From positions 62,001-126,000 of the forward strand of contig JASBUG010000023.1 in assembly GCA_030148025.1 (NCBI GenBank): DNA of 64,000 nt, written 5' to 3'. Both the position numbers and the translations under genes were made by a program. Below, piece by piece: positions 1 through 64,000 of the stretch. The notes under the pieces were generated by a model. The model was not told the origin of the DNA and ran no database searches. It saw nothing but the letters and a program-made list of their open reading frames with translations. Origin of the DNA: Flavobacteriaceae bacterium. Lineage in GTDB: Bacteria > Bacteroidota > Bacteroidia > Flavobacteriales > Flavobacteriaceae. Positions within the stretch are counted from its first letter, which is position 1; every line of letters starts with the position of its first letter.

Positions 1-479
1 TCAGTATTATTTTCATTTTTGAAAGTAGTTATATAACAAGTTTTAGGGATTACTAAGTTGCTTTTAGATTTAAATGTTAAATCCAAAGAAGTGTCATAAA
101 AGTCCTTTTGGCGTATCACTTTTAGAGATTGTTCCCATTTCAACTGTGATTTTTTAACTAAAAAAGAGCTAAAAGGTTTATCAATAATGTCTGTTTGAAG
201 CATTGACAATATATTACATGTCTGTTGATTTGTCATTTGAATTATACCATTCTCGTCTATTATGAAACTCATTTGGACTGTTTGACGAATTATTTTGTTA
301 GTGTTTACGTATCCCTGATGTAGCATTGTTTCTTGGATCTCTTCAGCCAGCATGTTGAGAGTAATGACTAGCGCTTCTATATTGTCATTTTTTTTAGACC
401 GCTTAAGGCGATAGAAGAAATTACCAGAAGCCATTTCTAGTAACATATGGTTTATTCGACGCATCCTTTTTTTAGTCAT
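1..479 (-). CDS. PAS-like regulator or sensor, cut by the window edge
   Basis: An open frame of 159 codons begins with ATG at 479 and runs off the left edge without a stop. It opens with MTKKRMRRINHMLLEMASGN and continues into a segment (about residues 65-150) reading like a PAS fold: SFIIDENGIIQMTNQQ, then a hydrophobic stretch, then a charged KVIRQKDFYD segment. Bacteroidota PAS proteins of this shape often end in a DNA-binding domain, but that end is not visible. It lies 78 bp behind the STAS-like gene on the same strand, so the two may be co-transcribed. They diverge from the synthase-GNAT gene at 1146. A sensor-regulator role is inference. Confidence 0.6.
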   Translation of the reverse strand, partial: MTKKRMRRINHMLLEMASGNFFYRLKRSKKNDNIEALVITLNMLAEEIQETMLHQGYVNTNKIIRQTVQMSFIIDENGIIQMTNQQTCNILSMLQTDIIDKPFSSFLVKKSQLKWEQSLKVIRQKDFYDTSLDLTFKSKSNLVIPKTCYITTFKNENNT

Positions 480-557
480 AACTAATTATTTAATTAACAG
501 AACATTGCTTTAATCGGAGGTAGGGTAAAGAAAATAGTGAGATTTTGGGTTCCAGGT

Positions 558-944
558 TTATGCTGTTGAACTTTTGTAAGTGTTTAAAAAGGTCAAGGCC
601 TCTTCAATATTTTCAAATGATCTCGTTGGTATTGGAGGTTTGCTTGTTTGTATATAGAATAAAGATAAAATTTCGGAAACTGGAGGTTCAACAAGAAATG
701 CTACAGCTTTAATTAATGTAGAGCCCTCCAAGGCTAGGTAAGCTCTTGCAGACTTGTTCACTTCTTTAACACCCCGAATATCACACAAAACAGGTAAAAA
801 TTGACTTTCATGGAGTGAAAGCCTGTCCTTTACAATTTGAGCGGCTGCATTTAGATCAATACAAACTCCTTTATGGTAAGTAATATATAGAATACCATTA
901 TCAATACTATACTCTGCATAGTCGTTTTTGAAGTAACTCAACAT
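558..944 (-). CDS. STAS/SpoIIAA-like small protein
   Basis: A 128-aa soluble protein with no signal peptide or membrane segment. Its pattern (short beta strands ILYITYHKG and PVLCDIRG, then helix and strand KAVAFLVEPP, then a C-terminal helix ENIEEALTFLNTY) resembles the STAS/SpoIIAA-like fold annotated as DUF7793 in Flavobacteriia. STAS proteins are usually regulatory partners rather than enzymes. It is transcribed divergently from the oxoamine synthase gene, across a 201-bp gap, and toward the PAS-like gene. A regulatory role in this cassette is inferred from context. Fold assignment is moderate, function unknown. Confidence 0.6.
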   Translation of the reverse strand: MLSYFKNDYAEYSIDNGILYITYHKGVCIDLNAAAQIVKDRLSLHESQFLPVLCDIRGVKEVNKSARAYLALEGSTLIKAVAFLVEPPVSEILSLFYIQTSKPPIPTRSFENIEEALTFLNTYKSSTA

Positions 945-1145
945 TATTGTTAGAAAACTGGTTTATCAATTTAAAATTACGAAAATATCAACATATAAAA
1001 GTTATAATACTCATTGACAGCTGTTATCATTTGGTTTTTATTGTCTGCTAGGGATAAAGAGTTGTCTTTAAAGGATTTAACTGTGGTGTTGTTTTTTATT
1101 TTCCTACAATTGGAGTTAAATTTTATGCTTTCAAAACCGTAAGAG

Positions 1146-3542
1146 ATGGCAAAAATTAAACACAACAATTTTTTGGACACCGTAAATGATGTCTTTACCG
1201 ATGCGAAACAAGAAGGAGTTTTGCATTTATATGCTGAAGGAAGTGAATTCACAGGAAGAATGATTGGAGTTAAAAATAGAAATCTATTTCACTTTGGAAC
1301 AACTGGCTATTTGGGATTAGAACAAGACTATAGGTTAAAAGAAGCTGCTATAAATGCCATAAGAAAATATGGAACTCAGTTTCCCTTGTCAAAGTCTTAC
1401 ATCTCTAATCCACTTTATAAGGAATTAGAAGAAAAAATTGGACAGATGTACCAAAATCCAATCATAATAACAAAGAATAGCACTTTAGGACATTTGGGGG
1501 TTATTCCAAGTGCAGTTAAAGATCAGGACGCCATTATTTTAGACCATCAGGTTCATTGGAGTGTACAGAGTGCAGCAAAAGTATTAAAAAATAGAAGTGT
1601 TCCTATAGATATGATCAGGCACAATGATTTGAATATGTTGGAAGATAAAATTAAATCACTTTCTAATAAAAGGCAAAGAATATGGTATATGGCTGATGGC
1701 ATCTATTCTATGTATGGAGATTATGCGCCTTTGAAGGAGTTAAAAACATTAAGTGCAAAATATCCGCAACTACATTTGTACATTGATGATGTCCATGGAA
1801 TGAGTTGGATAGGTGAGAACGGCACAGGATATGCGCTCAGTGAATTAAAGCAGCTTTCAGAAAATGTATTGCTGTTTGGAACATTGAGCAAAACCTTTGG
1901 AGCAAGTGGAGCCGTTTTGGTTTGCTCTAATAAAAAAAGGTATAACGAGATAAAAACATTTGGAGGCCCTTTGACGTTTTCGGCACAACTTGAACCGGCT
2001 TCTGTTGCCGCGGCTACAGCATCTGCAAAAATTCACTTGTCATCTGAAATATATACGCTACAAAATGATTTGAAAGAAAGAATACGATTCTTTAATACTC
2101 AGCTTGAGCAAACAGACTTACCATTGATTGACAAAAATGATTCACCTGTTTTTTACATCGGTACTGGAATGCCTAAAACAGGATATAACTTTGTGAACCG
2201 TTTAATGAAAGAGGGTTTCTATGTTAATTTAGGAATATTTCCTGCTGTGCCAGTTAAGAATACAGGGGTTCGAATAACCATATCTAGACATAATCAAGAG
2301 GCTGAAATAAAAGATTTAGTAGCGGCAATGGCCTATCATTTTCCAAAAGCTTTAGAAGAAACCCAGACAAATATAAAACGTGTTTATCAGGCTTTTAAGT
2401 TAGAACCTAAGATTAAAACGAAAGAAACGTTTAAAGATACACTTGTAGTGCAACTTGAAGACTCCATTAATAAAATCGATAAAACCCTTTGGAATGAGCT
2501 TCTTGGAAATCAAGGGGTTTATGATTGGGAAGGGCTTAAGTTTCTTGAACAAACTTTTAAAGAGAATGATTTAAAGGAACACAATTGGAAATTTAGGTAT
2601 TTGATCATTTATGATCAGGACAAGTGCCCTATTTTTGCAACTTTTTTAACCTTGGGATTATGGAAAGATGACATGTTAGCTAGTGTAAATGCATCGAAAA
2701 GGATTGAATATGAACGAAGGTCAAAGCCTTATTATTTAACTTCCTATGTGTTAAGTTTGGGTTCTCTTTTCACTGAAGGGAATCACCATTACATAGACGA
2801 AAAACACCCAATGAAACAGTTAGCGTTAAATAAGCTGATGCAAGTATTAGAAGGATTAGAGCAAAAATTTAAAGCTAAAATGGTTGTCCTTAGGGATTTT
2901 CCTGAAAGGGGTAAGTTAAAGGTTTACTTTCAAGGTCAAGGATTCGTAAAGGTTCAAATGCCGAATTCATGTAAAATTGACTTAGTGGATAATGAAACAA
3001 TTGAAATGTATATCGATAAACTTTCTTCAAGGAACAAACGACATTATAGAAAGGAGATATTATTTAATGAACCTCTGCTGAAAATTGAAGTTCTAGATAA
3101 ATGTGATAAAGACCAATTAAATCAAATTCAAGAATTATATAATAATGTTCATCAAAATAATTTGGGCCTGAATACTTTTTCATTCCCAGAGAAACTATTT
3201 ACGAATATGTCAAAACACCCAAATTGGGAATTTATAACAATTTGTCCGCGAGATAAAACTAAAAAGCTAATAGGGGTGATGCTGTGCTATAAAAATGGAA
3301 ATCAAACATATGTGCCTTCTTTTGTAGGGATGGATTATCAATATCTTAGAGAATTTCATACATATAGACAGTTACTCTATCAAACAATAAAGAGAGCGAT
3401 AAACCTAAAGTATAAACACATTGAATTGGGAATGACTGCTTCTTTTGAGAAGAGAAAGTTGGGGGCCACAGTAGAGGAAAAATATGCATATATACAAACT
3501 TCTGACAATTATACTATGGAACTTATGGGGATATTAGAATAA
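1146..3542 (+). CDS. Alpha-oxoamine synthase fused to a GNAT acyltransferase domain
   Basis: A 798-aa two-domain protein. Residues 1-415 are a fold-type I PLP enzyme of the alpha-oxoamine synthase family (BioF, KBL, SPT, CqsA). Visible signs are H137 (the PLP-stacking histidine), the D214-D215-V-H217-G motif, and GTLSKTFGASGA with the Schiff-base lysine K249. This family condenses an amino acid with an acyl-CoA, releasing CO2. Residues ~430-798 look like an Acetyltransf_6/GNAT domain (RNKRHYRKE, ELGMTASFEKRKLGA). BioF itself is about 390 aa and lacks this half. There is no other biotin gene nearby, and the neighbours are PAS, STAS and RteC regulators, so biotin synthesis is unlikely. Production of an amino-ketone or lipid-like signal is plausible but inferred. 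Confidence 0.8.
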   Translation: MAKIKHNNFLDTVNDVFTDAKQEGVLHLYAEGSEFTGRMIGVKNRNLFHFGTTGYLGLEQDYRLKEAAINAIRKYGTQFPLSKSYISNPLYKELEEKIGQMYQNPIIITKNSTLGHLGVIPSAVKDQDAIILDHQVHWSVQSAAKVLKNRSVPIDMIRHNDLNMLEDKIKSLSNKRQRIWYMADGIYSMYGDYAPLKELKTLSAKYPQLHLYIDDVHGMSWIGENGTGYALSELKQLSENVLLFGTLSKTFGASGAVLVCSNKKRYNEIKTFGGPLTFSAQLEPASVAAATASAKIHLSSEIYTLQNDLKERIRFFNTQLEQTDLPLIDKNDSPVFYIGTGMPKTGYNFVNRLMKEGFYVNLGIFPAVPVKNTGVRITISRHNQEAEIKDLVAAMAYHFPKALEETQTNIKRVYQAFKLEPKIKTKETFKDTLVVQLEDSINKIDKTLWNELLGNQGVYDWEGLKFLEQTFKENDLKEHNWKFRYLIIYDQDKCPIFATFLTLGLWKDDMLASVNASKRIEYERRSKPYYLTSYVLSLGSLFTEGNHHYIDEKHPMKQLALNKLMQVLEGLEQKFKAKMVVLRDFPERGKLKVYFQGQGFVKVQMPNSCKIDLVDNETIEMYIDKLSSRNKRHYRKEILFNEPLLKIEVLDKCDKDQLNQIQELYNNVHQNNLGLNTFSFPEKLFTNMSKHPNWEFITICPRDKTKKLIGVMLCYKNGNQTYVPSFVGMDYQYLREFHTYRQLLYQTIKRAINLKYKHIELGMTASFEKRKLGATVEEKYAYIQTSDNYTMELMGILE

Positions 3543-3575
3543 AACTCCAATTGTTAATTTGAGGTCTGTATTGAT

Positions 3576-4415
3576 GTGAAATACCAAGAGTTAATAGTTG
3601 AATTTGAGGCAAAGTTGGAAGCCCTGGAGTCCTGTAATGGTGATGTTTTGTATAAAGCAGAAACAGGAATTACACATACTGAGAAATGTATGAAGCATCT
3701 AAGGAGAAGTGTCGTTGATAAAGGGTTTCAGTCTGTTCAGGACGAGATATGGTTTTTTAAACATATTAAACCTCAAATATTTAGTAAGCTAATATATTAT
3801 GTGAAATTATATAATATTGAAAGTAAACGTCCCAGAAGTAGTTCTAAATTTCAAATAAAATATCTAAATAATCAGATCAATAAACTTCAGGTATACTTTA
3901 ATGATAATTTGGAGTTTTATCACTACTACAGAAGAGGAGCAACTACATTAGATGAACAATATTTTGTAAGGGGGAAATCGGACTTGAGGTCTCCTACGGA
4001 ATCATTTCATTTTTTTATAGATGAAGAATTTTCAACCTGTCAGGATTGTACAGTGGCTACTATTATGGCTTTCGATATGCTCATTGTTTATTTACAACAA
4101 GAAATTGAGAAATTGGAAAGCAGTACTGAGAACATTAAAATAAATCCAATGAAGCAATCATCAAAGCTTTTCTGGACGGGAAGCAAAACAGAATTAATCG
4201 AATTAATATATGCCTTGCATAGCAGTGGTGTAATCAATAGTGGGACGGCAGAAATCAAGGAGATGGCTTCCCTTTTTGAACAAATATTTAATATCGATTT
4301 AGGAAATTACTATCATACTTTCATAGAGATCAGAGCAAGGAAATGTAGTAAAACAAAGTTTTTGGATAGACTAATTGAGGTGTTAAATAAACGCTTTGCT
4401 GAGTTGGATGAATGA
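3576..4415 (+). CDS. rteC: RteC-family regulator of conjugative-element excision
   Basis: A 279-aa protein matching the RteC family (FVRGKSDLRSPTESFHFFIDEEFSTCQDCTVATIMAFDML in the middle, and KLFWTGSKTELIELIYALHSSG plus GTAEIKEMASLFEQIF toward the C terminus, the winged-helix part). In CTnDOT, RteC binds upstream of the xis genes and switches on excision. Here it lies directly upstream of an excisionase-like HTH gene, which fits. The start is taken as GTG at 3576, 33 bp after the synthase stop, so it is probably co-transcribed with the synthase-GNAT gene. That linkage ties the synthase to element control. Confidence 0.85.
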   Translation: MKYQELIVEFEAKLEALESCNGDVLYKAETGITHTEKCMKHLRRSVVDKGFQSVQDEIWFFKHIKPQIFSKLIYYVKLYNIESKRPRSSSKFQIKYLNNQINKLQVYFNDNLEFYHYYRRGATTLDEQYFVRGKSDLRSPTESFHFFIDEEFSTCQDCTVATIMAFDMLIVYLQQEIEKLESSTENIKINPMKQSSKLFWTGSKTELIELIYALHSSGVINSGTAEIKEMASLFEQIFNIDLGNYYHTFIEIRARKCSKTKFLDRLIEVLNKRFAELDE

Positions 4416-4418
4416 TCC

Positions 4419-4572
4419 ATAGTCGCCCCCAAGATGTGAAAACTTCTTAAGTAACCAGAATCATTAATTATCATATACTTTGACCTTTTTAATTTCTTTT
4501 GAATATTCTATTTACCAATGATGCACTTCAATAAAAATGAGTGCTTATATATCCCAACTTGGGGGCTACTAT
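4419..4572. repeat. Long-span 15-bp inverted repeat in the regulatory gap upstream of the xis-like gene
   Basis: ATAGTCGCCCCCAAG (4419-4433) pairs with CTTGGGGGCTACTAT (4558-4572) with 14 of 15 matches, enclosing 124 bp. The arms are unusually GC-rich for this AT-rich gap. A small internal hairpin GCACT/AGTGC lies inside, and a second (AATGC/GCATT, 4645-4660) lies between the repeat and the HTH gene. Since RteC-type regulators act just here in relatives, the repeat may be an operator, a leader RNA structure or an origin-type element. No specific role can be proven from sequence. Confidence 0.7.
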
Positions 4573-4683
4573 TGATTAAATTGTAATAATCCTGTACAAA
4601 TTTGTAGTGAGAAAATCAAACTTGGGTAAAGCTGGTGTCAAAAAAATGCTTTCCGGCATTACCCCTTATTAAATCTGTTACAA

Positions 4684-4962
4684 ATGGGAGCAACAATTAT
4701 CACTACGGAAGATCTTCGGGAGTTCAAATTGGAATTACTCGATGAATTAAAACAATTAATTAACCAGCAATTAGGACAACCTGCTAAAAAATGGTTAAAG
4801 TCTCCAGAAGTGAGAGAGCTACTTGGGGTCTCTCCAGGAACATTACAGAATCTTAGAGTTAATGGTACACTTCCTTATACAAAGGTAGGAGGTATTTTAT
4901 ATTACGATTATCACGAGATTATGAATGTGCTGGAAGCCAATAGAATTCATAATAAATTCTGA
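4684..4962 (+). CDS. Excisionase-like helix-turn-helix protein
   Basis: A 92-aa protein with an N-terminal helix (LREFKLELLDELKQLINQQL) followed by a MerR-type/HTH_17 DNA-binding region: KWLKSPEVRELLGVSPGTLQ, then NGTLPYTKVGG and YDYHEIMNVLE. Proteins of this build in Bacteroidota mobile elements act as Xis-like or regulatory DNA-bending factors. It follows the RteC gene and the inverted repeat at 4419-4572, and its 3' end overlaps the next reading frame, so it heads a short operon with the replication-type pair. Family recognition is good. The precise role (excision, transfer or replication control) is inferred. Confidence 0.75.
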   Translation: MGATIITTEDLREFKLELLDELKQLINQQLGQPAKKWLKSPEVRELLGVSPGTLQNLRVNGTLPYTKVGGILYYDYHEIMNVLEANRIHNKF

Positions 4963-5494
4963 GCAATTGGAGCAAATAAATTATATTAAGCACCTTAATG
5001 GAGTATTTATGCAATTTTCAAAGGATGGGAGATTGAACCCTACTCACATTAGTCTGTATTTGGCTCTATTTCAATTATGGAATAATTATCACTTTCCTGA
5101 AGAGTTTTACATCAACAGGCAAGAAGTTATGAGGTTTTCAAAAATTGGATCTAAGTCCACCTACCACAAGTGTATAAAGGAATTAAGTCATTGGAACTAT
5201 TTGTTGTATATACCTTCTCACAACCCCTTTCGTGGGAGTCAAATTAAGATGTTTCAATTTGGGACAAGTCCGGAACAAGTACTGTGCTTGGACCATACCA
5301 ATTTTGAAACAAGTAATGAACAAGTAATAGTATCTAAAATCAAACAAGAACAAACTATACAAAACAATAATAAAAGGCAAAATCAGAAAAAAATAGATTT
5401 AAAGGATATTGATGGAAAAAAACAAAATGAGGTTGGCCTATATGAAGATAACCTAAAGACTAGTTTGGATAAAAATTACAATGATCCATTATGA
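4925..5494 (+). CDS. Winged-helix replication-type protein of the ICE
   Basis: A 189-aa reading frame with a conserved core (RLNPTHISLYLALFQLWN, FYINRQEVMRFSKIGSKSTY, KCIKELSHWNYLLY) that looks like a winged-helix DNA-binding domain, followed by a low-complexity, Q/N/K-rich tail from about residue 125. Such proteins sit beside DnaC-like ATPases in Bacteroidota ICEs. Start choice is uncertain: ATG 4925 overlaps the HTH gene by 38 bp, while ATG 5009 begins just before the conserved core. The stop overlaps the start of the ATPase by 4 bp (ATGA), indicating translational coupling. A role as an initiator or helicase-loader partner is inferred. Confidence 0.7.
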   Translation: MCWKPIEFIINSEQLEQINYIKHLNGVFMQFSKDGRLNPTHISLYLALFQLWNNYHFPEEFYINRQEVMRFSKIGSKSTYHKCIKELSHWNYLLYIPSHNPFRGSQIKMFQFGTSPEQVLCLDHTNFETSNEQVIVSKIKQEQTIQNNNKRQNQKKIDLKDIDGKKQNEVGLYEDNLKTSLDKNYNDPL

Positions 5495-6165
5495 CCAAAA
5501 TTCAACCACATATAATAGTTGAAGGTAGTGTTCAATATGAGCTCGGAGAATTACGAGGAAATGTGATCAACTATGATTTTGAAAAGCTACTTATTTACCT
5601 TAATGCAAAGGGTAAATTGTTGTTTGGGAAAACATTTAAAATCTATGTAGAAGATCATGATATTATTTTTAAGTTGTGTAACTATTTTATAAAAGAAGAA
5701 AAAAATTGTGAACGCTTGAATATTGATGTAAATAAGGGGATTTTATTATCTGGTCCTGTGGGTTGTGGTAAAACAAGTTTAATGAGGTTAATGAGATATA
5801 TTGTACCACTTCAAAAACCGTATAAAATTATTCCGGCCAGAAATATAGTGTTTGGATTTAATCATATTGGATATAAGATCATTGAAAGTTATGGTAATGG
5901 TCAGTTTTTTTGTTTTGATGATTTAGGAGTAGAGCCTGTTGGCAGGCATTATGGAAAGGATTGTAATGTCATGGGAGAAGTTATACTATCGCGTTATGAT
6001 TTGTTCTCTTTTCCAGATCCCGCTCGAAGAATTAAAACACACGCTACAACGAATCTTAATGCGCAAGAACTTGAAGAACGTTATGGAAATCGCGTTCGAT
6101 CTAGAATGAGAGCGATGTTTAATTTAATTGGGTTTGAAAAGAGAAGTAAGGACAAGAGAGTGTAA
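5491..6165 (+). CDS. DnaC-like AAA+ ATPase
   Basis: A 224-aa ATPase with a clear Walker A GPVGCGKTS (residues 88-96, K94) and Walker B FCFDDLG (D143-D144), followed by a sensor-1-like THATTNLN and an arginine-rich C terminus (RYGNRVRSRMRAMFNLI). The build matches DnaC/DnaI helicase-loader proteins rather than IstB, as no transposase adjoins it. It is translationally coupled to the winged-helix protein. The pair suggests that the element loads a host replicative helicase, consistent with the transient plasmid-like replication known for several ICEs. That use is inference. Confidence 0.8.
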   Translation: MTKIQPHIIVEGSVQYELGELRGNVINYDFEKLLIYLNAKGKLLFGKTFKIYVEDHDIIFKLCNYFIKEEKNCERLNIDVNKGILLSGPVGCGKTSLMRLMRYIVPLQKPYKIIPARNIVFGFNHIGYKIIESYGNGQFFCFDDLGVEPVGRHYGKDCNVMGEVILSRYDLFSFPDPARRIKTHATTNLNAQELEERYGNRVRSRMRAMFNLIGFEKRSKDKRV

Positions 6166-6307
6166 TAAATCAATGTGTAATTTTACACTTGAGAGTCAAA
6201 AACGAAATGTATTATATTTCAATAAATGAAATAAAATCTTCCATGTTATGAATAATTGGTGTGGTTGAATCGTCGTAGTCCGTCTAGACAAGTAAATGGG
6301 TGAATCA

Positions 6308-6412
6308 CTATTTTTCTTTTTTGGTTCTTTTGATTGCAAGGAGTACTTCTTTGATAAACACCTTAATGATTTCTATCAAACTTTTAATGATTTCAATGTA
6401 TGGTTGTTTCAT
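6308..6412 (-). CDS. 34-aa lysine-rich amphipathic peptide downstream of the amidase
   Basis: A complete small frame starts at ATG 6412, only 4 nt after the TGA of the amidase gene, and stops at TAG 6308. The peptide begins MKQPYIEIIKSLIEIIKVFI and ends in KRTKKEK. It has strong i/i+3/i+4 spacing of isoleucine, leucine and valine, giving a clearly amphipathic helix with a basic tail. The close coupling to a wall hydrolase suggests a membrane-acting accessory (holin-like or channel-like), but no family is recognised. The tight spacing and non-random composition argue that it is translated. Function is open. Confidence 0.5.
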   Translation of the reverse strand: MKQPYIEIIKSLIEIIKVFIKEVLLAIKRTKKEK

Positions 6413-6416
6413 AACG

Positions 6417-7052
6417 TCATAAGTAATTATAGATCCCAATTAAAACAGCAAGTGATAAAGCTTTGATATTCATCGGCTTTAAAAAGTAATGAGCCTCATG
6501 GACATTTGTTACAAATCCTAACTCAAGGAGCGTGGAAGGACAATGCGCTATTGTATAGCGTAGTACATAAAAGTTGGAATACTTTATACCTCGTGCTTCA
6601 AAATTTAGATTTTTAGCAACCTCGTTTAAGATTGATAGCCCTAAGTTAGTTGAAGGCTCAGTATTAGGATTATTAGAATTATGTATATATACTTCCATGC
6701 CTCTTGAAGTAGTTGAAGACGCATTGCAATGTAAGGACACGAACAAATCCGCTTTCAGACTTCTTGCTAAGTTTACTCTATTGTTTAAAGATATTAATGT
6801 GTCATTATATCGAGTTAAATAAATACTAAACCTATCATTCAGGAGAGTTTTATTAAGACGCAAAACTTCTTTTGCTACTTTCAAGACAATATCTTTTTCT
6901 TGAATGTTTCCTATGCCAATAGCACCTAAATCAATTCCTCCGTGTCCCGGGTCGATCACTATGATCTTTTTCTGACCAAAAACAAAACATAATTTAAATG
7001 CTAAAATCCAAAAATTGACGTTTTTAAGCTTTTTTTTCAGGTTCACTTTCAT
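6417..7052 (-). CDS. Secreted N-acetylmuramoyl-L-alanine amidase (Amidase_3)
   Basis: A 211-aa protein with a basic N terminus and hydrophobic signal-like segment (residues ~12-26, FWILAFKLCFVFG), then an Amidase_3 zinc-hydrolase fold. Ligand motifs are IDPGHGGIDLGAIG (His), KDIVLKVAKE preceded by E, and FVSLHCNA (His), with the catalytic glutamate in TLLELGFVTN. It cleaves the bond between muramic acid and the stem peptide. It lies between the replication pair and the tra operon, transcribed against both, and probably opens peptidoglycan locally for assembly of the mating channel. It shares a transcript with the 34-aa frame behind it. Confidence 0.88.
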   Translation of the reverse strand: MKVNLKKKLKNVNFWILAFKLCFVFGQKKIIVIDPGHGGIDLGAIGIGNIQEKDIVLKVAKEVLRLNKTLLNDRFSIYLTRYNDTLISLNNRVNLARSLKADLFVSLHCNASSTTSRGMEVYIHNSNNPNTEPSTNLGLSILNEVAKNLNFEARGIKYSNFYVLRYTIAHCPSTLLELGFVTNVHEAHYFLKPMNIKALSLAVLIGIYNYL

Positions 7053-7229
7053 GGTCTGACAATTTTTTTATGGCAAAATCAATAAAATTTAGCATTGTTT
7101 AAATTCAATTAAGTCCATATAGTGTTAAAATTTATTTTTCATTTAAAATATTGAAAATCAGCTAATTATATTTAAATATAGTGTATTTTTCACATATCAA
7201 AAATGATTAAAAATAAAAGCCATTTTAAG

Positions 7230-7517
7230 ATGAAAAAATCAATTAATTTATTAGCTCTTTTATTCTTTTTCTCAATCTCCACTTTTGCTCAAATTGGAGG
7301 TATAGAAGATTCTGTCAATGAGGTGTCCGATACTATTCGGGCTATTTTTCCTATTATTTTGGGAGTTATTTTTCTTATCGGTTTCCTTTTTAATGCAGGA
7401 CACTTTTTTGGTGAAAACGCTGATTTAAAGAAAGGAATTACGCGTGTATTAGTATTCGTTCTTATAGCTGGTGCGGTAGTGGGGATTTTTACTTATCTCA
7501 TTGGCATCGTGGTTTAA
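7230..7517 (+). CDS. traE: Conjugative transposon protein TraE (DUF4134, pilin-like)
   Basis: A ~95-aa protein with a signal peptide (MKKSINLLALLFFFSISTFAQ) and two hydrophobic segments (IFPIILGVIFLIGFLFNAGHFF and VLVFVLIAGAVVGIFTYLIG) separated by a short polar loop GENADLKKG. This is the layout of DUF4134/TraE and of VirB2-type pilins. An upstream in-frame ATG at 7203 adds nine residues, but the start at 7230 gives the canonical signal peptide and is preferred. It is the first gene of the plus-strand tra operon, followed within ~35 bp by traF. Confidence 0.85.
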   Translation: MKKSINLLALLFFFSISTFAQIGGIEDSVNEVSDTIRAIFPIILGVIFLIGFLFNAGHFFGENADLKKGITRVLVFVLIAGAVVGIFTYLIGIVV

Positions 7518-7552
7518 TTTTTTAGAAACTCCAAAAATAAACTGTGATGATT

Positions 7553-7837
7553 ATGAAACGGTATGAGGTCTATAAAAATATTAGAAAACAAGCCATGATC
7601 ATTGGGTTACCAATTTCATTGTTTGCACTAATGATGACCTTTGTTATCAGCTCATTATTATTCGTCATTTTTTCTTTCAGTCTTTTAGTTATTATTGGTG
7701 CATTTGTGTGTAATGTGACTCTTTATTTTGCTTTAATAAAAGTTGCTGCCAATCCAATGGTATTAAATCTTAAAAGAGTGTTTCCTGATTTAATTAGTAA
7801 CAAAAAAGCAAGTCAGCTAAACTATGAAGAAGATTAA
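7553..7837 (+). CDS. traF: Conjugative transposon protein TraF (DUF4133, VirB3-like)
   Basis: A ~94-aa inner-membrane protein: short cytoplasmic N terminus (MKRYEVYKNIRKQA), two closely spaced membrane helices (residues ~18-65), and a C-terminal tail with NPMVLNLKRVFPDL. Size, topology and position between traE and the VirB4-type ATPase match TraF/VirB3. The frame opens with GTG at 7544 and has ATGs at 7547 and 7553, with 7553 giving the most typical N terminus. Its end overlaps traG by 14 bp, so the two are translationally coupled, as is common for the VirB3/VirB4 partners. Confidence 0.83.
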   Translation: MKRYEVYKNIRKQAMIIGLPISLFALMMTFVISSLLFVIFSFSLLVIIGAFVCNVTLYFALIKVAANPMVLNLKRVFPDLISNKKASQLNYEED

Positions 7838-10223
7838 CCTAACAGCTTATTATCCTATATTGGATATTCAAGGACACATTGTGTTTGCTAACAATGGAAA
7901 TGTTGTTCTATGTTATAGATTAGAATTGCCGGAAATTTATACTTTATCCTCGTTAGATTTTGATGATATACATGGTTCTTGGTTTCAAGCTTTTAAGTCT
8001 CTGCCCGTAGGTGCTGTTATTCATAAACAAGATGTTTATAAGAAGAAGAAATATTCAGCTGACCAGCTATCAAAAAATAGCTTTTTGGCGAGCGCTACAT
8101 ATAATTACTTCAAAGGGAGAGAGTATATTGAGCATACAAGTTATTTGTTTTTTATTCTACCATTTAACAAGACTCTGAATGCTTCTAAGTTTATTAATCC
8201 GTTTAAGAAAGCAAGTAAAGGAATTCATCAAAAAATGAATTATACACTGCGTGAATTTATTAACTCGGTAAATGATACGATTTCTTTTATTAATAACAGT
8301 CGGAAAGTGTTTTTGTTACCAATGGACGCTGATAAAATTCTGGAATTAACCAATACATACTTTAATGGATTTAATGAAGGTTTTGATACCGATGTTCAAT
8401 TGAAGAAATCAAATATTGAAATAGGCAAGAAGTACTTTGATATTTTGGCTGTAAATAATGAACTGTGTTTTGGTGATGCCGTTAAAAGTTCCAAAATCAA
8501 CGAAAAGTTTACTTCAGATGATTTTGTATTCTATCAAGGTTTTATAGACGGTCTGGGTTTGAGCCTTAATGAAAACCATATTGTAAATCAAATTGTCTAT
8601 TTAGATGATAAGCATAAATGGAGAAAACGCCTAAATAAGAAAATTGAAGAGCTTAATAAGAGCTCAAATTTTGGCACTCAAAATAAAGTTGTTTTAAAAA
8701 AGATTAAGGCAATAGTGGCTAAAATTAATGAGGATGATTCTGCATGTATTATTCGAGGGCACCTTAATATTATTTTCTGGACTTCTGAAGCTTCAGAACT
8801 AGACAATATTGCATCTAAAATAAAGACAGAATTCAAGGAATTAGATATTATACCATATTACCCAAAAGGGGAAGAACGTAAACATTATTTTTTGAACTCT
8901 TACTTTTGTTTTTCATCCAACTTTTCTAATGAAGATTTATATGTTACAGATTTAAAGCATTCGCTATGTCTCTTTATAAATAATACAAACTATAAGTCAG
9001 ATAATGTAGGTGTTATTTTCAATGACCGGCAACATAACATTCCTGTTTTAAAGGATGTATGGGATGAACAAAAAAAACGGATTAAGGCACGTAATTTTGC
9101 GATATTTGCTCCAACGGGAGAAGGGAAGTCATTTTTAGCAAATAATATTCTTCGTCAATACTTTGAAAGCCATGTTCGTTTGGTAATAATTGATTTGGGA
9201 GGATCGTATTCTAAATTTGCAAAACTATATCCAAATGATCATATTATTCTTCGTTATGAGCAAGGAAAGAATTTAGGAATTAACCCTTTTTATATTTCTT
9301 GTTTAGATGATTTAACAGCTGAACGCTTAGAAGATCTTGTTGTTTTTCTATTAGAACTAATGGCTGATGGAAACAACCTGTCAAAATCAAAGGAAGTTGC
9401 TGTTAAAAAGGTATTACTCCATTATTATACCTGTATTAGAAAAGCACATTCCCTGGCTTCTTTATATCAATTTGTAGATGATAAAAAAGACACACTTTTA
9501 GATGAATTAAAACTTCGGGAAGAACATTTTAATATTTATAATTTTTTACACATTCTATCTGAATATGTAGGTGATGGTCTTTATAGCTTTTTATTCAATA
9601 TTAATGCTGATCAGACGTACAAAATTGAAGATAAGCGTCTGATTGTCTTTGAGCTTGATGAAATTAAGGATAACAAGGAAATACTGTCAGTAATGTTGAA
9701 ACTGATAAAGTCTGCAATACAAAGAACTATTTGGCAAAATCGATCCGAAAGGGGAATTATTCTTTTTGATGAATTTGCTAAACAGCTCAAATTCGGAAAT
9801 GTATTAGAAAGTGTTGAGTTCTACTATCAAGCGATTCGAAAACAAAATGGAGCTATTGGAATTATTCTGCAATCCATTAATCAACTTCCAAATAATTCTA
9901 CCTCGGCAAGTATTCTTGAAAATACTCAAGTAATTTATAGTCTTCGTAATGAAAAAGGTTATGATGAATTACAAAAGCGATTGAATCTTTCAAGTCATGA
10001 TTTAAACCAATTAAGGTCCATACGAAACAATTTAATCGGAACAAGAAAGTATACCGAAATGTTTATTAAAATAGGTAAGGAAAGCAATGTTTTTAGATTA
10101 GAGGTTCCCAAAGAAGTTTATGCTGCTTATCTCACTGATGGTAAGGAAAGTGACGATATTATGAGAATATATGAACAAACAAATGATATGGAAGAAGCGA
10201 TTAAGAAATTTATAAAACAGTAA
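7824..10223 (+). CDS. traG: VirB4-type conjugation ATPase TraG
   Basis: A 799-aa ATPase of the TraG/VirB4 family that powers assembly of the type IV secretion mating pore at the inner membrane. Walker A APTGEGKS lies at residues 429-436 and Walker B GIILFDEFAK with D649-E650. Further family signs are VIIDLGGSYSKF after Walker A and the arginine/glutamine-rich IRKQNGAIGIILQSINQLP after Walker B. The N-terminal ~400 residues form the VirB4 N-domain. Length is near the ~800-830 aa of CTnDOT TraG. The gene is intact, with no frameshift, so the module may be functional. Confidence 0.93.
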   Translation: MKKINLTAYYPILDIQGHIVFANNGNVVLCYRLELPEIYTLSSLDFDDIHGSWFQAFKSLPVGAVIHKQDVYKKKKYSADQLSKNSFLASATYNYFKGREYIEHTSYLFFILPFNKTLNASKFINPFKKASKGIHQKMNYTLREFINSVNDTISFINNSRKVFLLPMDADKILELTNTYFNGFNEGFDTDVQLKKSNIEIGKKYFDILAVNNELCFGDAVKSSKINEKFTSDDFVFYQGFIDGLGLSLNENHIVNQIVYLDDKHKWRKRLNKKIEELNKSSNFGTQNKVVLKKIKAIVAKINEDDSACIIRGHLNIIFWTSEASELDNIASKIKTEFKELDIIPYYPKGEERKHYFLNSYFCFSSNFSNEDLYVTDLKHSLCLFINNTNYKSDNVGVIFNDRQHNIPVLKDVWDEQKKRIKARNFAIFAPTGEGKSFLANNILRQYFESHVRLVIIDLGGSYSKFAKLYPNDHIILRYEQGKNLGINPFYISCLDDLTAERLEDLVVFLLELMADGNNLSKSKEVAVKKVLLHYYTCIRKAHSLASLYQFVDDKKDTLLDELKLREEHFNIYNFLHILSEYVGDGLYSFLFNINADQTYKIEDKRLIVFELDEIKDNKEILSVMLKLIKSAIQRTIWQNRSERGIILFDEFAKQLKFGNVLESVEFYYQAIRKQNGAIGIILQSINQLPNNSTSASILENTQVIYSLRNEKGYDELQKRLNLSSHDLNQLRSIRNNLIGTRKYTEMFIKIGKESNVFRLEVPKEVYAAYLTDGKESDDIMRIYEQTNDMEEAIKKFIKQ

Positions 10224-10239
10224 TTAAAAAAGAACAATT

Positions 10240-10821
10240 ATGAAAAATACATTTACAACATTTGTTGGCATATTTGCCCTAGCCGTTTTGTTTCCTATAC
10301 GAGGAACATGTCAAGGGATGCCAGTCTATGACAATACAAATTTTATCAGTTTTACTAAATCTTTAATTGAGTCGGCTAAACAAACCTCTCAATTATTAAA
10401 AACAGTTCAGTTCTTAAAGGACCAAAAGGATAATATTGAAAAAGTCAATAATGTCATAAAACAGCTTAAAGCGGTCAGAGAGTTGACTAAAAACAATCAG
10501 CGTCTTTTTGAATTGGTACAACGTGATTTAAGAGAGATTCTTAATTCACCTTACATAAAGTCTAATGAGATCAACCGAATATCGGAATCCTTCAATGAAA
10601 TTATTGAAAATTCATTGGACGGCTTGGAGTATATAGATCAAATATTATCCAATAATAACCTCAAAATGACAGATGCAGAACGGGCTGAAGTTCTTAAAGA
10701 GATGGAGCTGCAATCTAAAGAGATGGTTGTTGAAGTAGAAGCTAAAACTAAACGCTATCGAGAGATTATAGCTTTTCGTGAATTGCAACATAAAATTAAT
10801 AATAGAGAAACTAAATACTAA
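10240..10821 (+). CDS. traI: Conjugative transposon protein TraI (DUF4141, VirB5-like)
   Basis: A 193-aa exported protein: signal peptide MKNTFTTFVGIFALAVLFPI ending near TCQG, then a largely helical, coiled-coil-prone body (QLLKTVQFLKDQKDNIEKVN, ELVQRDLREI, VEVEAKTKRYREI). This is the shape of DUF4141/TraI proteins, thought to be periplasmic VirB5-like components. It sits 16 bp after traG. Its TAA overlaps the ATG of traJ by one base, showing tight translational coupling. The name follows CTnDOT and is unrelated to the F-plasmid relaxase TraI. Confidence 0.85.
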   Translation: MKNTFTTFVGIFALAVLFPIRGTCQGMPVYDNTNFISFTKSLIESAKQTSQLLKTVQFLKDQKDNIEKVNNVIKQLKAVRELTKNNQRLFELVQRDLREILNSPYIKSNEINRISESFNEIIENSLDGLEYIDQILSNNNLKMTDAERAEVLKEMELQSKEMVVEVEAKTKRYREIIAFRELQHKINNRETKY

Positions 10822-11663
10822 TGGCAAGAATTTTTTTAGGTATTGGGTTAGAATATATTGATGCAGTTTTTACTACTATCAAGGATAGTCAATTTTCTCA
10901 GTATACCATTACAGGAATGAAAACGCTAGCCATTTTATTCTTTCTTATTAATATTCTAAAAAAATATAATGAAGGAGTGGCCAATGATGAGGGATACACT
11001 TGGGGATTGACTCCCTCAGAGTTGGCAAAGAATTTTGCTGTTGTCATTTTAGTGATTTTCTCTACACAGATATTGGGTGTTTTCGATAGTATCTTAGTTG
11101 CTATCGAAACCCAATATCGAGAAACAGCTCCCGCACTTCTCCCTTTACAATTACAAGAGATTGATATAGAGCAAGATGTAGGATCGTTAGAAGCCGCCAA
11201 AAAAGCCCTGGCCGTTTTGTATGAAGCATTAATTACTCCTTTATTTGGATTAAGAATGCTCGCCTTTATGATGGGAATGTTTTTGTGGTTGATTGACCTT
11301 TTTATCTATCCTTTATTCTTGGCAGAGCGTTATTTTCTATTAGGTATTATGCAAGCCTTTTTTCCACTGGTGATTAGTTTGGCGGTGTTTGAAAAGTTTA
11401 GATCATTGGCATATAACTTTTTTAAACTATATGCCGGAGTCTATATGTTAGTTCCTGCTTTTTTCTTGGTCAATATCTTTGTCAATAATCTTTACACTGA
11501 AATTAATACAAATTTTTGGAGCAATCTATTTGGAACAGATTGGGGAAGCGGTTATTTCTCTTCTTTGTTACAATTTGGTTCTATTGGGTTTATTGTGCTT
11601 CTCAAATTTAAACTCTACCGGAAAGCAACTTCGTTTGTTTTTAGACTTTTCTCAGGTGGATGA
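10821..11663 (+). CDS. traJ: Conjugative transposon protein TraJ (VirB6/TrbL-like)
   Basis: A 280-aa polytopic membrane protein with about six or seven hydrophobic segments, including TLAILFFLINILKK, NFAVVILVIFSTQI, LRMLAFMMGMFLWLIDLFIY, AFFPLVISLAVFEKF, YMLVPAFFLVNIFV and FGSIGFIVLLKFKLY. Topology and position between traI and traK identify it as TraJ, the VirB6/TrbL-like inner-membrane channel component. It is a little shorter than the roughly 330 aa of CTnDOT TraJ. Only 16 bp separate it from the traK start. Confidence 0.85.
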   Translation: MARIFLGIGLEYIDAVFTTIKDSQFSQYTITGMKTLAILFFLINILKKYNEGVANDEGYTWGLTPSELAKNFAVVILVIFSTQILGVFDSILVAIETQYRETAPALLPLQLQEIDIEQDVGSLEAAKKALAVLYEALITPLFGLRMLAFMMGMFLWLIDLFIYPLFLAERYFLLGIMQAFFPLVISLAVFEKFRSLAYNFFKLYAGVYMLVPAFFLVNIFVNNLYTEINTNFWSNLFGTDWGSGYFSSLLQFGSIGFIVLLKFKLYRKATSFVFRLFSGG

Positions 11664-11679
11664 TCTAAATAAACTTGTT

Positions 11680-12306
11680 ATGAAAACACCATATAAAAAT
11701 ATTTATAATGTACTGAAATTGAATAGATTTGTCGTTTTTGTTGTCGTCATTGGAGCTACATTGACATGTGTTATTTCTGTGTTATCTGTAATAAAAATTT
11801 ACAGGCAAACAGTTAATAGTGCTTTTGTGGTAAACACAGATGGAAGTGTTATTCCAGTTAAACTTGTCTCACAAAGAGAAAATTTAAATGTTGAAGCACT
11901 TGCGCATTTAGAGCTCTTTCACAGGTGTTTTTATCATATTGATGCTACTAATTATGAAAATCATCTGAAGAAGGCATTATGGCTAGGAAATAGTACTATA
12001 GATGGCTTATATAAGCAGAAAAAGGCTGATGGCGTGTATAATAGACTGATTCAATATTCATTGGTGCAAAAGGTTCTTAGTGTTGAGTCTATAATTAATA
12101 TTGAAAAAGAACCCTATAAGTTTGAAACAAAAACAGTTTTTGAAATTAATAGAGGTTCAGTTGTAGATACTTATGAGTTGACCACCTTAGGAGGCCTAAT
12201 TCATGTTGATAGAAACTTTCCGAATAATCCTCACGGCTTATTAATTACCAATTTTTTTGAAAAGACTTTGAGAAAGCTAGAAAATTATGATGAATCTGAT
12301 CTTTAG
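11680..12306 (+). CDS. traK: Conjugative transposon protein TraK (VirB8-like)
   Basis: A 208-aa bitopic protein starting at ATG 11680 (MKTPYKNIYNVLKLNRFVVF), the size of CTnDOT TraK (~207 aa). The frame stays open upstream to 11479, but that part overlaps traJ and reads as its shadow, so the later start is chosen. One membrane helix covers residues ~15-40, followed by a periplasmic domain of VirB8/NTF2-like type (HLELFHRCFYHID, LVQKVLSVESIINI, YELTTLGGLIHVDR). VirB8-like proteins nucleate the mating-pore complex. Confidence 0.87.
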   Translation: MKTPYKNIYNVLKLNRFVVFVVVIGATLTCVISVLSVIKIYRQTVNSAFVVNTDGSVIPVKLVSQRENLNVEALAHLELFHRCFYHIDATNYENHLKKALWLGNSTIDGLYKQKKADGVYNRLIQYSLVQKVLSVESIINIEKEPYKFETKTVFEINRGSVVDTYELTTLGGLIHVDRNFPNNPHGLLITNFFEKTLRKLENYDESDL

Positions 12307-12343
12307 AAGTTTAAATGTCTAATGAATGTAAAAAATAAAATAG

Positions 12344-13276
12344 ATGGCAATAAAAAAGAATAAAATCGTGTTTGCGGGCATCATTTTATGTGTGGTGCTT
12401 TTTATTGGTTCATACACCTTTATAGTGATTAGTGATCATGAAAAACCAATTATAAACGGGAATCAAATACCTGTTCCCAAACTTCAGGACTCTCAAAAAG
12501 AATATAAATCTAAATTGGAGGCGCTGGAAGATATAAAAGAGATTAGGCAAAACAATGCTCCAAGTGTTTATGATGAACGCCTATTAGATTCTACCGGGAT
12601 TTATGATCCGGACTTATTAGATAAGGAAAAGATGCGAATTGTTGATAGTATCTATAGTCAAGGAAAGATTAATTATTCAGAAGAGTCTTATAGGAAGACT
12701 ATAATTGATAGAGAATCTAAAATAGAAATTAAGGAAGATATAATTTCAAATACTCTGGAGGAAGAATCACTAATAGATATTAAAGAAATGGGTTTGGGGC
12801 ATCAGTTGTTTTTTACCTCTAACCCAGTTAAGAATTCTACTAAATTAAGCCAAATTACTGATTCATTAATTATTGTGAGAGTAGACGGCACCCAAACGGT
12901 TAAGCAGAATCATAGACTGCAAATGCGTTTAATGAATAATACAAGAATAAATGGGGAATATCTACCTAGAAATTCACTCATCTATGGATTTATAAAGTTT
13001 CAGCCAAATCGTACTTTGATTTCAATTGAGCACATTAATCATCAAGTAGTGAAGCTAAGTGCACACGATTTTCAGGATGGAAATGAAGGAATTTATATAG
13101 AAAACAGCTTTAGGTCTGAAGTTAGACAACAATTGATCAATGATGCCATTAATGATATTAACATTACTGGAGTTCCACAAGTAAGTGGTGTTAAAAAAAT
13201 ATTTCAACGTAATAATCGCAATGTCAAAGTAACCATAGCTGACAATTATCAATTAATCTTAAAACTTAAAGAATGA
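12344..13276 (+). CDS. traM: Conjugative transposon protein TraM (VirB10-like)
   Basis: A 310-aa protein with one N-terminal membrane helix (VFAGIILCVVLFIGSYTFIV), a charged linker to about residue 165, and a C-terminal beta-rich domain (IIVRVDGTQTVKQNHRLQMR, RNSLIYGFIKFQPNRTLISI, IADNYQLILKLK) typical of TraM. VirB10-type proteins link inner and outer membranes in the mating pore. It is clearly shorter than CTnDOT TraM (~450 aa), the difference falling in the linker. The stop overlaps the traN start by 4 bp. Confidence 0.83.
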   Translation: MAIKKNKIVFAGIILCVVLFIGSYTFIVISDHEKPIINGNQIPVPKLQDSQKEYKSKLEALEDIKEIRQNNAPSVYDERLLDSTGIYDPDLLDKEKMRIVDSIYSQGKINYSEESYRKTIIDRESKIEIKEDIISNTLEEESLIDIKEMGLGHQLFFTSNPVKNSTKLSQITDSLIIVRVDGTQTVKQNHRLQMRLMNNTRINGEYLPRNSLIYGFIKFQPNRTLISIEHINHQVVKLSAHDFQDGNEGIYIENSFRSEVRQQLINDAINDINITGVPQVSGVKKIFQRNNRNVKVTIADNYQLILKLKE

Positions 13277-14070
13277 AGATTCTAATATTATTTTCAATAC
13301 TGTTTAGTTTAACATTGAACGGACAGCAAAAGCTAGATACCATCTATGCTAATGAGTACAAGAATGTAGCGATGTTTTTTCCGAAGCCTATTCGTCAGGG
13401 AATAACCGGAGCTTCTAATTTCGTTTTCACTTATAATAGGGAAAAGGAACAATATTTTGGATTACTAAAGGCACAACCAGGAACTGAGAGCAATTTGTTG
13501 GCTGTTACAAATGATGGACAAGTGTATTCCTATATATTAAAATATGCTAAAGTACTTCCTAAATTGAATTATTTTATTGACAATAAGGAAAGTATAGGTA
13601 ATGAATCTTCTAGAGTTATTTTAGAAAAGAGTGATACCAAACCTATTACTCAATTCAGTAATAGAATTACTTTTATTGAAAAATTTTGTAACTATTTGCT
13701 GAAGTTGGATCCTGAAACTTTAAAAACAAAAAGAAAGAACGGCTTAAAACTACAATTGCAACAGATAATGTATCAAGGTAATGAAGTATATTTAGTTCTG
13801 GACTTTGAGAACAATTCGGAAATTAACTTTGAAGTCGATTATCTTAATGTTTATAGGGTTAACGGAAATAAAAAACGTAAGTCTTCATTTCAAAAATTAC
13901 AGCAAGAAATTATTTATAAGCACATATTTCCATCTAATGTAAAAAGTAAAAAGTCTGCAAGATTTGTATTTGTCTTGCCAAAGTTTGTATTAGGGGTTAA
14001 CGAAAAACTAATGATAGAAATGAAGGAGTTGAGTGGTAATAGGAGGGTGGATTTGAGGACGAGATTCTAA
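13273..14070 (+). CDS. traN: Conjugative transposon protein TraN (DUF4138, VirB9-like)
   Basis: A 265-aa exported protein: signal peptide MKILILFSILFSLTLNGQQ, then a beta-rich domain with YKNVAMFFPKPIRQGITGAS and FGLLKAQPGTESNLLAVTND, matching DUF4138/TraN, the outer-membrane-associated VirB9-like partner of TraM. A second part (residues ~150-265) contains VYLVLDFENNSEINFEVDYL and ARFVFVLPKFVLG. It is the last tra gene seen. Convergent int follows only 56 bp away, so traO-traQ are absent at this end. Confidence 0.83.
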   Translation: MKILILFSILFSLTLNGQQKLDTIYANEYKNVAMFFPKPIRQGITGASNFVFTYNREKEQYFGLLKAQPGTESNLLAVTNDGQVYSYILKYAKVLPKLNYFIDNKESIGNESSRVILEKSDTKPITQFSNRITFIEKFCNYLLKLDPETLKTKRKNGLKLQLQQIMYQGNEVYLVLDFENNSEINFEVDYLNVYRVNGNKKRKSSFQKLQQEIIYKHIFPSNVKSKKSARFVFVLPKFVLGVNEKLMIEMKELSGNRRVDLRTRF

Positions 14071-14125
14071 TTAACTACATCTTTTAAAATCAGAACCTAA
14101 TTTGATATTTAATGCTTTCTTAGAT

Positions 14126-15349
14126 TCATTCGTTATTAAAACTAAATTTTTCTCTCAAAATTTTCATATCATCACTCACCTTTCTGTCCAATATTTTAGC
14201 ATAATGCTGTGTAGTTCTTAACGATTTATGACCTAACATTTTGCTTACTGATTCAATCGGAATGCCATTTGAGAGGGTCACAGTTGTTGCGAATGTATGG
14301 CGTGCTAAATGGAAAGTCAAATTCTTGTGAATTCCACATAGATCGGCAATCTCTTTCAAGTAAGCATTCATTTTTTGGTTACTTAAAACTGGTAGAACAT
14401 GATCAGAATTCAAAATTTCAAGATTGGTACTGTATTTCTTTATTAAAGCTTCGGCTATAGGTAGAATCGGGATATTACTTCTAGTATCTGTTTTTGTTCT
14501 TGTTGTCTTGATCCATTGCTCACCATCAATTCCTACAACAATATCACTTTTAGAAAGCTTTTTGACATCGGAAAAAGCGAGTCCAGTAAAACAACAAAAA
14601 ACAAATATGTCTCGGACCTGATCTAATCGTTTAATTTTAAATTGTTTATTCATCATATTTTGAATTTCAACATCAGTAAGAAACTCTCGATTTACAGGTT
14701 TTAGTCTCATTTTTCGATTGAAGAAAGGATCTTTACTTATCCAATCGTTAGCATAGGCAATACGAATGATTTTTTTGAAGTTTGTAATATATTTCATTGC
14801 AGAATTGTGATTACAATTTCTTTCTGTTTTCAAGTAATACTCAAAACCGTCAATGAATTTATTATCGACATCTTTAATGGGAATATCATTTAGATTATAT
14901 TCCAATTTAATATACGTTTCAAGATGCTTTTTTGCAGTTTTATACTTTTTAATGGTGCTGCTCGCGAAATCTGCTTTTAAATTCTCTATTTGATTATTGT
15001 GATTTTGAAAGATGGCTAGTAGCATTTTTTCCTTCTCATATTTTCCTTGATATATGTCACGCAATTTTACAGCACTAACTGTTTTATTTTCATCAATTAG
15101 TCTCTCATATATTTTATAGATTTTATTGGTTATTATATCTATATACCGATTGGTGTTTTTAGCTTCTTGAGAGTTACCTTTAACTCTTCCAATCTTATTG
15201 ATCCATTTATCGGCGTCTACTTTTCTTCTTATACTTAATTCTGATCTTTTACCATTTAAGGTTATTCTTAAATAGATATTGGCTTTATTATTTTCATCAG
15301 ATTTGCTGCGTTTTATGTAAAAAAGGAGAGAGAGTAAATTTTGCATCAT
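14126..15349 (-). CDS. int: Tyrosine recombinase (integrase) of the ICE
   Basis: A 407-aa phage-type integrase with an N-terminal arm-binding domain (residues 1-105), a SAM-like core-binding domain (~110-215) and a catalytic domain. Visible catalytic residues are H347-x-x-R350 in HLARHTFA, H374 in MLGHKSLRTT and the nucleophile Y383 in QHYAK. The first-arginine motif, normally TGLR, reads TGLAFSDVKKL, a known peculiarity of many Bacteroidota recombinases including IntDOT. It is transcribed away from ssrA and convergent to the tra operon. Position near the element end and the tmRNA 3' end supports a role in integration and excision. Confidence 0.92.
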   Translation of the reverse strand: MMQNLLSLLFYIKRSKSDENNKANIYLRITLNGKRSELSIRRKVDADKWINKIGRVKGNSQEAKNTNRYIDIITNKIYKIYERLIDENKTVSAVKLRDIYQGKYEKEKMLLAIFQNHNNQIENLKADFASSTIKKYKTAKKHLETYIKLEYNLNDIPIKDVDNKFIDGFEYYLKTERNCNHNSAMKYITNFKKIIRIAYANDWISKDPFFNRKMRLKPVNREFLTDVEIQNMMNKQFKIKRLDQVRDIFVFCCFTGLAFSDVKKLSKSDIVVGIDGEQWIKTTRTKTDTRSNIPILPIAEALIKKYSTNLEILNSDHVLPVLSNQKMNAYLKEIADLCGIHKNLTFHLARHTFATTVTLSNGIPIESVSKMLGHKSLRTTQHYAKILDRKVSDDMKILREKFSFNNE

Positions 15350-15435
15350 TTTATCTATAATTTCAAACCTAAATGTACAAAAAAATAATAAACAAAAATT
15401 TTTGTAACAACATGAAAAACAGTTAGTTGTAAGGC

Positions 15436-15476
15436 ATTCGGTGTCAGTTGAGATTGCCTTTCAAGTGACACCGAAT
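15436..15476. repeat. 11-bp perfect inverted repeat between int and ssrA (possible att-site arm)
   Basis: ATTCGGTGTCA (15436-15446) is mirrored by TGACACCGAAT (15466-15476) with a 19-bp spacer. A third half-copy, GACACC, follows at 15479-15484. A second, interleaved pair, AAGGCA (15431-15436) and TGCCTT (15455-15460), also pairs. There is no T-run, so a terminator is unlikely. Between a recombinase gene and its presumed target, such repeats are typical of recombinase or Xis binding sites. Assignment to attR is inference. Confidence 0.55.
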
Positions 15477-15528
15477 TAGACACCTTTTATTTGTCTTTTT
15501 TTGATTCAAAATGAGTGGGTTAAAAATT

Positions 15529-15563
15529 AAAAACCCTGTAAATCAGGTGGTTACAGGGTTTTT
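15529..15563 (-). terminator. Rho-independent terminator downstream of ssrA
   Basis: AAAAACCCTGTAA (15529-15541) pairs with TTACAGGGTTTTT (15551-15563), a 13-bp stem with a 9-nt loop. On the minus strand the stem ends in a T-run, 24 nt past the mature tmRNA end. It could also work in the plus direction. Confidence 0.8.
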
Positions 15564-15586
15564 GTTTTGAGGTGATACTCAAATTG

Positions 15587-15980
15587 TGGAGTCGCCGAGA
15601 ATCGAACTCGGGTCCAAACAAGCTACCAAAGTGCTTTCTACACGCTTAGTTTTTATTTGGTTTTCGATAATAAGCTGATTAAAAACTACCTACTTATTAC
15701 TTAGCTTTTTTAGTTTCGAATTTTTATCAAAGCACTAAAAATTCTAGGTTTACTTTTACGATGCCTCTAAGTAGAACGCCATAAACCAAGGCTTTCAAGA
15801 GACATTTAGCTTGCGCACCTAGTGCGCCGAGGCTTGAACTTACTATAATTCAGTTATTAAGCAGCTAAAGCGTAGTTATTCTCGCCGTTTAAAATTTGAC
15901 ATAGCCTTTTACGCGTTTCAATATCATTACGCGACGTGCTTACAGTTTAATACAACTCGCTGTCAAAACCAGTCGACCCC
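15587..15980 (-). ncRNA. ssrA: Transfer-messenger RNA (tmRNA)
   Basis: The minus strand starts GGGGTCGACTGGTTTTGACA at 15980 and ends in a T-arm (CCGAG TTCGATT CTCGG) and acceptor strand CGACTCC plus A73 at 15587. The acceptor stem GGGGTCG/CGACTCC pairs over all 7 bp with one G-T wobble. The internal reading frame gives the proteolysis tag GENNYALAA followed by TAA (about 15,878-15,850), a known Bacteroidota tag. The 3' CCA is not encoded (CAA follows), so it must be added by the CCA enzyme, a candidate for which is at 48513-49937. tmRNA rescues stalled ribosomes. A GTTTCTA/TAGAAAC hairpin at 15997-16014 lies in the 5' leader. Confidence 0.96.
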
Positions 15981-16093
15981 ATTATTTTAAAGAACAGTTT
16001 CTATTTTTAGAAACGGATTGCGAAGTTACAAAAAAAGTTGTGCAACAGCGTAAATCCTATTATTTTCGTGCAAAATTTATACCAAGTTGATTT

Positions 16094-17299
16094 ATGAAGT
16101 TTGCCATTATTAAAGAGCGTAAAAATCCGCCAGATCGTCGTGTAGTATTTTCACCAGAAAAATTAGCAGAAGCAAAAGAAAAATTTCCTGACGCAATATT
16201 TAAAGTTGAAGCATCTGAAATTCGAATATTTCCAGATGAAGTATATGCTAATAACGGGTTTGAAGTTTCTAGTGATGTTAGTGATTGCGATGTGATGCTT
16301 GGTGTAAAAGAGGTGCCAATAGAAGCCTTAATTCCTAATAAAAAATATTTCTATTTCTCGCATACTATCAAAAAGCAGCCTTATAATAGGAAGTTGCTAA
16401 AAGCCATGTTAGATAAGAATATTGAAATGTACGATCATGAAACTATTGTAAAAGAAAATGGTGCTCGATTAATAGGTTTTGGTCGTTATGCAGGATTAGT
16501 TGGTGCCTATAATGGTTTTAGAGCTTTAGGATTAAGAGATGGTATATTCAATTTACCAAAAGTTGAAGATCTTCCTGACTTAAATGCTGTAAAAGCCGAA
16601 TTAGATAAAATCACCCTGCCAAATATTAAAATATTACTTTCTGGAACTGGTAAGGTAGCAGGTGGAGCTAAAGAAATATTGGATCATTTAGGGATAAAAG
16701 AGGTAAGTGATGCATTGTATTTAACATCGCAATTTAATGAACCTGTATATTGTCGTGTTGATGTTATGGAATACAATAAACGAAAGGATGGTAAAGTAGG
16801 AGATAAGTATGAGTTTTATAAAGATCCTTCTGGTTACGAAAGTAATTTTATGCCTTATGCAGCCGAAACAGATTATTTTATAGCTGGTCATTTTTACGGT
16901 GATGGCGCACCATTTTTGTTTACTAGAGAAGATGCAAAAATGGCAGACTTTAGAATCAACTTAGTTGCCGATGTGTCTTGTGACATCGATGGTCCTGTAG
17001 CGAGTACCATTCGTCCATCAACCATCGCCGATCCTTTTTATGGTTATGATCCTCAAACTGAAACCGAAGTAGCTTTTGATGCTAAAAGTGCAATTACAGT
17101 TATGGCTGTAGATAATTTACCTTGCGAACTACCAAAAGATGCTAGCGAAGGTTTTGGAGATACATTTTTAGAATACGTAATTCCTGCTTTTTTTAATGGT
17201 GATAAAGATGGCATTTTAGAAAGAGCAAAAATGACTGAAAATGGAAAGCTTACTGAAAGATATGCTTATTTACAGGATTATGTAGATGGTAAAGAGTAG
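16094..17299 (+). CDS. NAD(P)-dependent oxidoreductase of the alanine/saccharopine dehydrogenase type
   Basis: A 401-aa cytosolic enzyme. The N terminus (MKFAIIKERKNPPDRRVVFS) and DHETIVKENGARLIGFGRYAG resemble the AlaDH/PNT N-domain, and the centre has a Rossmann-type stretch ILLSGTGKVAGGAKEILDHL (residues ~180-200). The later segment NLVADVSCDIDGPVASTIRP is characteristic of lysine-forming saccharopine dehydrogenase-like proteins. It is therefore probably an amino-acid oxidoreductase, but the substrate cannot be read from sequence. It stands alone, downstream of divergent ssrA, and ends at a strong terminator. Confidence 0.8.
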   Translation: MKFAIIKERKNPPDRRVVFSPEKLAEAKEKFPDAIFKVEASEIRIFPDEVYANNGFEVSSDVSDCDVMLGVKEVPIEALIPNKKYFYFSHTIKKQPYNRKLLKAMLDKNIEMYDHETIVKENGARLIGFGRYAGLVGAYNGFRALGLRDGIFNLPKVEDLPDLNAVKAELDKITLPNIKILLSGTGKVAGGAKEILDHLGIKEVSDALYLTSQFNEPVYCRVDVMEYNKRKDGKVGDKYEFYKDPSGYESNFMPYAAETDYFIAGHFYGDGAPFLFTREDAKMADFRINLVADVSCDIDGPVASTIRPSTIADPFYGYDPQTETEVAFDAKSAITVMAVDNLPCELPKDASEGFGDTFLEYVIPAFFNGDKDGILERAKMTENGKLTERYAYLQDYVDGKE

Positions 17300-17320
17300 T
17301 ACTGATAAACGTTATATATT

Positions 17321-17352
17321 AAAAAAGCCTATCGATTTCGATAGGCTTTTTT
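17321..17352. terminator. Bidirectional terminator between the oxidoreductase and cold-shock genes
   Basis: GCCTATCGA and TCGATAGGC form a perfect 9-bp stem with a 2-nt loop, flanked by A6 on the left and T6 on the right, so it can stop transcripts from both converging genes. Confidence 0.9.
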
Positions 17353-17370
17353 AATAAGTTTAGAAATAAG

Positions 17371-17559
17371 TTATACTACTTTTACATTAATAGCATTCAT
17401 TCCTTTTCTACCTTCAGTTAACTCAAATTCGACTTTGTCGCCTTCGTTAATTTGATCAATTAATCCAGACACATGTACAAAGTACTCTGTATTTGAATCG
17501 TCTTCGGTAATGAATCCAAATCCTTTAGATCCATTGAAAAATTTTACTGTTCCGTTCAC
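17371..17559 (-). CDS. Cold-shock domain protein
   Basis: A 62-aa single cold-shock domain with the nucleic-acid binding motifs KGFGFI (RNP1) and EYFVHVSGL (RNP2) on a five-strand barrel. CspA-like proteins bind single-stranded RNA and act as RNA chaperones. It is slightly shorter than E. coli CspA (70 aa) and complete. It lies 49 bp downstream of the S9 peptidase start-side cluster on the same strand and ends at the shared terminator at 17321-17352. Confidence 0.92.
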   Translation of the reverse strand: MNGTVKFFNGSKGFGFITEDDSNTEYFVHVSGLIDQINEGDKVEFELTEGRKGMNAINVKVV

Positions 17560-17608
17560 TGTTAAAATATATTTAGAACTTAAAGATAGGGTTTAAAAGT
17601 GGGTTTAA

Positions 17609-20305
17609 CTAATCTTTTATCACTCTTATTCCCACATGCTTAGAGTCGACCATACTGTCATCATTAGCATCGTAAAAATCATAAGCACTGTAACCATAAA
17701 CACCATTGCTATAATATTCAGCAATATTTCCACCAAGATCATAAACTACGGCGTCACCAACCTTGGTGCTTTTCTTTTTACCTACTTTTTTATACAAAAT
17801 AGTGTTTAGCTCTTTCAGTTTTTCCTTTAACATTGGCACTTCATTCTTGGTAATAGCATAACCTGCCCAATAGTTTAATGTCAATTCTTTTCCTCCAATT
17901 TTATGCGCTTTTTTGTGTAATGATTTAGCTTCTTTTGAATTTGGTAAACGATAGGTACTACCCGTTTTATCACTTAGCCATTTTACATATGCTTCAGCAT
18001 CTGTTCTGCTAACTTCGGCTGGGTAATTATCAATTCCTGCCTCATAATTAAAACTCGGTTTAAAAGCTTTAAACTGTGCGTTAGTAACTTCAAAACGTCC
18101 TATAGAAGTTGAATCTTTTTTAATCAATAAAGTTTCAGGAATTAAAACTCCATTTTTTATCTCACCAAATAAACCATCAACACTTTTAGCTTTTTGAATT
18201 TTTAATAATTCTGCTAAAGGACTACTCTCTTTAAAGGCCTCATTTTTAGTTGAAGGTTTGTTAAATAAATATGTGTCTATCCATTGTAATTCTTCCTTCA
18301 TTTTTCTAAGCTGATGTGTTATTTTTCCTAGTCCATGAGGTTGCCCTGGAAACCATAAAAAGCGTACTGGTGTGTTACCAGATTGTTGTAAGCCTCTAAA
18401 ATATTCCCACCCTTGATCTCTAGGTACTGCACGATCTTCACTTCCATGGAAAATGATGGTCGGTGTTTTTATTTTTTCTATTTCAAACAGAGGCGACTTG
18501 ATAATATAGTTTTCGTTATAGAATTTACCATTGGTGTCGTCCCAAGGTGCTCCACCAAAATACTGTTTGTCAAAGCTCACTCCAAAACGACATGTTCCAA
18601 AGTCTGATGTCCAGTTAACATCACCAGCTCCAGGAGCAGCTACTTTAAACATATCTGGATAGCGAACTGTAAGCATCGTGGTAATTATAGCACCGTTAGA
18701 CCATCCCATGGTTCCTAATTGGTTCTTATCTACCTTACCATCGTTAACTAAAATATCAATAGCTTTAATAATGTCTTCCATTTCTGGTTCGTAGTAGTTG
18801 CCTTTTATCGTTTCAACAAATTTTAAACCATGATTTGCTGAACCATGATAATTAGGTTTTAATACAAACATGCCACGCTGTGCTAAAATATTTGGATATG
18901 TACTCCAGCGCTCACTCCATAAATCAAGATCCATAGAAGCAGGCCCACCGTGAATAGATAACATTAATGGATATTTTTTTCCTTCTTGATAGTTTTCAGG
19001 ATAGTAAAGTATACCTGTTACTTCTTCGTTATTATAGCCTTTCCAAACCATTACTTCACTTTTGGTAATAGATTTTTTCTTAAGGTTTTTATTAAGGGTA
19101 ACCAATGTTTGTTCGTTGGCAACTTTGTTTTTTGTTAGATCTGCAACATGAAAGGTTGGAAGTTTTGAAGCTGTAGAATACGTATACGCAATTTTTGAAC
19201 CATTGTCTGAAACTGCTAAAACTGTTACATGGTCGTTCTTTGCACCGAAATCTACTTTTTGCTTACTCCAATTAGAATTGTTCTTTTTGTAATAGGCTAA
19301 CTTAAAAGTAGTTTTATTAGCTAGCGATACTAAAATGTCATTACCAATAACTTGATAGCCACGACCAAGACCAAGCTCCCATTTTAGGTTTACTTTTTTA
19401 TAGGAGTGAGAGGCTAGAGTATAATAATATAGTTCACCAATACCTGAACCATTCCATTGTGGGTCTGAAGCATAAGTTGCTCTAAAATAAAAGCCTTTGT
19501 TATCCTCAGTAAAGGAGATACCTCCCATAGGAAACCCTAAATTGTTTTCAATTTTTGTAACACTACCGTTTTCCAGGTTCATGATATAAGCGAAAGGATC
19601 ATGAGCAGAGTCACTGGCATAGCTTCTACTTCTTTGTACTGCGTAATACAGCCATTTACCATCTTTTGAAACACTATAGCCACTTAAGGGCTTTTTATTA
19701 TTGGTTAAACGTTTAACAGACTTATCTTTTAAATTGAATGAATATACATGATTTGGACGCCAATGTGTAGAGTCCTCAACAACTATAACATTATCCTTTT
19801 TTTCTGCTAGTTTTTGCTCGTATAGAGTTTTACCATCATGCGACCTGAATAATAATTCATTTTTGTTTTTCCATTGAAGTCCTGAAATACCATTTTTAAA
19901 TTCCTTTACTTTTTTAGGTTCACCACCATAAATACTCATTTTCCATAATTTGTTTCCTTTGTCTCTTGACGATAAAAAGTAAATATATTCACCGTCCTTT
20001 GAAAACAATGGACTGTAGTCATTATCGTTCCCATTAGTAAGTTGAATGGTTTTATAGGCATTATCTTTTTTAATGTCTAATCTTGTAAGATAAATGTCTG
20101 AGATGAATCTGTCTTTAGCTTTAACACCTTTACGCTTGGTCCAGACCACCATAGTATTATCTGGAGAAAAAGAAACAGATCTCATCGATTCTGTATTAAT
20201 AATATCTTCAGGAGTCCATCTTGAAGGATCGTCTTTTTGTTGTGCAGATATGTTATTTAAAAATGAGAAACTGCACACTAAAATTAGAAATATGGTTTTT
20301 TTCAT
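17609..20305 (-). CDS. S9 prolyl-oligopeptidase-type peptidase fused to a SUMF1-like domain
   Basis: An 898-aa exported protein with signal peptide MKKTIFLILVCSFSFLNNIS. Residues ~30-410 form a WD/PD40-like propeller (repeats such as VSFSPDNTMVVWTK and PLFSKDGEYIYFLSS). Residues ~430-685 are an alpha/beta hydrolase with the triad S536 (MGWSNGA), D624 (HGSEDRAVP) and H657 (GQPHGLGK). After ~residue 690 comes an added domain with SUMF1/formylglycine-enzyme-like motifs (IGRFEVTNAQFKAF, YVKWLSDKTGSTYRLP, VYDLGGNIAEYYSN). That domain lacks cysteines, so it is presumably non-catalytic. A TACTTTTA promoter-like box lies at 20328-20335 upstream. It probably degrades peptides in the periplasm or outside. 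Confidence 0.87.
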   Translation of the reverse strand: MKKTIFLILVCSFSFLNNISAQQKDDPSRWTPEDIINTESMRSVSFSPDNTMVVWTKRKGVKAKDRFISDIYLTRLDIKKDNAYKTIQLTNGNDNDYSPLFSKDGEYIYFLSSRDKGNKLWKMSIYGGEPKKVKEFKNGISGLQWKNKNELLFRSHDGKTLYEQKLAEKKDNVIVVEDSTHWRPNHVYSFNLKDKSVKRLTNNKKPLSGYSVSKDGKWLYYAVQRSRSYASDSAHDPFAYIMNLENGSVTKIENNLGFPMGGISFTEDNKGFYFRATYASDPQWNGSGIGELYYYTLASHSYKKVNLKWELGLGRGYQVIGNDILVSLANKTTFKLAYYKKNNSNWSKQKVDFGAKNDHVTVLAVSDNGSKIAYTYSTASKLPTFHVADLTKNKVANEQTLVTLNKNLKKKSITKSEVMVWKGYNNEEVTGILYYPENYQEGKKYPLMLSIHGGPASMDLDLWSERWSTYPNILAQRGMFVLKPNYHGSANHGLKFVETIKGNYYEPEMEDIIKAIDILVNDGKVDKNQLGTMGWSNGAIITTMLTVRYPDMFKVAAPGAGDVNWTSDFGTCRFGVSFDKQYFGGAPWDDTNGKFYNENYIIKSPLFEIEKIKTPTIIFHGSEDRAVPRDQGWEYFRGLQQSGNTPVRFLWFPGQPHGLGKITHQLRKMKEELQWIDTYLFNKPSTKNEAFKESSPLAELLKIQKAKSVDGLFGEIKNGVLIPETLLIKKDSTSIGRFEVTNAQFKAFKPSFNYEAGIDNYPAEVSRTDAEAYVKWLSDKTGSTYRLPNSKEAKSLHKKAHKIGGKELTLNYWAGYAITKNEVPMLKEKLKELNTILYKKVGKKKSTKVGDAVVYDLGGNIAEYYSNGVYGYSAYDFYDANDDSMVDSKHVGIRVIKD

Positions 20306-20420
20306 TGTGGGATAATTTTTTAAAGGATTAAAAGTAACGGTTTAATTTTTAAGAGGGTAATTTTTTAACAATTTGCGAATAATAAATCATTACTTATGGT
20401 TTAAATAGTATTAGCGATTA

Positions 20421-20448
20421 TTGCCTGTACTCATTAACTTTAGTTTGT
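20421..20448 (+). promoter_or_regulatory. Bacteroidota-type promoter of the M14 peptidase gene
   Basis: TTG at 20421-20423, 17 nt, then TAGTTTGT at 20441-20448, near the TTG/TAnnTTTG consensus. It lies 40 bp before the start codon. Confidence 0.5.
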
Positions 20449-20487
20449 TTTCTAAACCTAAATTAACCAGCCAAATACAATTATATA

Positions 20488-22152
20488 ATGAAAACTAAAT
20501 TAGCATTCGTATTTTTTTTGATATCAATATCTCTATTCGCTCAAAATACTATATATACTGGGAATAATGTACCTCCTAATTGGAGTGGTAATTGGCCCGA
20601 TGAGTTAAGAACCAAATCTGAAAAAGCAAACTTTTCGTATACGGCAACCTATACAGATGTGCTAGAATACTTTTCAATGTTAATGTGGAAAAGCGAAAAT
20701 GTACACACTTTTAATATGTTTAATAGTGATTTGGGAAGAACAAGTCCTGTTTTAGTCATGTCTAACCCAAGAATTACGTCTCCTAAAGAGGCAAAAGCCT
20801 CTGGAAAAACAGTGGTATATCTTCAAGGGGGAATTCACCCAGCCGAATGTGAAGGAAAAGAAGCATTGTTTATGGTAATTCGTGATATTTTATTTGGTGA
20901 TAAAAAATACCTTTTAGATGAATTGATCATTTTGGTAAACCCTAATTTTAATGTAGATGGTAATGAAACAAGAGTTGTAAATAATGCTTACCCTTTATTG
21001 ACTGGAACAAGACGTAATGCGGCAGGATATGATGTAAACAGAGATGGAATCAAGTTACAAACCTTAAACATGCAAGGAGCTTATAAAAATGTATTGAATA
21101 GGTGGGATCCTACCTTAATATTTGATACGCACAGAATGGGAGGAACACGTCATGGTTATGCTATTGCACAAGCAGGATCGAATGTTGTGACGGCACATTC
21201 TGGACCAAGAGACTATGTAACTTATAAGTTGTTTCCAGCAATAGTTGAAGAAGCCAGAAAAACGGGAAAGATTGAAGTTGGAATGCACTGTGGTTTAAAT
21301 GAAGGGTGGCCGCCAACCGAGTTTACCCACGATAATTCAATTTGGTCTACAGAGGCTAAGTTTATGGTTAATGCTTATGGGTTAAGAAATAGAATGGCAA
21401 TTTTAGTAGAAACTCCAGGAGGAGAATCTTTTGAAAAAGCCATCTATTCACAATATGCTTATACAAATGCTTTGTTGGAGGTGTGTTATAAGAACGGAAA
21501 AGAAATGCAAGCTATTTGCAAGCAAGCCGAAGATGATGTTGTATCTACAATTAAAGCAAAGGCAGAAAGTGGTACCCTAAAAAATTATGTATCTGGAAAA
21601 TATGTGTCTGATGGAAAAATATCGATGCCAGCTTATAGAGATCGTAAAAAGAAAGCCATTTCAGGTACCAGTATAAGTGTGTTGGATAGACCAAATCCAC
21701 CAGAAATGATACATAATGTAGATCTAATTACTAAACCTGTTGGAACCAAGGAAGCTAATGTGCCAAGAGCTTATTTTATACCAGAAGATATGGCATTTAT
21801 TGTTGAAAAATTGCGTAGACATAATATTAAGGTAACGCAACTAGAAACAAATAAAACAGTAGAAGGAGAAGAATTTGTATTTGATAAATTATACTATAAA
21901 CCAATGGGTTTTGCGAAATACCAAATGACAACTTTGGATGGCTCTTTTGTGAAATCAAAGAAAACATTTCCTAAGGGTACTTATCAAATTGATATGGCAC
22001 AACCTTTTGCAAATGTTGTGTTCTATGCGTTAGAACCAGAAGTAAGAGATGGCTTTTTAGGTTGGAATTTAATGGATGATTATTTAAATAATCTCGGGGC
22101 TAATAAAAAACCAGTAACATACCCAATTTTTAAGGCATACAAAGGATTATAG
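20488..22152 (+). CDS. M14-family zinc metallocarboxypeptidase
   Basis: A 554-aa exported protein with signal peptide MKTKLAFVFFLISISLFAQ. Zinc ligands of the M14 family are visible: H117-P-A-E120 in GGIHPAECEGKEAL and H215 in FDTHRMGGTRHGYA, with NPNFNVDGNE and NRDG between. The last ~170 residues form an extra beta-rich part (KKTFPKGTYQIDMAQPFAN). It likely trims C-terminal residues from peptides or wall fragments in the periplasm. Its stop overlaps the convergent DUF6090 stop by 6 bp. Confidence 0.87.
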   Translation: MKTKLAFVFFLISISLFAQNTIYTGNNVPPNWSGNWPDELRTKSEKANFSYTATYTDVLEYFSMLMWKSENVHTFNMFNSDLGRTSPVLVMSNPRITSPKEAKASGKTVVYLQGGIHPAECEGKEALFMVIRDILFGDKKYLLDELIILVNPNFNVDGNETRVVNNAYPLLTGTRRNAAGYDVNRDGIKLQTLNMQGAYKNVLNRWDPTLIFDTHRMGGTRHGYAIAQAGSNVVTAHSGPRDYVTYKLFPAIVEEARKTGKIEVGMHCGLNEGWPPTEFTHDNSIWSTEAKFMVNAYGLRNRMAILVETPGGESFEKAIYSQYAYTNALLEVCYKNGKEMQAICKQAEDDVVSTIKAKAESGTLKNYVSGKYVSDGKISMPAYRDRKKKAISGTSISVLDRPNPPEMIHNVDLITKPVGTKEANVPRAYFIPEDMAFIVEKLRRHNIKVTQLETNKTVEGEEFVFDKLYYKPMGFAKYQMTTLDGSFVKSKKTFPKGTYQIDMAQPFANVVFYALEPEVRDGFLGWNLMDDYLNNLGANKKPVTYPIFKAYKGL

Positions 22153-22878
22153 GTCGTGTTTTTCTAATCGAAGTGTGATACGTCTTAAAATTTCTGTGGC
22201 TTGAGTTTTATAGCGTTTTATCATTGCCAGATGATTATCAGATGCTAGCATGTTGTGTAAAGCAACACGTTTTCTGTAATCTTCACTTTCGGTAAAATAG
22301 ATGACCATGTCGTCGTTAAACTTGCCTAAGCTTAGATCTACAAACCATGAATACTCCTTTAATTCGTTTAAGTTTTTCATGACTTCATTTTCTAAGCGTT
22401 GATTGTTTTTCTCAATAAGAGGTTTAAAAAGTGTATGAACTTGAATGATAGAGGTAACAAGACTGTCTTTCTGACTCGTATTTTGATTTGAGATGTTCTT
22501 TAATAGTTCAACACCTTTATTTTGAATGTTAAATGGTGCATAAAATGTAGTTAGTGAAGGACATTGCGGACAATCTTTATAGTTTTCTTTTTTTAGTTTT
22601 TTATTAATTATAAGATTGCTTTTTACCTTAAGAGTATCATATAACCTTGCAATTTGTCCAGCTACAAGCGTGTCTGTTTCTAAGTCATATTTAATGGTTC
22701 GAAGTACACTTGCTAATTCATTGTTTTTCTTTCTGGTTTCATTCCAATTATTAACTTGTAATGCTAGTAAAATACCTATCATTACCAGAAAAATTTCTCC
22801 TAGGGCATATAGAATATACCGACTTACTTTATTGTCTTTAATCATATTTTGACGTATGTTTCTAAATATTTTTAACAT
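22147..22878 (-). CDS. DUF6090-family membrane protein
   Basis: A ~243-aa protein starting best at ATG 22878 (MLKIFRNIRQNMIKDNKVSR). An upstream in-frame ATG at 22926 overlaps the small membrane-protein frame more deeply. One membrane helix near residues 25-45 (YALGEIFLVMIGILLALQVN NWNE in two parts) is the hallmark of DUF6090, common and often multi-copy in Flavobacteriaceae. The rest is helical with a CPQC motif near residue 108. No function is known for the family. Confidence 0.8.
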   Translation of the reverse strand: MLKIFRNIRQNMIKDNKVSRYILYALGEIFLVMIGILLALQVNNWNETRKKNNELASVLRTIKYDLETDTLVAGQIARLYDTLKVKSNLIINKKLKKENYKDCPQCPSLTTFYAPFNIQNKGVELLKNISNQNTSQKDSLVTSIIQVHTLFKPLIEKNNQRLENEVMKNLNELKEYSWFVDLSLGKFNDDMVIYFTESEDYRKRVALHNMLASDNHLAMIKRYKTQATEILRRITLRLEKHDL

Positions 22879-22990
22879 TGCTATCGTCTTTTTGCTCTTT
22901 TTTGATTTTAATATAGCCATTAACAAGTCGCACGCCTAAGCGTGCGAACAATATTATTGCTATTACCATGACAATGTCAAACCCGTTCAT
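22862..22990 (-). CDS. 42-aa single-pass membrane protein between the VPS10 and DUF6090 genes
   Basis: A complete frame begins at ATG 22990, one base after the TAG of the VPS10 gene, and stops at TAG 22862, overlapping the DUF6090 start by 17 bp. It starts MNGFDIVMVIAIILFARLGV, a membrane helix, then a basic/acidic tail (YIKIKKEQKDDS). The tight coupling on both sides suggests that it is translated as part of one operon. An 8-bp hairpin TCGCACGC/GCGTGCGA (22928-22947) lies within it, unusually GC-rich for the region. No family recognised. Confidence 0.5.
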   Translation of the reverse strand: MNGFDIVMVIAIILFARLGVRLVNGYIKIKKEQKDDSNVKNI

Positions 22991-22991
22991 G

Positions 22992-25900
22992 CTAGTCTTT
23001 TATAATTATTGCAGGTAAGTTTAAGTTTTTGAATTGCTGATTGTAATTAGTCATTTCGTTATTAATTATGGCATCACGTTGGTTTTTAAATGTGTTCCAT
23101 TCAGCTAAAAGGTCTTTAAGTCTTTCCTTAGCTCCATTAGTAACTCTTGGTTCAGCTACATCAATAAACCCTTTTAAATGCATGAATTGCGCACTGAGTT
23201 TATTGTTAAAATTAATAACATCCTGAAATGTTTTTTGATCTGGCTGAATGAGATTACGTTCCCAGGTATCGATACGTTCAATCAATTCTTTGCCTTTTTT
23301 AAGTAAGTCTTTAGCAGCTTCATTGTCTTTTAAAAGTTTTGCATATCCCTTTAGCTGTGATCTTGCAGAACGCATATTATTAACCGATTCGTGAATTCCT
23401 CTAATAGCATCTTCAATTTTTGCTAAAGCTTCTTGTTGTTCATCATACTCAGCTTTAGTGGCTTTTATTTTTGGATTAGGTAGTATTGTTACCATTGTTT
23501 CAGACGAGTCTTCACCTAATGTTAATCGTAATTTATAATCGCCTGGAGCGACTGCAGCACCTCTGTAGTCTCCATAAACAAAAACATTATCAACCGCAGG
23601 TAGGGCATCTCTGTTAAAATCCCAAGTAAAACGATTGTACCCTTTTTTAGCTGGTAACACAGCTGGTCGAGAAGGTCCACCAGGCCAAGATTTAAACCCT
23701 TTTGGTTTTTTACTTGTAATGGTTCTTATTACCTTATCATTTTGTAAAACTTCTAATTTTAATTCAAGAGAATCTACTTTTTTATCTAAGTAATAATCAA
23801 ATGTTACTCCTGTTTTTGGGTTGGTTCCAACTCCTGGAACTCCTGTGACACTACCTCCAAAAATGTGATATGTGTCTTTAGGTTTAAAAATATTAATTGT
23901 TTGTTTTTCGGTTTTTACATTTTGAATAGCAGCTACATCATCTAAGATCCAAAACGAGCGTCCAGCGGTAGCAACCACTAGATCATTATCTTGAATGGTT
24001 AGATCATTTATTGGAACAATTGGAAGGTTTAATTGTAGTTTTTGCCAATTTTTGCCATCATCAAAAGAAACGTACATCCCTGTTTCTGTTCCAGCATATA
24101 GAAGGCCTTTAACTTTTTTGTCTTCTCTAACAACGCGAACAAATCCGTGAGGGTCATCAAAGCCATTTGTTATTTTAATCCATGTTTTTCCATAATTAGA
24201 AGTTTTATAAACATAAGGCTTAAGGTCTAAAAACTTATAACGCATTACTACTACATAAGCAGTTGCAGGATCATGAGGCGATACTTCTATGCTATTAATA
24301 ATACCTCTATCGATACCTTTCATTGTAATGTCGGTCCATGATTGTCCACCATTCTTTGTGATATGTAGTAAACCGTCATCGGTACCAGCATATAAAACAC
24401 CTTCTTCATGAGGAGATTCAACTAAATACATGATGGTATTATAATTTTCTCCTCCAGCAGCTTCGTTTGTATAAGGTCCACCACCAGGGCCTTGTTTGTC
24501 TTTTTCGTTTCTTGTTAGGTCAGGGCTTACCACATCCCAACTGTTACCACCATCTTGAGTTTTAAATACAACATTTCCTGCGTGGTAAATAGTGTTTCTA
24601 TCATGAGGTGAACTTATTATTGGTGCATTCCAATTATATCTAAACTTGAAATCTTTAGGCTGAATACTCAATCCTAATTCTGGATACTCTTTAATAGGTT
24701 TTCCTTCTCTTGAGGCTTTTACCCATTTTTCAATAATACCCTGGTAACAGCCACCATAAACAAATTCTGGATTGTCAGGGTCGAAAGCCAAATAAGCACT
24801 TTCACAGCCAGCTACAGAATGCCAATCTTTCCAGTCAATTCCAAAATCGTTAGTTCTGCTAGCGATGGCTATTGCAGAATTGTCTTGCTGCCCACCATAA
24901 ACATTGTATGGAACTAAATTATCGGTAATCACTCTATAGAATTGAGCTGTTGGCTGATTCTGTTGTGTGCTCCAGCTTTTTCCTCCATTATGCGATATAT
25001 TAGCGCCTCCATCATTAGAGTTGATCATGATTTGATTATTATTAGGATTGATCCATAAATGATGATTATCACCATGAGGAACACGAACATTAGAGAATGA
25101 CTTTCCTCCATCTATCGACTTCATTACAGGCGCATTCAATACATAAACGATATCTGCATTTTGAGGATCAGCAAAGATTTCCATATAATACCAAGAACGT
25201 GCTATATTAACACGATTTGAGTTTATTTGTCTCCATTTTTTTCCAGCATCGTCAGATCTATAGACTCCACCTTTTTTACCTTCGGCTTCAATAACTGCGT
25301 ACACACGTTCTGAATTAGCACGAGATACTGAAATTCCTGATTTACCAAACTCTTTTGGAAGCCCGATTTTCATTTGTTTCCAGGTATCTCCACCATCTAC
25401 AGATTTATATAATCCAGAGTTTTTTCCACCAGATTCCATTGTCCAAGGATGACGCGCGTGTTGCCACATTGATGCATATAAAATGCGAGGATTATTCATA
25501 TCCATTGATAGGGAAGAAGCTCCAGTTCTGTCATTAATATACAGTACCTTCTTCCAGTTATTCCCTCCATCTATAGAACGATAAATTCCACGTTCTTCCG
25601 AAGGACCAAACTGTGCGCCTTGAGCTGTGATATATATAATGTCTGGATTAGTTGGGTGTATGACTACATCTGAAATGTGTCGCGAATGGTCTAGCCCAAT
25701 ATGTTTCCATGTTTTTCCTGCATCTATTGACTTATAAACACCATCTCCCATAGAGGTCATAACACCTCGAGCAGCGTGTTCTCCCATTCCAACTACAACT
25801 ACATTTGGATCACTTTCAGCAACTGCTATAGCGCCTACAGTGCCAGTTTTAAAAAATCCATCAGAAATGTTCTTCCAAGTAATACCATCGTCGGTAGTTT

Positions 25901-26135
25901 TCCAAACACCGCCTCCTGTTGTTCCCATATAATAGGTGTGTGGTTGCCCCACAACACCAGATGAAGTGACACTTCGACCACCACGAAAAGGACCAATATT
26001 ACGCCATTTTAACCCGTTAAATTCTTTGTTGTCTACTAATTTTATTGGTTCTTTCGTTTTTTTGCTTCTTTTTTGCGCAATTGAATTTATAGGCAAAAGA
26101 AAAACACAAAGGGCAAGGAGTTTGAATAATTTCAT
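22992..26135 (-). CDS. VPS10/BNR-repeat beta-propeller protein (sortilin-like)
   Basis: A 1047-aa exported protein with signal peptide [20 protein letters not shown] and at least eight BNR/Asp-box repeats of the form S-x-D-x-G-x-T-W (for example [48 protein letters not shown]) across residues ~40-720, forming paired propellers as in sortilin and xyloglucanases. Residues ~780-1047 carry a FlgD-like beta segment ([19 protein letters not shown]-type wording) and a helical tail. Databases often call it a glycosyl hydrolase, but no catalytic residues can be assigned here. It is the first gene of a likely three-gene unit with the two small membrane proteins. Confidence 0.82.
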
Positions 26136-26170
26136 TTGGTTGGTTTTTTAAATTGGTTTGCATAAAGATA

Positions 26171-26202
26171 AAAAAAGCGTTAAACTATAGTCTAACGCTT
26201 TT
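26171..26202 (-). terminator. Terminator downstream of lysA
   Basis: AAAAGCGTTA and TAACGCTTTT pair around an ACTATAGT core. The minus strand ends in a T-run. It lies 22 bp past the lysA stop. Confidence 0.8.
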
Positions 26203-26223
26203 AATTATTTGAATAGGTGATAC

Positions 26224-27456
26224 TTATTTTTTAACAACTGTTTTCTTTTTTTCTATGTCTACAGCAATTTGATTATTGAGTAAATCATCAAAGGTTTCAC
26301 GTTTTCTAATTAAATGTGCTTTATTATTATACCAAAGTACTTCAGCAGGACGGTATCTAGAATTGTAATTACTTGACATGGTAAAACAATAAGCTCCTGC
26401 ATTTTTAAAGGCTAAAATATCGCCTTCATTTATTTCATTAATGCGTCTGTTGTTTGCAAAAGTGTCGGTCTCACAAATATACCCAACTACCGAATAAAAA
26501 CGTTCTCTACCATTAGGATTGGATATATTTAATATTTCATGTTGTGAACCGTACAACATTGGACGTATTAAATGATTAAACCCAGAGTCAATTTGGGCAA
26601 ATACTGTTGATGTTGTTTGTTTTACGACGTTTACTTTTGCGAGGAAGAACCCTGCTTCACTAACTAAGAATTTTCCAGGTTCGAATGCTAAGGTTAGTTC
26701 CCGGCCATAATTTTTGCAAAATTCCTGAAAGCGTGAGGTTAGTTTCTTCCCAAACTCTTCAATATTGGTTTCAATATCTCCTTCTTTATAAGGAACTTTA
26801 AAGCCGGAGCCAAAATCGATAAATTCTAGATCGGTAAAGTTTTTGGCTGTCTCAAATAAAATTTCACTTGCATAAATAAAAACATCAATGTCTAAAATAT
26901 CACTACCTGTATGCATGTGAATTCCGTTGATTCGCATTTTAGTATTTTCAACAATTCTTAGTATATGTGGTATTTGGTGAATAGAGATCCCAAATTTTGA
27001 ATCAATATGGCCCACAGATATGTTGGTGTTTCCGCCCGCCATTACGTGCGGGTTAATACGAATACATACAGGAATGTCTGGATGCTTATTGCCAAATTGC
27101 TCAAGTATAGAAAGGTTATCAATGTTTATTTGAACACCAAGTTTTGCAACTTCTTCAATTTCTTCTAATGATACACCATTTGGAGTGTATATAATATGTT
27201 CAGGCTTAAATCCAGCTAATAAACCAAGCTTCACTTCCTGAATTGAAACAGTATCTAGACCAGAGCCTAGAGTGTTTAAAAATTTAAGAACAGAAATATT
27301 AGATAAAGCTTTAGCAGCGTAGTTTATTTTAACGTTCTTAACATTTTTAAAAGCGTTTTTCAATCTATTGAATTGAGATTCAATTTTATGTGCATCATAT
27401 ATATATAATGGACTTCCAAAGTCGTTTGCAATTTTTAGTAATTCCGAATGCTTCAT
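26224..27456 (-). CDS. lysA: Diaminopimelate decarboxylase
   Basis: A ~410-aa PLP enzyme of the alanine-racemase-like fold III group that makes L-lysine from meso-diaminopimelate. Signs are INYAAKALSN with the PLP lysine, the glycine-rich FIDFGSGFKVPY, AFEPGKFLVSEAGFFLAKV, and the second-subunit cysteine region VVGYICETDTFANNR. A start at ATG 27456 (MKHSELLKIANDFG) is preferred over 27465, because a TATATTTG box at 27481-27474 would put transcription start very near 27468. The pathway enzyme DapD is also in this window (55168). Confidence 0.93.
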   Translation of the reverse strand: MKHSELLKIANDFGSPLYIYDAHKIESQFNRLKNAFKNVKNVKINYAAKALSNISVLKFLNTLGSGLDTVSIQEVKLGLLAGFKPEHIIYTPNGVSLEEIEEVAKLGVQINIDNLSILEQFGNKHPDIPVCIRINPHVMAGGNTNISVGHIDSKFGISIHQIPHILRIVENTKMRINGIHMHTGSDILDIDVFIYASEILFETAKNFTDLEFIDFGSGFKVPYKEGDIETNIEEFGKKLTSRFQEFCKNYGRELTLAFEPGKFLVSEAGFFLAKVNVVKQTTSTVFAQIDSGFNHLIRPMLYGSQHEILNISNPNGRERFYSVVGYICETDTFANNRRINEINEGDILAFKNAGAYCFTMSSNYNSRYRPAEVLWYNNKAHLIRKRETFDDLLNNQIAVDIEKKKTVVKK

Positions 27457-27473
27457 TATAGTCAAAGTTTTTT

Positions 27474-27481
27474 CAAATATA
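27474..27481 (-). promoter_or_regulatory. -7 box of the lysA promoter
   Basis: TATATTTG on the minus strand matches the TAnnTTTG element exactly, 18 bp before the preferred lysA start. No clear -33 TTG was found at the expected distance. Confidence 0.45.
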
Positions 27482-27626
27482 TTTTTTAAAACTCAAAATT
27501 AAATGATTGATAGTAATTATTTAATTAAATAAAACTAATTGTTAATTATATAACATTTTGAAAATGCTGTTTATAAATAAGCTGTCAATACTCTATAAAT
27601 TATTAGTGTAATTAATAGCGATTATT

Positions 27627-27634
27627 TACTTTTG
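27627..27634 (+). promoter_or_regulatory. -7 box of the sucC promoter
   Basis: TACTTTTG, an exact TAnnTTTG match, 27 bp upstream of the sucC start codon. The -33 element is not clear. Confidence 0.45.
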
Positions 27635-27660
27635 CCGCATCTTAAATTATTAAGCAAGTT

Positions 27661-28854
27661 ATGAATTTACACGAATATCAAGGAAAAGACATTTTAAGTA
27701 GTTTTGGAGTCCGCATACAACGTGGTATTGTAGCGCAAAATCCTCAAGAAGCAGTTGCTGCAGCAAAACAACTAACACAGGAAACTGGTACAAGTTGGCA
27801 TGTAATTAAAGCACAGGTTCATGCTGGTGGGCGCGGTAAAGGAGGCGGTGTAAAACTTGCTAAAAACCTAGCTGAGGTTGAAACGATAGCAAGCCAAATT
27901 ATTGGAATGAACTTAATCACACCTCAAACATCTGCAGAAGGTAAAAAGGTACATCAGGTTTTAGTAGCTGAAGATGTTTATTATCCGGGGGAAAGTGAAA
28001 CAGATGAATTTTATATGTCTGTTCTGTTAAACCGTTCTACAGGTAGAAACATGATCATGTATTCTACAGAAGGAGGGATGGATATTGAAACAGTTGCAGA
28101 AGAAACACCACATTTAATATTTACTGAAGAAATCGATCCGGCTACAGGATTATTACCATTCCAAGCTAGACGTGTTGCCTTTAATCTAGGTTTATCTGGT
28201 ACAGCCTTTAAGGAAATGGTAAAGTTTGTAATGGCTTTATATACTGCTTATGTAAAATCTGATTCTTCTTTGTTTGAGATCAATCCAGTACTTAAAACAA
28301 GCGACAACAAAATCATGGCTGTAGATGCTAAGGTAACTATAGATGATAATGCATTGTATCGTCATAAAGATTATGTTGATTTAAGAGATATACGTGAAGA
28401 AAACCCAATAGAAGTTGAAGCTAAAGAAGTAGGGCTTAATTATGTAGACCTTGACGGAAATGTAGGGTGTATGGTAAATGGTGCTGGTTTAGCAATGGCT
28501 ACTATGGATCTTATAAAGCAAGCAGGAGGTGAACCAGCAAACTTCTTAGATGTTGGTGGTACCGCAGATGCTGCAAGAGTAGAAATAGCTTTCAGAATTA
28601 TACTTAAAGATCCTAATGTTAAGGCTATATTAATCAATATTTTTGGAGGAATTGTGCGTTGTGACCGTGTGGCTCAAGGTGTTGTAGATGCTTATAAAAA
28701 TATGGGTGATGCTATTAAAGTTCCAATAATTGTGCGTCTTCAAGGTACTAATGCAGACATAGCAAAAGAACTTATTGATAATTCTGGGTTAGATGTACAA
28801 AGTGCTGTAGAGTTCCAAGAGGCTGCTGATAAGGTACAAGCTGTTTTAGCGTAG
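27661..28854 (+). CDS. sucC: Succinate-CoA ligase (ADP-forming) subunit beta
   Basis: A 397-aa subunit of the TCA-cycle enzyme that makes ATP/GTP from succinyl-CoA. The N-terminal ATP-grasp domain begins MNLHEYQGKDILSSFGV and has KAQVHAGGRGKGGGVK. The C-terminal flavodoxin-like domain has NGAGLAMATMDLI, LDVGGTADA and NIFGGIVRCDRVAQG. Length matches the family (~390 aa). The partner sucD is not adjacent: a terminator follows 25 bp after the stop, so the subunits are encoded apart, as is common in Flavobacteriia. Confidence 0.96.
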   Translation: MNLHEYQGKDILSSFGVRIQRGIVAQNPQEAVAAAKQLTQETGTSWHVIKAQVHAGGRGKGGGVKLAKNLAEVETIASQIIGMNLITPQTSAEGKKVHQVLVAEDVYYPGESETDEFYMSVLLNRSTGRNMIMYSTEGGMDIETVAEETPHLIFTEEIDPATGLLPFQARRVAFNLGLSGTAFKEMVKFVMALYTAYVKSDSSLFEINPVLKTSDNKIMAVDAKVTIDDNALYRHKDYVDLRDIREENPIEVEAKEVGLNYVDLDGNVGCMVNGAGLAMATMDLIKQAGGEPANFLDVGGTADAARVEIAFRIILKDPNVKAILINIFGGIVRCDRVAQGVVDAYKNMGDAIKVPIIVRLQGTNADIAKELIDNSGLDVQSAVEFQEAADKVQAVLA

Positions 28855-28879
28855 ATAACATATACATATATATTTAATA

Positions 28880-28907
28880 AGAGTAGTGTAACACACTACT
28901 CTTTTTT
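28880..28907 (+). terminator. Terminator of sucC
   Basis: AGAGTAGTGT and ACACTACTCT form a perfect 10-bp stem with a 3-nt loop followed by T6. Confidence 0.92.
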
Positions 28908-29000
28908 GTTGCATAATTTTGTGTCGAAATAATTGATTTAGAGTCTATAACAAGTTTTAAAAAAATATAATTCATCAATCAATAACTAGATCAAACAATT

Positions 29001-29339
29001 ATGAAACACTTTAAAAATGTATTATTTGTTGTATTGCTACTAAGTAGTAAAATGTTAATGGCAGAAACTTCAACCATCTCTGAGATGGATAAAAAAGACG
29101 CTATTATTAATGAAGTTCATCAATTACTTAAACAACCACATTTTCATTTTGAGAATGAATTTATGGTTAGGGTAAAATTTGTAATCAATAGTAAAAATGA
29201 AGTTGTAGTCTTGTCTGTTGACACCGATAAAAAAGCTGCAGAAAATTTTATCAAAGACCGATTGAACTATAAATCATTAACAATAAGTGCTCAAAAAGAA
29301 ACTTTTGTATTGCCAATTAAATTTATATCTGGTAGATAA
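29001..29339 (+). CDS. Small secreted protein, first of a tandem paralogous pair
   Basis: A 112-aa exported protein: signal peptide MKHFKNVLFVVLLLSSKMLM, cut near AETS, then an ~85-aa domain with VRVKFVINSKNEVVVLSVDT and IKDRLNYKSL. It is clearly homologous to the protein at 29562-29906. The strand pattern (a conserved V-x-F-x-I-N-x-x-x-E-V-V-V-L strand and a final VLPIKF strand) resembles the TonB C-terminal/energy-transducer fold, but this is a visual judgement. No operon partner other than the paralogue, and no function known. Confidence 0.7.
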   Translation: MKHFKNVLFVVLLLSSKMLMAETSTISEMDKKDAIINEVHQLLKQPHFHFENEFMVRVKFVINSKNEVVVLSVDTDKKAAENFIKDRLNYKSLTISAQKETFVLPIKFISGR

Positions 29340-29561
29340 TCATCAAAATTTGTAAAAAACAAGGAAGCTTTAATCAGGAAGAAGTTACCCGAAAAAAAGT
29401 TACCCTGAAAAAGTGTACTGTATTGAAGCGCAATGTGTTAATTTCTATTAATTAACGTTAAACAATAGTTAATATGACCATAATAGTGTAACAATTGCGT
29501 TCTTATATCAGTCTATAAGACATCAATCAATTTTATTTCAATCAATTTAAAACGAACAATT

Positions 29562-29906
29562 ATGAGACAATTAAAAACATTACTGTTAGCCGTAACGTTA
29601 ACGTTTAGCAGTGTATTAATGGCAAGTACAAATCCAGATGACCGTAGAGCTGAATCACAAGCTATAACTACTAAGGTTGGAAAATTACTAAAGAACCCAC
29701 ATTTTATTTTAGACAAAGAGATTGTAGCGAACGTAACGCTTACATTAAATAAAAACAACGAATTGGTTGTTTTATCTGTAGACTCTGATGATGTGCAAAT
29801 CGAAAACTTTATTAAAGGTAGATTGAATTATGAGAAGCTATCTACTTCAGCAGAAAGCGTAGGTAAAGAATTTATTGTACCAGTAAGAGTTACACCCGAA
29901 GAATAA
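29562..29906 (+). CDS. Small secreted protein, second of the tandem pair
   Basis: A 114-aa exported paralogue of the protein at 29001. It has signal peptide MRQLKTLLLAVTLTFSSVLM, then KVGKLLKNPHFILDKEI, VTLTLNKNNELVVLSVDS and FIKGRLNYEKLS, ending with FIVPVRV. The upstream regions are also alike: both contain AGTCTATAA some 50 bp before the start and ACAATTATGA at the start codon. The gene and its control region were therefore duplicated together. It ends at a strong terminator at 29930-29962, which may serve both. Function unknown. Confidence 0.72.
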   Translation: MRQLKTLLLAVTLTFSSVLMASTNPDDRRAESQAITTKVGKLLKNPHFILDKEIVANVTLTLNKNNELVVLSVDSDDVQIENFIKGRLNYEKLSTSAESVGKEFIVPVRVTPEE

Positions 29907-29929
29907 GAATCTTCATTTGAATTAGTCTT

Positions 29930-29962
29930 AAAACTCCTAAGTTTCCACCTTAGGAGTTTTTT
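29930..29962 (+). terminator. Terminator after the secreted-protein pair
   Basis: AAAACTCCTAAG (29930-29941) pairs with CTTAGGAGTTTT (29949-29960), followed by more T. Confidence 0.9.
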
Positions 29963-30269
29963 ATTGCGTTATTTTTTTAAAAGCTTGGTTCAGTGATTAT
30001 GTTATGGAGTGCTAACAATATTTTAAAATGGCACAAGTAATAATGACTGCCGTTTTGATCAAAAAGTAACGTGAGTATTTGAAGTTTAGTATATTTTATT
30101 TAAAATCATAAATAATTGATTTTCAATAATTTATGATAAAAAATCAAATTAACGCATAAAAAACACGATTAAAAGACCTTAATTTTTCGATGAGATACAT
30201 TATATCTACGATTATTAAAATGTAATTATAGCTACTTTTATATAATCAATAATTAATTCTCACTCAGCC
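29963..30269. other. Intergenic stretch with a long AT-rich hairpin
   Basis: No reading frame or RNA gene is recognised here. The notable object is a 15-bp stem with one mismatch: ATCATAAATAATTGA (30105-30119) against TCAATAATTTATGAT (30123-30137), loop TTT. It lies 132 bp before the TerB-like gene and could be an operator, a cruciform or a terminator for a minus-strand transcript. No perfect TAnnTTTG box was found for the gene at 30270. Confidence 0.5.
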
Positions 30270-30671
30270 ATGATAAATCGTGTTGAAAAGTTAAGTTTGC
30301 TCTCAGAAATGATTGCATTCGCAAGAATTGATAATAGCTTAAAAGAAATAGAGTACAATTTTTTACTAGGAGTTGCAAAGCAACTAGATATAACTAGAGA
30401 AGATTTTGACTATTTATTGGATAATCCCGTAACTCATACTCATTTAAAATCCCATAGCGAACGTATAGTTCAGTTTCATAGACTTGTTTTATTAATGAAT
30501 TTAGATGCCAATGTTGCTGATAAAGATTTGATAAGGCTGCATAATTTTGGATTAAGAATGGGGTTAGGGCATGAAGCCATAAATAGAGTACTAGACCTGA
30601 TGGAAAGTTTCCCTCATAAAATTATTCCACCAGATTTTTTAATAGACATATTTAAGACACAGTATAACTAA
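30270..30671 (+). CDS. TerB-like helical protein
   Basis: A 133-aa all-helical soluble protein (LSLLSEMIAFARIDNSLKEI, EYNFLLGVAKQLDITREDF, RIVQFHRLVLLMNLDANVAD), matching the TerB-like/DjlA-N fold. In Flavobacteriia this family is often labelled excinuclease ABC subunit B simply because it neighbours uvrB, as here (uvrB ends 20 bp away, convergent). It has no helicase motifs, so that name is wrong. Its role is unknown. Confidence 0.65.
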   Translation: MINRVEKLSLLSEMIAFARIDNSLKEIEYNFLLGVAKQLDITREDFDYLLDNPVTHTHLKSHSERIVQFHRLVLLMNLDANVADKDLIRLHNFGLRMGLGHEAINRVLDLMESFPHKIIPPDFLIDIFKTQYN

Positions 30672-30690
30672 AAGGTAATATATAGAGAAA

Positions 30691-32694
30691 CTATACTTTT
30701 AATTGATCCAGTTTGGTTTGATAAGCCTTAATTTCATCTCTAACTTTTGCAGCAAGCATAAAGTCTAATTCTTTTGCAGCCTGTTCCATAAGTTTGCGTT
30801 TTTCTCGGATCTTTTTTTCTAGTTCTGGTTTTGTGAGATATTCACTTTCAGGTTCTGCCGCTTTTTGAGCTTCTAGTTCATAATAATAAGTACTGACAGA
30901 ATTTTTAGAAAGTGCACTGTTCAGACTTTTATTGAGCGCTTTTGGTGTAATATTATTGGCTGTATTATAAGCTATTTGCTTTTCTCTTCTATAGGTGGTC
31001 TCATCAATGGTTTTTTGCATGCTATTGGTTATTTTATCTGCATACATAATGGCTTTACCATTCAAGTGTCTGGCGGCTCTACCTACTGTTTGAGTCAACG
31101 ATCTGGCAGAACGTAAAAAACCTTCTTTATCGGCATCTAGAATAGCTACCAGAGACACTTCAGGAAGATCTAATCCTTCTCTTAATAAATTTACACCAAC
31201 TAATACATCAAACAATCCTTTTCTAAGATCTTGCATAATTTCGACACGTTCCAAAGTGTCTACATCACTATGTATATATCGTACTCTAATTTGAATTCTA
31301 GCGAGGTACTTTGTTAGTTCTTCTGCCATTCTTTTAGTAAGCGTTGTCACTAAAGTACGTTCGTCCTTTTCAACACGTTGTTGTATTTCTTCAATAAGAT
31401 CGTCTATTTGATTTAAGCTAGGACGTACTTCTATTTCTGGATCTAACAAGCCTGTTGGTCTTATTACTTGCTCAACATAAATACCATCTGATTTTTGAAG
31501 TTCGTAATCTGCAGGAGTTGCACTTACATAAATAACTTGATTTTGGAGCATTTCAAACTCTTCAAATTTTAAAGGACGGTTGTCCATTGCTGCAGGTAAT
31601 CTAAAGCCATATTCTACTAGGTTTTCTTTCCTACTTCTATCGCCTCCATACATGGCATGTACCTGAGAAATGGTTACATGACTCTCATCAACAACCATTA
31701 AAAAATCATCTGGAAAATAATCTAACAGACAAAAAGGGCGCGTACCAGCTTCTCGACCATCTAGATAACGCGAATAATTCTCAATTCCTGAACAATAGCC
31801 TAATTCGCGTATCATTTCCAGGTCAAACTCCGTTCGCTCTTTTAAGCGCTTTGCCTCTAGATGCTTTCCAATTTCTTTAAAATAATCATGTTGCTTAACG
31901 AGATCGTCTTGTATATTTTTTATAGCATTTTGTAATACCTCAGGAGAGGTTACAAACATATTTGCAGGATAAATAGTAAGTCTGTCATATTTTTCAATGA
32001 CTTGATTGGTTTGAATATTGAAAGCTTCAATATCTTCTATTTCATCACCAAAAAAATGAATTCTGAAAGCATCGTCAGCATAACTAGGAAAAATATCTAC
32101 AGTATCTCCTTTAATTCTGAAATTACCATGATTAAACTCTCCTTCAGTTCTTGAGTATAAGCTTTGAACAAGTTGATGCAATAGCTTCGTTCTTGAAATT
32201 ACTTGATCACGTTTTAAAGTAATGACATTTTTTTGAAACTCAACAGGGTTACCAATACCATATAAACAGGATACTGATGCAACAACCAATACATCTCGTC
32301 TACCAGAAAGTAGAGATGAGGTTGTACTTAAACGCATTTTTTCTATTTCTTCATTAATAGAAAGATCTTTTTCAATATAAGTGCCAGATACAGGTATGTA
32401 AGCTTCTGGTTGGTAGTAGTCGTAATAAGAAACAAAATATTCAACAGCATTACTTGGAAAAAACTGTTTAAATTCAGAATATAACTGCGCTGCTAGTGTT
32501 TTATTATGTGCTAATACTAACGTTGGTCGTTGTACTTCCTGAATAACATTTGCAACGGTAAATGTTTTACCTGAGCCTGTTACTCCCAATAGGGTTTGGT
32601 ACTTTTCATTAGCTTCAATACCTTCTGAAAGTTGTTTAATGGCTTCTGGTTGATCTCCAGTTGGGCTAAACTCTGATTCAATTTTAAAACGCAT
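30691..32694 (-). CDS. uvrB: UvrABC system protein B
   Basis: A 667-aa DNA-damage recognition helicase of nucleotide excision repair. Walker A GVTGSGKTFTVANVI lies near residues 39-53, the beta-hairpin region YYDYYQPEAYIP near 91-103, DESHVTISQ is the helicase motif II, and LLREGLDLPEVSLVAILDAD is motif V. The C-terminal UvrC-binding helix pair (LEKKIREKRKLMEQAAKELD) is present. Full length matches the family. A strong promoter at 32729-32699 starts transcription at or next to the ATG, so the mRNA is probably leaderless. Confidence 0.97.
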   Translation of the reverse strand: MRFKIESEFSPTGDQPEAIKQLSEGIEANEKYQTLLGVTGSGKTFTVANVIQEVQRPTLVLAHNKTLAAQLYSEFKQFFPSNAVEYFVSYYDYYQPEAYIPVSGTYIEKDLSINEEIEKMRLSTTSSLLSGRRDVLVVASVSCLYGIGNPVEFQKNVITLKRDQVISRTKLLHQLVQSLYSRTEGEFNHGNFRIKGDTVDIFPSYADDAFRIHFFGDEIEDIEAFNIQTNQVIEKYDRLTIYPANMFVTSPEVLQNAIKNIQDDLVKQHDYFKEIGKHLEAKRLKERTEFDLEMIRELGYCSGIENYSRYLDGREAGTRPFCLLDYFPDDFLMVVDESHVTISQVHAMYGGDRSRKENLVEYGFRLPAAMDNRPLKFEEFEMLQNQVIYVSATPADYELQKSDGIYVEQVIRPTGLLDPEIEVRPSLNQIDDLIEEIQQRVEKDERTLVTTLTKRMAEELTKYLARIQIRVRYIHSDVDTLERVEIMQDLRKGLFDVLVGVNLLREGLDLPEVSLVAILDADKEGFLRSARSLTQTVGRAARHLNGKAIMYADKITNSMQKTIDETTYRREKQIAYNTANNITPKALNKSLNSALSKNSVSTYYYELEAQKAAEPESEYLTKPELEKKIREKRKLMEQAAKELDFMLAAKVRDEIKAYQTKLDQLKV

Positions 32695-32698
32695 ACTA

Positions 32699-32729
32699 CA
32701 AAGCTAATTGAATTACCTTACTAGAGCAA
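32699..32729 (-). promoter_or_regulatory. uvrB: Strong Bacteroidota promoter of uvrB
   Basis: On the minus strand: TTG at 32729-32727, 20 nt, TAGCTTTG at 32706-32699, a full consensus match. The box ends 5 bp before the uvrB ATG, which predicts a leaderless or nearly leaderless mRNA. The -33 element lies inside the 3' end of the upstream T9SS gene. Confidence 0.65.
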
Positions 32730-35034
32730 AATGACCACGATATTCTTTACCATTGGCTAATTTTACAACAAACCAGTAGTCGTTTGAGGGTAATAACCTT
32801 CCATCAATAGTCCCATCCCATCCAAGACTATTACTAGTAAAAGTTTTAATTAATTTACCGTACCGATCAAATATTGTAACTATAGCATTACTATTAAATT
32901 GAGCATTTGCACCGTAAAGTTGCCAAGTATCCTTAATACCGTCTCCATTTGGTGTAAAGAATTTTGGAAACCCTAAAACCGAAATTACTTTTTCAATAAT
33001 ACCACATCCGTTTTTGTCTCTTACATAGACTGTGCGAAACCCAGGAGATACATTTTCAAAATAGTTACTGTCTTGGTATGGTCCATGATCTAAAGAAAAT
33101 TCATAATCACCTTCTCCAGAGACCTGAACAGTAACAGTATTGTTGGTTGATGCCTCTTCTATTGCTACTTCAATAATCGTTGCTGTGTTTGACGGAACTA
33201 CCGTAATTGTTCTAGATACCGAACAGTTATTCTCATTTGTGACAGTCACTGTATAATCTCCTGGTTGATTTATGCTAATGTTAGGTGTAGTTTCACCAGT
33301 ATTCCAAACATATGAGTAATTCGACCCTAAAGGAATATTAATTACACCACTCTCTAATAGTATTTGGGTGGGAAAATCATTCAGACAATAAATTACCCGT
33401 TGGTTAGGTGAAATTTCAGGACTATCGTGAACAACTAACGGTATTTCAATTATTGAAAAGCAATCATTGTCAGTTGTTATTTCAGCAAATATGGATTGTG
33501 AATAGGCTATGCTATTTTGATAGATATCATTTAAAAGATTAGTGTTATTGAATATATCATTAATAGTGGAGTAAAGGTTTATTGATGCACTAGCAGGCAC
33601 CAAAGATTGTATTTGAGATTTTATAGCATTAAGATCAAACTCAGCAAATCCATCATTCAGGAAGTTGTCACAAATTTCAAAAGGGGCAAAATTGATAAGG
33701 TTGTTTGAAGTTTCTAGTTGTATTTCAGCAATAGAAAAACAACCATGTTGATTTTCAACTCTTGCAAAAACTACTTGATTAGGCCATGTATTACTAAATG
33801 TAGAAGGTGAACTAATAGGATTATTGTTTTGTTGGGCATCAATAGTCGACAAAAAATAATTTGTGATATTTAAGGACGTATCATTGTTCGTAATGTTCGA
33901 AATAACAAATGTTTCATTTAAGTTGTACAATGTTAGTCCGTCATTGTTAGGGTCACATTGAATTATAGAGGTGCTATATACTAAAGGATTTGAAGCATAT
34001 TCAATAGTGACATTTCCATATGAAATACAGTTGTTGTCTAAAGTAACTTCTACGTTGTATATGCCAGCTTCGGTAACTGTTAGTGTAGGATTGATCTCAG
34101 ATATTAGCTCAATACCATCTTTAAACCATTTATAAGTTGGGTTGACTCCTGGTTGGGTAGCGTCTAAGACTAAAGTTTCATTTTCACAAAGTGGATTATT
34201 TGTTGCTAACAGTCTATTAGAACCTAGGTCTGTGCTTAATTCAAAACTCCCTGCTTCTAAAAAAACTGCCGAATCGTATCTGTAATTTTGTTCGTCTGCT
34301 ATTACGAGCTTTACATGATAAGTCTCATTCGGAATAATATCAGCTGTAGCAGTTAAAACTGTTGTTTGACCATTAAAATTAATAGGTGCTGTGGCATCGT
34401 TAAATGTGTCAAAATAGGTTTCATTTTGAGCTGAACAGCTACCAGGAATTTCTGGATGAACCGTTGTTACTTTTACTGGAGTATTTGTATCTGGAACAAG
34501 AGCAATATTGGTATATTGAGTTTGACTTATTGGTCTAATTAGAAACCCAAATAAATCTGAATATTGACATGTGCTAGCTTCATTTTCTTGATATTCTTCT
34601 GAAGCAAATAAGTATTTAAAACTTATACGATCTGCAACTGCAGTAAACTCAAATTCAATAATAGTGGCATTTAAAGTGTTTTGTTCGTCTAAAATGCTTT
34701 CCAGATCAGTATCTCCAAGCCAATTGGGCGCATCATCATCGCTTAATGAGGTGTTAGGCCCTTCCACATTTGCAAGCCTACCTGTACTTAAAACAATTCC
34801 TCTACTAAAAGGAAAGCTTGTACCACTCGCATCAAAATAACCATAACTTTGATCAGAACCGTTAAAATTTCCTCCAATAACATTTGTGACTACTACATTT
34901 TCAATACAATTACTGTCTATTAGGATGTCTTCAATAAGTTCTTGAGGAGAATACGTATTACTATCTACTTGAACATTTTGTGCTAAAAGCATCTGAGACA
35001 ATAAGAGAGTTAATAGTAAAAGTGTGTATTTCAT
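32713..35034 (-). CDS. T9SS type-B surface protein with choice-of-anchor L domain (2 modules)
   Basis: A 773-aa exported protein: signal peptide MKYTLLLLTLLLSQMLLAQ, then a choice-of-anchor L domain (about residues 25-265; SFPFSRGIVLSTGRLANVEG, FKYLFASEEYQENE, YHVKLVIADEQN). An Ig-like segment and two ~90-aa acidic modules beginning QCDPNNDGLTLYNLN and ICDNFLNDGFAEFDLN follow. The end is the gliding-motility-associated C-terminal domain used for type-B sorting (FPKFFTPNGDGIKDTW, IFDRYGKLIKTF, LPSNDYWFVVKLANG). It is likely secreted by T9SS and attached to the surface. It is the smallest of three neighbours of the same architecture. Confidence 0.9.
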   Translation of the reverse strand: MKYTLLLLTLLLSQMLLAQNVQVDSNTYSPQELIEDILIDSNCIENVVVTNVIGGNFNGSDQSYGYFDASGTSFPFSRGIVLSTGRLANVEGPNTSLSDDDAPNWLGDTDLESILDEQNTLNATIIEFEFTAVADRISFKYLFASEEYQENEASTCQYSDLFGFLIRPISQTQYTNIALVPDTNTPVKVTTVHPEIPGSCSAQNETYFDTFNDATAPINFNGQTTVLTATADIIPNETYHVKLVIADEQNYRYDSAVFLEAGSFELSTDLGSNRLLATNNPLCENETLVLDATQPGVNPTYKWFKDGIELISEINPTLTVTEAGIYNVEVTLDNNCISYGNVTIEYASNPLVYSTSIIQCDPNNDGLTLYNLNETFVISNITNNDTSLNITNYFLSTIDAQQNNNPISSPSTFSNTWPNQVVFARVENQHGCFSIAEIQLETSNNLINFAPFEICDNFLNDGFAEFDLNAIKSQIQSLVPASASINLYSTINDIFNNTNLLNDIYQNSIAYSQSIFAEITTDNDCFSIIEIPLVVHDSPEISPNQRVIYCLNDFPTQILLESGVINIPLGSNYSYVWNTGETTPNISINQPGDYTVTVTNENNCSVSRTITVVPSNTATIIEVAIEEASTNNTVTVQVSGEGDYEFSLDHGPYQDSNYFENVSPGFRTVYVRDKNGCGIIEKVISVLGFPKFFTPNGDGIKDTWQLYGANAQFNSNAIVTIFDRYGKLIKTFTSNSLGWDGTIDGRLLPSNDYWFVVKLANGKEYRGHFALVR

Positions 35035-35053
35035 GTAAAAAATAATCGGAAAG

Positions 35054-35061
35054 CAAAGATA
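35054..35061 (-). promoter_or_regulatory. -7 box upstream of the 773-aa T9SS gene
   Basis: TATCTTTG on the minus strand, an exact TAnnTTTG match 20 bp before the start at 35034. The gene therefore probably has its own promoter, separate from the 1609-aa neighbour. Confidence 0.45.
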
Positions 35062-35112
35062 GGCTTTACTATTAAATTTTTCAGACTATGTTTTACTATG
35101 TTGAAATGTTAT

Positions 35113-38100
35113 TTAACGCCTAAGGGTAAAATGTCCTTTTACTTGAAACTCGACACCATTTTGTTTTACATCTGCAACATACCAATAATCATTAGCAGGC
35201 ATATTAACACCATTGTATGTGCCATCCCAACCAGGAGTGGAAGAGGTTAAAAAGGTCATTTGTTTTCCATATCTGTCAAAAATACTTATGGTAGTTCCTG
35301 GTAAATTCTCTACACCCGAAATATGCCAAGTGTCAAAATAGCCATCACCATTAGGTGTCATAAATTTTGGTGTATCAATAACTACAATTTCTTTGGATAT
35401 GGAAGCACATCCATTTAAATCTATAATAGTTATGGTATGATAACCTAATGAAACGTTCTCAAACACATTAGAATCTTGAGGCTCTCCATCATCAAGTATA
35501 TACATGTAATTTCCTATACCACTTATAGTAATAGTAACATTATTAGGATCTGAGAAATCAACAGTTTCGGTTACTTCAATGGTTGCCTGTTCAGATTCGA
35601 TAACATTAAATACAGAGGTTGTCTCACAACCATTAACCGTAGTTACAGTTACCCAATATTCACCAATTTGCTCTATATCTATTTCAGAAGTGGTGTCTCC
35701 AGTAGACCATAGATATGTATCTCCAGTTACAATATCGCCTGCAACGACTGTTAAAGGGAAATTGTCTAAACAAATAGTTTGCTGAGGTATGTCAACAACA
35801 GGTTTTCTGTGCACTATGGTTTGAAAGGATGTAATATCAAAACAGCCAGTGGTGTTATTTTCAATTCTAACAAATAATTCTTGATCATGGGCAGCATTAT
35901 AATCTAGATTGCTAATGCTGTTGGTGTTGTTTAAGGCATCATCTAATAGTTCGTAGTAGGTAATACTGAAAGTTGAAGGATCCTGAGCGCCTAAAACAAT
36001 AGGTGTTTGTTGAGATAGATCAAATATCTGGATGAAATCATAATCATCGTCACAATTTTCCAGATCTGGAACTGGGTTAGCAATTGGGTTTGGATGACCT
36101 TGTATATTAAAAGATCCAATAGCTACACAAGATGTTGTGTTATTGGTTGCTCTAACGAATAAGGTTTGACTGCCAATACTAAAGTTATATGTGCTTCCCA
36201 GAGCATTTAGATCATTAGTGGCATCTGTATTGGTCAGGTAATATGAAATAGTTAGATCTGTAATATCGTCAAACAACATATTTGTAGCATCTATAAGATC
36301 GAATGTGTTTGTATCATTTTCACAAATATCTATAGTATTTATGTTGTTTATAGAAGGAGGCAAATTAACCTCTAGCTCTAAAGGAATTGATACATAGCAA
36401 TTTGATACATCGTTTAATATTTTAACATATACGGTTTGAGGGTTTGATATGTTATTATAACTATCAGGTGTGTTTATTGTGTTAATATCTGCTTCTAGAT
36501 CGTCAATAGATTCGAAATAACTTATAGTAATATCATTACTTCTAATGTCTAATATTTCAAATTCTGAAATGGTAAGATCAAAAGTAGAAATGCCATCGTA
36601 ATCTGTGTCGCAGGTTGTAAGTGTAGAAGGCAGGTTTACCGTTGGGACTTGTACAACATTTAAACCAAATTCGGCGACAGCATGACAAAAAGTGCCATTT
36701 TCAATACGTGCATATATTTGCTGAGGATTACTAATATTATTATAGTTTAGGTCTATTTCATTCAGTCCATTTTCGGCATCATCAAAAGATGTGTGAAAGC
36801 TAATAGTAAGTGTTTCTGGAATGCCTTGAGATATTTCTAAGATCTTTTCTGTAAGGTCAAAAGTTTCTATTCCATCATTCGAGATATCATCACAAATTAA
36901 AAAGTTTGTTGGAGCATTAAATAGAGGAACAGATCCAACTTCAATATGGAAGGAGGAAGTACCATAACAATCTTGATCAGAAATATTTTCAACACGTACA
37001 TAAATTGTTTGTGGACTTGAGGTATTGGCATAGACAGCATTTTTATCGATGATATTTGTTCTGTTTTGCGCATCAAGTTCACTTTCAAAATAGAGCACTT
37101 GTTTTCCAGTTTGACCGTTTAATATTTCGGCATCTTTGGTATTAAATATAAAGTCTGCAATTTGATTACCATCGGTTTCGCAGTTTTCATAATTTGAAAT
37201 ATCTGTAAACTCAGGTAATGTGTTTACAATAATATTTATTAATGCTGTGGCATAACATCCAGTAATTGTGCTTTCTACTCTTACGTAAATTGTTTCTGTT
37301 GAAGCATTGTAAGCTACAGGGTTGGTAATTTGATTTACATTATTTTGAAGATCATCAAGAGTATTATGAAATGAGATCACCAGATCACTTGTATCTGCTA
37401 CAATGCTTGGAATACTGGCTTCTAAGTCTACAATGTATGACCCGTCTTGGTCATCGTCGCAAATTATTATATCTATAGGAGTTGTAACCGTAGGAGCTGG
37501 AATAACATTTACTTCAAATGGAATGGTTTCATAACAACTGGTTATATTGTCTGTAACTCTTGCATATAAAATTTGAGGATTTGTAGTATTTGTATAAAAT
37601 GCAGGGAGTGCATTGGTATTAAAATCGGCATCTGTTTGTGAAGCGTAATACCTAACTGAAACTCCAGAAAGTCCATTATTAACCAAGGTATCAAACGAAC
37701 CAAGATCAAGAGAAGTAAATCCATCATCGTCTGTATCGCAGTAATCGATTGGAGTAACCGATGTAAGTACTATAGGTGGATTTATAATTAAATTTATTTG
37801 AGATTGATAAGAACAATTTGCATTTTCAATTCTAATAAAAACAGCTGTAGGGCTGCTGCTTACTACATAAGGCACTGTTTGGTCAATAGCATTTATACCA
37901 TTGTCCATATCATCTTCAGTTTCGTAAAAAGTAATAGTTAATCCAGTTAATCCATTTGTTATTTGAGTTGCAATATTTACCAGATCAAAACTTTCAATAC
38001 CATCACCACTAGCATCATCGCAAACAGCAAAATCCTGAATTGCAGTACCTGTATTTAAAAGGTTTGTGTGCAGTTCTATGGGAACAATAGTTATACAACC

Positions 38101-39942
38101 AGTTACATCATCTTCAACTCTTATATAGATGTTTTGTAAGTTGGCGACTGTATTTTCAAAATTGGTTGGGTCTCCTATTGGATTTATATTGTTTGTAGCA
38201 TCTGCATTAGACAAATGAAAAGTGACAGTAACTCCTGTTAACCCTTGTAAAAGGTCAGGAATAATTGAGGTAAGATCAAAAAAAGCAAATCCATCATCAT
38301 CATTATCGCAAGCATTTAATGGTGGTATATTAGCATTTACTATTGGTCGTTCTTGAACAATAAGATTTATAGTTGTAGTATTTACACAGCCGGTATTTAC
38401 ATTTACAACGCGTGCATATAATTGTTCGCTAGGTAATGTGTTTACATAAGGAGAAGGTATGGCATTTATACCATTATCAGCATCGTTTTGTGTAAAATGG
38501 TATGTTACATTTAAATTAGTATTACCTTGAGTAATTTCTGAATTAGCCTGATTGAGATCAAATTGTGTTGACCCATCAGCAATGGCGTCATCACATTCTT
38601 CCAAAGGTGTTGGTGCTATAATTTGTGGTAATTCATTTACTACTAGATTAAAATTTGCATAAGCCATACAACCACCATTATTATCTTCAATTCTAACATA
38701 TATAGTTTGAGGATTTGTAGTATTTTGAATTGGTGTATTTATAGGGTTTAAATTGTTTTGAGCATCAGCATTACTTAAATGATAGCTAATTGTATAAGTG
38801 CCTGGAGATACAGAGTTTAAAACGTCGTTGTTTTTTTGGGATAGATCAAAAAACTCGATTCCATCTTCACTAGGGTCATCGCAAATTTCAAAGTCTGATA
38901 TAGGATCTGCTGTTTGTTCAGAACTTAAGTTTATTTCTACTGTGTCTTCAATAACACAAGTAGTTGTTCCTAACGGAATAGTAATCTCTACAGTATAACT
39001 GCCAGAATTAGAAGCATTTAAAGAGCTGTTTGTTTCACCAGAAATAAGTGTTCCATTTTCATACCAAGCATAACTTGCTAATGGGTTTTGTATATCGCCA
39101 TCAATGGTGTAATTCTGGGCACATGTTGATATGTCTGGACCAAGGTTAACCGTTGGGTTAAAACTATTACCTTGAATAAATACAGCAGAATCATAATTCT
39201 CATCAGATTGATCAGCAATTACCAATTTAATATGGTATTGTACATTAGGAAGAATATTTGCCGAAGCTGTTAAAACTGTAGTTCTTCCATTGTAATTGGT
39301 GTCTCCCATACTATAACCATCGAAATATTGTTCGTTTTCTGCAGCACAGAAACCTACAATCTCATCATGTACTGTGTTCGTGTTTACCGGAATAGTTGTT
39401 CCAGGAATTAATGCAATATTTGTATATGGATCTGTTGTTCCTGCTTCCTTTATTAAAAAGGCAAATCCATCGGAATATTCGCAAGGAAAATTTGCAAAAT
39501 ACTCTTCAGAAGCTAAGATGTAGTTAAATTGAATAAGATTAGAGATTGATACAAAATCAAACTCAATAGATGTTGCGTTATATGTATTTGTTATACCTAA
39601 GGCAGTTTCAAGATCTGGATCTGTTCCCCATGTTAATTCACCATCATTTAAAATATTGACGTTTGTAGCGTTTCCTCCAGAATTAGCATTACCTGTAGAT
39701 AGCATAATTCCATTTTCAAACGGAAAATTAGAGTTAGCGCGTTCAAAGTAGCCAAAGCTAGAGAACCCATTTACACTTCCATTTATTGATGAGCTAATAT
39801 TTGTAATCTCAACACAACCTTCAACCAAATTGTTTTGAATGAGGTCTTGAGCTGAAATAGAATTATCAACAGAGATGTTTTGTGCATAAATTGAGCTACA
39901 TAGCAATATGCTCACCAGGGACATTAAGCAGGTTAATCTCAT
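35113..39942 (-). CDS. Giant T9SS type-B surface protein with choice-of-anchor L domain (11 modules)
   Basis: A 1609-aa exported protein with signal peptide MRLTCLMSLVSILLCSSIYA, a choice-of-anchor L domain (about residues 25-265; IQFNYILASEEYFANF, YHIKLVIADQSDEN) and an Ig-like segment. Eleven ~85-95-aa tandem modules follow, each opening with a C-D-x-D-x-D-G-x-x-x-F-D-L loop (for example ACDNDDDGFAFFDLTS, TCDTDYDGISTFDLT) and closing with NPQTIYVRVE-like strands. The acidic loops resemble calcium-binding DxDxDG loops. The type-B sorting domain ends the protein (PKFMTPNGDGYFDTWHISG, IFDRYGKQMTFL). It is probably a long stalk-like adhesin. Confidence 0.9.
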   Translation of the reverse strand: MRLTCLMSLVSILLCSSIYAQNISVDNSISAQDLIQNNLVEGCVEITNISSSINGSVNGFSSFGYFERANSNFPFENGIMLSTGNANSGGNATNVNILNDGELTWGTDPDLETALGITNTYNATSIEFDFVSISNLIQFNYILASEEYFANFPCEYSDGFAFLIKEAGTTDPYTNIALIPGTTIPVNTNTVHDEIVGFCAAENEQYFDGYSMGDTNYNGRTTVLTASANILPNVQYHIKLVIADQSDENYDSAVFIQGNSFNPTVNLGPDISTCAQNYTIDGDIQNPLASYAWYENGTLISGETNSSLNASNSGSYTVEITIPLGTTTCVIEDTVEINLSSEQTADPISDFEICDDPSEDGIEFFDLSQKNNDVLNSVSPGTYTISYHLSNADAQNNLNPINTPIQNTTNPQTIYVRIEDNNGGCMAYANFNLVVNELPQIIAPTPLEECDDAIADGSTQFDLNQANSEITQGNTNLNVTYHFTQNDADNGINAIPSPYVNTLPSEQLYARVVNVNTGCVNTTTINLIVQERPIVNANIPPLNACDNDDDGFAFFDLTSIIPDLLQGLTGVTVTFHLSNADATNNINPIGDPTNFENTVANLQNIYIRVEDDVTGCITIVPIELHTNLLNTGTAIQDFAVCDDASGDGIESFDLVNIATQITNGLTGLTITFYETEDDMDNGINAIDQTVPYVVSSSPTAVFIRIENANCSYQSQINLIINPPIVLTSVTPIDYCDTDDDGFTSLDLGSFDTLVNNGLSGVSVRYYASQTDADFNTNALPAFYTNTTNPQILYARVTDNITSCYETIPFEVNVIPAPTVTTPIDIIICDDDQDGSYIVDLEASIPSIVADTSDLVISFHNTLDDLQNNVNQITNPVAYNASTETIYVRVESTITGCYATALINIIVNTLPEFTDISNYENCETDGNQIADFIFNTKDAEILNGQTGKQVLYFESELDAQNRTNIIDKNAVYANTSSPQTIYVRVENISDQDCYGTSSFHIEVGSVPLFNAPTNFLICDDISNDGIETFDLTEKILEISQGIPETLTISFHTSFDDAENGLNEIDLNYNNISNPQQIYARIENGTFCHAVAEFGLNVVQVPTVNLPSTLTTCDTDYDGISTFDLTISEFEILDIRSNDITISYFESIDDLEADINTINTPDSYNNISNPQTVYVKILNDVSNCYVSIPLELEVNLPPSINNINTIDICENDTNTFDLIDATNMLFDDITDLTISYYLTNTDATNDLNALGSTYNFSIGSQTLFVRATNNTTSCVAIGSFNIQGHPNPIANPVPDLENCDDDYDFIQIFDLSQQTPIVLGAQDPSTFSITYYELLDDALNNTNSISNLDYNAAHDQELFVRIENNTTGCFDITSFQTIVHRKPVVDIPQQTICLDNFPLTVVAGDIVTGDTYLWSTGDTTSEIDIEQIGEYWVTVTTVNGCETTSVFNVIESEQATIEVTETVDFSDPNNVTITISGIGNYMYILDDGEPQDSNVFENVSLGYHTITIIDLNGCASISKEIVVIDTPKFMTPNGDGYFDTWHISGVENLPGTTISIFDRYGKQMTFLTSSTPGWDGTYNGVNMPANDYWYVADVKQNGVEFQVKGHFTLRR

Positions 39943-40122
39943 TTTTTATAATGTTTTGACTGTAAGGGTTTTACTCTTAAAGTCAGGGGTTTAGATTGGG
40001 GTTTCTAGGCGAAATGTATGAAAAAATAGATAAAAAGCAAAAAATAATCGATAAAATGTTTTTTATTGAAAATAATATCCTACATAATTATTCTAATATT
40101 GACCTTGTTTTATTGTGAAACA

Positions 40123-43100
40123 TTACCTTTTTAAAGTAAAATGACTTTTAAATATACGTCCATCTTGAAGTTTTACATGAAACCAGTAATCACTAGAAGG
40201 TAGTTTGGCACCATTAAAAGTGCCATCCCAACCAGGTCCACGAGGTGATAGTTGTTTTAATAGTTTGCCATAGCGATCAAAAATATACACAATGCTTTCA
40301 AATTGAGATGCGTCGTTAATACCATACACATGCCAGGTGTCATTGTGAGAATCGCCATTAGGAGTAAAGAACTTAGGGAAGCCTATTACAGATACAATAT
40401 CGTCTACAATGCCACAATTGTTTTTATCTCTAATGTAAACGGTATGCAACCCTGGAGATACATTATCAAAGAAGTTACTGTCTTGATAAGGACCATTAAT
40501 ATCGTCTAGAGCAAACTCATAATTACCTTCACCAGAAACTAAAATAGTAATGGAGTTGTTTGCTGTAGCATCAATTACCTCAATATTTTCTATAGTTGCA
40601 ATGTTAGATGGAAGCACAGTTATTACTCGCTCTTTAGTACAGTTATTAGCATTAGTAACGGTAACAGTATATGTTCCAGCTTCGTTTACTAGAATTTCTT
40701 GAGTTGTTTCACCAGTAGACCAAAGATAAGTGAAGTCTGAAGCAGGATTATTAATAAGTCCAGCATCGAGAGTTATTGTTTGAGGGTAAAGGTTTAAACA
40801 ATAAACAGTTTCATCTTCAATATCTATATTTGGTAGCGCAAAAACATTTAGTTCTACTTCAGAAATACCATAACAGGCATTTTCGTTTTCAACTCTTGCA
40901 AAAATAGTTTGAGAGTAAGCTGTGGTATTAGTAAATGTATTTCCTAACGGATTTTCTTCTAAAAGGGAATCTTCATAAGTTTCGTAGTAGTTTATAGTAA
41001 GCGTTGTTGGTAAGCCACTTAAAATAGTTGCATTAGCTAGAGTAAGATCGAAATTGTAAAAACCATCTTCTTCGCCATCATCATCGCAATGCGTTAAAAT
41101 AGCATCGGCTGTATCTGTAGCTGTTACATCTAATGTTAATTCAGAAAAATTTACGCAGCCTGTAATATCATTAATTACTCTTACAAAAACAGTTTGTGGA
41201 TTAACAGTATTGCTAAACGATGTCCCATCAATTTCATTCATATCATTTTGCGCATCAGTAGACGATAAATAAAACTTTGTAGATCTATCTGTTGTACCAC
41301 CAGTTAGAACACCATTAGCTTCAGTTAAATTAAAAAGTGTAAAACCATCTGGAGTGCCATCTTCATCACATTGATATAAGAAAGCATCAAAAGCTTCCGG
41401 GATTATATTAATTATCAAGTTGAAAGAAATAGTGCTAAAACAATCTGTGTTTGCCACATTTTCTATGCGAACAAATATTTCTTCCTGATTTGGGGTTATA
41501 TTATAATAGTTGATTGGTAAAGCATTATTTCTCGTATCTGCATCTGCTTGCGAACGGTGAAATGTAATGCTGTTTTCTGCTGGATCTTGACTGCCTAGAA
41601 TAGTGGCATTTAAAGTTGATAAATCAAACTCTCGTTGTCCGTTCATAGGGTTACCATCACTATCGTCATCACATATTTCCCAGTCGCCAACGACATTAGC
41701 AACAGGTGTATTGAAAATCTCTATAAAAAATGATGTAGTATCAAAACAACTTGCGTTATTGTCATTATGAATTCTAACAAAAATTTCTTGAGGATTTGAT
41801 GTGTTATTATAAACTCCCGAAATTTCATTTGTATTGTTGTTAGCATCATCTTGAGTTTCAAAATAATGAACGCTAAAAATAGAACCGTCTTGCCCTGCTA
41901 AAACAGCAGCATCCTGAGTTGTGAAATCAAAATCCCAGATATTGTCATTGTTATCGTCACAAATTATTATATCGTCAGGTTGATTGGCAGTAGGAAGAGG
42001 TCTTATAATTAAATTAAATGAATTAGTACTAAAGCAATCTGTATTTGCATTGTTTTCAATGCGTATAAATATTTCTTCCTGATTAGGTGTAGCATTATAG
42101 TAATTATTAGGTAATGCATTAGCGCCAGTGTCTGCATCTACTTGCGAGGTGTGGAAGCTTATGGTGCTAAGTAAAGGGTCTTGAGTGCCTAAAATTGTTC
42201 CATGTAAAGAGGTTAGGTCGAATTCTATTTGTCCATTTAAACTACTTCCGTCAGTGTCGTCATCACATACTTCCCAATCGCCAATTGCGTTAATTATAGG
42301 TGTGTCAAAAACTTCAACAAAAAATGATGTGGTATCATAACAATTAGGATTGCCATCATTATGAATTCTAACAAAGATCTCTTGTGGATTTGTTGTATTG
42401 TTGTAAGTTCCAATAATTTCATTTTCATTGTTTTCGGCATCAGCAAGTGAGGCGAAATAATGTACACTAAAAATGCTTGGATCCTGAGCGCCTAGTGCAG
42501 TGGTATCTTGAGTTGTAAAATCCCATAACCAAGTGCTATCATTGTCATCATCACAAATTGTTAGGTTCTCCGGTTGGTTTGCTGTAGCATTTTCAAAATA
42601 GCTTACATAAGCAATTCCTTCGTAAATATTGCAAGTACTACCAGCAGATTCAAGTACTAGTTTATAAGTTCCATTTTCTGTAACCACCAGATCAAAATCG
42701 TTTTCAGCTAGTAATATATCGTCTTTATACCATGTATAAATACCACCAGGAATATCATCATACGACAAGGTGTATGTTTCGCCATCACATAATAAAAGTT
42801 CTGTAGTACTTATATTATTTTGAATAATGTCTATTTGATCATTGAAAAATGATTGTATAAATGGTGGTAACCCTTGAGCTGAACGGTTAGGTGAAAGGTT
42901 AATTGCATTATGTTCATAATTACATGCGTCACCAATGGCATTAGGATTGTTAATAACACCTAGGAAAGGAAGACCAGTAGTATAATTTGCATTTAGTGCT
43001 CTATATATTTTTCCATTTGGCCCTAATTGTAACGAGCCTCGATATAATTCTCTCTGATCAACTATATGTTCTGATGCTTGAATATCTGCAGCAGTTAAAT

Positions 43101-44007
43101 TAAACTGAGTTAAAGCAGATCGATGAAAGCTTGGAGGTTGGGTAGCTCCAGCTTGATTTGATGAATGAATATAAAGCAGTTCGCTATTAGGTGAAAACTC
43201 TGCACCATAAGCTTGCGAAGCAAAATTGTTTATAACTAGTTGTTGTTGGTTAGAAACGATTCCTGTATTACTATCAAAATCAAATAAATATAAGCCACTT
43301 GACATATTAGCAGAGATTAATTTAGTACCATCAGGAGATACTTTTATTTGCCCTCTTGGATCACCAATAGTATTTGCAAAAGTAGAAACTACAGGCACAT
43401 TATTTACCCCAGTATTAGATATTTCAAAGGCATAATAAGAATCAAAACTTGTCGAGACACCATCAGCCGCTGCTAATGTGATTACCCAAATGGATTCACT
43501 AGTGCAATCTTTTAATACAGCGGTTACTTTTTCAGAATTTTCCTGAAGTAAATTAATGTTTTTTGAAGTAATACCTCCTAAACCACCGTCTAAAGTCATG
43601 TCTACAATTGAATAATTAAATCCGTTATCGGGATCTAGATCTACATCAATAGTAGTATCTACTGTAAAAATGTAGTATATATTCGGGTCTTGCGGTGCAG
43701 GAACTACCAGTGCAGATTGCGTACTTGAAGAATCACCATATAATCCAGTACCATTTAACATGACTTCATGATTCCTATTGTAGACTATACGACCGTCTGT
43801 ATATAGAACTAAATTTCCGTTTTCATCTGAAATTGAGGTACACCCTTCTCGAGTATTTAACATTCCCCCATTAACTGAAGTTACAGCACCTGATGCGATG
43901 TCAAAGTTAATACCTGCCCTTTCACCAAAAAACCAATTAGCAGCTTGGTTTTGAGCCAACAAATTGGCACCAATAAAGAGGGTGAGGATTAATAATTTCT
44001 TTTTCAT
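40123..44007 (-). CDS. Giant T9SS type-B surface protein with propeller-like N-domain (6 modules)
   Basis: A 1294-aa exported protein: signal peptide MKKKLLILTLFIGANLLAQ, then a ~390-aa beta-propeller-like domain (ANWFFGERAGINFDIASGA, SISDENGNLVLYTDGRIVYN, GQIKVSPDGTKLISANMSSG, GPNGKIYRALNA) instead of the anchor-L domain of its two neighbours. Then come an Ig-like segment, six acidic modules and the type-B sorting domain (FPKFFTPNGDSHNDTWHVYG, IFDRYGKLLKQL). Modules 1-2 and 3-4 are a recent tandem duplicate. It is likely surface exposed. An ATG-abutting hairpin precedes it. Confidence 0.88.
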   Translation of the reverse strand: MKKKLLILTLFIGANLLAQNQAANWFFGERAGINFDIASGAVTSVNGGMLNTREGCTSISDENGNLVLYTDGRIVYNRNHEVMLNGTGLYGDSSSTQSALVVPAPQDPNIYYIFTVDTTIDVDLDPDNGFNYSIVDMTLDGGLGGITSKNINLLQENSEKVTAVLKDCTSESIWVITLAAADGVSTSFDSYYAFEISNTGVNNVPVVSTFANTIGDPRGQIKVSPDGTKLISANMSSGLYLFDFDSNTGIVSNQQQLVINNFASQAYGAEFSPNSELLYIHSSNQAGATQPPSFHRSALTQFNLTAADIQASEHIVDQRELYRGSLQLGPNGKIYRALNANYTTGLPFLGVINNPNAIGDACNYEHNAINLSPNRSAQGLPPFIQSFFNDQIDIIQNNISTTELLLCDGETYTLSYDDIPGGIYTWYKDDILLAENDFDLVVTENGTYKLVLESAGSTCNIYEGIAYVSYFENATANQPENLTICDDDNDSTWLWDFTTQDTTALGAQDPSIFSVHYFASLADAENNENEIIGTYNNTTNPQEIFVRIHNDGNPNCYDTTSFFVEVFDTPIINAIGDWEVCDDDTDGSSLNGQIEFDLTSLHGTILGTQDPLLSTISFHTSQVDADTGANALPNNYYNATPNQEEIFIRIENNANTDCFSTNSFNLIIRPLPTANQPDDIIICDDNNDNIWDFDFTTQDAAVLAGQDGSIFSVHYFETQDDANNNTNEISGVYNNTSNPQEIFVRIHNDNNASCFDTTSFFIEIFNTPVANVVGDWEICDDDSDGNPMNGQREFDLSTLNATILGSQDPAENSITFHRSQADADTRNNALPINYYNITPNQEEIFVRIENVANTDCFSTISFNLIINIIPEAFDAFLYQCDEDGTPDGFTLFNLTEANGVLTGGTTDRSTKFYLSSTDAQNDMNEIDGTSFSNTVNPQTVFVRVINDITGCVNFSELTLDVTATDTADAILTHCDDDGEEDGFYNFDLTLANATILSGLPTTLTINYYETYEDSLLEENPLGNTFTNTTAYSQTIFARVENENACYGISEVELNVFALPNIDIEDETVYCLNLYPQTITLDAGLINNPASDFTYLWSTGETTQEILVNEAGTYTVTVTNANNCTKERVITVLPSNIATIENIEVIDATANNSITILVSGEGNYEFALDDINGPYQDSNFFDNVSPGLHTVYIRDKNNCGIVDDIVSVIGFPKFFTPNGDSHNDTWHVYGINDASQFESIVYIFDRYGKLLKQLSPRGPGWDGTFNGAKLPSSDYWFHVKLQDGRIFKSHFTLKR
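41395..42590. repeat. Tandem duplication of a ~594-bp two-module unit inside the 1294-aa gene
   Basis: The unit starting with ANQPENLTICDDDNDS (about 42,580 on the minus strand) recurs about 198 codons later as ANQPDDIIICDDNNDN. Both carry the same order of motifs: IFSVHYF, NNTTNPQEIFVRIHND or NNTSNPQEIFVRIHND, GDWEVCDDD or GDWEICDDD, and TPNQEEIF. Similarity between the two units is much higher than to other modules, so the duplication is recent. Confidence 0.8.
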
Positions 44008-44030
44008 TTATAAGCAATCTTGCTTATAAA
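44007..44030 (-). promoter_or_regulatory. 10-bp hairpin abutting the start codon of the 1294-aa T9SS gene
   Basis: TTTATAAGCA (44007-44016) and TGCTTATAAA (44021-44030) form a perfect stem with a 4-nt loop whose last base is the A of the ATG. It could mask initiation. No T-run, so a terminator is unlikely. Confidence 0.5.
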
Positions 44031-44034
44031 TATA

Positions 44035-44859
44035 TTATAAATCTCTCTTTTTTAATAATCTGTACGATAAAAACACGAATAAAGCAGTCCAACCCAGTAC
44101 AATTACTAACTCATACCAATGTAGTGCATAGTCGTATGCTAAGCTATCTTTGTCAGGGAATTTAGACATTGCAATTCGTTGAAAAGGTTGCTTAATTAAG
44201 TTGTACATTGACTTTAACGGAAAGAAATTCTGGATCTTTTCGGCTATATCAACATTAGCTTTCCAAGTGATTAAGCCAAAGATGATCCACTCTAAAATAA
44301 AATCTACAAATAAGAAAGCTAAGGCAAACGCTGAACGTTTTGCTAGCATACCTAAGAATAAACAGAAAGAGAAGAAACCAACTAATTTTACAAAATAACC
44401 TAATAGATATTCGGTTTCAGATAAGATAATACCAATCTCATTATAACTAGAATAATAAAGTCCTATTAATAAAGAAATAAGTGTTAAAAGTACTGTTGCT
44501 ACCAATGAAAAGAATACAATGGTGTAGAATTTAGATAAAATAAATTCTTTTTTACTCAACCCATCAATAAGGTTTTGCTTTATGGTTTTGTTGCTGTATT
44601 CGTTACCAATCATAGAAACCACAACTATGGCAAAGAAAAACTTGAATTGTGCTGCAAAAAATGTGGTTATATGCCAGATAATAGGAAAATTATAAATACC
44701 TAGTTCGCCAAGCTCTAAGGTGAAAAAGCCAAAGAAATTAATTTTAATTGACGATAATATTAATACTGTAAATGGTAATATAAATGAGATAAATATTAAG
44801 ATCTTGCTCGTTCTGTTAAGCAAAAGTTTTTGTAATTCTATTTGTAAAAGACGTATCAT
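44035..44859 (-). CDS. ABC-2 type transporter permease
   Basis: A 274-aa integral membrane protein with six hydrophobic segments (for example ILIFISFILPFTVLILSS, FFFAIVVVSMIGNEYSNKTI, ATVLLTLISLLIGLYYS, FALAFLFVDFILEWIIFGL, ELVIVLGWTALFVFLSYRLL). GNEYSNKTIKQNLIDGLSKKEF is the typical ABC-2 loop. It pairs with the ATPase gene 19 bp upstream on the same strand. Together they form an exporter of unknown substrate. Confidence 0.86.
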   Translation of the reverse strand: MIRLLQIELQKLLLNRTSKILIFISFILPFTVLILSSIKINFFGFFTLELGELGIYNFPIIWHITTFFAAQFKFFFAIVVVSMIGNEYSNKTIKQNLIDGLSKKEFILSKFYTIVFFSLVATVLLTLISLLIGLYYSSYNEIGIILSETEYLLGYFVKLVGFFSFCLFLGMLAKRSAFALAFLFVDFILEWIIFGLITWKANVDIAEKIQNFFPLKSMYNLIKQPFQRIAMSKFPDKDSLAYDYALHWYELVIVLGWTALFVFLSYRLLKKRDL

Positions 44860-44878
44860 TTCTTGATTGATTTAATGG

Positions 44879-45775
44879 TTAGTTGTTGTCGGTTAATTGT
44901 AAGAACTGTTCTTCTAAACTTTCTTTACGTTTTACCAAATGAGACAATGTAATTCCTTTATCAAACATTAGTTTGTTAAAGGCTGCAGATTCCATTGGAT
45001 CATTTAAAAAGGCAGTAATTAACCCGTCTTCTACTTTTATGTTTCCAAAAGTAGCATCGTCCTCAAGAATTTTAATTAATTCTTCGTGCTTATCTGTTTT
45101 TAATTCGAAGAACCCATGACTTGAGATCATTTCATCAACACGACCTGAATACAATTTTTCTCCTTTTCTTAAAACCACAACATGAGAGCATACTTTTTCT
45201 ACTTCATCCAATAAGTGGGAAGCCAATAAAATAGTAGTGCCATTATTAGCAATGTCTTTTATGATCTCTCTAATTTGATGAATACCTTGAGGATCCAATC
45301 CATTCGTAGGCTCATCTAGTATTAAAATTTCTGGATCGTTCAATAGAGCAGAAGCAATAGCTAATCGTTGTTTCATACCAAGTGAATAGGTCTTGAATTT
45401 GCTATTTTTTCTATCTAGTAAACCAACAATTTCTAATTTTTCATTAATCTTTTCTTCAGATACTCCTTTAATCTTGCATACTAATTTTAAGTTGTTGTAT
45501 GCAGACATATATGGGTAAAAATTTGGTCGCTCAATAATAGCACCTACTCGCTTTAAGGCATCATGTGTAGAAACGTTGCCGTCAAACCACTTAAAGTCGC
45601 CAGACGTTCTGTTTACAACATTTAAAACAACTCCTAGTGTAGTAGATTTTCCACTTCCATTAGGACCAAGAATGCCGTAGACGTTTCCTTTATTAATAGT
45701 AAAAGACAAATCCTTAACCGCAGTTAAGTAGCCAAATTTTTTGGTAAGATTATTAATGGTTAAAATTGATTCCAA
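44879..45775 (-). CDS. ABC transporter ATP-binding protein
   Basis: A 298-aa ATPase with Walker A GPNGSGKSTTLG (residues ~38-49), Q/E loop, signature YSLGMKQRLAIASALL and Walker B ILILDEPTNGLDPQG, followed by the switch-like LLASHLLDEVEKV. The C-terminal ~70 residues form the extension common in ABC-2 exporters. First gene of a two-gene operon with the permease. A TACTTTTG box on the opposite strand serves the divergent gene at 45889. Confidence 0.93.
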   Translation of the reverse strand: MESILTINNLTKKFGYLTAVKDLSFTINKGNVYGILGPNGSGKSTTLGVVLNVVNRTSGDFKWFDGNVSTHDALKRVGAIIERPNFYPYMSAYNNLKLVCKIKGVSEEKINEKLEIVGLLDRKNSKFKTYSLGMKQRLAIASALLNDPEILILDEPTNGLDPQGIHQIREIIKDIANNGTTILLASHLLDEVEKVCSHVVVLRKGEKLYSGRVDEMISSHGFFELKTDKHEELIKILEDDATFGNIKVEDGLITAFLNDPMESAAFNKLMFDKGITLSHLVKRKESLEEQFLQLTDNN

Positions 45776-45861
45776 AATGATATGATTGATTAGTTATAAA
45801 CGTAAGACGACGAAACTTCTAAGTTGTTACAAAGCTTTTTAATATACATATAAAAATACAC

Positions 45862-45869
45862 TACTTTTG
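45862..45869 (+). promoter_or_regulatory. -7 box of the gene at 45889
   Basis: TACTTTTG, an exact TAnnTTTG match, 20 bp before the start codon. Confidence 0.4.
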
Positions 45870-45888
45870 ATATATTGAGACTTTAAGT

Positions 45889-46947
45889 ATGAAGGATTTA
45901 AAAATTTCAAAGAAAAAACCATCGTTTCCTATCACTAAAAAGCTGCATTCTTATCTTTCTGAGTATAAAAGAAATATTAGAATTCCTGTTTTTTATGAAG
46001 ACCTTTTAAGGTTTCAAGGATCTGTTACGGTTTATGATAAGAATGATGAGGATACCTTATGGATAAGGGTGTATTATAATGAATTTGAAAGAGAAGATAT
46101 CGACCTTAGTTTAAAGAAGGTTTATACCAATTTGCATTCTGACGGTAATGAGAAAACCATTCCGTTTTTAAATATTGATGCGATTGATTATTGTACGTTT
46201 GGCAACTCTAAACCATTTCGTGTAAAGGTTAGAAATATATTGAATGACAATTACACCTATTTTTATGTAAAAAAAGCCGATGCATCCAGAGTTTATGGAT
46301 TGGAGCTAGAACATATGTTATCGCCTTATAACCTGAACTTTTTGGTGTATAAGGATACATTAATTGAGGAACATATAGCAGGAATTCCTGGTGATGAATT
46401 TATAAAGAATATGTTACCAAATTGTAATAATAGTGAGAAATCTCAAATTGCTAAAGAGTTTGTTAAGTTTAACGAGCGTTGCATGATAAGGCTTCTTGGA
46501 GATATGAGATCGTATAATTATGTGATTGTACCTACTCACGATTTTGATCATGTGGTATATAAAATTAGAGCTATAGATTTTGATCAGCAGTGTTTTGAAG
46601 GAAAATTTAATATATACAGACCGCAATTTTTTAAGGAGAATTTAAAAATGGTAGAATTGGTGTCTGAAAAGTTTCAAAAAGAGTCTATTGACCAGTATAA
46701 GCTAGAAGAACGTTCTATAGTAGCAAAGCGCTTAATAAGTTATCATGACAGAATAGAAGAATTGTTGGATTGTATGTCTGAAGATACAATTTCACTAAAA
46801 GCTCATATTAATCTATTAAAGTCGACCATTTATGACTATACTTTAGATATGAAGTTTAAGAAAAGTAAAAATATGGGTGAGATCCTTAAAAATGCACTAG
46901 ATTTTGTAAAACGAAACTATGAAAATGTAAATACTACAGGTTTGTAG
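45889..46947 (+). CDS. Conserved protein of unknown function (Flavobacteriia)
   Basis: A 352-aa soluble protein with no signal peptide or membrane helix. It contains VYDKNDEDTLWIRVYYNEFE, EHIAGIPGDEFIKNMLP, NYVIVPTHDFDHVVYKIRAIDFDQQCFEGKFN in two overlapping stretches, and a helical C terminus. The IRAIDFDQQ segment recalls the metal-binding aspartate of protein-kinase-like folds, but no catalytic-loop HxD or Walker-like motif supports this, so the family is left open. It lies between the divergent ABC operon and a convergent pRiA4b-type gene. Confidence 0.65.
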   Translation: MKDLKISKKKPSFPITKKLHSYLSEYKRNIRIPVFYEDLLRFQGSVTVYDKNDEDTLWIRVYYNEFEREDIDLSLKKVYTNLHSDGNEKTIPFLNIDAIDYCTFGNSKPFRVKVRNILNDNYTYFYVKKADASRVYGLELEHMLSPYNLNFLVYKDTLIEEHIAGIPGDEFIKNMLPNCNNSEKSQIAKEFVKFNERCMIRLLGDMRSYNYVIVPTHDFDHVVYKIRAIDFDQQCFEGKFNIYRPQFFKENLKMVELVSEKFQKESIDQYKLEERSIVAKRLISYHDRIEELLDCMSEDTISLKAHINLLKSTIYDYTLDMKFKKSKNMGEILKNALDFVKRNYENVNTTGL

Positions 46948-46956
46948 TATGTGACA

Positions 46957-47472
46957 TTAATTCCAGTTTTCATTAAAGTCTAGATCGTCATAATCATCAA
47001 CATTAAAATCATCACTAAACTCATTTAGGTTGCCCATGTCATCAGCCTCAAACATTTTTTCAGGGGCTTCATTAGGTATTTGTCCGTGAACATACATAAG
47101 GTTAGGGTAGTCTGTTCCTTCAGCTGCATCTACAATTTCAGCAAGTTCTACCAGAAAAGTCCACATGCTTAAAAAGTCGTAAACATATATAAGTTTGGTT
47201 TGTTTTTCGTCGACAATATCTTCAAGAAGTGTTTCGTTCATGAGCTTTACCGAATTGATGCCTTCACTCATATCGAATAGAGAGATCTCTTCGCCTTGAT
47301 CCCATTCATCATTACTAACATAAAAAGAAGCCATTTCAGTACCATCAAAACCAAAAGACTGTGTGATGGTATTATGAAGATCTTCTAAAGTATCTGTTTT
47401 TCTAATTTCAATATCTCTAAAAATATCTTCTTCGGTATCGTTATCTAATATGACTCTAAATCGGTAAATCAT
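46957..47472 (-). CDS. pRiA4b ORF-3-like (TnpR passenger-type) protein
   Basis: A 171-aa acidic protein of the plasmid pRiA4b ORF-3/IS1096-passenger family. Hallmarks are the N-terminal YRFRVILDNDTEEDIFRDIE, the helix LEDLHNTITQSFGFD and FYVSNDEWDQGEEI. The C terminus is an Asp/Glu/Asn-rich tail (DDFNVDDYDDLDFNE). The family is widespread on chromosomes despite its name, and its function is unknown. No transposase is nearby, so it is not evidence of a mobile element. Confidence 0.82.
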   Translation of the reverse strand: MIYRFRVILDNDTEEDIFRDIEIRKTDTLEDLHNTITQSFGFDGTEMASFYVSNDEWDQGEEISLFDMSEGINSVKLMNETLLEDIVDEKQTKLIYVYDFLSMWTFLVELAEIVDAAEGTDYPNLMYVHGQIPNEAPEKMFEADDMGNLNEFSDDFNVDDYDDLDFNENWN

Positions 47473-47509
47473 TGCTATATATTGTAATTACAAATGTATC
47501 TAAAATTTG

Positions 47510-48526
47510 TTATTTGCTAAAACGGTGTAAGGTAAATGTCATTGCTGTTAAAAGGAAAAAAGCACCGACTTGATGTGCAACCCCTAACCAAACTGGAACT
47601 TGTAATAAAATAGTGAATACGCCAAGTAAAAATTGTAGTGCCACTAGACCTACAAGCGCATTAACACCATTTTTTTGACTATTGGTTAGATTTACAGTTC
47701 TGGTTCTTTTCCAAATTAAAAAGACCATAACAACAACAACATATGCTAATATTCTATGAACAAATTGCACACCGCTTTTACCTTCAATAAAATTCTTTAT
47801 TAATGGAGTTTGTTCAATATAAACGGTTTCATGCATAAATTTACCTTCACTCATCATGGGCCAGTGATTGTGGATAAATCCAGCATCAAGTCCAGCTACA
47901 AAAGCGCCGTATATTATTTGTAAAATAAGTATGAGTAAACTTAATTGTACTAGTTTTTTAAGTTTTGAGTTAACGATGCTTTTGTTAGGGTATAAAATAT
48001 CAAGTACTACCCAAAGAGTATAAGCAAATGTTACAAATGCAGTTGTGAGATGAGCTGCGAGTCTATAGTGGCTAACATCTGGTCTGTCAACCAAACCACT
48101 TTTTACCATATACCATCCTAGAAAACCTTGGAAACCACCCATTATTAATAAAACAATAGATTTTTTAATTGTAGATTTTGTGAGTTGTTTTCTAATTAGG
48201 AAATATAGGAAAGGAATAATAAACACAATACCAATAAAACGACCTATAACACGATGTAACCATTCCCAAAAATAAATATCTTTAAAATCTTCTAAAGTGA
48301 AGTGTGTGTTTAGTTTTTGGTACTCAGGATATTGTTTGTAAAGATCAAAAGCTTCTTGCCACTCGACTTCATTCATAGGAGGAAGTGTGCCAGAAATAAG
48401 CTTATAATTTGAAATGGATAATCCAGAATGAGTTAATCTGGTAATACCACCAACGACCACCATTATAAAAATTAACACACACCCTGTTAATAACCAGTAT
48501 ACTACTTTATTATTATCTTTTTTCAT
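47510..48526 (-). CDS. ctaA: Heme A synthase (COX15/CtaA)
   Basis: A 338-aa membrane enzyme with eight hydrophobic segments that oxidises heme O to heme A for cytochrome oxidase. Heme-ligand histidines are in LTHSGLSISN, EWLHRVIGR, HLTTAFVTFAYT and HRILAYVVV/AHQVGAFFLLT. The N-terminal GGITRLTHSG motif is typical of COX15. Its start overlaps the CCA transferase by 14 bp, so it is the last gene of a minus-strand operon that begins with the pyruvyl transferase. Confidence 0.93.
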   Translation of the reverse strand: MKKDNNKVVYWLLTGCVLIFIMVVVGGITRLTHSGLSISNYKLISGTLPPMNEVEWQEAFDLYKQYPEYQKLNTHFTLEDFKDIYFWEWLHRVIGRFIGIVFIIPFLYFLIRKQLTKSTIKKSIVLLIMGGFQGFLGWYMVKSGLVDRPDVSHYRLAAHLTTAFVTFAYTLWVVLDILYPNKSIVNSKLKKLVQLSLLILILQIIYGAFVAGLDAGFIHNHWPMMSEGKFMHETVYIEQTPLIKNFIEGKSGVQFVHRILAYVVVVMVFLIWKRTRTVNLTNSQKNGVNALVGLVALQFLLGVFTILLQVPVWLGVAHQVGAFFLLTAMTFTLHRFSK

Positions 48527-49937
48527 GTATTTTAAGTCCTAGTTTTTTACCTTCTTCCAGCATTAAATTAAAAGCAGCTTCGTGTTCATTAGGGATATCA
48601 CCCTCTAAAATAGCTTCTTTAATAGCTTCTTTAATAATACCAATTTCTTTAGAAGGTTTTAAATTAAATGTCTTCATAATTTCTTCTCCTGACACAGGTG
48701 GTTGAAAATTACGAATATGGTCGCGTTGTTCAACTTCAACTATTTTATCTCTAACAATTTTGAAGTTGTTATGATACTTTTGAAATTTCTTAGGATTTTT
48801 TGTGGTAATATCTGCTTCGCAAAGCGTCATTAAATCATCTACATAATCTCCAGCATCAAACACCAAGCGACGTACAGCAGAGTCTGTTACAATATCTTGG
48901 GCCAATACAATGGGTCTGGAGCTCATTAACACCATTTTTTGTACAAACTTCATTTTATCGTTCAAAGGCATTTTTAACCTTTTGAAAAGGCGATACACCA
49001 TCTTAGACCCTTCAAATTCATGACCATGGAATGTCCACCCAACTTTTTTACTAAATCTTTTAGTTGGTGCTTTGCCAATATCGTGTAATAAAGCTGCCCA
49101 TCGTAACCAGAGATTTTGTGTATGAATAGCAATATTGTCTACAACTTCCAACGTATGATAAAAGTTATCTTTATGGCGTTGCCCTTCAACTTCATCTATA
49201 CCTTTTAAAGCTGTTAGTTCTGGCATGATATATTCTAACAATCCTGTCTTTTCAAGCAATAAAAACCCTTTAGATGGTTTATCACTTTCAAGTATTTTAT
49301 GAATTTCGGTGACTATACGCTCTTTGGTTATTATTTTAATGCGCTCTCTGTTTTTAGTAATTGCTTTTAGGGAGCTTTCCTCTATTTTAAAATTAAGTTG
49401 TGTAGCAAACCTAATAGCTCGTAACATTCTTAACGGATCGTCACTATAGGTTATATCTGGATCTAATGGCGTTCTAATAATTTTATTATCAAGGTCTGCA
49501 ATACCATTAAATGGATCAAGTAGTTCACCAAATTTCCCTTCGCTTAGATCAAGAGCTAAAGCATTAATCGTAAAATCACGTCGGTTTTGATCGTCTTCTA
49601 AACTACCATTTTCAACTATTGGATTTCTGCTATGTTCTTGGTATGATTCTTTTCTGGCACCAACAAATTCTACTTCGATATCGTCATATCTCAACATTGC
49701 GGTTCCATACGTTTTAAATACTTGAACTTTTGGGTTGTTTGGTAAGTTCTTTGATACTTGTTTCGCAAGCTCAATACCGCTTCCAATAGCAACTACATCA
49801 ATATCTTTATGACTGCCACGATCTAATATTAAATCTCTTACAAAACCACCAATAACATAGCAGTCAAGATCTAACTCTTTGGCAGATCGAGAAATAATCT
49901 TAAATATGTTATGATTTAAGGCTTTATTGTAATTCAT
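48513..49937 (-). CDS. cca: tRNA nucleotidyltransferase (CCA-adding type) with HD domain
   Basis: A 474-aa class-II nucleotidyltransferase: YVIGGFVRDLILDRGS, then the metal-binding DIDVVAIGSG, and RRDFTINALALDLSEG. RNA-binding head and neck helices follow, and then an HD domain with HDIGKAPTKRF. This is the fused PolyA-pol/HD architecture common in Bacteroidota. It probably adds or repairs 3'-CCA on tRNAs, needed also by the tmRNA here, whose CCA is not encoded. In operon with Sua5/TsaC upstream and ctaA downstream. Confidence 0.87.
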   Translation of the reverse strand: MNYNKALNHNIFKIISRSAKELDLDCYVIGGFVRDLILDRGSHKDIDVVAIGSGIELAKQVSKNLPNNPKVQVFKTYGTAMLRYDDIEVEFVGARKESYQEHSRNPIVENGSLEDDQNRRDFTINALALDLSEGKFGELLDPFNGIADLDNKIIRTPLDPDITYSDDPLRMLRAIRFATQLNFKIEESSLKAITKNRERIKIITKERIVTEIHKILESDKPSKGFLLLEKTGLLEYIMPELTALKGIDEVEGQRHKDNFYHTLEVVDNIAIHTQNLWLRWAALLHDIGKAPTKRFSKKVGWTFHGHEFEGSKMVYRLFKRLKMPLNDKMKFVQKMVLMSSRPIVLAQDIVTDSAVRRLVFDAGDYVDDLMTLCEADITTKNPKKFQKYHNNFKIVRDKIVEVEQRDHIRNFQPPVSGEEIMKTFNLKPSKEIGIIKEAIKEAILEGDIPNEHEAAFNLMLEEGKKLGLKIHEKR

Positions 49938-49960
49938 AATTCTATTGAAAATATAAATAG

Positions 49961-50524
49961 CTACTCGCGAATAATTGTAACGTCTTCGTTCGAATTAATT
50001 TTAATAATTGTTGATGGTTGAGCCGTACTTTTTTCGCGTGGCAAATTTACGACATAGTCTACACCTTTTAAAATCTGTTCGCTTATTTCTTCAAATGATT
50101 TTGGTGTAGGTTCACCACTAATATTAGCTGAGGTAGATACCAATGGTTTTCCTAACAATTTTATAAGTTTATCGCAAAATTCAGTATTAACTACTCGTAT
50201 GGCTAGTGTGTTGTCTGATGCTATTAAATTTGAAGCCACTTGTTTTGGGTTATCATAAATTATTGTAGTTGGCTTTTTTGCAGTTTTTATAAAGTTAATA
50301 GCTGCGTCAGGAGTTTTCTCAACAAAGTTATTAAGCATGTCGAGGGTATTAACTAAACAAATCATGCTTTTGGTTTCTTCTCGCCTTTTTAGGGTATAAA
50401 TTTTTTGTACAGCATTTGGATTAGTAGCATCACAGCCAATACCCCAAACCGTATCTGTAGGGTATAAAATAATACCACCTTGCTGTAAAACCAATAGTGT
50501 TTTTTTTACTTCTTCGATTATCAT
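49961..50524 (-). CDS. tsaC: L-threonylcarbamoyladenylate synthase (Sua5/YrdC family)
   Basis: A 187-aa enzyme of the Sua5/YrdC/YciO family that makes the threonylcarbamoyl-AMP intermediate of tRNA t6A37. Signs are ILYPTDTVWGIGCDATNPNA, the basic KRREETKSM and LVSTSANISGEPTP. It lacks the extra C-terminal domain of long Sua5. The start ATG overlaps the stop of the pyruvyl transferase by 4 bp. With the CCA gene it forms a tRNA-maturation pair. Confidence 0.9.
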   Translation of the reverse strand: MIIEEVKKTLLVLQQGGIILYPTDTVWGIGCDATNPNAVQKIYTLKRREETKSMICLVNTLDMLNNFVEKTPDAAINFIKTAKKPTTIIYDNPKQVASNLIASDNTLAIRVVNTEFCDKLIKLLGKPLVSTSANISGEPTPKSFEEISEQILKGVDYVVNLPREKSTAQPSTIIKINSNEDVTIIRE

Positions 50525-51435
50525 AAATTTAAGTAGTCGAAAACTTTTTCTGCAAATTTATGATTTACCTCTCTACATTCTTCTAAAACTCCAGAATAAG
50601 ATTGAGCTTTATTGAAATCATTTTCAAAATCATCGAATGTAGAAATAACAGGTTGGTATTTAAAATCAAAAAATTTGGATGAATTTGGTATTGCTATAAC
50701 TTTTTTATTCATTAATATAGACCAGTACATTGCATGATAACTGTCAGTAACAATAGTGTTACTTTTTCCTATAAATGATACCATATCTTCTAAATTAGTT
50801 GTATTTGAAGTTGAAGGATATTTTGAAAGTTTAGTCAGTAAGCTTTTATTTTTAATTGTTTTTTTATGAAAAATTATACCGATATCCTGAGTGGTTTCAA
50901 ATTTTGTATCGAAAATGGGATTTAAACAGCTAACACATGGAACCCAATCTTCATGCATACTATAATCTCTAACTCCTACTAACCCAAATGCACTTGTATT
51001 GATATTATATGAAGATACTTTACCAAATTCTTTTTTGTTCTTAGAGTTATGACCAACACCCCAAAGTACTGTTTTCTTTCCCTTATTATTAAGTTTTTCA
51101 AACAAGGACATCTGTAACTCAAAACTTTTTCTATTGAGTAAACCACCTCCACCAATTATTAATGAATTATAAGATATTTTGGTTATCCAATTTTTTAAAA
51201 CTGTGTCGCTGGGGCTTTTAATATCAAAAATATCCAACTGTTTTGTTTTTAATTGGTCAAAGTAAAGATGAGGAGCACAATAAAAGTCACCAACATTTCC
51301 AGTATCTATTCTGTGAATGTTTATAACACCTTCGTTACTTTGTTCAGAATTTAAAATAGAATTGACAGCAGTCTTTTTTTGTTTGGACCTTTTAAAGGAG
51401 CTTAAATTTTTTTTTAAGAATTTTGAAATACTCAT
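50521..51435 (-). CDS. Polysaccharide pyruvyl transferase family protein
   Basis: A 304-aa soluble protein of the polysaccharide pyruvyl transferase (CsaB/WcaK-like) superfamily: NVGDFYCAPHLYFDQLK at the N-domain, LIIGGGGLLNRKSFE, KTVLWGVGHNSKNKKEF, and IVTDSYHAMYWSILMNKKVI near the C terminus. These enzymes add pyruvate ketals to envelope or capsular glycans, and some act as glycosyltransferase-like enzymes. Its place beside LPS-type transferases supports an envelope role. It is translationally coupled to the tRNA gene tsaC, an odd functional mix. Confidence 0.82.
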   Translation of the reverse strand: MSISKFLKKNLSSFKRSKQKKTAVNSILNSEQSNEGVINIHRIDTGNVGDFYCAPHLYFDQLKTKQLDIFDIKSPSDTVLKNWITKISYNSLIIGGGGLLNRKSFELQMSLFEKLNNKGKKTVLWGVGHNSKNKKEFGKVSSYNINTSAFGLVGVRDYSMHEDWVPCVSCLNPIFDTKFETTQDIGIIFHKKTIKNKSLLTKLSKYPSTSNTTNLEDMVSFIGKSNTIVTDSYHAMYWSILMNKKVIAIPNSSKFFDFKYQPVISTFDDFENDFNKAQSYSGVLEECREVNHKFAEKVFDYLNL

Positions 51436-51510
51436 ATGTGAATAATATAACTATGTTACAAAGTAATTAAAAACTAAAAGTCTCACGTATAAAAATTGTA
51501 ATATTGTTTC

Positions 51511-52269
51511 ATGAAACAAAGAATTCATCCAAAATTTATAGTTTTTGAAAAGACGATTACTGGTTTTATTAAGAAATTTGATATAACTGGCAAGCAATTA
51601 GGCAAAGGAGATAGAAATAGTATAAAACTATTTGATATTGAAGATAAGATAGTTAACATTAAATCGTTTAAGATTCCAAATCTTTTTAATCAAATAGCTT
51701 ATAGGTTTTTTAGAAAGAGTAAAGCACAAAGGTCTTTTGAATATGCTAACAGATTATTAGAGATGGATGTTGATACACCTCAGCCTATTGCGTATTATGA
51801 ATTTCCAACAATATTTTTATTTAAAAAAAGCTATTATGTAAGTGAACATAAAAATTATGATCTTACCTATAGAGAGTTGTCCAGAGATTTAAATTATCCA
51901 GATCACGAACAAATATTAAGAGCTTTCACAAGGTTTACCTATAATCTCCATCAAAAAGGAATTTTGTTTTTAGATCATTCACCTGGAAATACTTTAATAA
52001 CAAAAAAGGGAAATGATTATGTTTTTAGTCTAGTTGACCTTAATAGAATGTTATTTAAACCTTTATCTTTCAATACTAGAATTAGAAATTTTGAGCGTTT
52101 AACCATTCATGAATCTATGGTGAGAACAATGAGTGATGAATATGCAAAAGTTTCTGGAGAGCCGTTTGAGAAAATATTTGAGTTGATGTGGAAATCTACT
52201 CAGGAGTTTCAGGCAAAATTTTATAGAAAAAAAAGGCTAAAAAAGAAATTAAAGTTTTGGAAGAAATAA
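51511..52269 (+). CDS. LPS kinase-like protein (InaA/Kdo kinase type)
   Basis: A 252-aa protein with a protein-kinase-like fold: N-lobe lysine in VNIKSFKIPN, then hinge region, then catalytic loop QKGILFLDHSPGNTLI (D then N) and the metal-binding VFSLVDLNRMLF in place of DFG. The family phosphorylates heptose or Kdo in the LPS core. The C terminus is very basic (YRKKRLKKKLKFWKK), suited to membrane association. It is transcribed divergently from the pyruvyl transferase and convergent to the GT2 gene. Confidence 0.82.
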   Translation: MKQRIHPKFIVFEKTITGFIKKFDITGKQLGKGDRNSIKLFDIEDKIVNIKSFKIPNLFNQIAYRFFRKSKAQRSFEYANRLLEMDVDTPQPIAYYEFPTIFLFKKSYYVSEHKNYDLTYRELSRDLNYPDHEQILRAFTRFTYNLHQKGILFLDHSPGNTLITKKGNDYVFSLVDLNRMLFKPLSFNTRIRNFERLTIHESMVRTMSDEYAKVSGEPFEKIFELMWKSTQEFQAKFYRKKRLKKKLKFWKK

Positions 52270-52271
52270 AT

Positions 52272-53027
52272 TTAACTTCTGTTTTTACGAAGTAACCAAA
52301 GCTTAACATACCTCATGAATATTACATAACCTTGAATGTAACCAATAGTTAAACCTACAACACCGTCTCTAAAGCCACTTTGTAAAATATAATGTTTAAA
52401 AAAGCCCCAAAAGGGTTTTATAACAAAGTGATATGGTGTTAATTTACCTGTTTTCTTATCATAATCTTTAGCCTGCCACCATGCATAACGATTCATTTTT
52501 TCAATATACTTGTCGAAAGTAATATAGGTATTATGGTAAAATCGTTGCTTTAGTCTACCTATATCACCATTTGCAATAATTTCAGCATGTACATGTTTGT
52601 CCTGGTATTTGCAGTAATCTCTTTTAAACAATCGTATTACAGAGTCATTTCTCCACCCACTATACTTTACACGTTCACCCATAAAGTGATTGTTTCTACC
52701 AATCCAATAAGCAACAATATTATCTTGAGGATCTTTCAAAACTTCAATAATTTCTTCTTTTAACTCTGGAGTTACACGTTCATCGGCATCTACAAGCAAT
52801 ATCCACTCATGTGTAGCCTGCGGAATAGCCCAGTTTTTTTGTGATGCAGAATATTGATATTCTCGCCTGATGACTTTTACATCCAACTCCTTTGCCTTTT
52901 CGTATGTGCCATCTGTGCTCAAACTATCAACTACTAATATTTCATCAGCAAAATTAACTGATGCAATAACGGCTTCTATATTATGGATTTCATTTCCTGC
53001 TGGAATGATAGCTGTTAGTTTTTGCAT
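52272..53027 (-). CDS. Glycosyltransferase family 2 (WaaE/KdtX-like)
   Basis: A 251-aa GT-A enzyme with TAIIPAGNEIHNIEAVI, ILVVDSLSTDGTYE, and the DxD-type WILLVDADERVTPEL. The tail has KYIEKMNRYAWWQAKDYDKK and GFRDGVVGLTIGYIQGYVIF, typical of LPS inner-core beta-glucosyltransferases of the WaaE kind. It is 2 bp from the end of the kinase-like gene on the other strand and last of the minus-strand dapD-GT9-glycerophosphotransferase-GT2 run. Confidence 0.87.
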   Translation of the reverse strand: MQKLTAIIPAGNEIHNIEAVIASVNFADEILVVDSLSTDGTYEKAKELDVKVIRREYQYSASQKNWAIPQATHEWILLVDADERVTPELKEEIIEVLKDPQDNIVAYWIGRNNHFMGERVKYSGWRNDSVIRLFKRDYCKYQDKHVHAEIIANGDIGRLKQRFYHNTYITFDKYIEKMNRYAWWQAKDYDKKTGKLTPYHFVIKPFWGFFKHYILQSGFRDGVVGLTIGYIQGYVIFMRYVKLWLLRKNRS

Positions 53028-53029
53028 TT

Positions 53030-54112
53030 TTATAGATTTGGTAAGGTAAAAGGTTTGTTATAGCTTTTTAAAGTAAAATATTTAAGTTTTTTACGCATTT
53101 TGTATTTGCGCATCAAATTTAGTGGTTTAGATCTTAAGTGACTCTTATCTTTATGTAAAACTGAAATTGAGGCATCTATTACTCTTTTACTTGAAAGACC
53201 GTCAGAATAGGGATGCAGTTCTTTTAGATAGCTATCAATATTTGTTAATAATTCTTTTGGTAAAGAGAAAGCTTCTATAAAAGCATTTTTTATATCATTT
53301 GCATTATTGATATCTATAAGGTAATTATGCTTAAAAGTGTGATTAAATGTAACAACTGGTTTTCTTTGCAACAGAAATTCTTGAATTGCCGATGTGGTAT
53401 CTGCAAACATAATATCAGCCTTTTTGAATAAAGGAATAAGGTCTGTTGTGTTATAGAAAGTAAAATTATTGCCATCTAAGGTTTTCCATTTTTCCACAAT
53501 TTCTTCAGGAAGTTTTGGGTGCAATACCATAATGAAATTAAAGGCGCCATCTGTAGAAAGTGATTTAATTTCATTAAAAACATTCTCATTGTAAGCTAAA
53601 CTTAAACGTTGAGTAAACGTTGAAGCGATCATTATGGTGGGCTTTTCATTTTGTATAGATGCATCTAAAGGAAATAGTGGATCTACCTTAGACCAGCCTG
53701 TTTCAACCACTTCAAAATATTGATATTTTTTTGAAAGTTGTTTAAAAGCTTTGGTTGTATTAGGACCTTGGGTACAATACAGGTCGAAAAAACCACGTAA
53801 TCTAAAATGTGCAAACGAGTTGTTTTTTGAAGGTCTTTTTTCAGCATTAAACCCATGAAACACTTGAACTTTTAAAGCATTAAAAAAATCTGGCACACTA
53901 TCAGTAGCCGTTAAAATAATATGTGGTTCATAATCTAAAACGTCTTCAACAGTATTTAAAGTGTTTGCTTTGTTAGCAATGCTTTGTTTGCCTTCAAGTT
54001 GGTCACTAAACCATTTTACAATGTAGTTTCTGCTTAAAATTTCTTTTTCTAAAGGTAACCCAATTGGTATTGAATAGCTATACGATATGTAGATTAAAAA
54101 TTTATAGGTCAT
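53030..54112 (-). CDS. CDP-glycerol glycerophosphotransferase/UDP-GlcNAc epimerase-fold glycosyltransferase
   Basis: A 360-aa GT-B-type protein. Signs are VQVFHGFNAEKRPSKN, DLYCTQGPNTTKAF, IASTFTQRLSL, ADIMFADTTSAIQEFLLQRK and the basic C terminus LNLMRKYKMRKKLKYF. The pattern fits CDP-glycerol glycerophosphotransferase-like proteins, which build phosphoglycerol-type polymers or core decorations. Substrate is not readable. Its start overlaps the GT9 stop by one base. Confidence 0.75.
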   Translation of the reverse strand: MTYKFLIYISYSYSIPIGLPLEKEILSRNYIVKWFSDQLEGKQSIANKANTLNTVEDVLDYEPHIILTATDSVPDFFNALKVQVFHGFNAEKRPSKNNSFAHFRLRGFFDLYCTQGPNTTKAFKQLSKKYQYFEVVETGWSKVDPLFPLDASIQNEKPTIMIASTFTQRLSLAYNENVFNEIKSLSTDGAFNFIMVLHPKLPEEIVEKWKTLDGNNFTFYNTTDLIPLFKKADIMFADTTSAIQEFLLQRKPVVTFNHTFKHNYLIDINNANDIKNAFIEAFSLPKELLTNIDSYLKELHPYSDGLSSKRVIDASISVLHKDKSHLRSKPLNLMRKYKMRKKLKYFTLKSYNKPFTLPNL

Positions 54113-55167
54113 TATTCAAAGTTACCTAAAAAAGACTCTAGTTCTGGAATAATATATTCAGGTTTAAATTTATGATAATATGTTTTAGGGTCTTTTTTTG
54201 CTAACTCTTTTTCTTTTTTAGAATAGTCAGTAAAATCACTTAAATGAACTGCTCTATGTTTTTTAATTTCCATACTACCAAACCAATTTTGCTTATTTAG
54301 ATAAGGCGAAAAAATTGTAAAGGTTGGAATATTAAGAGCTTTAGCCATGTTATTGGCACCACCTTCATTTCCAATTAAAGCAGTACAATGTGATGTAATT
54401 GCTAAGAACTCTCTTAAACTTTTCCCATAGATATTAAAGAAAATTTGCTCTTGAGTACTTTTTAAGCAATTATTATAAACTTCTTTAGCATCTTTCTCTT
54501 GATTAGGAATATAATTAAACAATATTTGAGAATTAGGTGTTTTAGAAATTATAGCATCTAAAAGTTTAGACATATATTTTAATGGATAGGTTTTTTCAAT
54601 ACTACTTCCTAAAACGCTAATCATAAATATAGGTTTGGCAAGGTCGATATTTGATTTTTCTAGAAGTAATTTGGCCTCATTAACCTCCTCGTTTTTTAAA
54701 TAAATTTTTGGTTGAATACTGTTAAAAGAAACATTCAAAGTTTCAAGAAGAAGCATTCTATTTTCTAGTGCTAAACTAGAACGATATTCAGGTTTTTTTT
54801 TACGTTCAATTTCATGCGTATAGAATAGTTTAGAAAGCTTTTTTTTGTAGCTTATTTTTTTTGGCGCATTAGTAAAATAGCTAATTAAATTACTGCTTAA
54901 TTTTCCATAAACATCAATTACAGCATCATAATTTTTAGTTTTCAATGTTTTTAAAAAAGAATAGAACTTTCTTTTACTTTTTTCAATCTCTGGCGTAAAA
55001 AAGATAAACTCATCAATAAACGGATTATTCTCAACAACAGGATAGGTGTGACTATTAATTACATAATGTAATTTTGAATCTGGATACTTTTGCTTCAGGG
55101 CTTCAAACAATACACTTGTTGTAAGCACGTCTCCAATCATTTTCTGTTGTATAATAAGAATAGTCAT
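54112..55167 (-). CDS. Glycosyltransferase family 9 (heptosyltransferase-like)
   Basis: A 351-aa GT-B enzyme of the ADP-heptose:LPS heptosyltransferase family: IIQQKMIGDVLTTSVLFEAL, YDAVIDVYGKLSSNLISYF, FMISVLGSSIEKTYPLKYMS, and the nucleotide-sugar site HCTALIGNEGGANNMAKALN with FTIFSPYLNKQNW. It adds a sugar, probably heptose, to the LPS core. It directly follows dapD (the stop and start adjoin), an operon pairing of lysine/DAP synthesis with envelope assembly. Confidence 0.9.
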   Translation of the reverse strand: MTILIIQQKMIGDVLTTSVLFEALKQKYPDSKLHYVINSHTYPVVENNPFIDEFIFFTPEIEKSKRKFYSFLKTLKTKNYDAVIDVYGKLSSNLISYFTNAPKKISYKKKLSKLFYTHEIERKKKPEYRSSLALENRMLLLETLNVSFNSIQPKIYLKNEEVNEAKLLLEKSNIDLAKPIFMISVLGSSIEKTYPLKYMSKLLDAIISKTPNSQILFNYIPNQEKDAKEVYNNCLKSTQEQIFFNIYGKSLREFLAITSHCTALIGNEGGANNMAKALNIPTFTIFSPYLNKQNWFGSMEIKKHRAVHLSDFTDYSKKEKELAKKDPKTYYHKFKPEYIIPELESFLGNFE

Positions 55168-55983
55168 TTATACAGCAACATCATGTTCGCGAAGAGCGTC
55201 ATTAAGAGAGGTTTTTTTATTTGTGCTCTCTTTTCGTTTTCCTATTATTAAGGCACATGGCACATTGTAATTTCCAGATGGGAATTCTTTGGTGTAACTG
55301 CCTGGTATTACAACAGATCTTGCAGGTATGCGACCTTTCATTTCAATTGGATTGTCGCCAGTAACATCAATAATTTTTGTTGAAGCAGTTAACACAACAT
55401 TAGCTCCCAAAACAGCTTCACTTTCAACATGAACACCTTCAACAACAATACATCGTGAACCAATAAAAGCGTTATCTTCAATAACTACAGGTGCTGCTTG
55501 CAATGGTTCTAAAACACCGCCAATACCTACACCGCCAGAAAGATGTACATTTTTACCTATTTGTGCACAACTACCAACAGTAGCCCAAGTGTCTACCATG
55601 GTACCTTCATCAACATAAGCACCAATATTAACATAACTTGGCATTAAAATAGTACCGGAAGAAATATATGCGCCATGCCTTGCAACAGCATGCGGAACCA
55701 CACGAATGCCCTTTTCAGCATAACCTGTTTTTAATGGTATTTTGTCATGAAATTCTAAAGGTCCTGCTTCAATGGTTTCCATTTTTTGAATTGGAAAGTA
55801 TAAAACAACAGCTTTTTTAACCCATTCGTTAACTTGCCATCCATTTTCTGTAGGCTCAGCAACACGTAGTTCACCTTTATCTAATAAATCAATTACTTTT
55901 TTAATTGCAGAAACGGTAGAAGCACTGGTTAATAGTTCGCGATTCTCCCAAGCATTTTCTATAGTAGCTCTTATGTCGTTCAT
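55168..55983 (-). CDS. dapD: Tetrahydrodipicolinate N-succinyltransferase
   Basis: A 271-aa enzyme of the succinylase branch of DAP/lysine synthesis. A long left-handed beta-helix of hexapeptide repeats is seen (GAYVDEGTMVDTWATVGSCA, IGKNVHLSGGVGIGGVLEPL, VIEDNAFIGSRCIVVEGVHV), preceded by VVPHAVARHGAYISSG, as in the family (~271-275 aa). A TATATTTG box on the minus strand at 56013-56006 supports a promoter 23 bp before the start. LysA at 26224 acts later in the same pathway. Confidence 0.95.
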   Translation of the reverse strand: MNDIRATIENAWENRELLTSASTVSAIKKVIDLLDKGELRVAEPTENGWQVNEWVKKAVVLYFPIQKMETIEAGPLEFHDKIPLKTGYAEKGIRVVPHAVARHGAYISSGTILMPSYVNIGAYVDEGTMVDTWATVGSCAQIGKNVHLSGGVGIGGVLEPLQAAPVVIEDNAFIGSRCIVVEGVHVESEAVLGANVVLTASTKIIDVTGDNPIEMKGRIPARSVVIPGSYTKEFPSGNYNVPCALIIGKRKESTNKKTSLNDALREHDVAV

Positions 55984-56005
55984 TGATGTGTGATATATTA
56001 TTAGG

Positions 56006-56013
56006 CAAATATA
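56006..56013 (-). promoter_or_regulatory. -7 box of the dapD promoter
   Basis: TATATTTG on the minus strand, an exact match to TAnnTTTG, 23 bp before the dapD start. No good -33 TTG was found. Confidence 0.4.
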
Positions 56014-56167
56014 GAGTTATATATTCGATAAAAATCTAAGTTTTGTACATATTGAACAGAAATAAGTGACTTTGTTAAATTATTAGTGTCTTAATTAACA
56101 CATTGCAAAACATTAACCTTAAAAGTAACTGATTTGCACACTTTATTTGGTTAGTTAGTTTGGCCCT

Positions 56168-56248
56168 AAATTATTTGTCAATTGCTAATTTGGGTGAAAA
56201 TGAACATACCACTTTTGGACTCCTTAAGTAATCTTAAGGAGTTTTTTT
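56168..56248 (+). ncRNA. Candidate small RNA upstream of ruvX
   Basis: A promoter-like TTG (56134-56136), 19 nt, TAGTTTGG (56156-56163) would start an RNA near 56168. It would contain the stem CCC(T)AAATTA (56164-56173, partly upstream of the start) against TAATTTGGG (56186-56194). It would end at a strong plus-strand terminator, ACTCCTTAAG/CTTAAGGAGT with T7 (56219-56248). No plus-strand gene lies upstream to use that terminator, because dapD is transcribed away. No coding frame is seen. Length would be about 80 nt. Unverified. Confidence 0.4.
56219..56248 (+). terminator. Orphan plus-strand terminator between dapD and ruvX
   Basis: ACTCCTTAAG (56219-56228) pairs with CTTAAGGAGT (56233-56242), 4-nt loop, then T-run to 56248. 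Perfect 10-bp stem. Its upstream transcript is not an annotated gene. Confidence 0.88.
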
Positions 56249-56251
56249 ATT

Positions 56252-56259
56252 TAATTTTG
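56252..56259 (+). promoter_or_regulatory. -7 box of the ruvX promoter
   Basis: TAATTTTG, exact TAnnTTTG match, ending 7 bp before the ruvX ATG, so the mRNA is probably leaderless or nearly so. Confidence 0.4.
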
Positions 56260-56266
56260 TAGAACT

Positions 56267-56677
56267 ATGGGAAGAATTTTAGCGATTGATTACGGTAAAA
56301 AAAGAACAGGCATTGCTGTTACAGACGAGCTGCAAATAATAGCTTCAGGATTAACGACAGTAGATACAAAAGAATTATTGCCGTTTTTAATTGATTATAC
56401 GACAAAGGAAAGAGTGGAGTTATTTGTTATAGGAGAGCCTAAACAAATGAATAATACACCTTCAGAAAGCGAAGTTTTAATAGTTGATTTTATAAAGAAA
56501 CTTAAAAAGAAGTTTCCTGAAACACCTGTTGAAAGAGTTGATGAACGTTTTACCTCTAAGATGGCATTTCAAACAATGATTGATAGTGGTTTGAAGAAAA
56601 AACAAAGACAAAATAAAGCATTAGTTGATGAAATAAGTGCTACGCTTATTTTACAGAACTATCTGTATGCCAAATAG
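56267..56677 (+). CDS. ruvX: Holliday junction resolvase-like nuclease RuvX (YqgF)
   Basis: A 136-aa RNase H-fold nuclease: ILAIDYGKKRTGIAVTDELQ with the first catalytic Asp (residue 6), FVIGEPKQMNNTPS and VERVDERFTSKMA, ending with LVDEISATLILQNYL (Asp/Glu of the site). YqgF proteins are pre-16S rRNA 5'-end nucleases and possible junction resolvases. Length matches the family. Own promoter box at 56252. Confidence 0.94.
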   Translation: MGRILAIDYGKKRTGIAVTDELQIIASGLTTVDTKELLPFLIDYTTKERVELFVIGEPKQMNNTPSESEVLIVDFIKKLKKKFPETPVERVDERFTSKMAFQTMIDSGLKKKQRQNKALVDEISATLILQNYLYAK

Positions 56678-56755
56678 TTTAAATTTCTGTGTGGTTTTTT
56701 AGTACTTGTGTAAATGTTTTGTGCTATATTTACTAGTATCTATAATCCCTAATAT

Positions 56756-57343
56756 ATGAAACAGAAATACTATATTTTACTGCTAATAATGTTACTTTGT
56801 TCAGGTAACATATTTTCACAAGCATGTCCAGAGGCTTCATTTGTTATAGCCTTACCAACTGAAGAAATTCTATTTAGTTTTGACAATCCAGGTCCACCTT
56901 GTGCTAGTCGTCCAGCATCAATAACGATAGATGGTAGTCAATATGATAAAGGTAATTGTGATACATTTTCTACGCGTTATGTTTTAACTACTGGAAGTGG
57001 TGTGATTGACACCAATTCTTATACTGTTACCTATGGTAGTTCTTCTTGTGAGTATACAGGTGGTACACTAGGTCTTGATGAGATATTTTCTATAAATGAG
57101 AAGACTTTAAAATTATTTCCAAATCCTGTTCAGGACAATAAAGAGCTAACTATGAGCTTTGCGCTACCTATGGATGCAAAAGTTTTGATTTATGACTTAA
57201 CAGGAAAATTACAATTAAATGATGAAGTAAATAGCCAAAATTCTAAAACAATAAATGTTTCTAATTTGGCTACAGGAATGTATTTATTACGTTTAGTAAA
57301 TGGAAATACTGTAATAAATAAAAAACTATTGGTTAATTATTAA
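56756..57343 (+). CDS. Small T9SS type-A sorted protein
   Basis: A 195-aa exported protein with signal peptide MKQKYYILLLIMLLCSGNIF, cleaved near SQAC. A ~95-aa N-terminal part has several cysteines (C24, C49, and others) and no recognised family. The last ~80 residues are the type-A sorting domain (LKLFPNPVQDNKELTMSFAL, KVLIYDLTGKL, GMYLLRLVNGNTVINKKLLV), which directs export by the T9SS and removal of the tag. Likely secreted or surface-bound; function unknown. Confidence 0.87.
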   Translation: MKQKYYILLLIMLLCSGNIFSQACPEASFVIALPTEEILFSFDNPGPPCASRPASITIDGSQYDKGNCDTFSTRYVLTTGSGVIDTNSYTVTYGSSSCEYTGGTLGLDEIFSINEKTLKLFPNPVQDNKELTMSFALPMDAKVLIYDLTGKLQLNDEVNSQNSKTINVSNLATGMYLLRLVNGNTVINKKLLVNY

Positions 57344-57364
57344 TACAATTTACAAAAGCTTAGG

Positions 57365-57396
57365 AACTCCTTTTTTTAGCGAAAAGGAGTTTTTTT
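57365..57396 (+). terminator. Terminator of the T9SS type-A gene
   Basis: AACTCCTTTT (57365-57374) pairs with AAAAGGAGTT (57382-57391) and is followed by a T-run. Confidence 0.88.
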
Positions 57397-57428
57397 GTTA
57401 TAAGTAGATTATTAATATATAAGAATTG

Positions 57429-57436
57429 TATTTTTG
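57429..57436 (+). promoter_or_regulatory. -7 box of the def promoter
   Basis: TATTTTTG, exact TAnnTTTG match, 21 bp upstream of the def start. Confidence 0.4.
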
Positions 57437-57457
57437 CAAAACTTTTAAAGCTCAAAA

Positions 57458-58048
57458 ATGATATTACCTATTATAGCATATGGCGACCCAGTATTGCGAA
57501 AAAAAGCAAGAGATATAACAGCTGAGTACCCAAATTTAAGTGTACTACTTGAAAATATGTACGATACTATGTATAATGCTTATGGAGTTGGTCTAGCAGC
57601 ACCACAAGTTGGTTTGCCAATTAGAATCTTTTTAGTAGATGCTACACCATTTGCAGAAGACGAGGCATTAACAGAGGATGAAAGAGCGCAATTAGACGGT
57701 TTTAAGCGTACATTTATTAATGCGAAAATTTTAGATGAATCTGGTGATGAATGGGCTTTTAATGAAGGATGTTTAAGCATACCAAACATTAGAGAAGATG
57801 TGTTTAGAAAACCTTCAATCAAGATAGAATATCAAGATGAGAACTTCAAAACACATGTTGAAGAGTTTGATGGTTTGCTAGCACGAATCATACAGCATGA
57901 ATATGATCATATAGAAGGGGTTTTATTTACCGATAAAATTTCAAATTTCAAAAAACGATTGATTAAAGGAAAGCTAACTAATATATCAAAAGGTAAAATT
58001 AACATTGATTATAAAATGCGTTTTCCAGATGCAAAAAAGAAACGATAA
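57458..58048 (+). CDS. def: Peptide deformylase
   Basis: A 196-aa iron/zinc metallo-enzyme removing the formyl group from nascent protein N-termini. All three motifs are intact: GVGLAAPQVG (motif I), EGCLSIP (motif II, with the metal cysteine) and QHEYDHIEG (motif III, HExxH type). Typical length. DUF5606 follows 57 bp downstream and is a common companion in Flavobacteriia. Confidence 0.96.
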   Translation: MILPIIAYGDPVLRKKARDITAEYPNLSVLLENMYDTMYNAYGVGLAAPQVGLPIRIFLVDATPFAEDEALTEDERAQLDGFKRTFINAKILDESGDEWAFNEGCLSIPNIREDVFRKPSIKIEYQDENFKTHVEEFDGLLARIIQHEYDHIEGVLFTDKISNFKKRLIKGKLTNISKGKINIDYKMRFPDAKKKR

Positions 58049-58105
58049 TATTTTGATAAGAGTTGCAAACCAATGATATTTGCCGCTTGAAAAAATTAAT
58101 CCTAT

Positions 58106-58528
58106 ATGAGTTTAGAAAATATTTTATCCATAGCAGAAAAACCAGGTTTATTTAAACTGGTAACTCAAACAAGAGGTGGATTCATTGCTGAGTCTTTATT
58201 AGACGGAAAACGTATTTCTGTAAATATAAGAAGCAACGTGAGTTTGTTAAGTGAAATAGCTGTGTATACACTTACAGAAGAAAAACCATTAAGAGAAGTT
58301 TTTGCTAAGATCAAAGAGAAGGAAAATGGAGGAGAAACTAGTGTAAGCCATAAAGATAGTAAAGATGCTTTAGAAGAGTATTTCTTTAATGTACTACCAG
58401 ATTATGATGAAGATAGAGTATATGCAAGCGATATTAAAAAGATTATTAAATGGTATAATCTATTGCAAAAAAATGACTTGCTCGATGCTTTAGAAGAAGC
58501 ACCAGAAACCAATCAGGAAGAAGAATAA
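58106..58528 (+). CDS. DUF5606-family protein
   Basis: A 140-aa soluble protein: LENILSIAEKPGLFKLVTQT at the start, GGFIAESLLDGKRISV, and a helical C-terminal half ending in an acidic tail (EEAPETNQEEE). This is the DUF5606 pattern, common in Bacteroidota downstream of def. The role is unknown. It ends at the terminator at 58542. Confidence 0.82.
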   Translation: MSLENILSIAEKPGLFKLVTQTRGGFIAESLLDGKRISVNIRSNVSLLSEIAVYTLTEEKPLREVFAKIKEKENGGETSVSHKDSKDALEEYFFNVLPDYDEDRVYASDIKKIIKWYNLLQKNDLLDALEEAPETNQEEE

Positions 58529-58541
58529 ACTAATAAAAAAA

Positions 58542-58571
58542 AATGCCAACATTATGTTGGCATTTTTTTTA
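58542..58571 (+). terminator. Terminator of the def-DUF5606 unit
   Basis: AATGCCAACAT (58542-58552) pairs with ATGTTGGCATT (58554-58564) around one base, followed by T8. Confidence 0.9.
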
Positions 58572-58589
58572 TCAAGATACTTTATGTCT

Positions 58590-58619
58590 AGAAAAAAAAG
58601 AGGAGTGAACCTCCTCTTT
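58590..58619 (-). terminator. Orphan minus-strand terminator
   Basis: A 9-bp stem AAAGAGGAG/CTCCTCTTT with a 5-nt loop. The stronger T-run (T8) is on the minus strand. It lies back-to-back with the def-DUF5606 terminator. Confidence 0.8.
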
Positions 58620-58719
58620 CATTTTTGAAACCTTTTAACGAAAGTATATTTAAAAATCCCTCTAAAAATATATAGCTAAAAGACTCTACTAAAATAAGTT
58701 ACACCTATGTTTAGTAGAT
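58590..58719 (-). ncRNA. Candidate minus-strand small RNA upstream of the MATE gene
   Basis: On the minus strand there is TTG (58757-58755), 21 nt, then TACTTTTA (58733-58726), predicting a start near 58719. From there an RNA of about 130 nt would carry a 9-bp hairpin TCTACTAAA/TTTAGTAGA (58718-58710 with 58693-58685) at its 5' end. It would end in a terminator whose stem AAAGAGGAG/CTCCTCTTT (58619-58597) is followed by T8 on the minus strand. No minus-strand gene could use that terminator. The longest frame inside is about 11-15 codons. Unverified. Confidence 0.45.
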
Positions 58720-58836
58720 GTGATGTAAAAGTAATGGTTTAATATGTTAAAAATCAAATTTCTGAAGAATTTTTATCAACATTTTTGAAAAAAAATAAAA
58801 TTTTCCGCTTAAAGGAGAAAAGTCAACGGTAAAAGT

Positions 58837-58844
58837 TACCTTTG
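58837..58844 (+). promoter_or_regulatory. -7 box of the MATE gene promoter
   Basis: TACCTTTG, an exact TAnnTTTG match 22 bp before the GTG start. No TTG at the ideal distance upstream. Confidence 0.45.
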
Positions 58845-58866
58845 GATTCCTAAAATTTTAAACCAA

Positions 58867-60249
58867 GTGTTAACCGCATATACAAGAGAATTTAAATACA
58901 ACCTAAAACTAGCGACACCAGTCATGTTGGGTATGCTAGGGCATACCTTTGTTAGTTTAATAGACAACATAATGGTAGGTCAATTAGGCTCGGCAGAATT
59001 GGCCGCAGTATCTTTAGGTAATAGTTTTATTTTTATAGCTATGTCTCTTGGTATTGGGTTTTCGACAGCTATAACTCCTCTTATTGCTGAAGCAGATTCT
59101 GAAAAGAACTTTGAAAAAGGAAAATCATCGTTTAAGCATGGGTTGTTTTTATGTACTGTATTAAGTTTAATGCTCTTTGGACTTATTCTATTGGCTAAAC
59201 CTTTAATGCACTATATGAAGCAACCAGAAGAAGTGGTTGTTTTAGCGATTCCCTATTTAGATCTTGTGGCCTTTTCATTGGTGCCTTTAATTATTTTTCA
59301 AGGATTTAAGCAGTTTAGTGATGGATTATCGATGACAAGATACCCAATGTATGCTACAATTCTTGCCAATGTTATTAATGTGTTTTTTAATTATGCCTTG
59401 ATCTTTGGGAAATTTGGCTTTCCGCAAATGGGAATTGTTGGTGCTGCTATTGGAACCCTAATATCAAGATTTGTAATGTTGTTCTTTTTATGGGGAATAC
59501 TCAAAAGAAAAGAAAAATCTAAAGACTATGTTACAAACATTAAATTGTTTGTTTTAAATAATAGCATGGTAAAAAAAATACTAGGATTAGGGTTTCCTAG
59601 TGCTATGCAAATGTTTTTTGAGGTAGCTATATTTACTGGAGCTATATGGTTAAGTGGCATGCTTGGTAAAAACCCGCAAGCAGCAAATCAAATTGCTCTT
59701 AACTTATCGTCTATGACCTTTATGGTGGCAATGGGACTAAGTGTAGCTGCCATGATCCGTGTTGGAAATCAAAAAGGATTAAGAGACTTCAAAGAGCTTA
59801 GACGTATTGCTTTTTCTATTTTTTTGTTAGGATTAGGGCTGGCTTTTATTTTTGCGTTACTGTTTTTAGCATTTCATACGGTATTGCCTAAGTTGTATGT
59901 AGATTTGGATGATGCTAGTAATTTAATTGATAATACCGAAGTAATAACCATTGCGGCTAAATTATTAATAGCTGCTGCCATTTTTCAATTAAGCGATAGT
60001 ATACAGGTAATGGTTTTAGGGGCTTTAAGAGGTCTTCAAGATGTAAAGATACCTACTTTAATAACCTTTATAGCATACTGGATGATAGGATTTCCAATTA
60101 GTTATTTTCTAGGAAAAGAAGAAGCTTATGCAAGTTTTGGTATTTGGTTAGGACTATTAGTAGGTTTAACATCGGCGGCTATTTTATTGTATATTAGATT
60201 TAATTATTTAACAAAAAAGTTAATTTCGCAAGAAGAAAACAATAGTTAG
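58867..60249 (+). CDS. MATE-family efflux transporter
   Basis: A 460-aa inner-membrane protein with about 12 hydrophobic segments in two halves. Typical motifs are VSLIDNIMVGQLGSAELAAV (helix 1-2) and, in the second half, ANQIALNLSSMTFMVAMGLS. The family exports drugs or metabolites using Na+ or H+ gradients. The start is GTG at 58867. A 75-aa protein and a PAP2 phosphatase follow within 4 bp each, so these three genes form one operon. Confidence 0.92.
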   Translation: MLTAYTREFKYNLKLATPVMLGMLGHTFVSLIDNIMVGQLGSAELAAVSLGNSFIFIAMSLGIGFSTAITPLIAEADSEKNFEKGKSSFKHGLFLCTVLSLMLFGLILLAKPLMHYMKQPEEVVVLAIPYLDLVAFSLVPLIIFQGFKQFSDGLSMTRYPMYATILANVINVFFNYALIFGKFGFPQMGIVGAAIGTLISRFVMLFFLWGILKRKEKSKDYVTNIKLFVLNNSMVKKILGLGFPSAMQMFFEVAIFTGAIWLSGMLGKNPQAANQIALNLSSMTFMVAMGLSVAAMIRVGNQKGLRDFKELRRIAFSIFLLGLGLAFIFALLFLAFHTVLPKLYVDLDDASNLIDNTEVITIAAKLLIAAAIFQLSDSIQVMVLGALRGLQDVKIPTLITFIAYWMIGFPISYFLGKEEAYASFGIWLGLLVGLTSAAILLYIRFNYLTKKLISQEENNS

Positions 60250-60252
60250 TAC

Positions 60253-60480
60253 ATGGAGCTTCCTAAATATATACTTGGCGATAATACCGATTATCCAAAC
60301 GCCATTTTTGTAATTCATACAGATTTTCCAAGATTCATCATTAATCTTGAGAATGATGAAGTAGAGTGGTTGGAAGATTTTGATCAACATGATGAAAAAG
60401 AACTTATGAATGAAACTGAACGTTTAATTCAAGAAGCTTCAGAGTTTTACGATAGGGAAGTGTCACGATACGATTCATAG
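60253..60480 (+). CDS. Small conserved protein of unknown function
   Basis: A 75-aa soluble acidic protein with no signal peptide (MELPKYILGDNTDYPNAIFV, then LENDEVEWLEDFDQHDEKEL). It is 3 bp after the MATE stop and 3 bp before the PAP2 start, indicating co-translation. Proteins of this shape recur in Flavobacteriia, but I recognise no family with an assigned role. Confidence 0.7.
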   Translation: MELPKYILGDNTDYPNAIFVIHTDFPRFIINLENDEVEWLEDFDQHDEKELMNETERLIQEASEFYDREVSRYDS

Positions 60481-60483
60481 TAT

Positions 60484-61056
60484 ATGTTAGAACAATTATT
60501 GCAATACGATACCGATCTTTTTTTGTATTTAAACAATCTTGGTACTCCAACTTGGGATCAATTTTGGTTAGTAGTTACAGATAAGCTCACTTTCGTACCA
60601 CTATATGCCATTCTTTTATTTTTAATTTATAAAAAAATGGGAGTAAAAACCTTGTTGTTAACAGTGGTTGTAGTAGCTCTTATGATAACCTTTACAGATC
60701 AGATCACTAATTTGTTTAAATATGTTATAGCCAAAAGACCTCGCCCATGTAGGGAAGAAGATTTACAGGAAGTTATGCGTTTTATTGCAAAGCGATGTGG
60801 CCGTTATGGTTTCTTTTCGGGGCATTCTTCCAATTCTATGGCTGCTGCGGTTTTTGCAGGTTTATTGTTGAAAAAATACTACAAAAACCTCATATTTATA
60901 CTTTTATTGTGGAGTGCTGTAGTGGCATATAGCAGAATTTATGTTGGGGTACATTATCCACTTGATATTATTTGTGGAATGACATTTGGTGCGATGGCTG
61001 GTTTTGGGTTTTATAAATTACACGGATATTTGAAAGGACGATTTATTACTTCTTAG
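60484..61056 (+). CDS. PAP2-family membrane phosphatase
   Basis: A 190-aa integral membrane protein with about five helices. The three phosphatase motifs are KYVIAKRPRP (motif C1), FFSGHSSNSMAAA (C2) and SRIYVGVHYPLD (C3, with the catalytic His and Asp). Members remove phosphate from undecaprenyl-pyrophosphate or other lipid phosphates. Last gene of the MATE operon. It ends convergent with the GT39 gene, overlapping by 11 bp. Confidence 0.92.
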   Translation: MLEQLLQYDTDLFLYLNNLGTPTWDQFWLVVTDKLTFVPLYAILLFLIYKKMGVKTLLLTVVVVALMITFTDQITNLFKYVIAKRPRPCREEDLQEVMRFIAKRCGRYGFFSGHSSNSMAAAVFAGLLLKKYYKNLIFILLLWSAVVAYSRIYVGVHYPLDIICGMTFGAMAGFGFYKLHGYLKGRFITS

Positions 61057-62668
61057 TAAGTAAGTAAAAATCGTTAGTGAGACGTTTTTTATGTCCTCTT
61101 TCCCCTTTAGCTTTTCTATTCAGATCGAAAGTTTCAATATATTCCATTTGGTATTTTCTTTCTATTTCAATCTTATCAGCCTCACTTAAATCCCTTGTAA
61201 GAATTCCAAATGTAGTCTCATCTGGAAATTGATAGTTATTAATAACAGGGATCTTAGTACCATATTGCCAGATCATTTCTGGGGAAACACCACTTAAACT
61301 GTAAAGTGTAATGTTTTTATTTCTTAAGTCTGTTTTTAGAGTAGAAATTGGATGATAACCAGATTGATTTATAGACTTAGAAAGTGGTAAAGCAGTCGCC
61401 ATAGCAACAACCATAAATGTAATGGTTAAGTAAAACACATTTTTTAGACGCTTTCTTTTTAAATTAACAAACATGAGAATTCCTGTTGTAACAAGTAAAA
61501 CCGAAGCTAGACCAAACCAGATCATCATAGTTCCTACAATAGCATCTTTTATAAAGAACCAGGAAAGAGGAAAAAGTAAAGCTACTACAGCGATTATTCC
61601 AAAATTAAAATATACAGGAAGGGTTTCCCTTTTATCTTTAAGGTCTTTAAATCTTCTAATTAAATATTCTATATAAAAACCAGTGTTTATAGCCATAGGA
61701 ATTAAAACAGGCATTAAATACCTTGACTTTTTCTCTGGAATTACCGATAATAAAACAACCGCAAAGATGGTCCAAAAAAAGCTAAAACGATAAGCTTTTA
61801 AATTACTTACACGAGATTTCATATAAGGGTATATTAACCCAATAAAAGCAGGAATGGTCCAAAGACCACTTTGCGTAAAGAAACTCCAGTAATAATAAAA
61901 AGGCCTTACATTATAACTCCCCCAATTTTTAGTTTCTTTAGAAGTAATAGCCGTAAATGTTTCAGGATCTTCTATCCTAATATATAGATACCACCAGCCA
62001 CCAATTATAAGGGCAATAATAATAAATGAGAAAATTGAAAATGCTTTCGATTTAAACGATTTGTACTTATAGGTAATTCCGTAAGAAATTAGAAAAGGTA
62101 ATAATAATGCATACAGGGAAACAGGACCTTTACATAAAATTGAAAACCCAAAAAACACACCTGCAATTAGCGTGTGTTTCCAATAGTTTTTTGATTTTTC
62201 AAATAATTGAAATAAGTGCAAAATAGCAACAAGCATAAAACCATGAGTAAAAATATCCCACGGAGCTTCAATAATTATTCCTACTACATAGAAAGATGTA
62301 ATAGTAATTAATGCATTTATAAAGGACTGTAATTTGTTGTCAAGAAGCTGATTGCTCAAAAGGTATGAAGCAATCCCAGTGAGTATAACCATTAGTATTC
62401 CTGGTAGTCTAAAAGCAAAAACACTTTTGGCTCCAAATATAATGCTGGAAAATGCCGCTAGCCAAGTAGGTAAAGGAGGTTTTTGATAACGGGGTTCGCC
62501 ATTCATTGTAGTAAGAAGCCAGTTACCATCATTTATCATTTCTCTTGCTGTAATAAAATTACGAGCTTCCATGATAGTAACATCTAGCGTACTAATATTA
62601 ATGCATAGCATTAATAGAACTATTATTATAATAGAAATTACAGGATGTTCCTCAATTTTCCTCAGCAT
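61046..62668 (-). CDS. GT39-type glycosyltransferase (ArnT-like)
   Basis: A 540-aa membrane enzyme with about ten helices and a C-terminal periplasmic part. ISTLDVTIMEARNFITAREM and GEPRYQKPPLPTWLAAFSSI (the ArnT/PMT-type first loop with acidic E-A/R residues) are clear. These transferases take a sugar from undecaprenyl-phosphate and attach it to lipid A or proteins outside the inner membrane. It overlaps the LAB_N gene by 17 bp. With the following GT2 it forms a complete make-and-transfer set. Confidence 0.88.
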   Translation of the reverse strand: MLRKIEEHPVISIIIIVLLMLCINISTLDVTIMEARNFITAREMINDGNWLLTTMNGEPRYQKPPLPTWLAAFSSIIFGAKSVFAFRLPGILMVILTGIASYLLSNQLLDNKLQSFINALITITSFYVVGIIIEAPWDIFTHGFMLVAILHLFQLFEKSKNYWKHTLIAGVFFGFSILCKGPVSLYALLLPFLISYGITYKYKSFKSKAFSIFSFIIIALIIGGWWYLYIRIEDPETFTAITSKETKNWGSYNVRPFYYYWSFFTQSGLWTIPAFIGLIYPYMKSRVSNLKAYRFSFFWTIFAVVLLSVIPEKKSRYLMPVLIPMAINTGFYIEYLIRRFKDLKDKRETLPVYFNFGIIAVVALLFPLSWFFIKDAIVGTMMIWFGLASVLLVTTGILMFVNLKRKRLKNVFYLTITFMVVAMATALPLSKSINQSGYHPISTLKTDLRNKNITLYSLSGVSPEMIWQYGTKIPVINNYQFPDETTFGILTRDLSEADKIEIERKYQMEYIETFDLNRKAKGERGHKKRLTNDFYLLTKK

Positions 62669-63284
62669 CTTGTTTATGTAAAAGAATTAGATTTCTAATA
62701 TAAATAATCGAACCTAAAAGATGTCCGATAAATAGCACAGGATCCTTTCTGTTTATGGCATAAATTAGAATCAATAATGATCCTACAAGGCTTAATAACC
62801 AAAAACCTAAAGGCAATGAGGATGTTTTTTTATACTCAGAATAGATCCATTGATATACAAAGCGTAAGGTGAAAACTACTTGCGAAATAATTCCTAACCA
62901 AAGTAACCATGAAGGGATAGCTTCATTTCTGAAAAGTACATCTCTGTCGATGACATTATTGTTAAAATAATAAATGGCAATTAAGGTTGGTATACTATAA
63001 AGGAATAACCTTAAAGACCAATGGAGCTTTTGCCATTCATTTTGTAATTGAAGATTTCTAATATAAATAAAGTACGTCAAGGTTTGCCCTAGCATAATAG
63101 CGAAATCGTCTCTTAAATACCCATAAATAAATAATAAAAAAGAAGCAATTAAACTAAGCGTCCAGAATAGAGTTGGGGTAATTACTTTGCGCTGCTTTTC
63201 GGAAGTAATCCACTGTATAATTAACCTTGATGAAAACAGAATTTGAGCAATAAACCCAATAGTATATATTAACCAGTTACTCAT
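62652..63284 (-). CDS. LAB_N (lipid-A-disaccharide synthase N-terminal) domain membrane protein
   Basis: A 210-aa polytopic membrane protein holding two copies of the LAB_N motif: LIYTIGFIAQILFSSRLIIQWITSE and LWLGIISQVVFTLRFVYQWIYSE, each followed by the PTLFWTLSLIAS or PLGFWLLSLVGS pattern. It is not a lipid-A synthase, as the catalytic part is missing. The family is thought to take part in lipid-linked sugar export. It starts by TAATG overlap with the GT2 gene. Confidence 0.85.
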   Translation of the reverse strand: MSNWLIYTIGFIAQILFSSRLIIQWITSEKQRKVITPTLFWTLSLIASFLLFIYGYLRDDFAIMLGQTLTYFIYIRNLQLQNEWQKLHWSLRLFLYSIPTLIAIYYFNNNVIDRDVLFRNEAIPSWLLWLGIISQVVFTLRFVYQWIYSEYKKTSSLPLGFWLLSLVGSLLILIYAINRKDPVLFIGHLLGSIIYIRNLILLHKQDAEEN

Positions 63285-63997
63285 TAACTTTGTTTAGCTA
63301 CTTCGTAATTTATATACTTTCGTTTCATCCATAAATATGCAAAACAATCACTTAAAGGACCTAAAAGCCTGTTCCATAAACCAAATTTTGCTTGTCCAGC
63401 GATGCGTGGAAAATGTTGTACAGGAATTTGAATGATCTTTCCATTTTGAAGCAATATCATTGCAGGAAGAAACCTATGAAGTCCTTTAAACATAGGAATA
63501 CGTTTAGCATAATCTGTTTTAATAACCTTTAAAGGACAACCAGTATCGTCCATACCATCATGAGTGAAGGCACGTCTAATACCATTTGCAATTTTTGAAG
63601 ACATATTTTTTACAAACGAGTCTTTTCTATTAGCACGAACTCCAGTTACTAGATCATACTCTCCAATATGTTCTAATAACAGGTTGAAATCTTCCGGAGC
63701 TGTTTGTAGATCAGAATCAATATAACCAACAAGTTCGGTTTTAGTATGATCAAAACCAGCTTTTATTGCAGCACTCAACCCTCGATTTTCTTTAAAAGAA
63801 ATAAAATTAAAGTTCTCATGTCGTTCACAAATACCTTCAATTAAATTTTGGCTATTGTCTTTAGAACCATCATTTACAAACAAAATACATGTTGGAACTA
63901 GTGCTGTTTTAGAGTAGGTAAGTAGCTCGTTTTCTACGCGTTGCAGATTGTCTTCTTCGTTATAAACGGGTACTACAATAGTAAATTGGTAATTCAT
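63284..63997 (-). CDS. Glycosyltransferase family 2 (DPM1/ArnC-like)
   Basis: A 237-aa GT-A enzyme: FTIVVPVYNEEDNLQRVENE, ILFVNDGSKDNSQNLIEG, GLSAAIKAGFDHTKTELVGY, and the metal-binding IDSDLQTAPEDF. This is the DPM1/ArnC/GtrB type that makes a polyprenyl-phosphate sugar. No membrane helices are needed, and the C-terminal PRIAGQAKFGLWNRLLGPL is typical. Coupled by one-base overlap to the LAB_N gene and completes the GT2-LAB_N-GT39 module. Confidence 0.9.
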   Translation of the reverse strand: MNYQFTIVVPVYNEEDNLQRVENELLTYSKTALVPTCILFVNDGSKDNSQNLIEGICERHENFNFISFKENRGLSAAIKAGFDHTKTELVGYIDSDLQTAPEDFNLLLEHIGEYDLVTGVRANRKDSFVKNMSSKIANGIRRAFTHDGMDDTGCPLKVIKTDYAKRIPMFKGLHRFLPAMILLQNGKIIQIPVQHFPRIAGQAKFGLWNRLLGPLSDCFAYLWMKRKYINYEVAKQS

Positions 63998-64000
63998 CCA

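Follow-up and report, generated by a model that had tools for sequence, protein, structure and literature searches.

A gene cassette with a fused alpha-oxoamine synthase upstream of rteC as a possible regulator of ICEs in Flavobacteriaceae

Results

Gene order of the cassette and its ICE

The window analysed here, a whole stretch of 64,000 nucleotides from the genome of a Flavobacteriaceae bacterium, begins with four genes and a putative operator, followed by ICE genes up to a tmRNA gene (Table 1). The genes for DUF7793 and PAS-AraC are divergent from those for the synthase and RteC. As described in the original prediction, the synthase is a 798-aa fusion with a GNAT part in which K249, H137 and H217 are intact, and the RteC gene follows 33 bp behind it, as confirmed by the ORF coordinates and by a match to PF09357 that places its product in the RteC family. 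The two divergent genes had been described as STAS-like and PAS-like. The first encodes a DUF7793 protein predicted by structural modelling to fold like SpoIIAA, whereas the second does contain a PAS domain and, when read leftwards past the edge of the window as had been proposed, turned out to be a complete 324-aa transcription factor with matches to HTH_18 and also to HTH_AraC (2.4e-12). The identity of this gene as a histidine kinase or RteA was ruled out, as it encodes a PAS-AraC transcription factor and not a kinase.

Table 1. Coordinates of the cassette and of the surrounding ICE features within the window.
Feature	Position	Strand	Evidence and remarks
PAS-AraC gene (HAMP-like/PAS-AraC transcription factor), N-terminal half in window	3..479	-	Continues left to C3:61505; 324 aa; same as L004:9505-10479; HTH_18 3.7e-19, PAS_9 8.9e-6
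DUF7793 protein, predicted SpoIIAA/STAS fold	558..944	-	PF25056 1.1e-45; AlphaFold pLDDT 88.7; Foldseek top match SpoIIAA-like 2q3l, E 8.6e-6
Putative PAS-AraC operator, two TTRTCTNNNNNGGATTA half-sites 21 bp apart	1041..1078	+	Pair score 37.4
Synthase fusion, 798 aa	1146..3542	+	ORF; both domains in all of the best 80 of 428 relatives
Alpha-oxoamine synthase domain, aa 1-400, PLP lysine K249	1146..2345	+	PF00155 3.7e-27; NF005697 277 bits, below the 342-bit cut-off; tree
Double-GNAT FemABX-like transferase domain, aa 421-798	2406..3542	+	PF13480 in 53/55 and PF04339 in 34/55 members; model pLDDT 91.0; VIA Z 21-22 to FemX, FemA, Sbb17
RteC, probable last gene of the synthase operon	3576..4415	+	PF09357 4.2e-85; 33 bp downstream of synthase
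HTH_17 excisionase-like protein, conserved ICE gene behind RteC	4684..4962	+	PF12728 3.3e-9
Two conserved ICE backbone genes (189 aa; 224 aa, ATPase-like)	4925..6165	+	Kept behind RteC in most loci; no Pfam match
Conjugation genes including TraG (7824-10223), TraM (12344-13276) and DUF4138 TraN-like protein (13273-14070)	7203..14070	+	Pfam
ICE tyrosine integrase	14126..15349	-	PF00589 1.4e-16, PF13102, PF17293
tmRNA gene, right edge of ICE, probable integration site	15586..15980	-	ARAGORN

The location in an ICE, also part of the original prediction, is supported by the tyrosine integrase beside the tmRNA gene, by TraG, TraM and DUF4138, and, to the left of the window, by a coupling protein and a DUF5712 protein. 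The position of the integrase suggests that ssrA, the tmRNA gene, is the integration site. A search for att repeats at the ends of the ICE gave no convincing pair, the left repeat not being found. Farther to the left of the cassette, contig C3:1-40000 carries metal-efflux-like genes, among them one for a 1444-aa transporter at 22651-26985. The same genome has a second copy of the cassette on another ICE-like region, the two synthases being 71% identical, and a third RteC gene (G000:C29:234255-234911) that has no synthase.

The PLP half is separate from known alpha-oxoamine synthases

In an alignment of nine homologues, K249, H137 and H217 are invariant, as is R376, and all four align with residues that are catalytic in the E. 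coli enzymes BioF, Kbl and SPT. The PF00155 match, together with the conserved Lys, His, Asp and carboxylate-binding Arg, places the PLP half in the alpha-oxoamine synthase superfamily. Within this superfamily, it scores under every equivalog cut-off, including those of the BioF, SPT, Kbl and CqsA models: 169 bits for BioF (TIGR00858, cut-off 426), 166, 152 and 119 bits for the NCBIfam SPT models (cut-offs 500, 640 and 670) and 76 bits for CqsA/LqsA (NF005526, cut-off 428), the weakest match among the relatives listed.

A tree was built with BioF, Kbl and SPT as references, CqsA being judged by its NF005526 score. The PLP half lies there on a long branch, in a clade separate from those of BioF, Kbl and SPT that is joined by one lone relative. 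A lone relative of this half (38%), found in genome G037, has no recognisable GNAT gene adjoining. Identity with BioF is ruled out by the curated cut-off and the tree, and a CqsA-like identity by the curated cut-off. As had been noted from the start, no biotin gene is near the synthase. The fold is also that of the enzymes for the CqsA/LqsA quorum signals, as the original prediction pointed out; a product of the CqsA type is nevertheless unlikely, given that none of the listed relatives resembles the enzyme less than CqsA does.

The C-terminal half is a predicted double GNAT

The presence of a GNAT part was confirmed, although its description had to be corrected to a double GNAT of the FemABX type. 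The predicted structure of this half shows two GNAT folds in tandem, as in the FemABX/double-GNAT fold, and its matches to FemX, FemA and Sbb17 extend over 273-303 residues at 12-14% identity (VIA Z about 21-22), whereas N-myristoyltransferases rank lower (Z 17-18). The CoA loop QxxGxG is not conserved in this half, being present sporadically in 11/87 sequences, which would be compatible with aminoacyl-tRNA as the donor. A comparison with the bacterial ceramide synthase homologue YghO of E. coli B gave an hhalign probability of 0.3%, in which a single sequence was compared and a remote kinship is possible. A sequence search of the PDB with the GNAT half yielded no match, and a plasmid collection gave matches to the alpha-oxoamine synthase half with no fusion. 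The order of the fused domains suggests a condensation to an alpha-aminoketone followed by its N-acylation or N-aminoacylation.

A 21-bp-spaced repeat marks the promoters of the cassette

In the divergent promoter between the DUF7793 and synthase genes, the top-scoring pair of TTRTCTNNNNNGGATTA-like half-sites, a direct repeat, has a 21-bp spacing in 81/82 loci, with a match far better than in shuffled sequence, and in the window this pair is the sole one above the scan threshold. The same pair recurs around 38 bp before mauE in most loci. The whole genome of 3.37 Mb has just three strong pairs, which precede the synthase, mauE and a 79-aa ORF. In a Markov simulation of 3.4 Mb (one strand, two runs) no pair scored above 24, so that about no such sites are expected. 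A pattern search of the same genome with up to three mismatches found seven places and its backwards control thirteen; therefore, the weak matches are noise.

The 79-aa ORF (C3:45376-45615, L193:5376-5615), to the left of the window, adjoins the coupling-protein gene and has no clear Pfam family. Homologues were found in three other sampled genomes, two of which (G103 and G410) carry the cassette and have strong pairs upstream (scores of 35.5 and 37.1), whereas in the genome without the cassette no operator pair was found upstream of the homologue. The small ORF with its operator is thus present in three ICE-bearing genomes, in two of them beside the coupling-protein gene. The promoter of synthase and rteC, mauE and a gene next to that for the conjugation coupling protein are thereby linked by a shared operator.

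The spacing was better kept than the sequence in some diverged loci. Several Flavobacterium cassettes have a different repeat at the same 21-bp spacing, whereas others do not, and two of three loci that have RteC and no synthase keep a 21-bp repeat between the DUF7793 gene and rteC, again with a different sequence; the third (L244) has no such repeat there. In chromosomal cassettes without RteC (L090, L097, L094, L100 and L103), extra operator pairs were found before the gene of an 887-aa outer-membrane protein and before that of a 206-253-aa protein without Pfam match. Direct repeats with a spacing of about two helical turns are the type of site bound by AraC family regulators; from the presence of these putative operators at the expected promoters, we infer that PAS-AraC probably binds the 21-bp repeats. 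As they also precede mauE and, in the chromosomal copies, outer-membrane genes, transfer would be one output among others.

A conserved CATATC...GATATG palindrome, 38 bp before mauE and reaching the mauE start codon, was also observed in 49 loci, and is possibly a second operator or an RNA hairpin.

Genes to the left of the regulator

Further to the left of PAS-AraC lie mauE, a gene for a DUF6520-like peptide, a metalloprotease gene and susD/susC. The 82-aa ORF of the own locus resembles DUF6520 genes, and DUF6520 was confirmed with Pfam in two other loci. Small exported cysteine-bearing proteins of the DUF6520 type were seen behind mauE at L004:8639-8887 and L005:13182-13418, and beside most cassettes. 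Among the best 80 of 428 loci, MauE is present in 64/80, with a small gene adjoining in most of them, and SusC or SusD in about three quarters. The operator before mauE, the DUF6520 peptide gene and the outer-membrane genes looks like the mark of a surface or uptake function rather than of pure transfer control.

These neighbours allow a reading in which the sensed signal would be the exported cysteine-bearing DUF6520 peptide itself, oxidised with the assistance of MauE, processed by the cassette peptidase and taken up through SusC/SusD, while the synthase would make an accessory lipid or modify the system. The frequency of MauE, small gene and SusC or SusD, the two Pfam-confirmed DUF6520 genes and the operator before mauE are in line with such a peptide circuit, which we nevertheless consider improbable, because the sensor is predicted to be cytosolic, neither a peptide-sensing domain nor an importer to the cytosol was seen, and it is DUF7793 and the synthase that accompany the regulator most closely.

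RteC is coupled to the synthase in layout and in evolution

The gap between synthase and rteC has a median of 15 bp in 69 loci, and no terminator-like site was found between the two genes. Because of this short gap and the lack of a terminator-like site, rteC is probably co-transcribed with the synthase, and its likely input is the PAS-AraC promoter via read-through. In a tree of RteC proteins, three changes of the synthase-adjacent label suffice, and 72 synthase-adjacent RteCs form one supported clade. Pairwise distances of synthase and RteC correlate with r = 0.86, compared with 0.67 for RteC and a nearby backbone gene. The RteC of CTnDOT controls excision and transfer genes, and is induced through RteA/RteB (PMC1976400). 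What connects the synthase with RteC is so far the layout of the DNA and the regulation rather than chemistry.

Distribution of the cassette and its separation from RteC

In a genome collection, 428 loci encode a relative of the synthase, far beyond chance. The best 80 of these 428 loci were analysed, a biased sample as they hold the closest relatives; all are records of Flavobacteriaceae or Flavobacteriales, and all cover both synthase domains, the GNAT fusion being universal among them. PAS-AraC was found in 79/80, an adjacent divergent DUF7793 gene in 77/80 and RteC in 69/80, so that the four-gene set proposed in the original prediction does recur across Flavobacteriaceae, mostly beside RteC on ICEs. 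The two outcomes named beforehand as contrary to it, homologues mostly outside ICEs beside biotin genes and a synthase within BioF without a GNAT fusion elsewhere, were not observed. No description of the cassette was found in the open-licence full texts searched, which is weak evidence of absence.

A broader sample took one genome from each of 149 genera of a single family; 16 of these genomes encode 17 synthases, of which, by their coordinates, 13/17 adjoin RteC and 4/17 do not. As RteC is present in 51/149 of these genomes, most RteC genes have no synthase. Strong DUF7793 genes numbered 20, of which 13 have both synthase and RteC, four the synthase only, three RteC only and none neither. 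Each of the three RteC-only loci retains an intact left side of the cassette, with RteC in the position of the synthase; one of them (L244) adjoins sigma-factor-like and SusC genes rather than ICE genes. In 30 RteC loci examined (L106-L135), the slot directly upstream of rteC is occupied by widely different genes, much as at a hot spot where cargo inserts. Some cassettes, a minority, are chromosomal and lack RteC; therefore, control of the ICE is not the sole role of the cassette.

Since other ICEs carry unrelated genes in that slot, the position upstream of rteC alone could reflect a habit of cargo. The main rival reading, which we regard as rather unlikely, is accordingly that of a passenger: a surface or nutrient module (SusC/SusD, peptidase, MauE, DUF6520 peptide, synthase and its own PAS-AraC) would have been inserted by chance upstream of rteC in ICEs, read-through into rteC would be incidental, and the product would be a lipid, a cofactor or a scavenging compound without a role in transfer. 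Chromosomal copies without RteC, the many unrelated genes in the slot and the operators upstream of mauE and, in the chromosomal copies, of outer-membrane and other genes all fit a passenger. It is harder to reconcile with the three loci that keep regulators and RteC without the synthase, with an RteC whose diversification follows that of the synthase more closely than that of the ICE backbone, and with the third operator upstream of a small gene of the ICE, which in 2/3 genomes adjoins the coupling-protein gene.

Discussion

We consider a mobile regulatory cassette to be the best explanation of these data, with about an even chance of being right, and, judging from the arrangement of genes and operator sites, the cassette most likely controls the ICE switch rteC. 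PAS-AraC, encoded together with its SpoIIAA-like partner DUF7793, would bind the half-site pairs 21 bp apart in the DUF7793/synthase-rteC divergent promoter, before mauE-DUF6520 and, in three ICE-bearing genomes, before the small gene. A change in the presumed ligand or in the partner state of PAS-AraC would then raise or lower the expression of the synthase and, by read-through, that of rteC. The enzyme most likely acts in two steps: its PLP half would join an amino acid and an acyl thioester in a condensation that yields an alpha-aminoketone, the nitrogen of which would be acylated or aminoacylated by the FemABX-like half. In the simplest closed circuit, the product of the synthase or a derivative may be the signal sensed by the PAS or the STAS protein.

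PAS domains often bind heme, flavin or metabolites, and this speaks for a different input, in which PAS would respond to redox conditions, to a cofactor or to a metabolite of the host, the product of the synthase would protect the cell, and co-induction of rteC would let the element leave a stressed host. The response of the rte genes of CTnDOT to tetracycline, an outside cue, also agrees with such a stress sensor (PMC1976400). Its probability is low in our judgement, as the enzyme belongs to the regulon of nearly all copies, which fits a product that is made and sensed at least as well.

A more specific form of the regulatory cassette, which we hold to be quite unlikely, is that of a one-protein autoinducer synthase, in which aminoacylation of the alpha-aminoketone by the FemABX-like half would lead to a cyclised signal of the pyrazinone type, sensed by the PAS-AraC of the ICE, so that excision and transfer would depend on how dense the element-bearing cells are. 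In the formation of the Vibrio autoinducer DPO, a pyrazinone, an aminoketone is N-aminoacylated and then cyclises to the signal (PMC12930378), and therefore an N-aminoacylated aminoketone can become a signal.

With the mobile regulatory cassette of these marine flavobacteria, a regulator and its probable binding site can be named together with an enzyme and a target gene, and therefore the transfer trigger becomes directly testable. Genes are spread by ICEs of Flavobacteriaceae among marine, fish and clinical bacteria, and to our knowledge their transfer triggers outside the tetracycline-controlled CTnDOT group are largely unknown. Elsewhere, ICEs are known to be controlled by small molecules. 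Should the enzyme make a signal, it would represent a new class of synthases, and the ICE would be a mobile element that has a small-molecule circuit to itself; even as cargo, the enzyme would be a conserved two-domain family.

Comparison with known systems

Parts of the cassette resemble several known systems. CTnDOT of Bacteroides is likewise an ICE that carries TraG/TraM-type transfer genes and a protein of the RteC family. Comparing the cassette only, apart from the rest of the ICE, CTnDOT has tetQ-rteA-rteB before RteC, whereas here RteC follows the synthase and the PAS-AraC/DUF7793 pair with its 21-bp-repeat operator. With CqsA and LqsA, the enzymes of the CAI-1/LAI-1 type, the synthase shares the alpha-oxoamine synthase fold and the catalytic residues, but it scores far below their cut-off, is fused to a FemABX-like domain and is accompanied by PAS-AraC instead of a sensor kinase. 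The PLP lysine, stacking histidine, aspartate and carboxylate arginine are aligned with those of BioF, Kbl and SPT, although the enzyme falls below the equivalog cut-offs of these three and of cysteate acyltransferase, and forms a long-branch clade separate from BioF, Kbl and SPT. The predicted double-GNAT fold is that of the FemABX aminoacyl-tRNA transferases and of the streptothricin-type peptide synthases Sba18/Sbb17, from which the protein differs by its low identity and by its fusion to a PLP enzyme. Finally, the DPO pathway of Vibrio has no dedicated synthase and uses Tdh and adenylate-forming enzymes, whereas the fused enzyme of the cassette could in principle carry out both steps.
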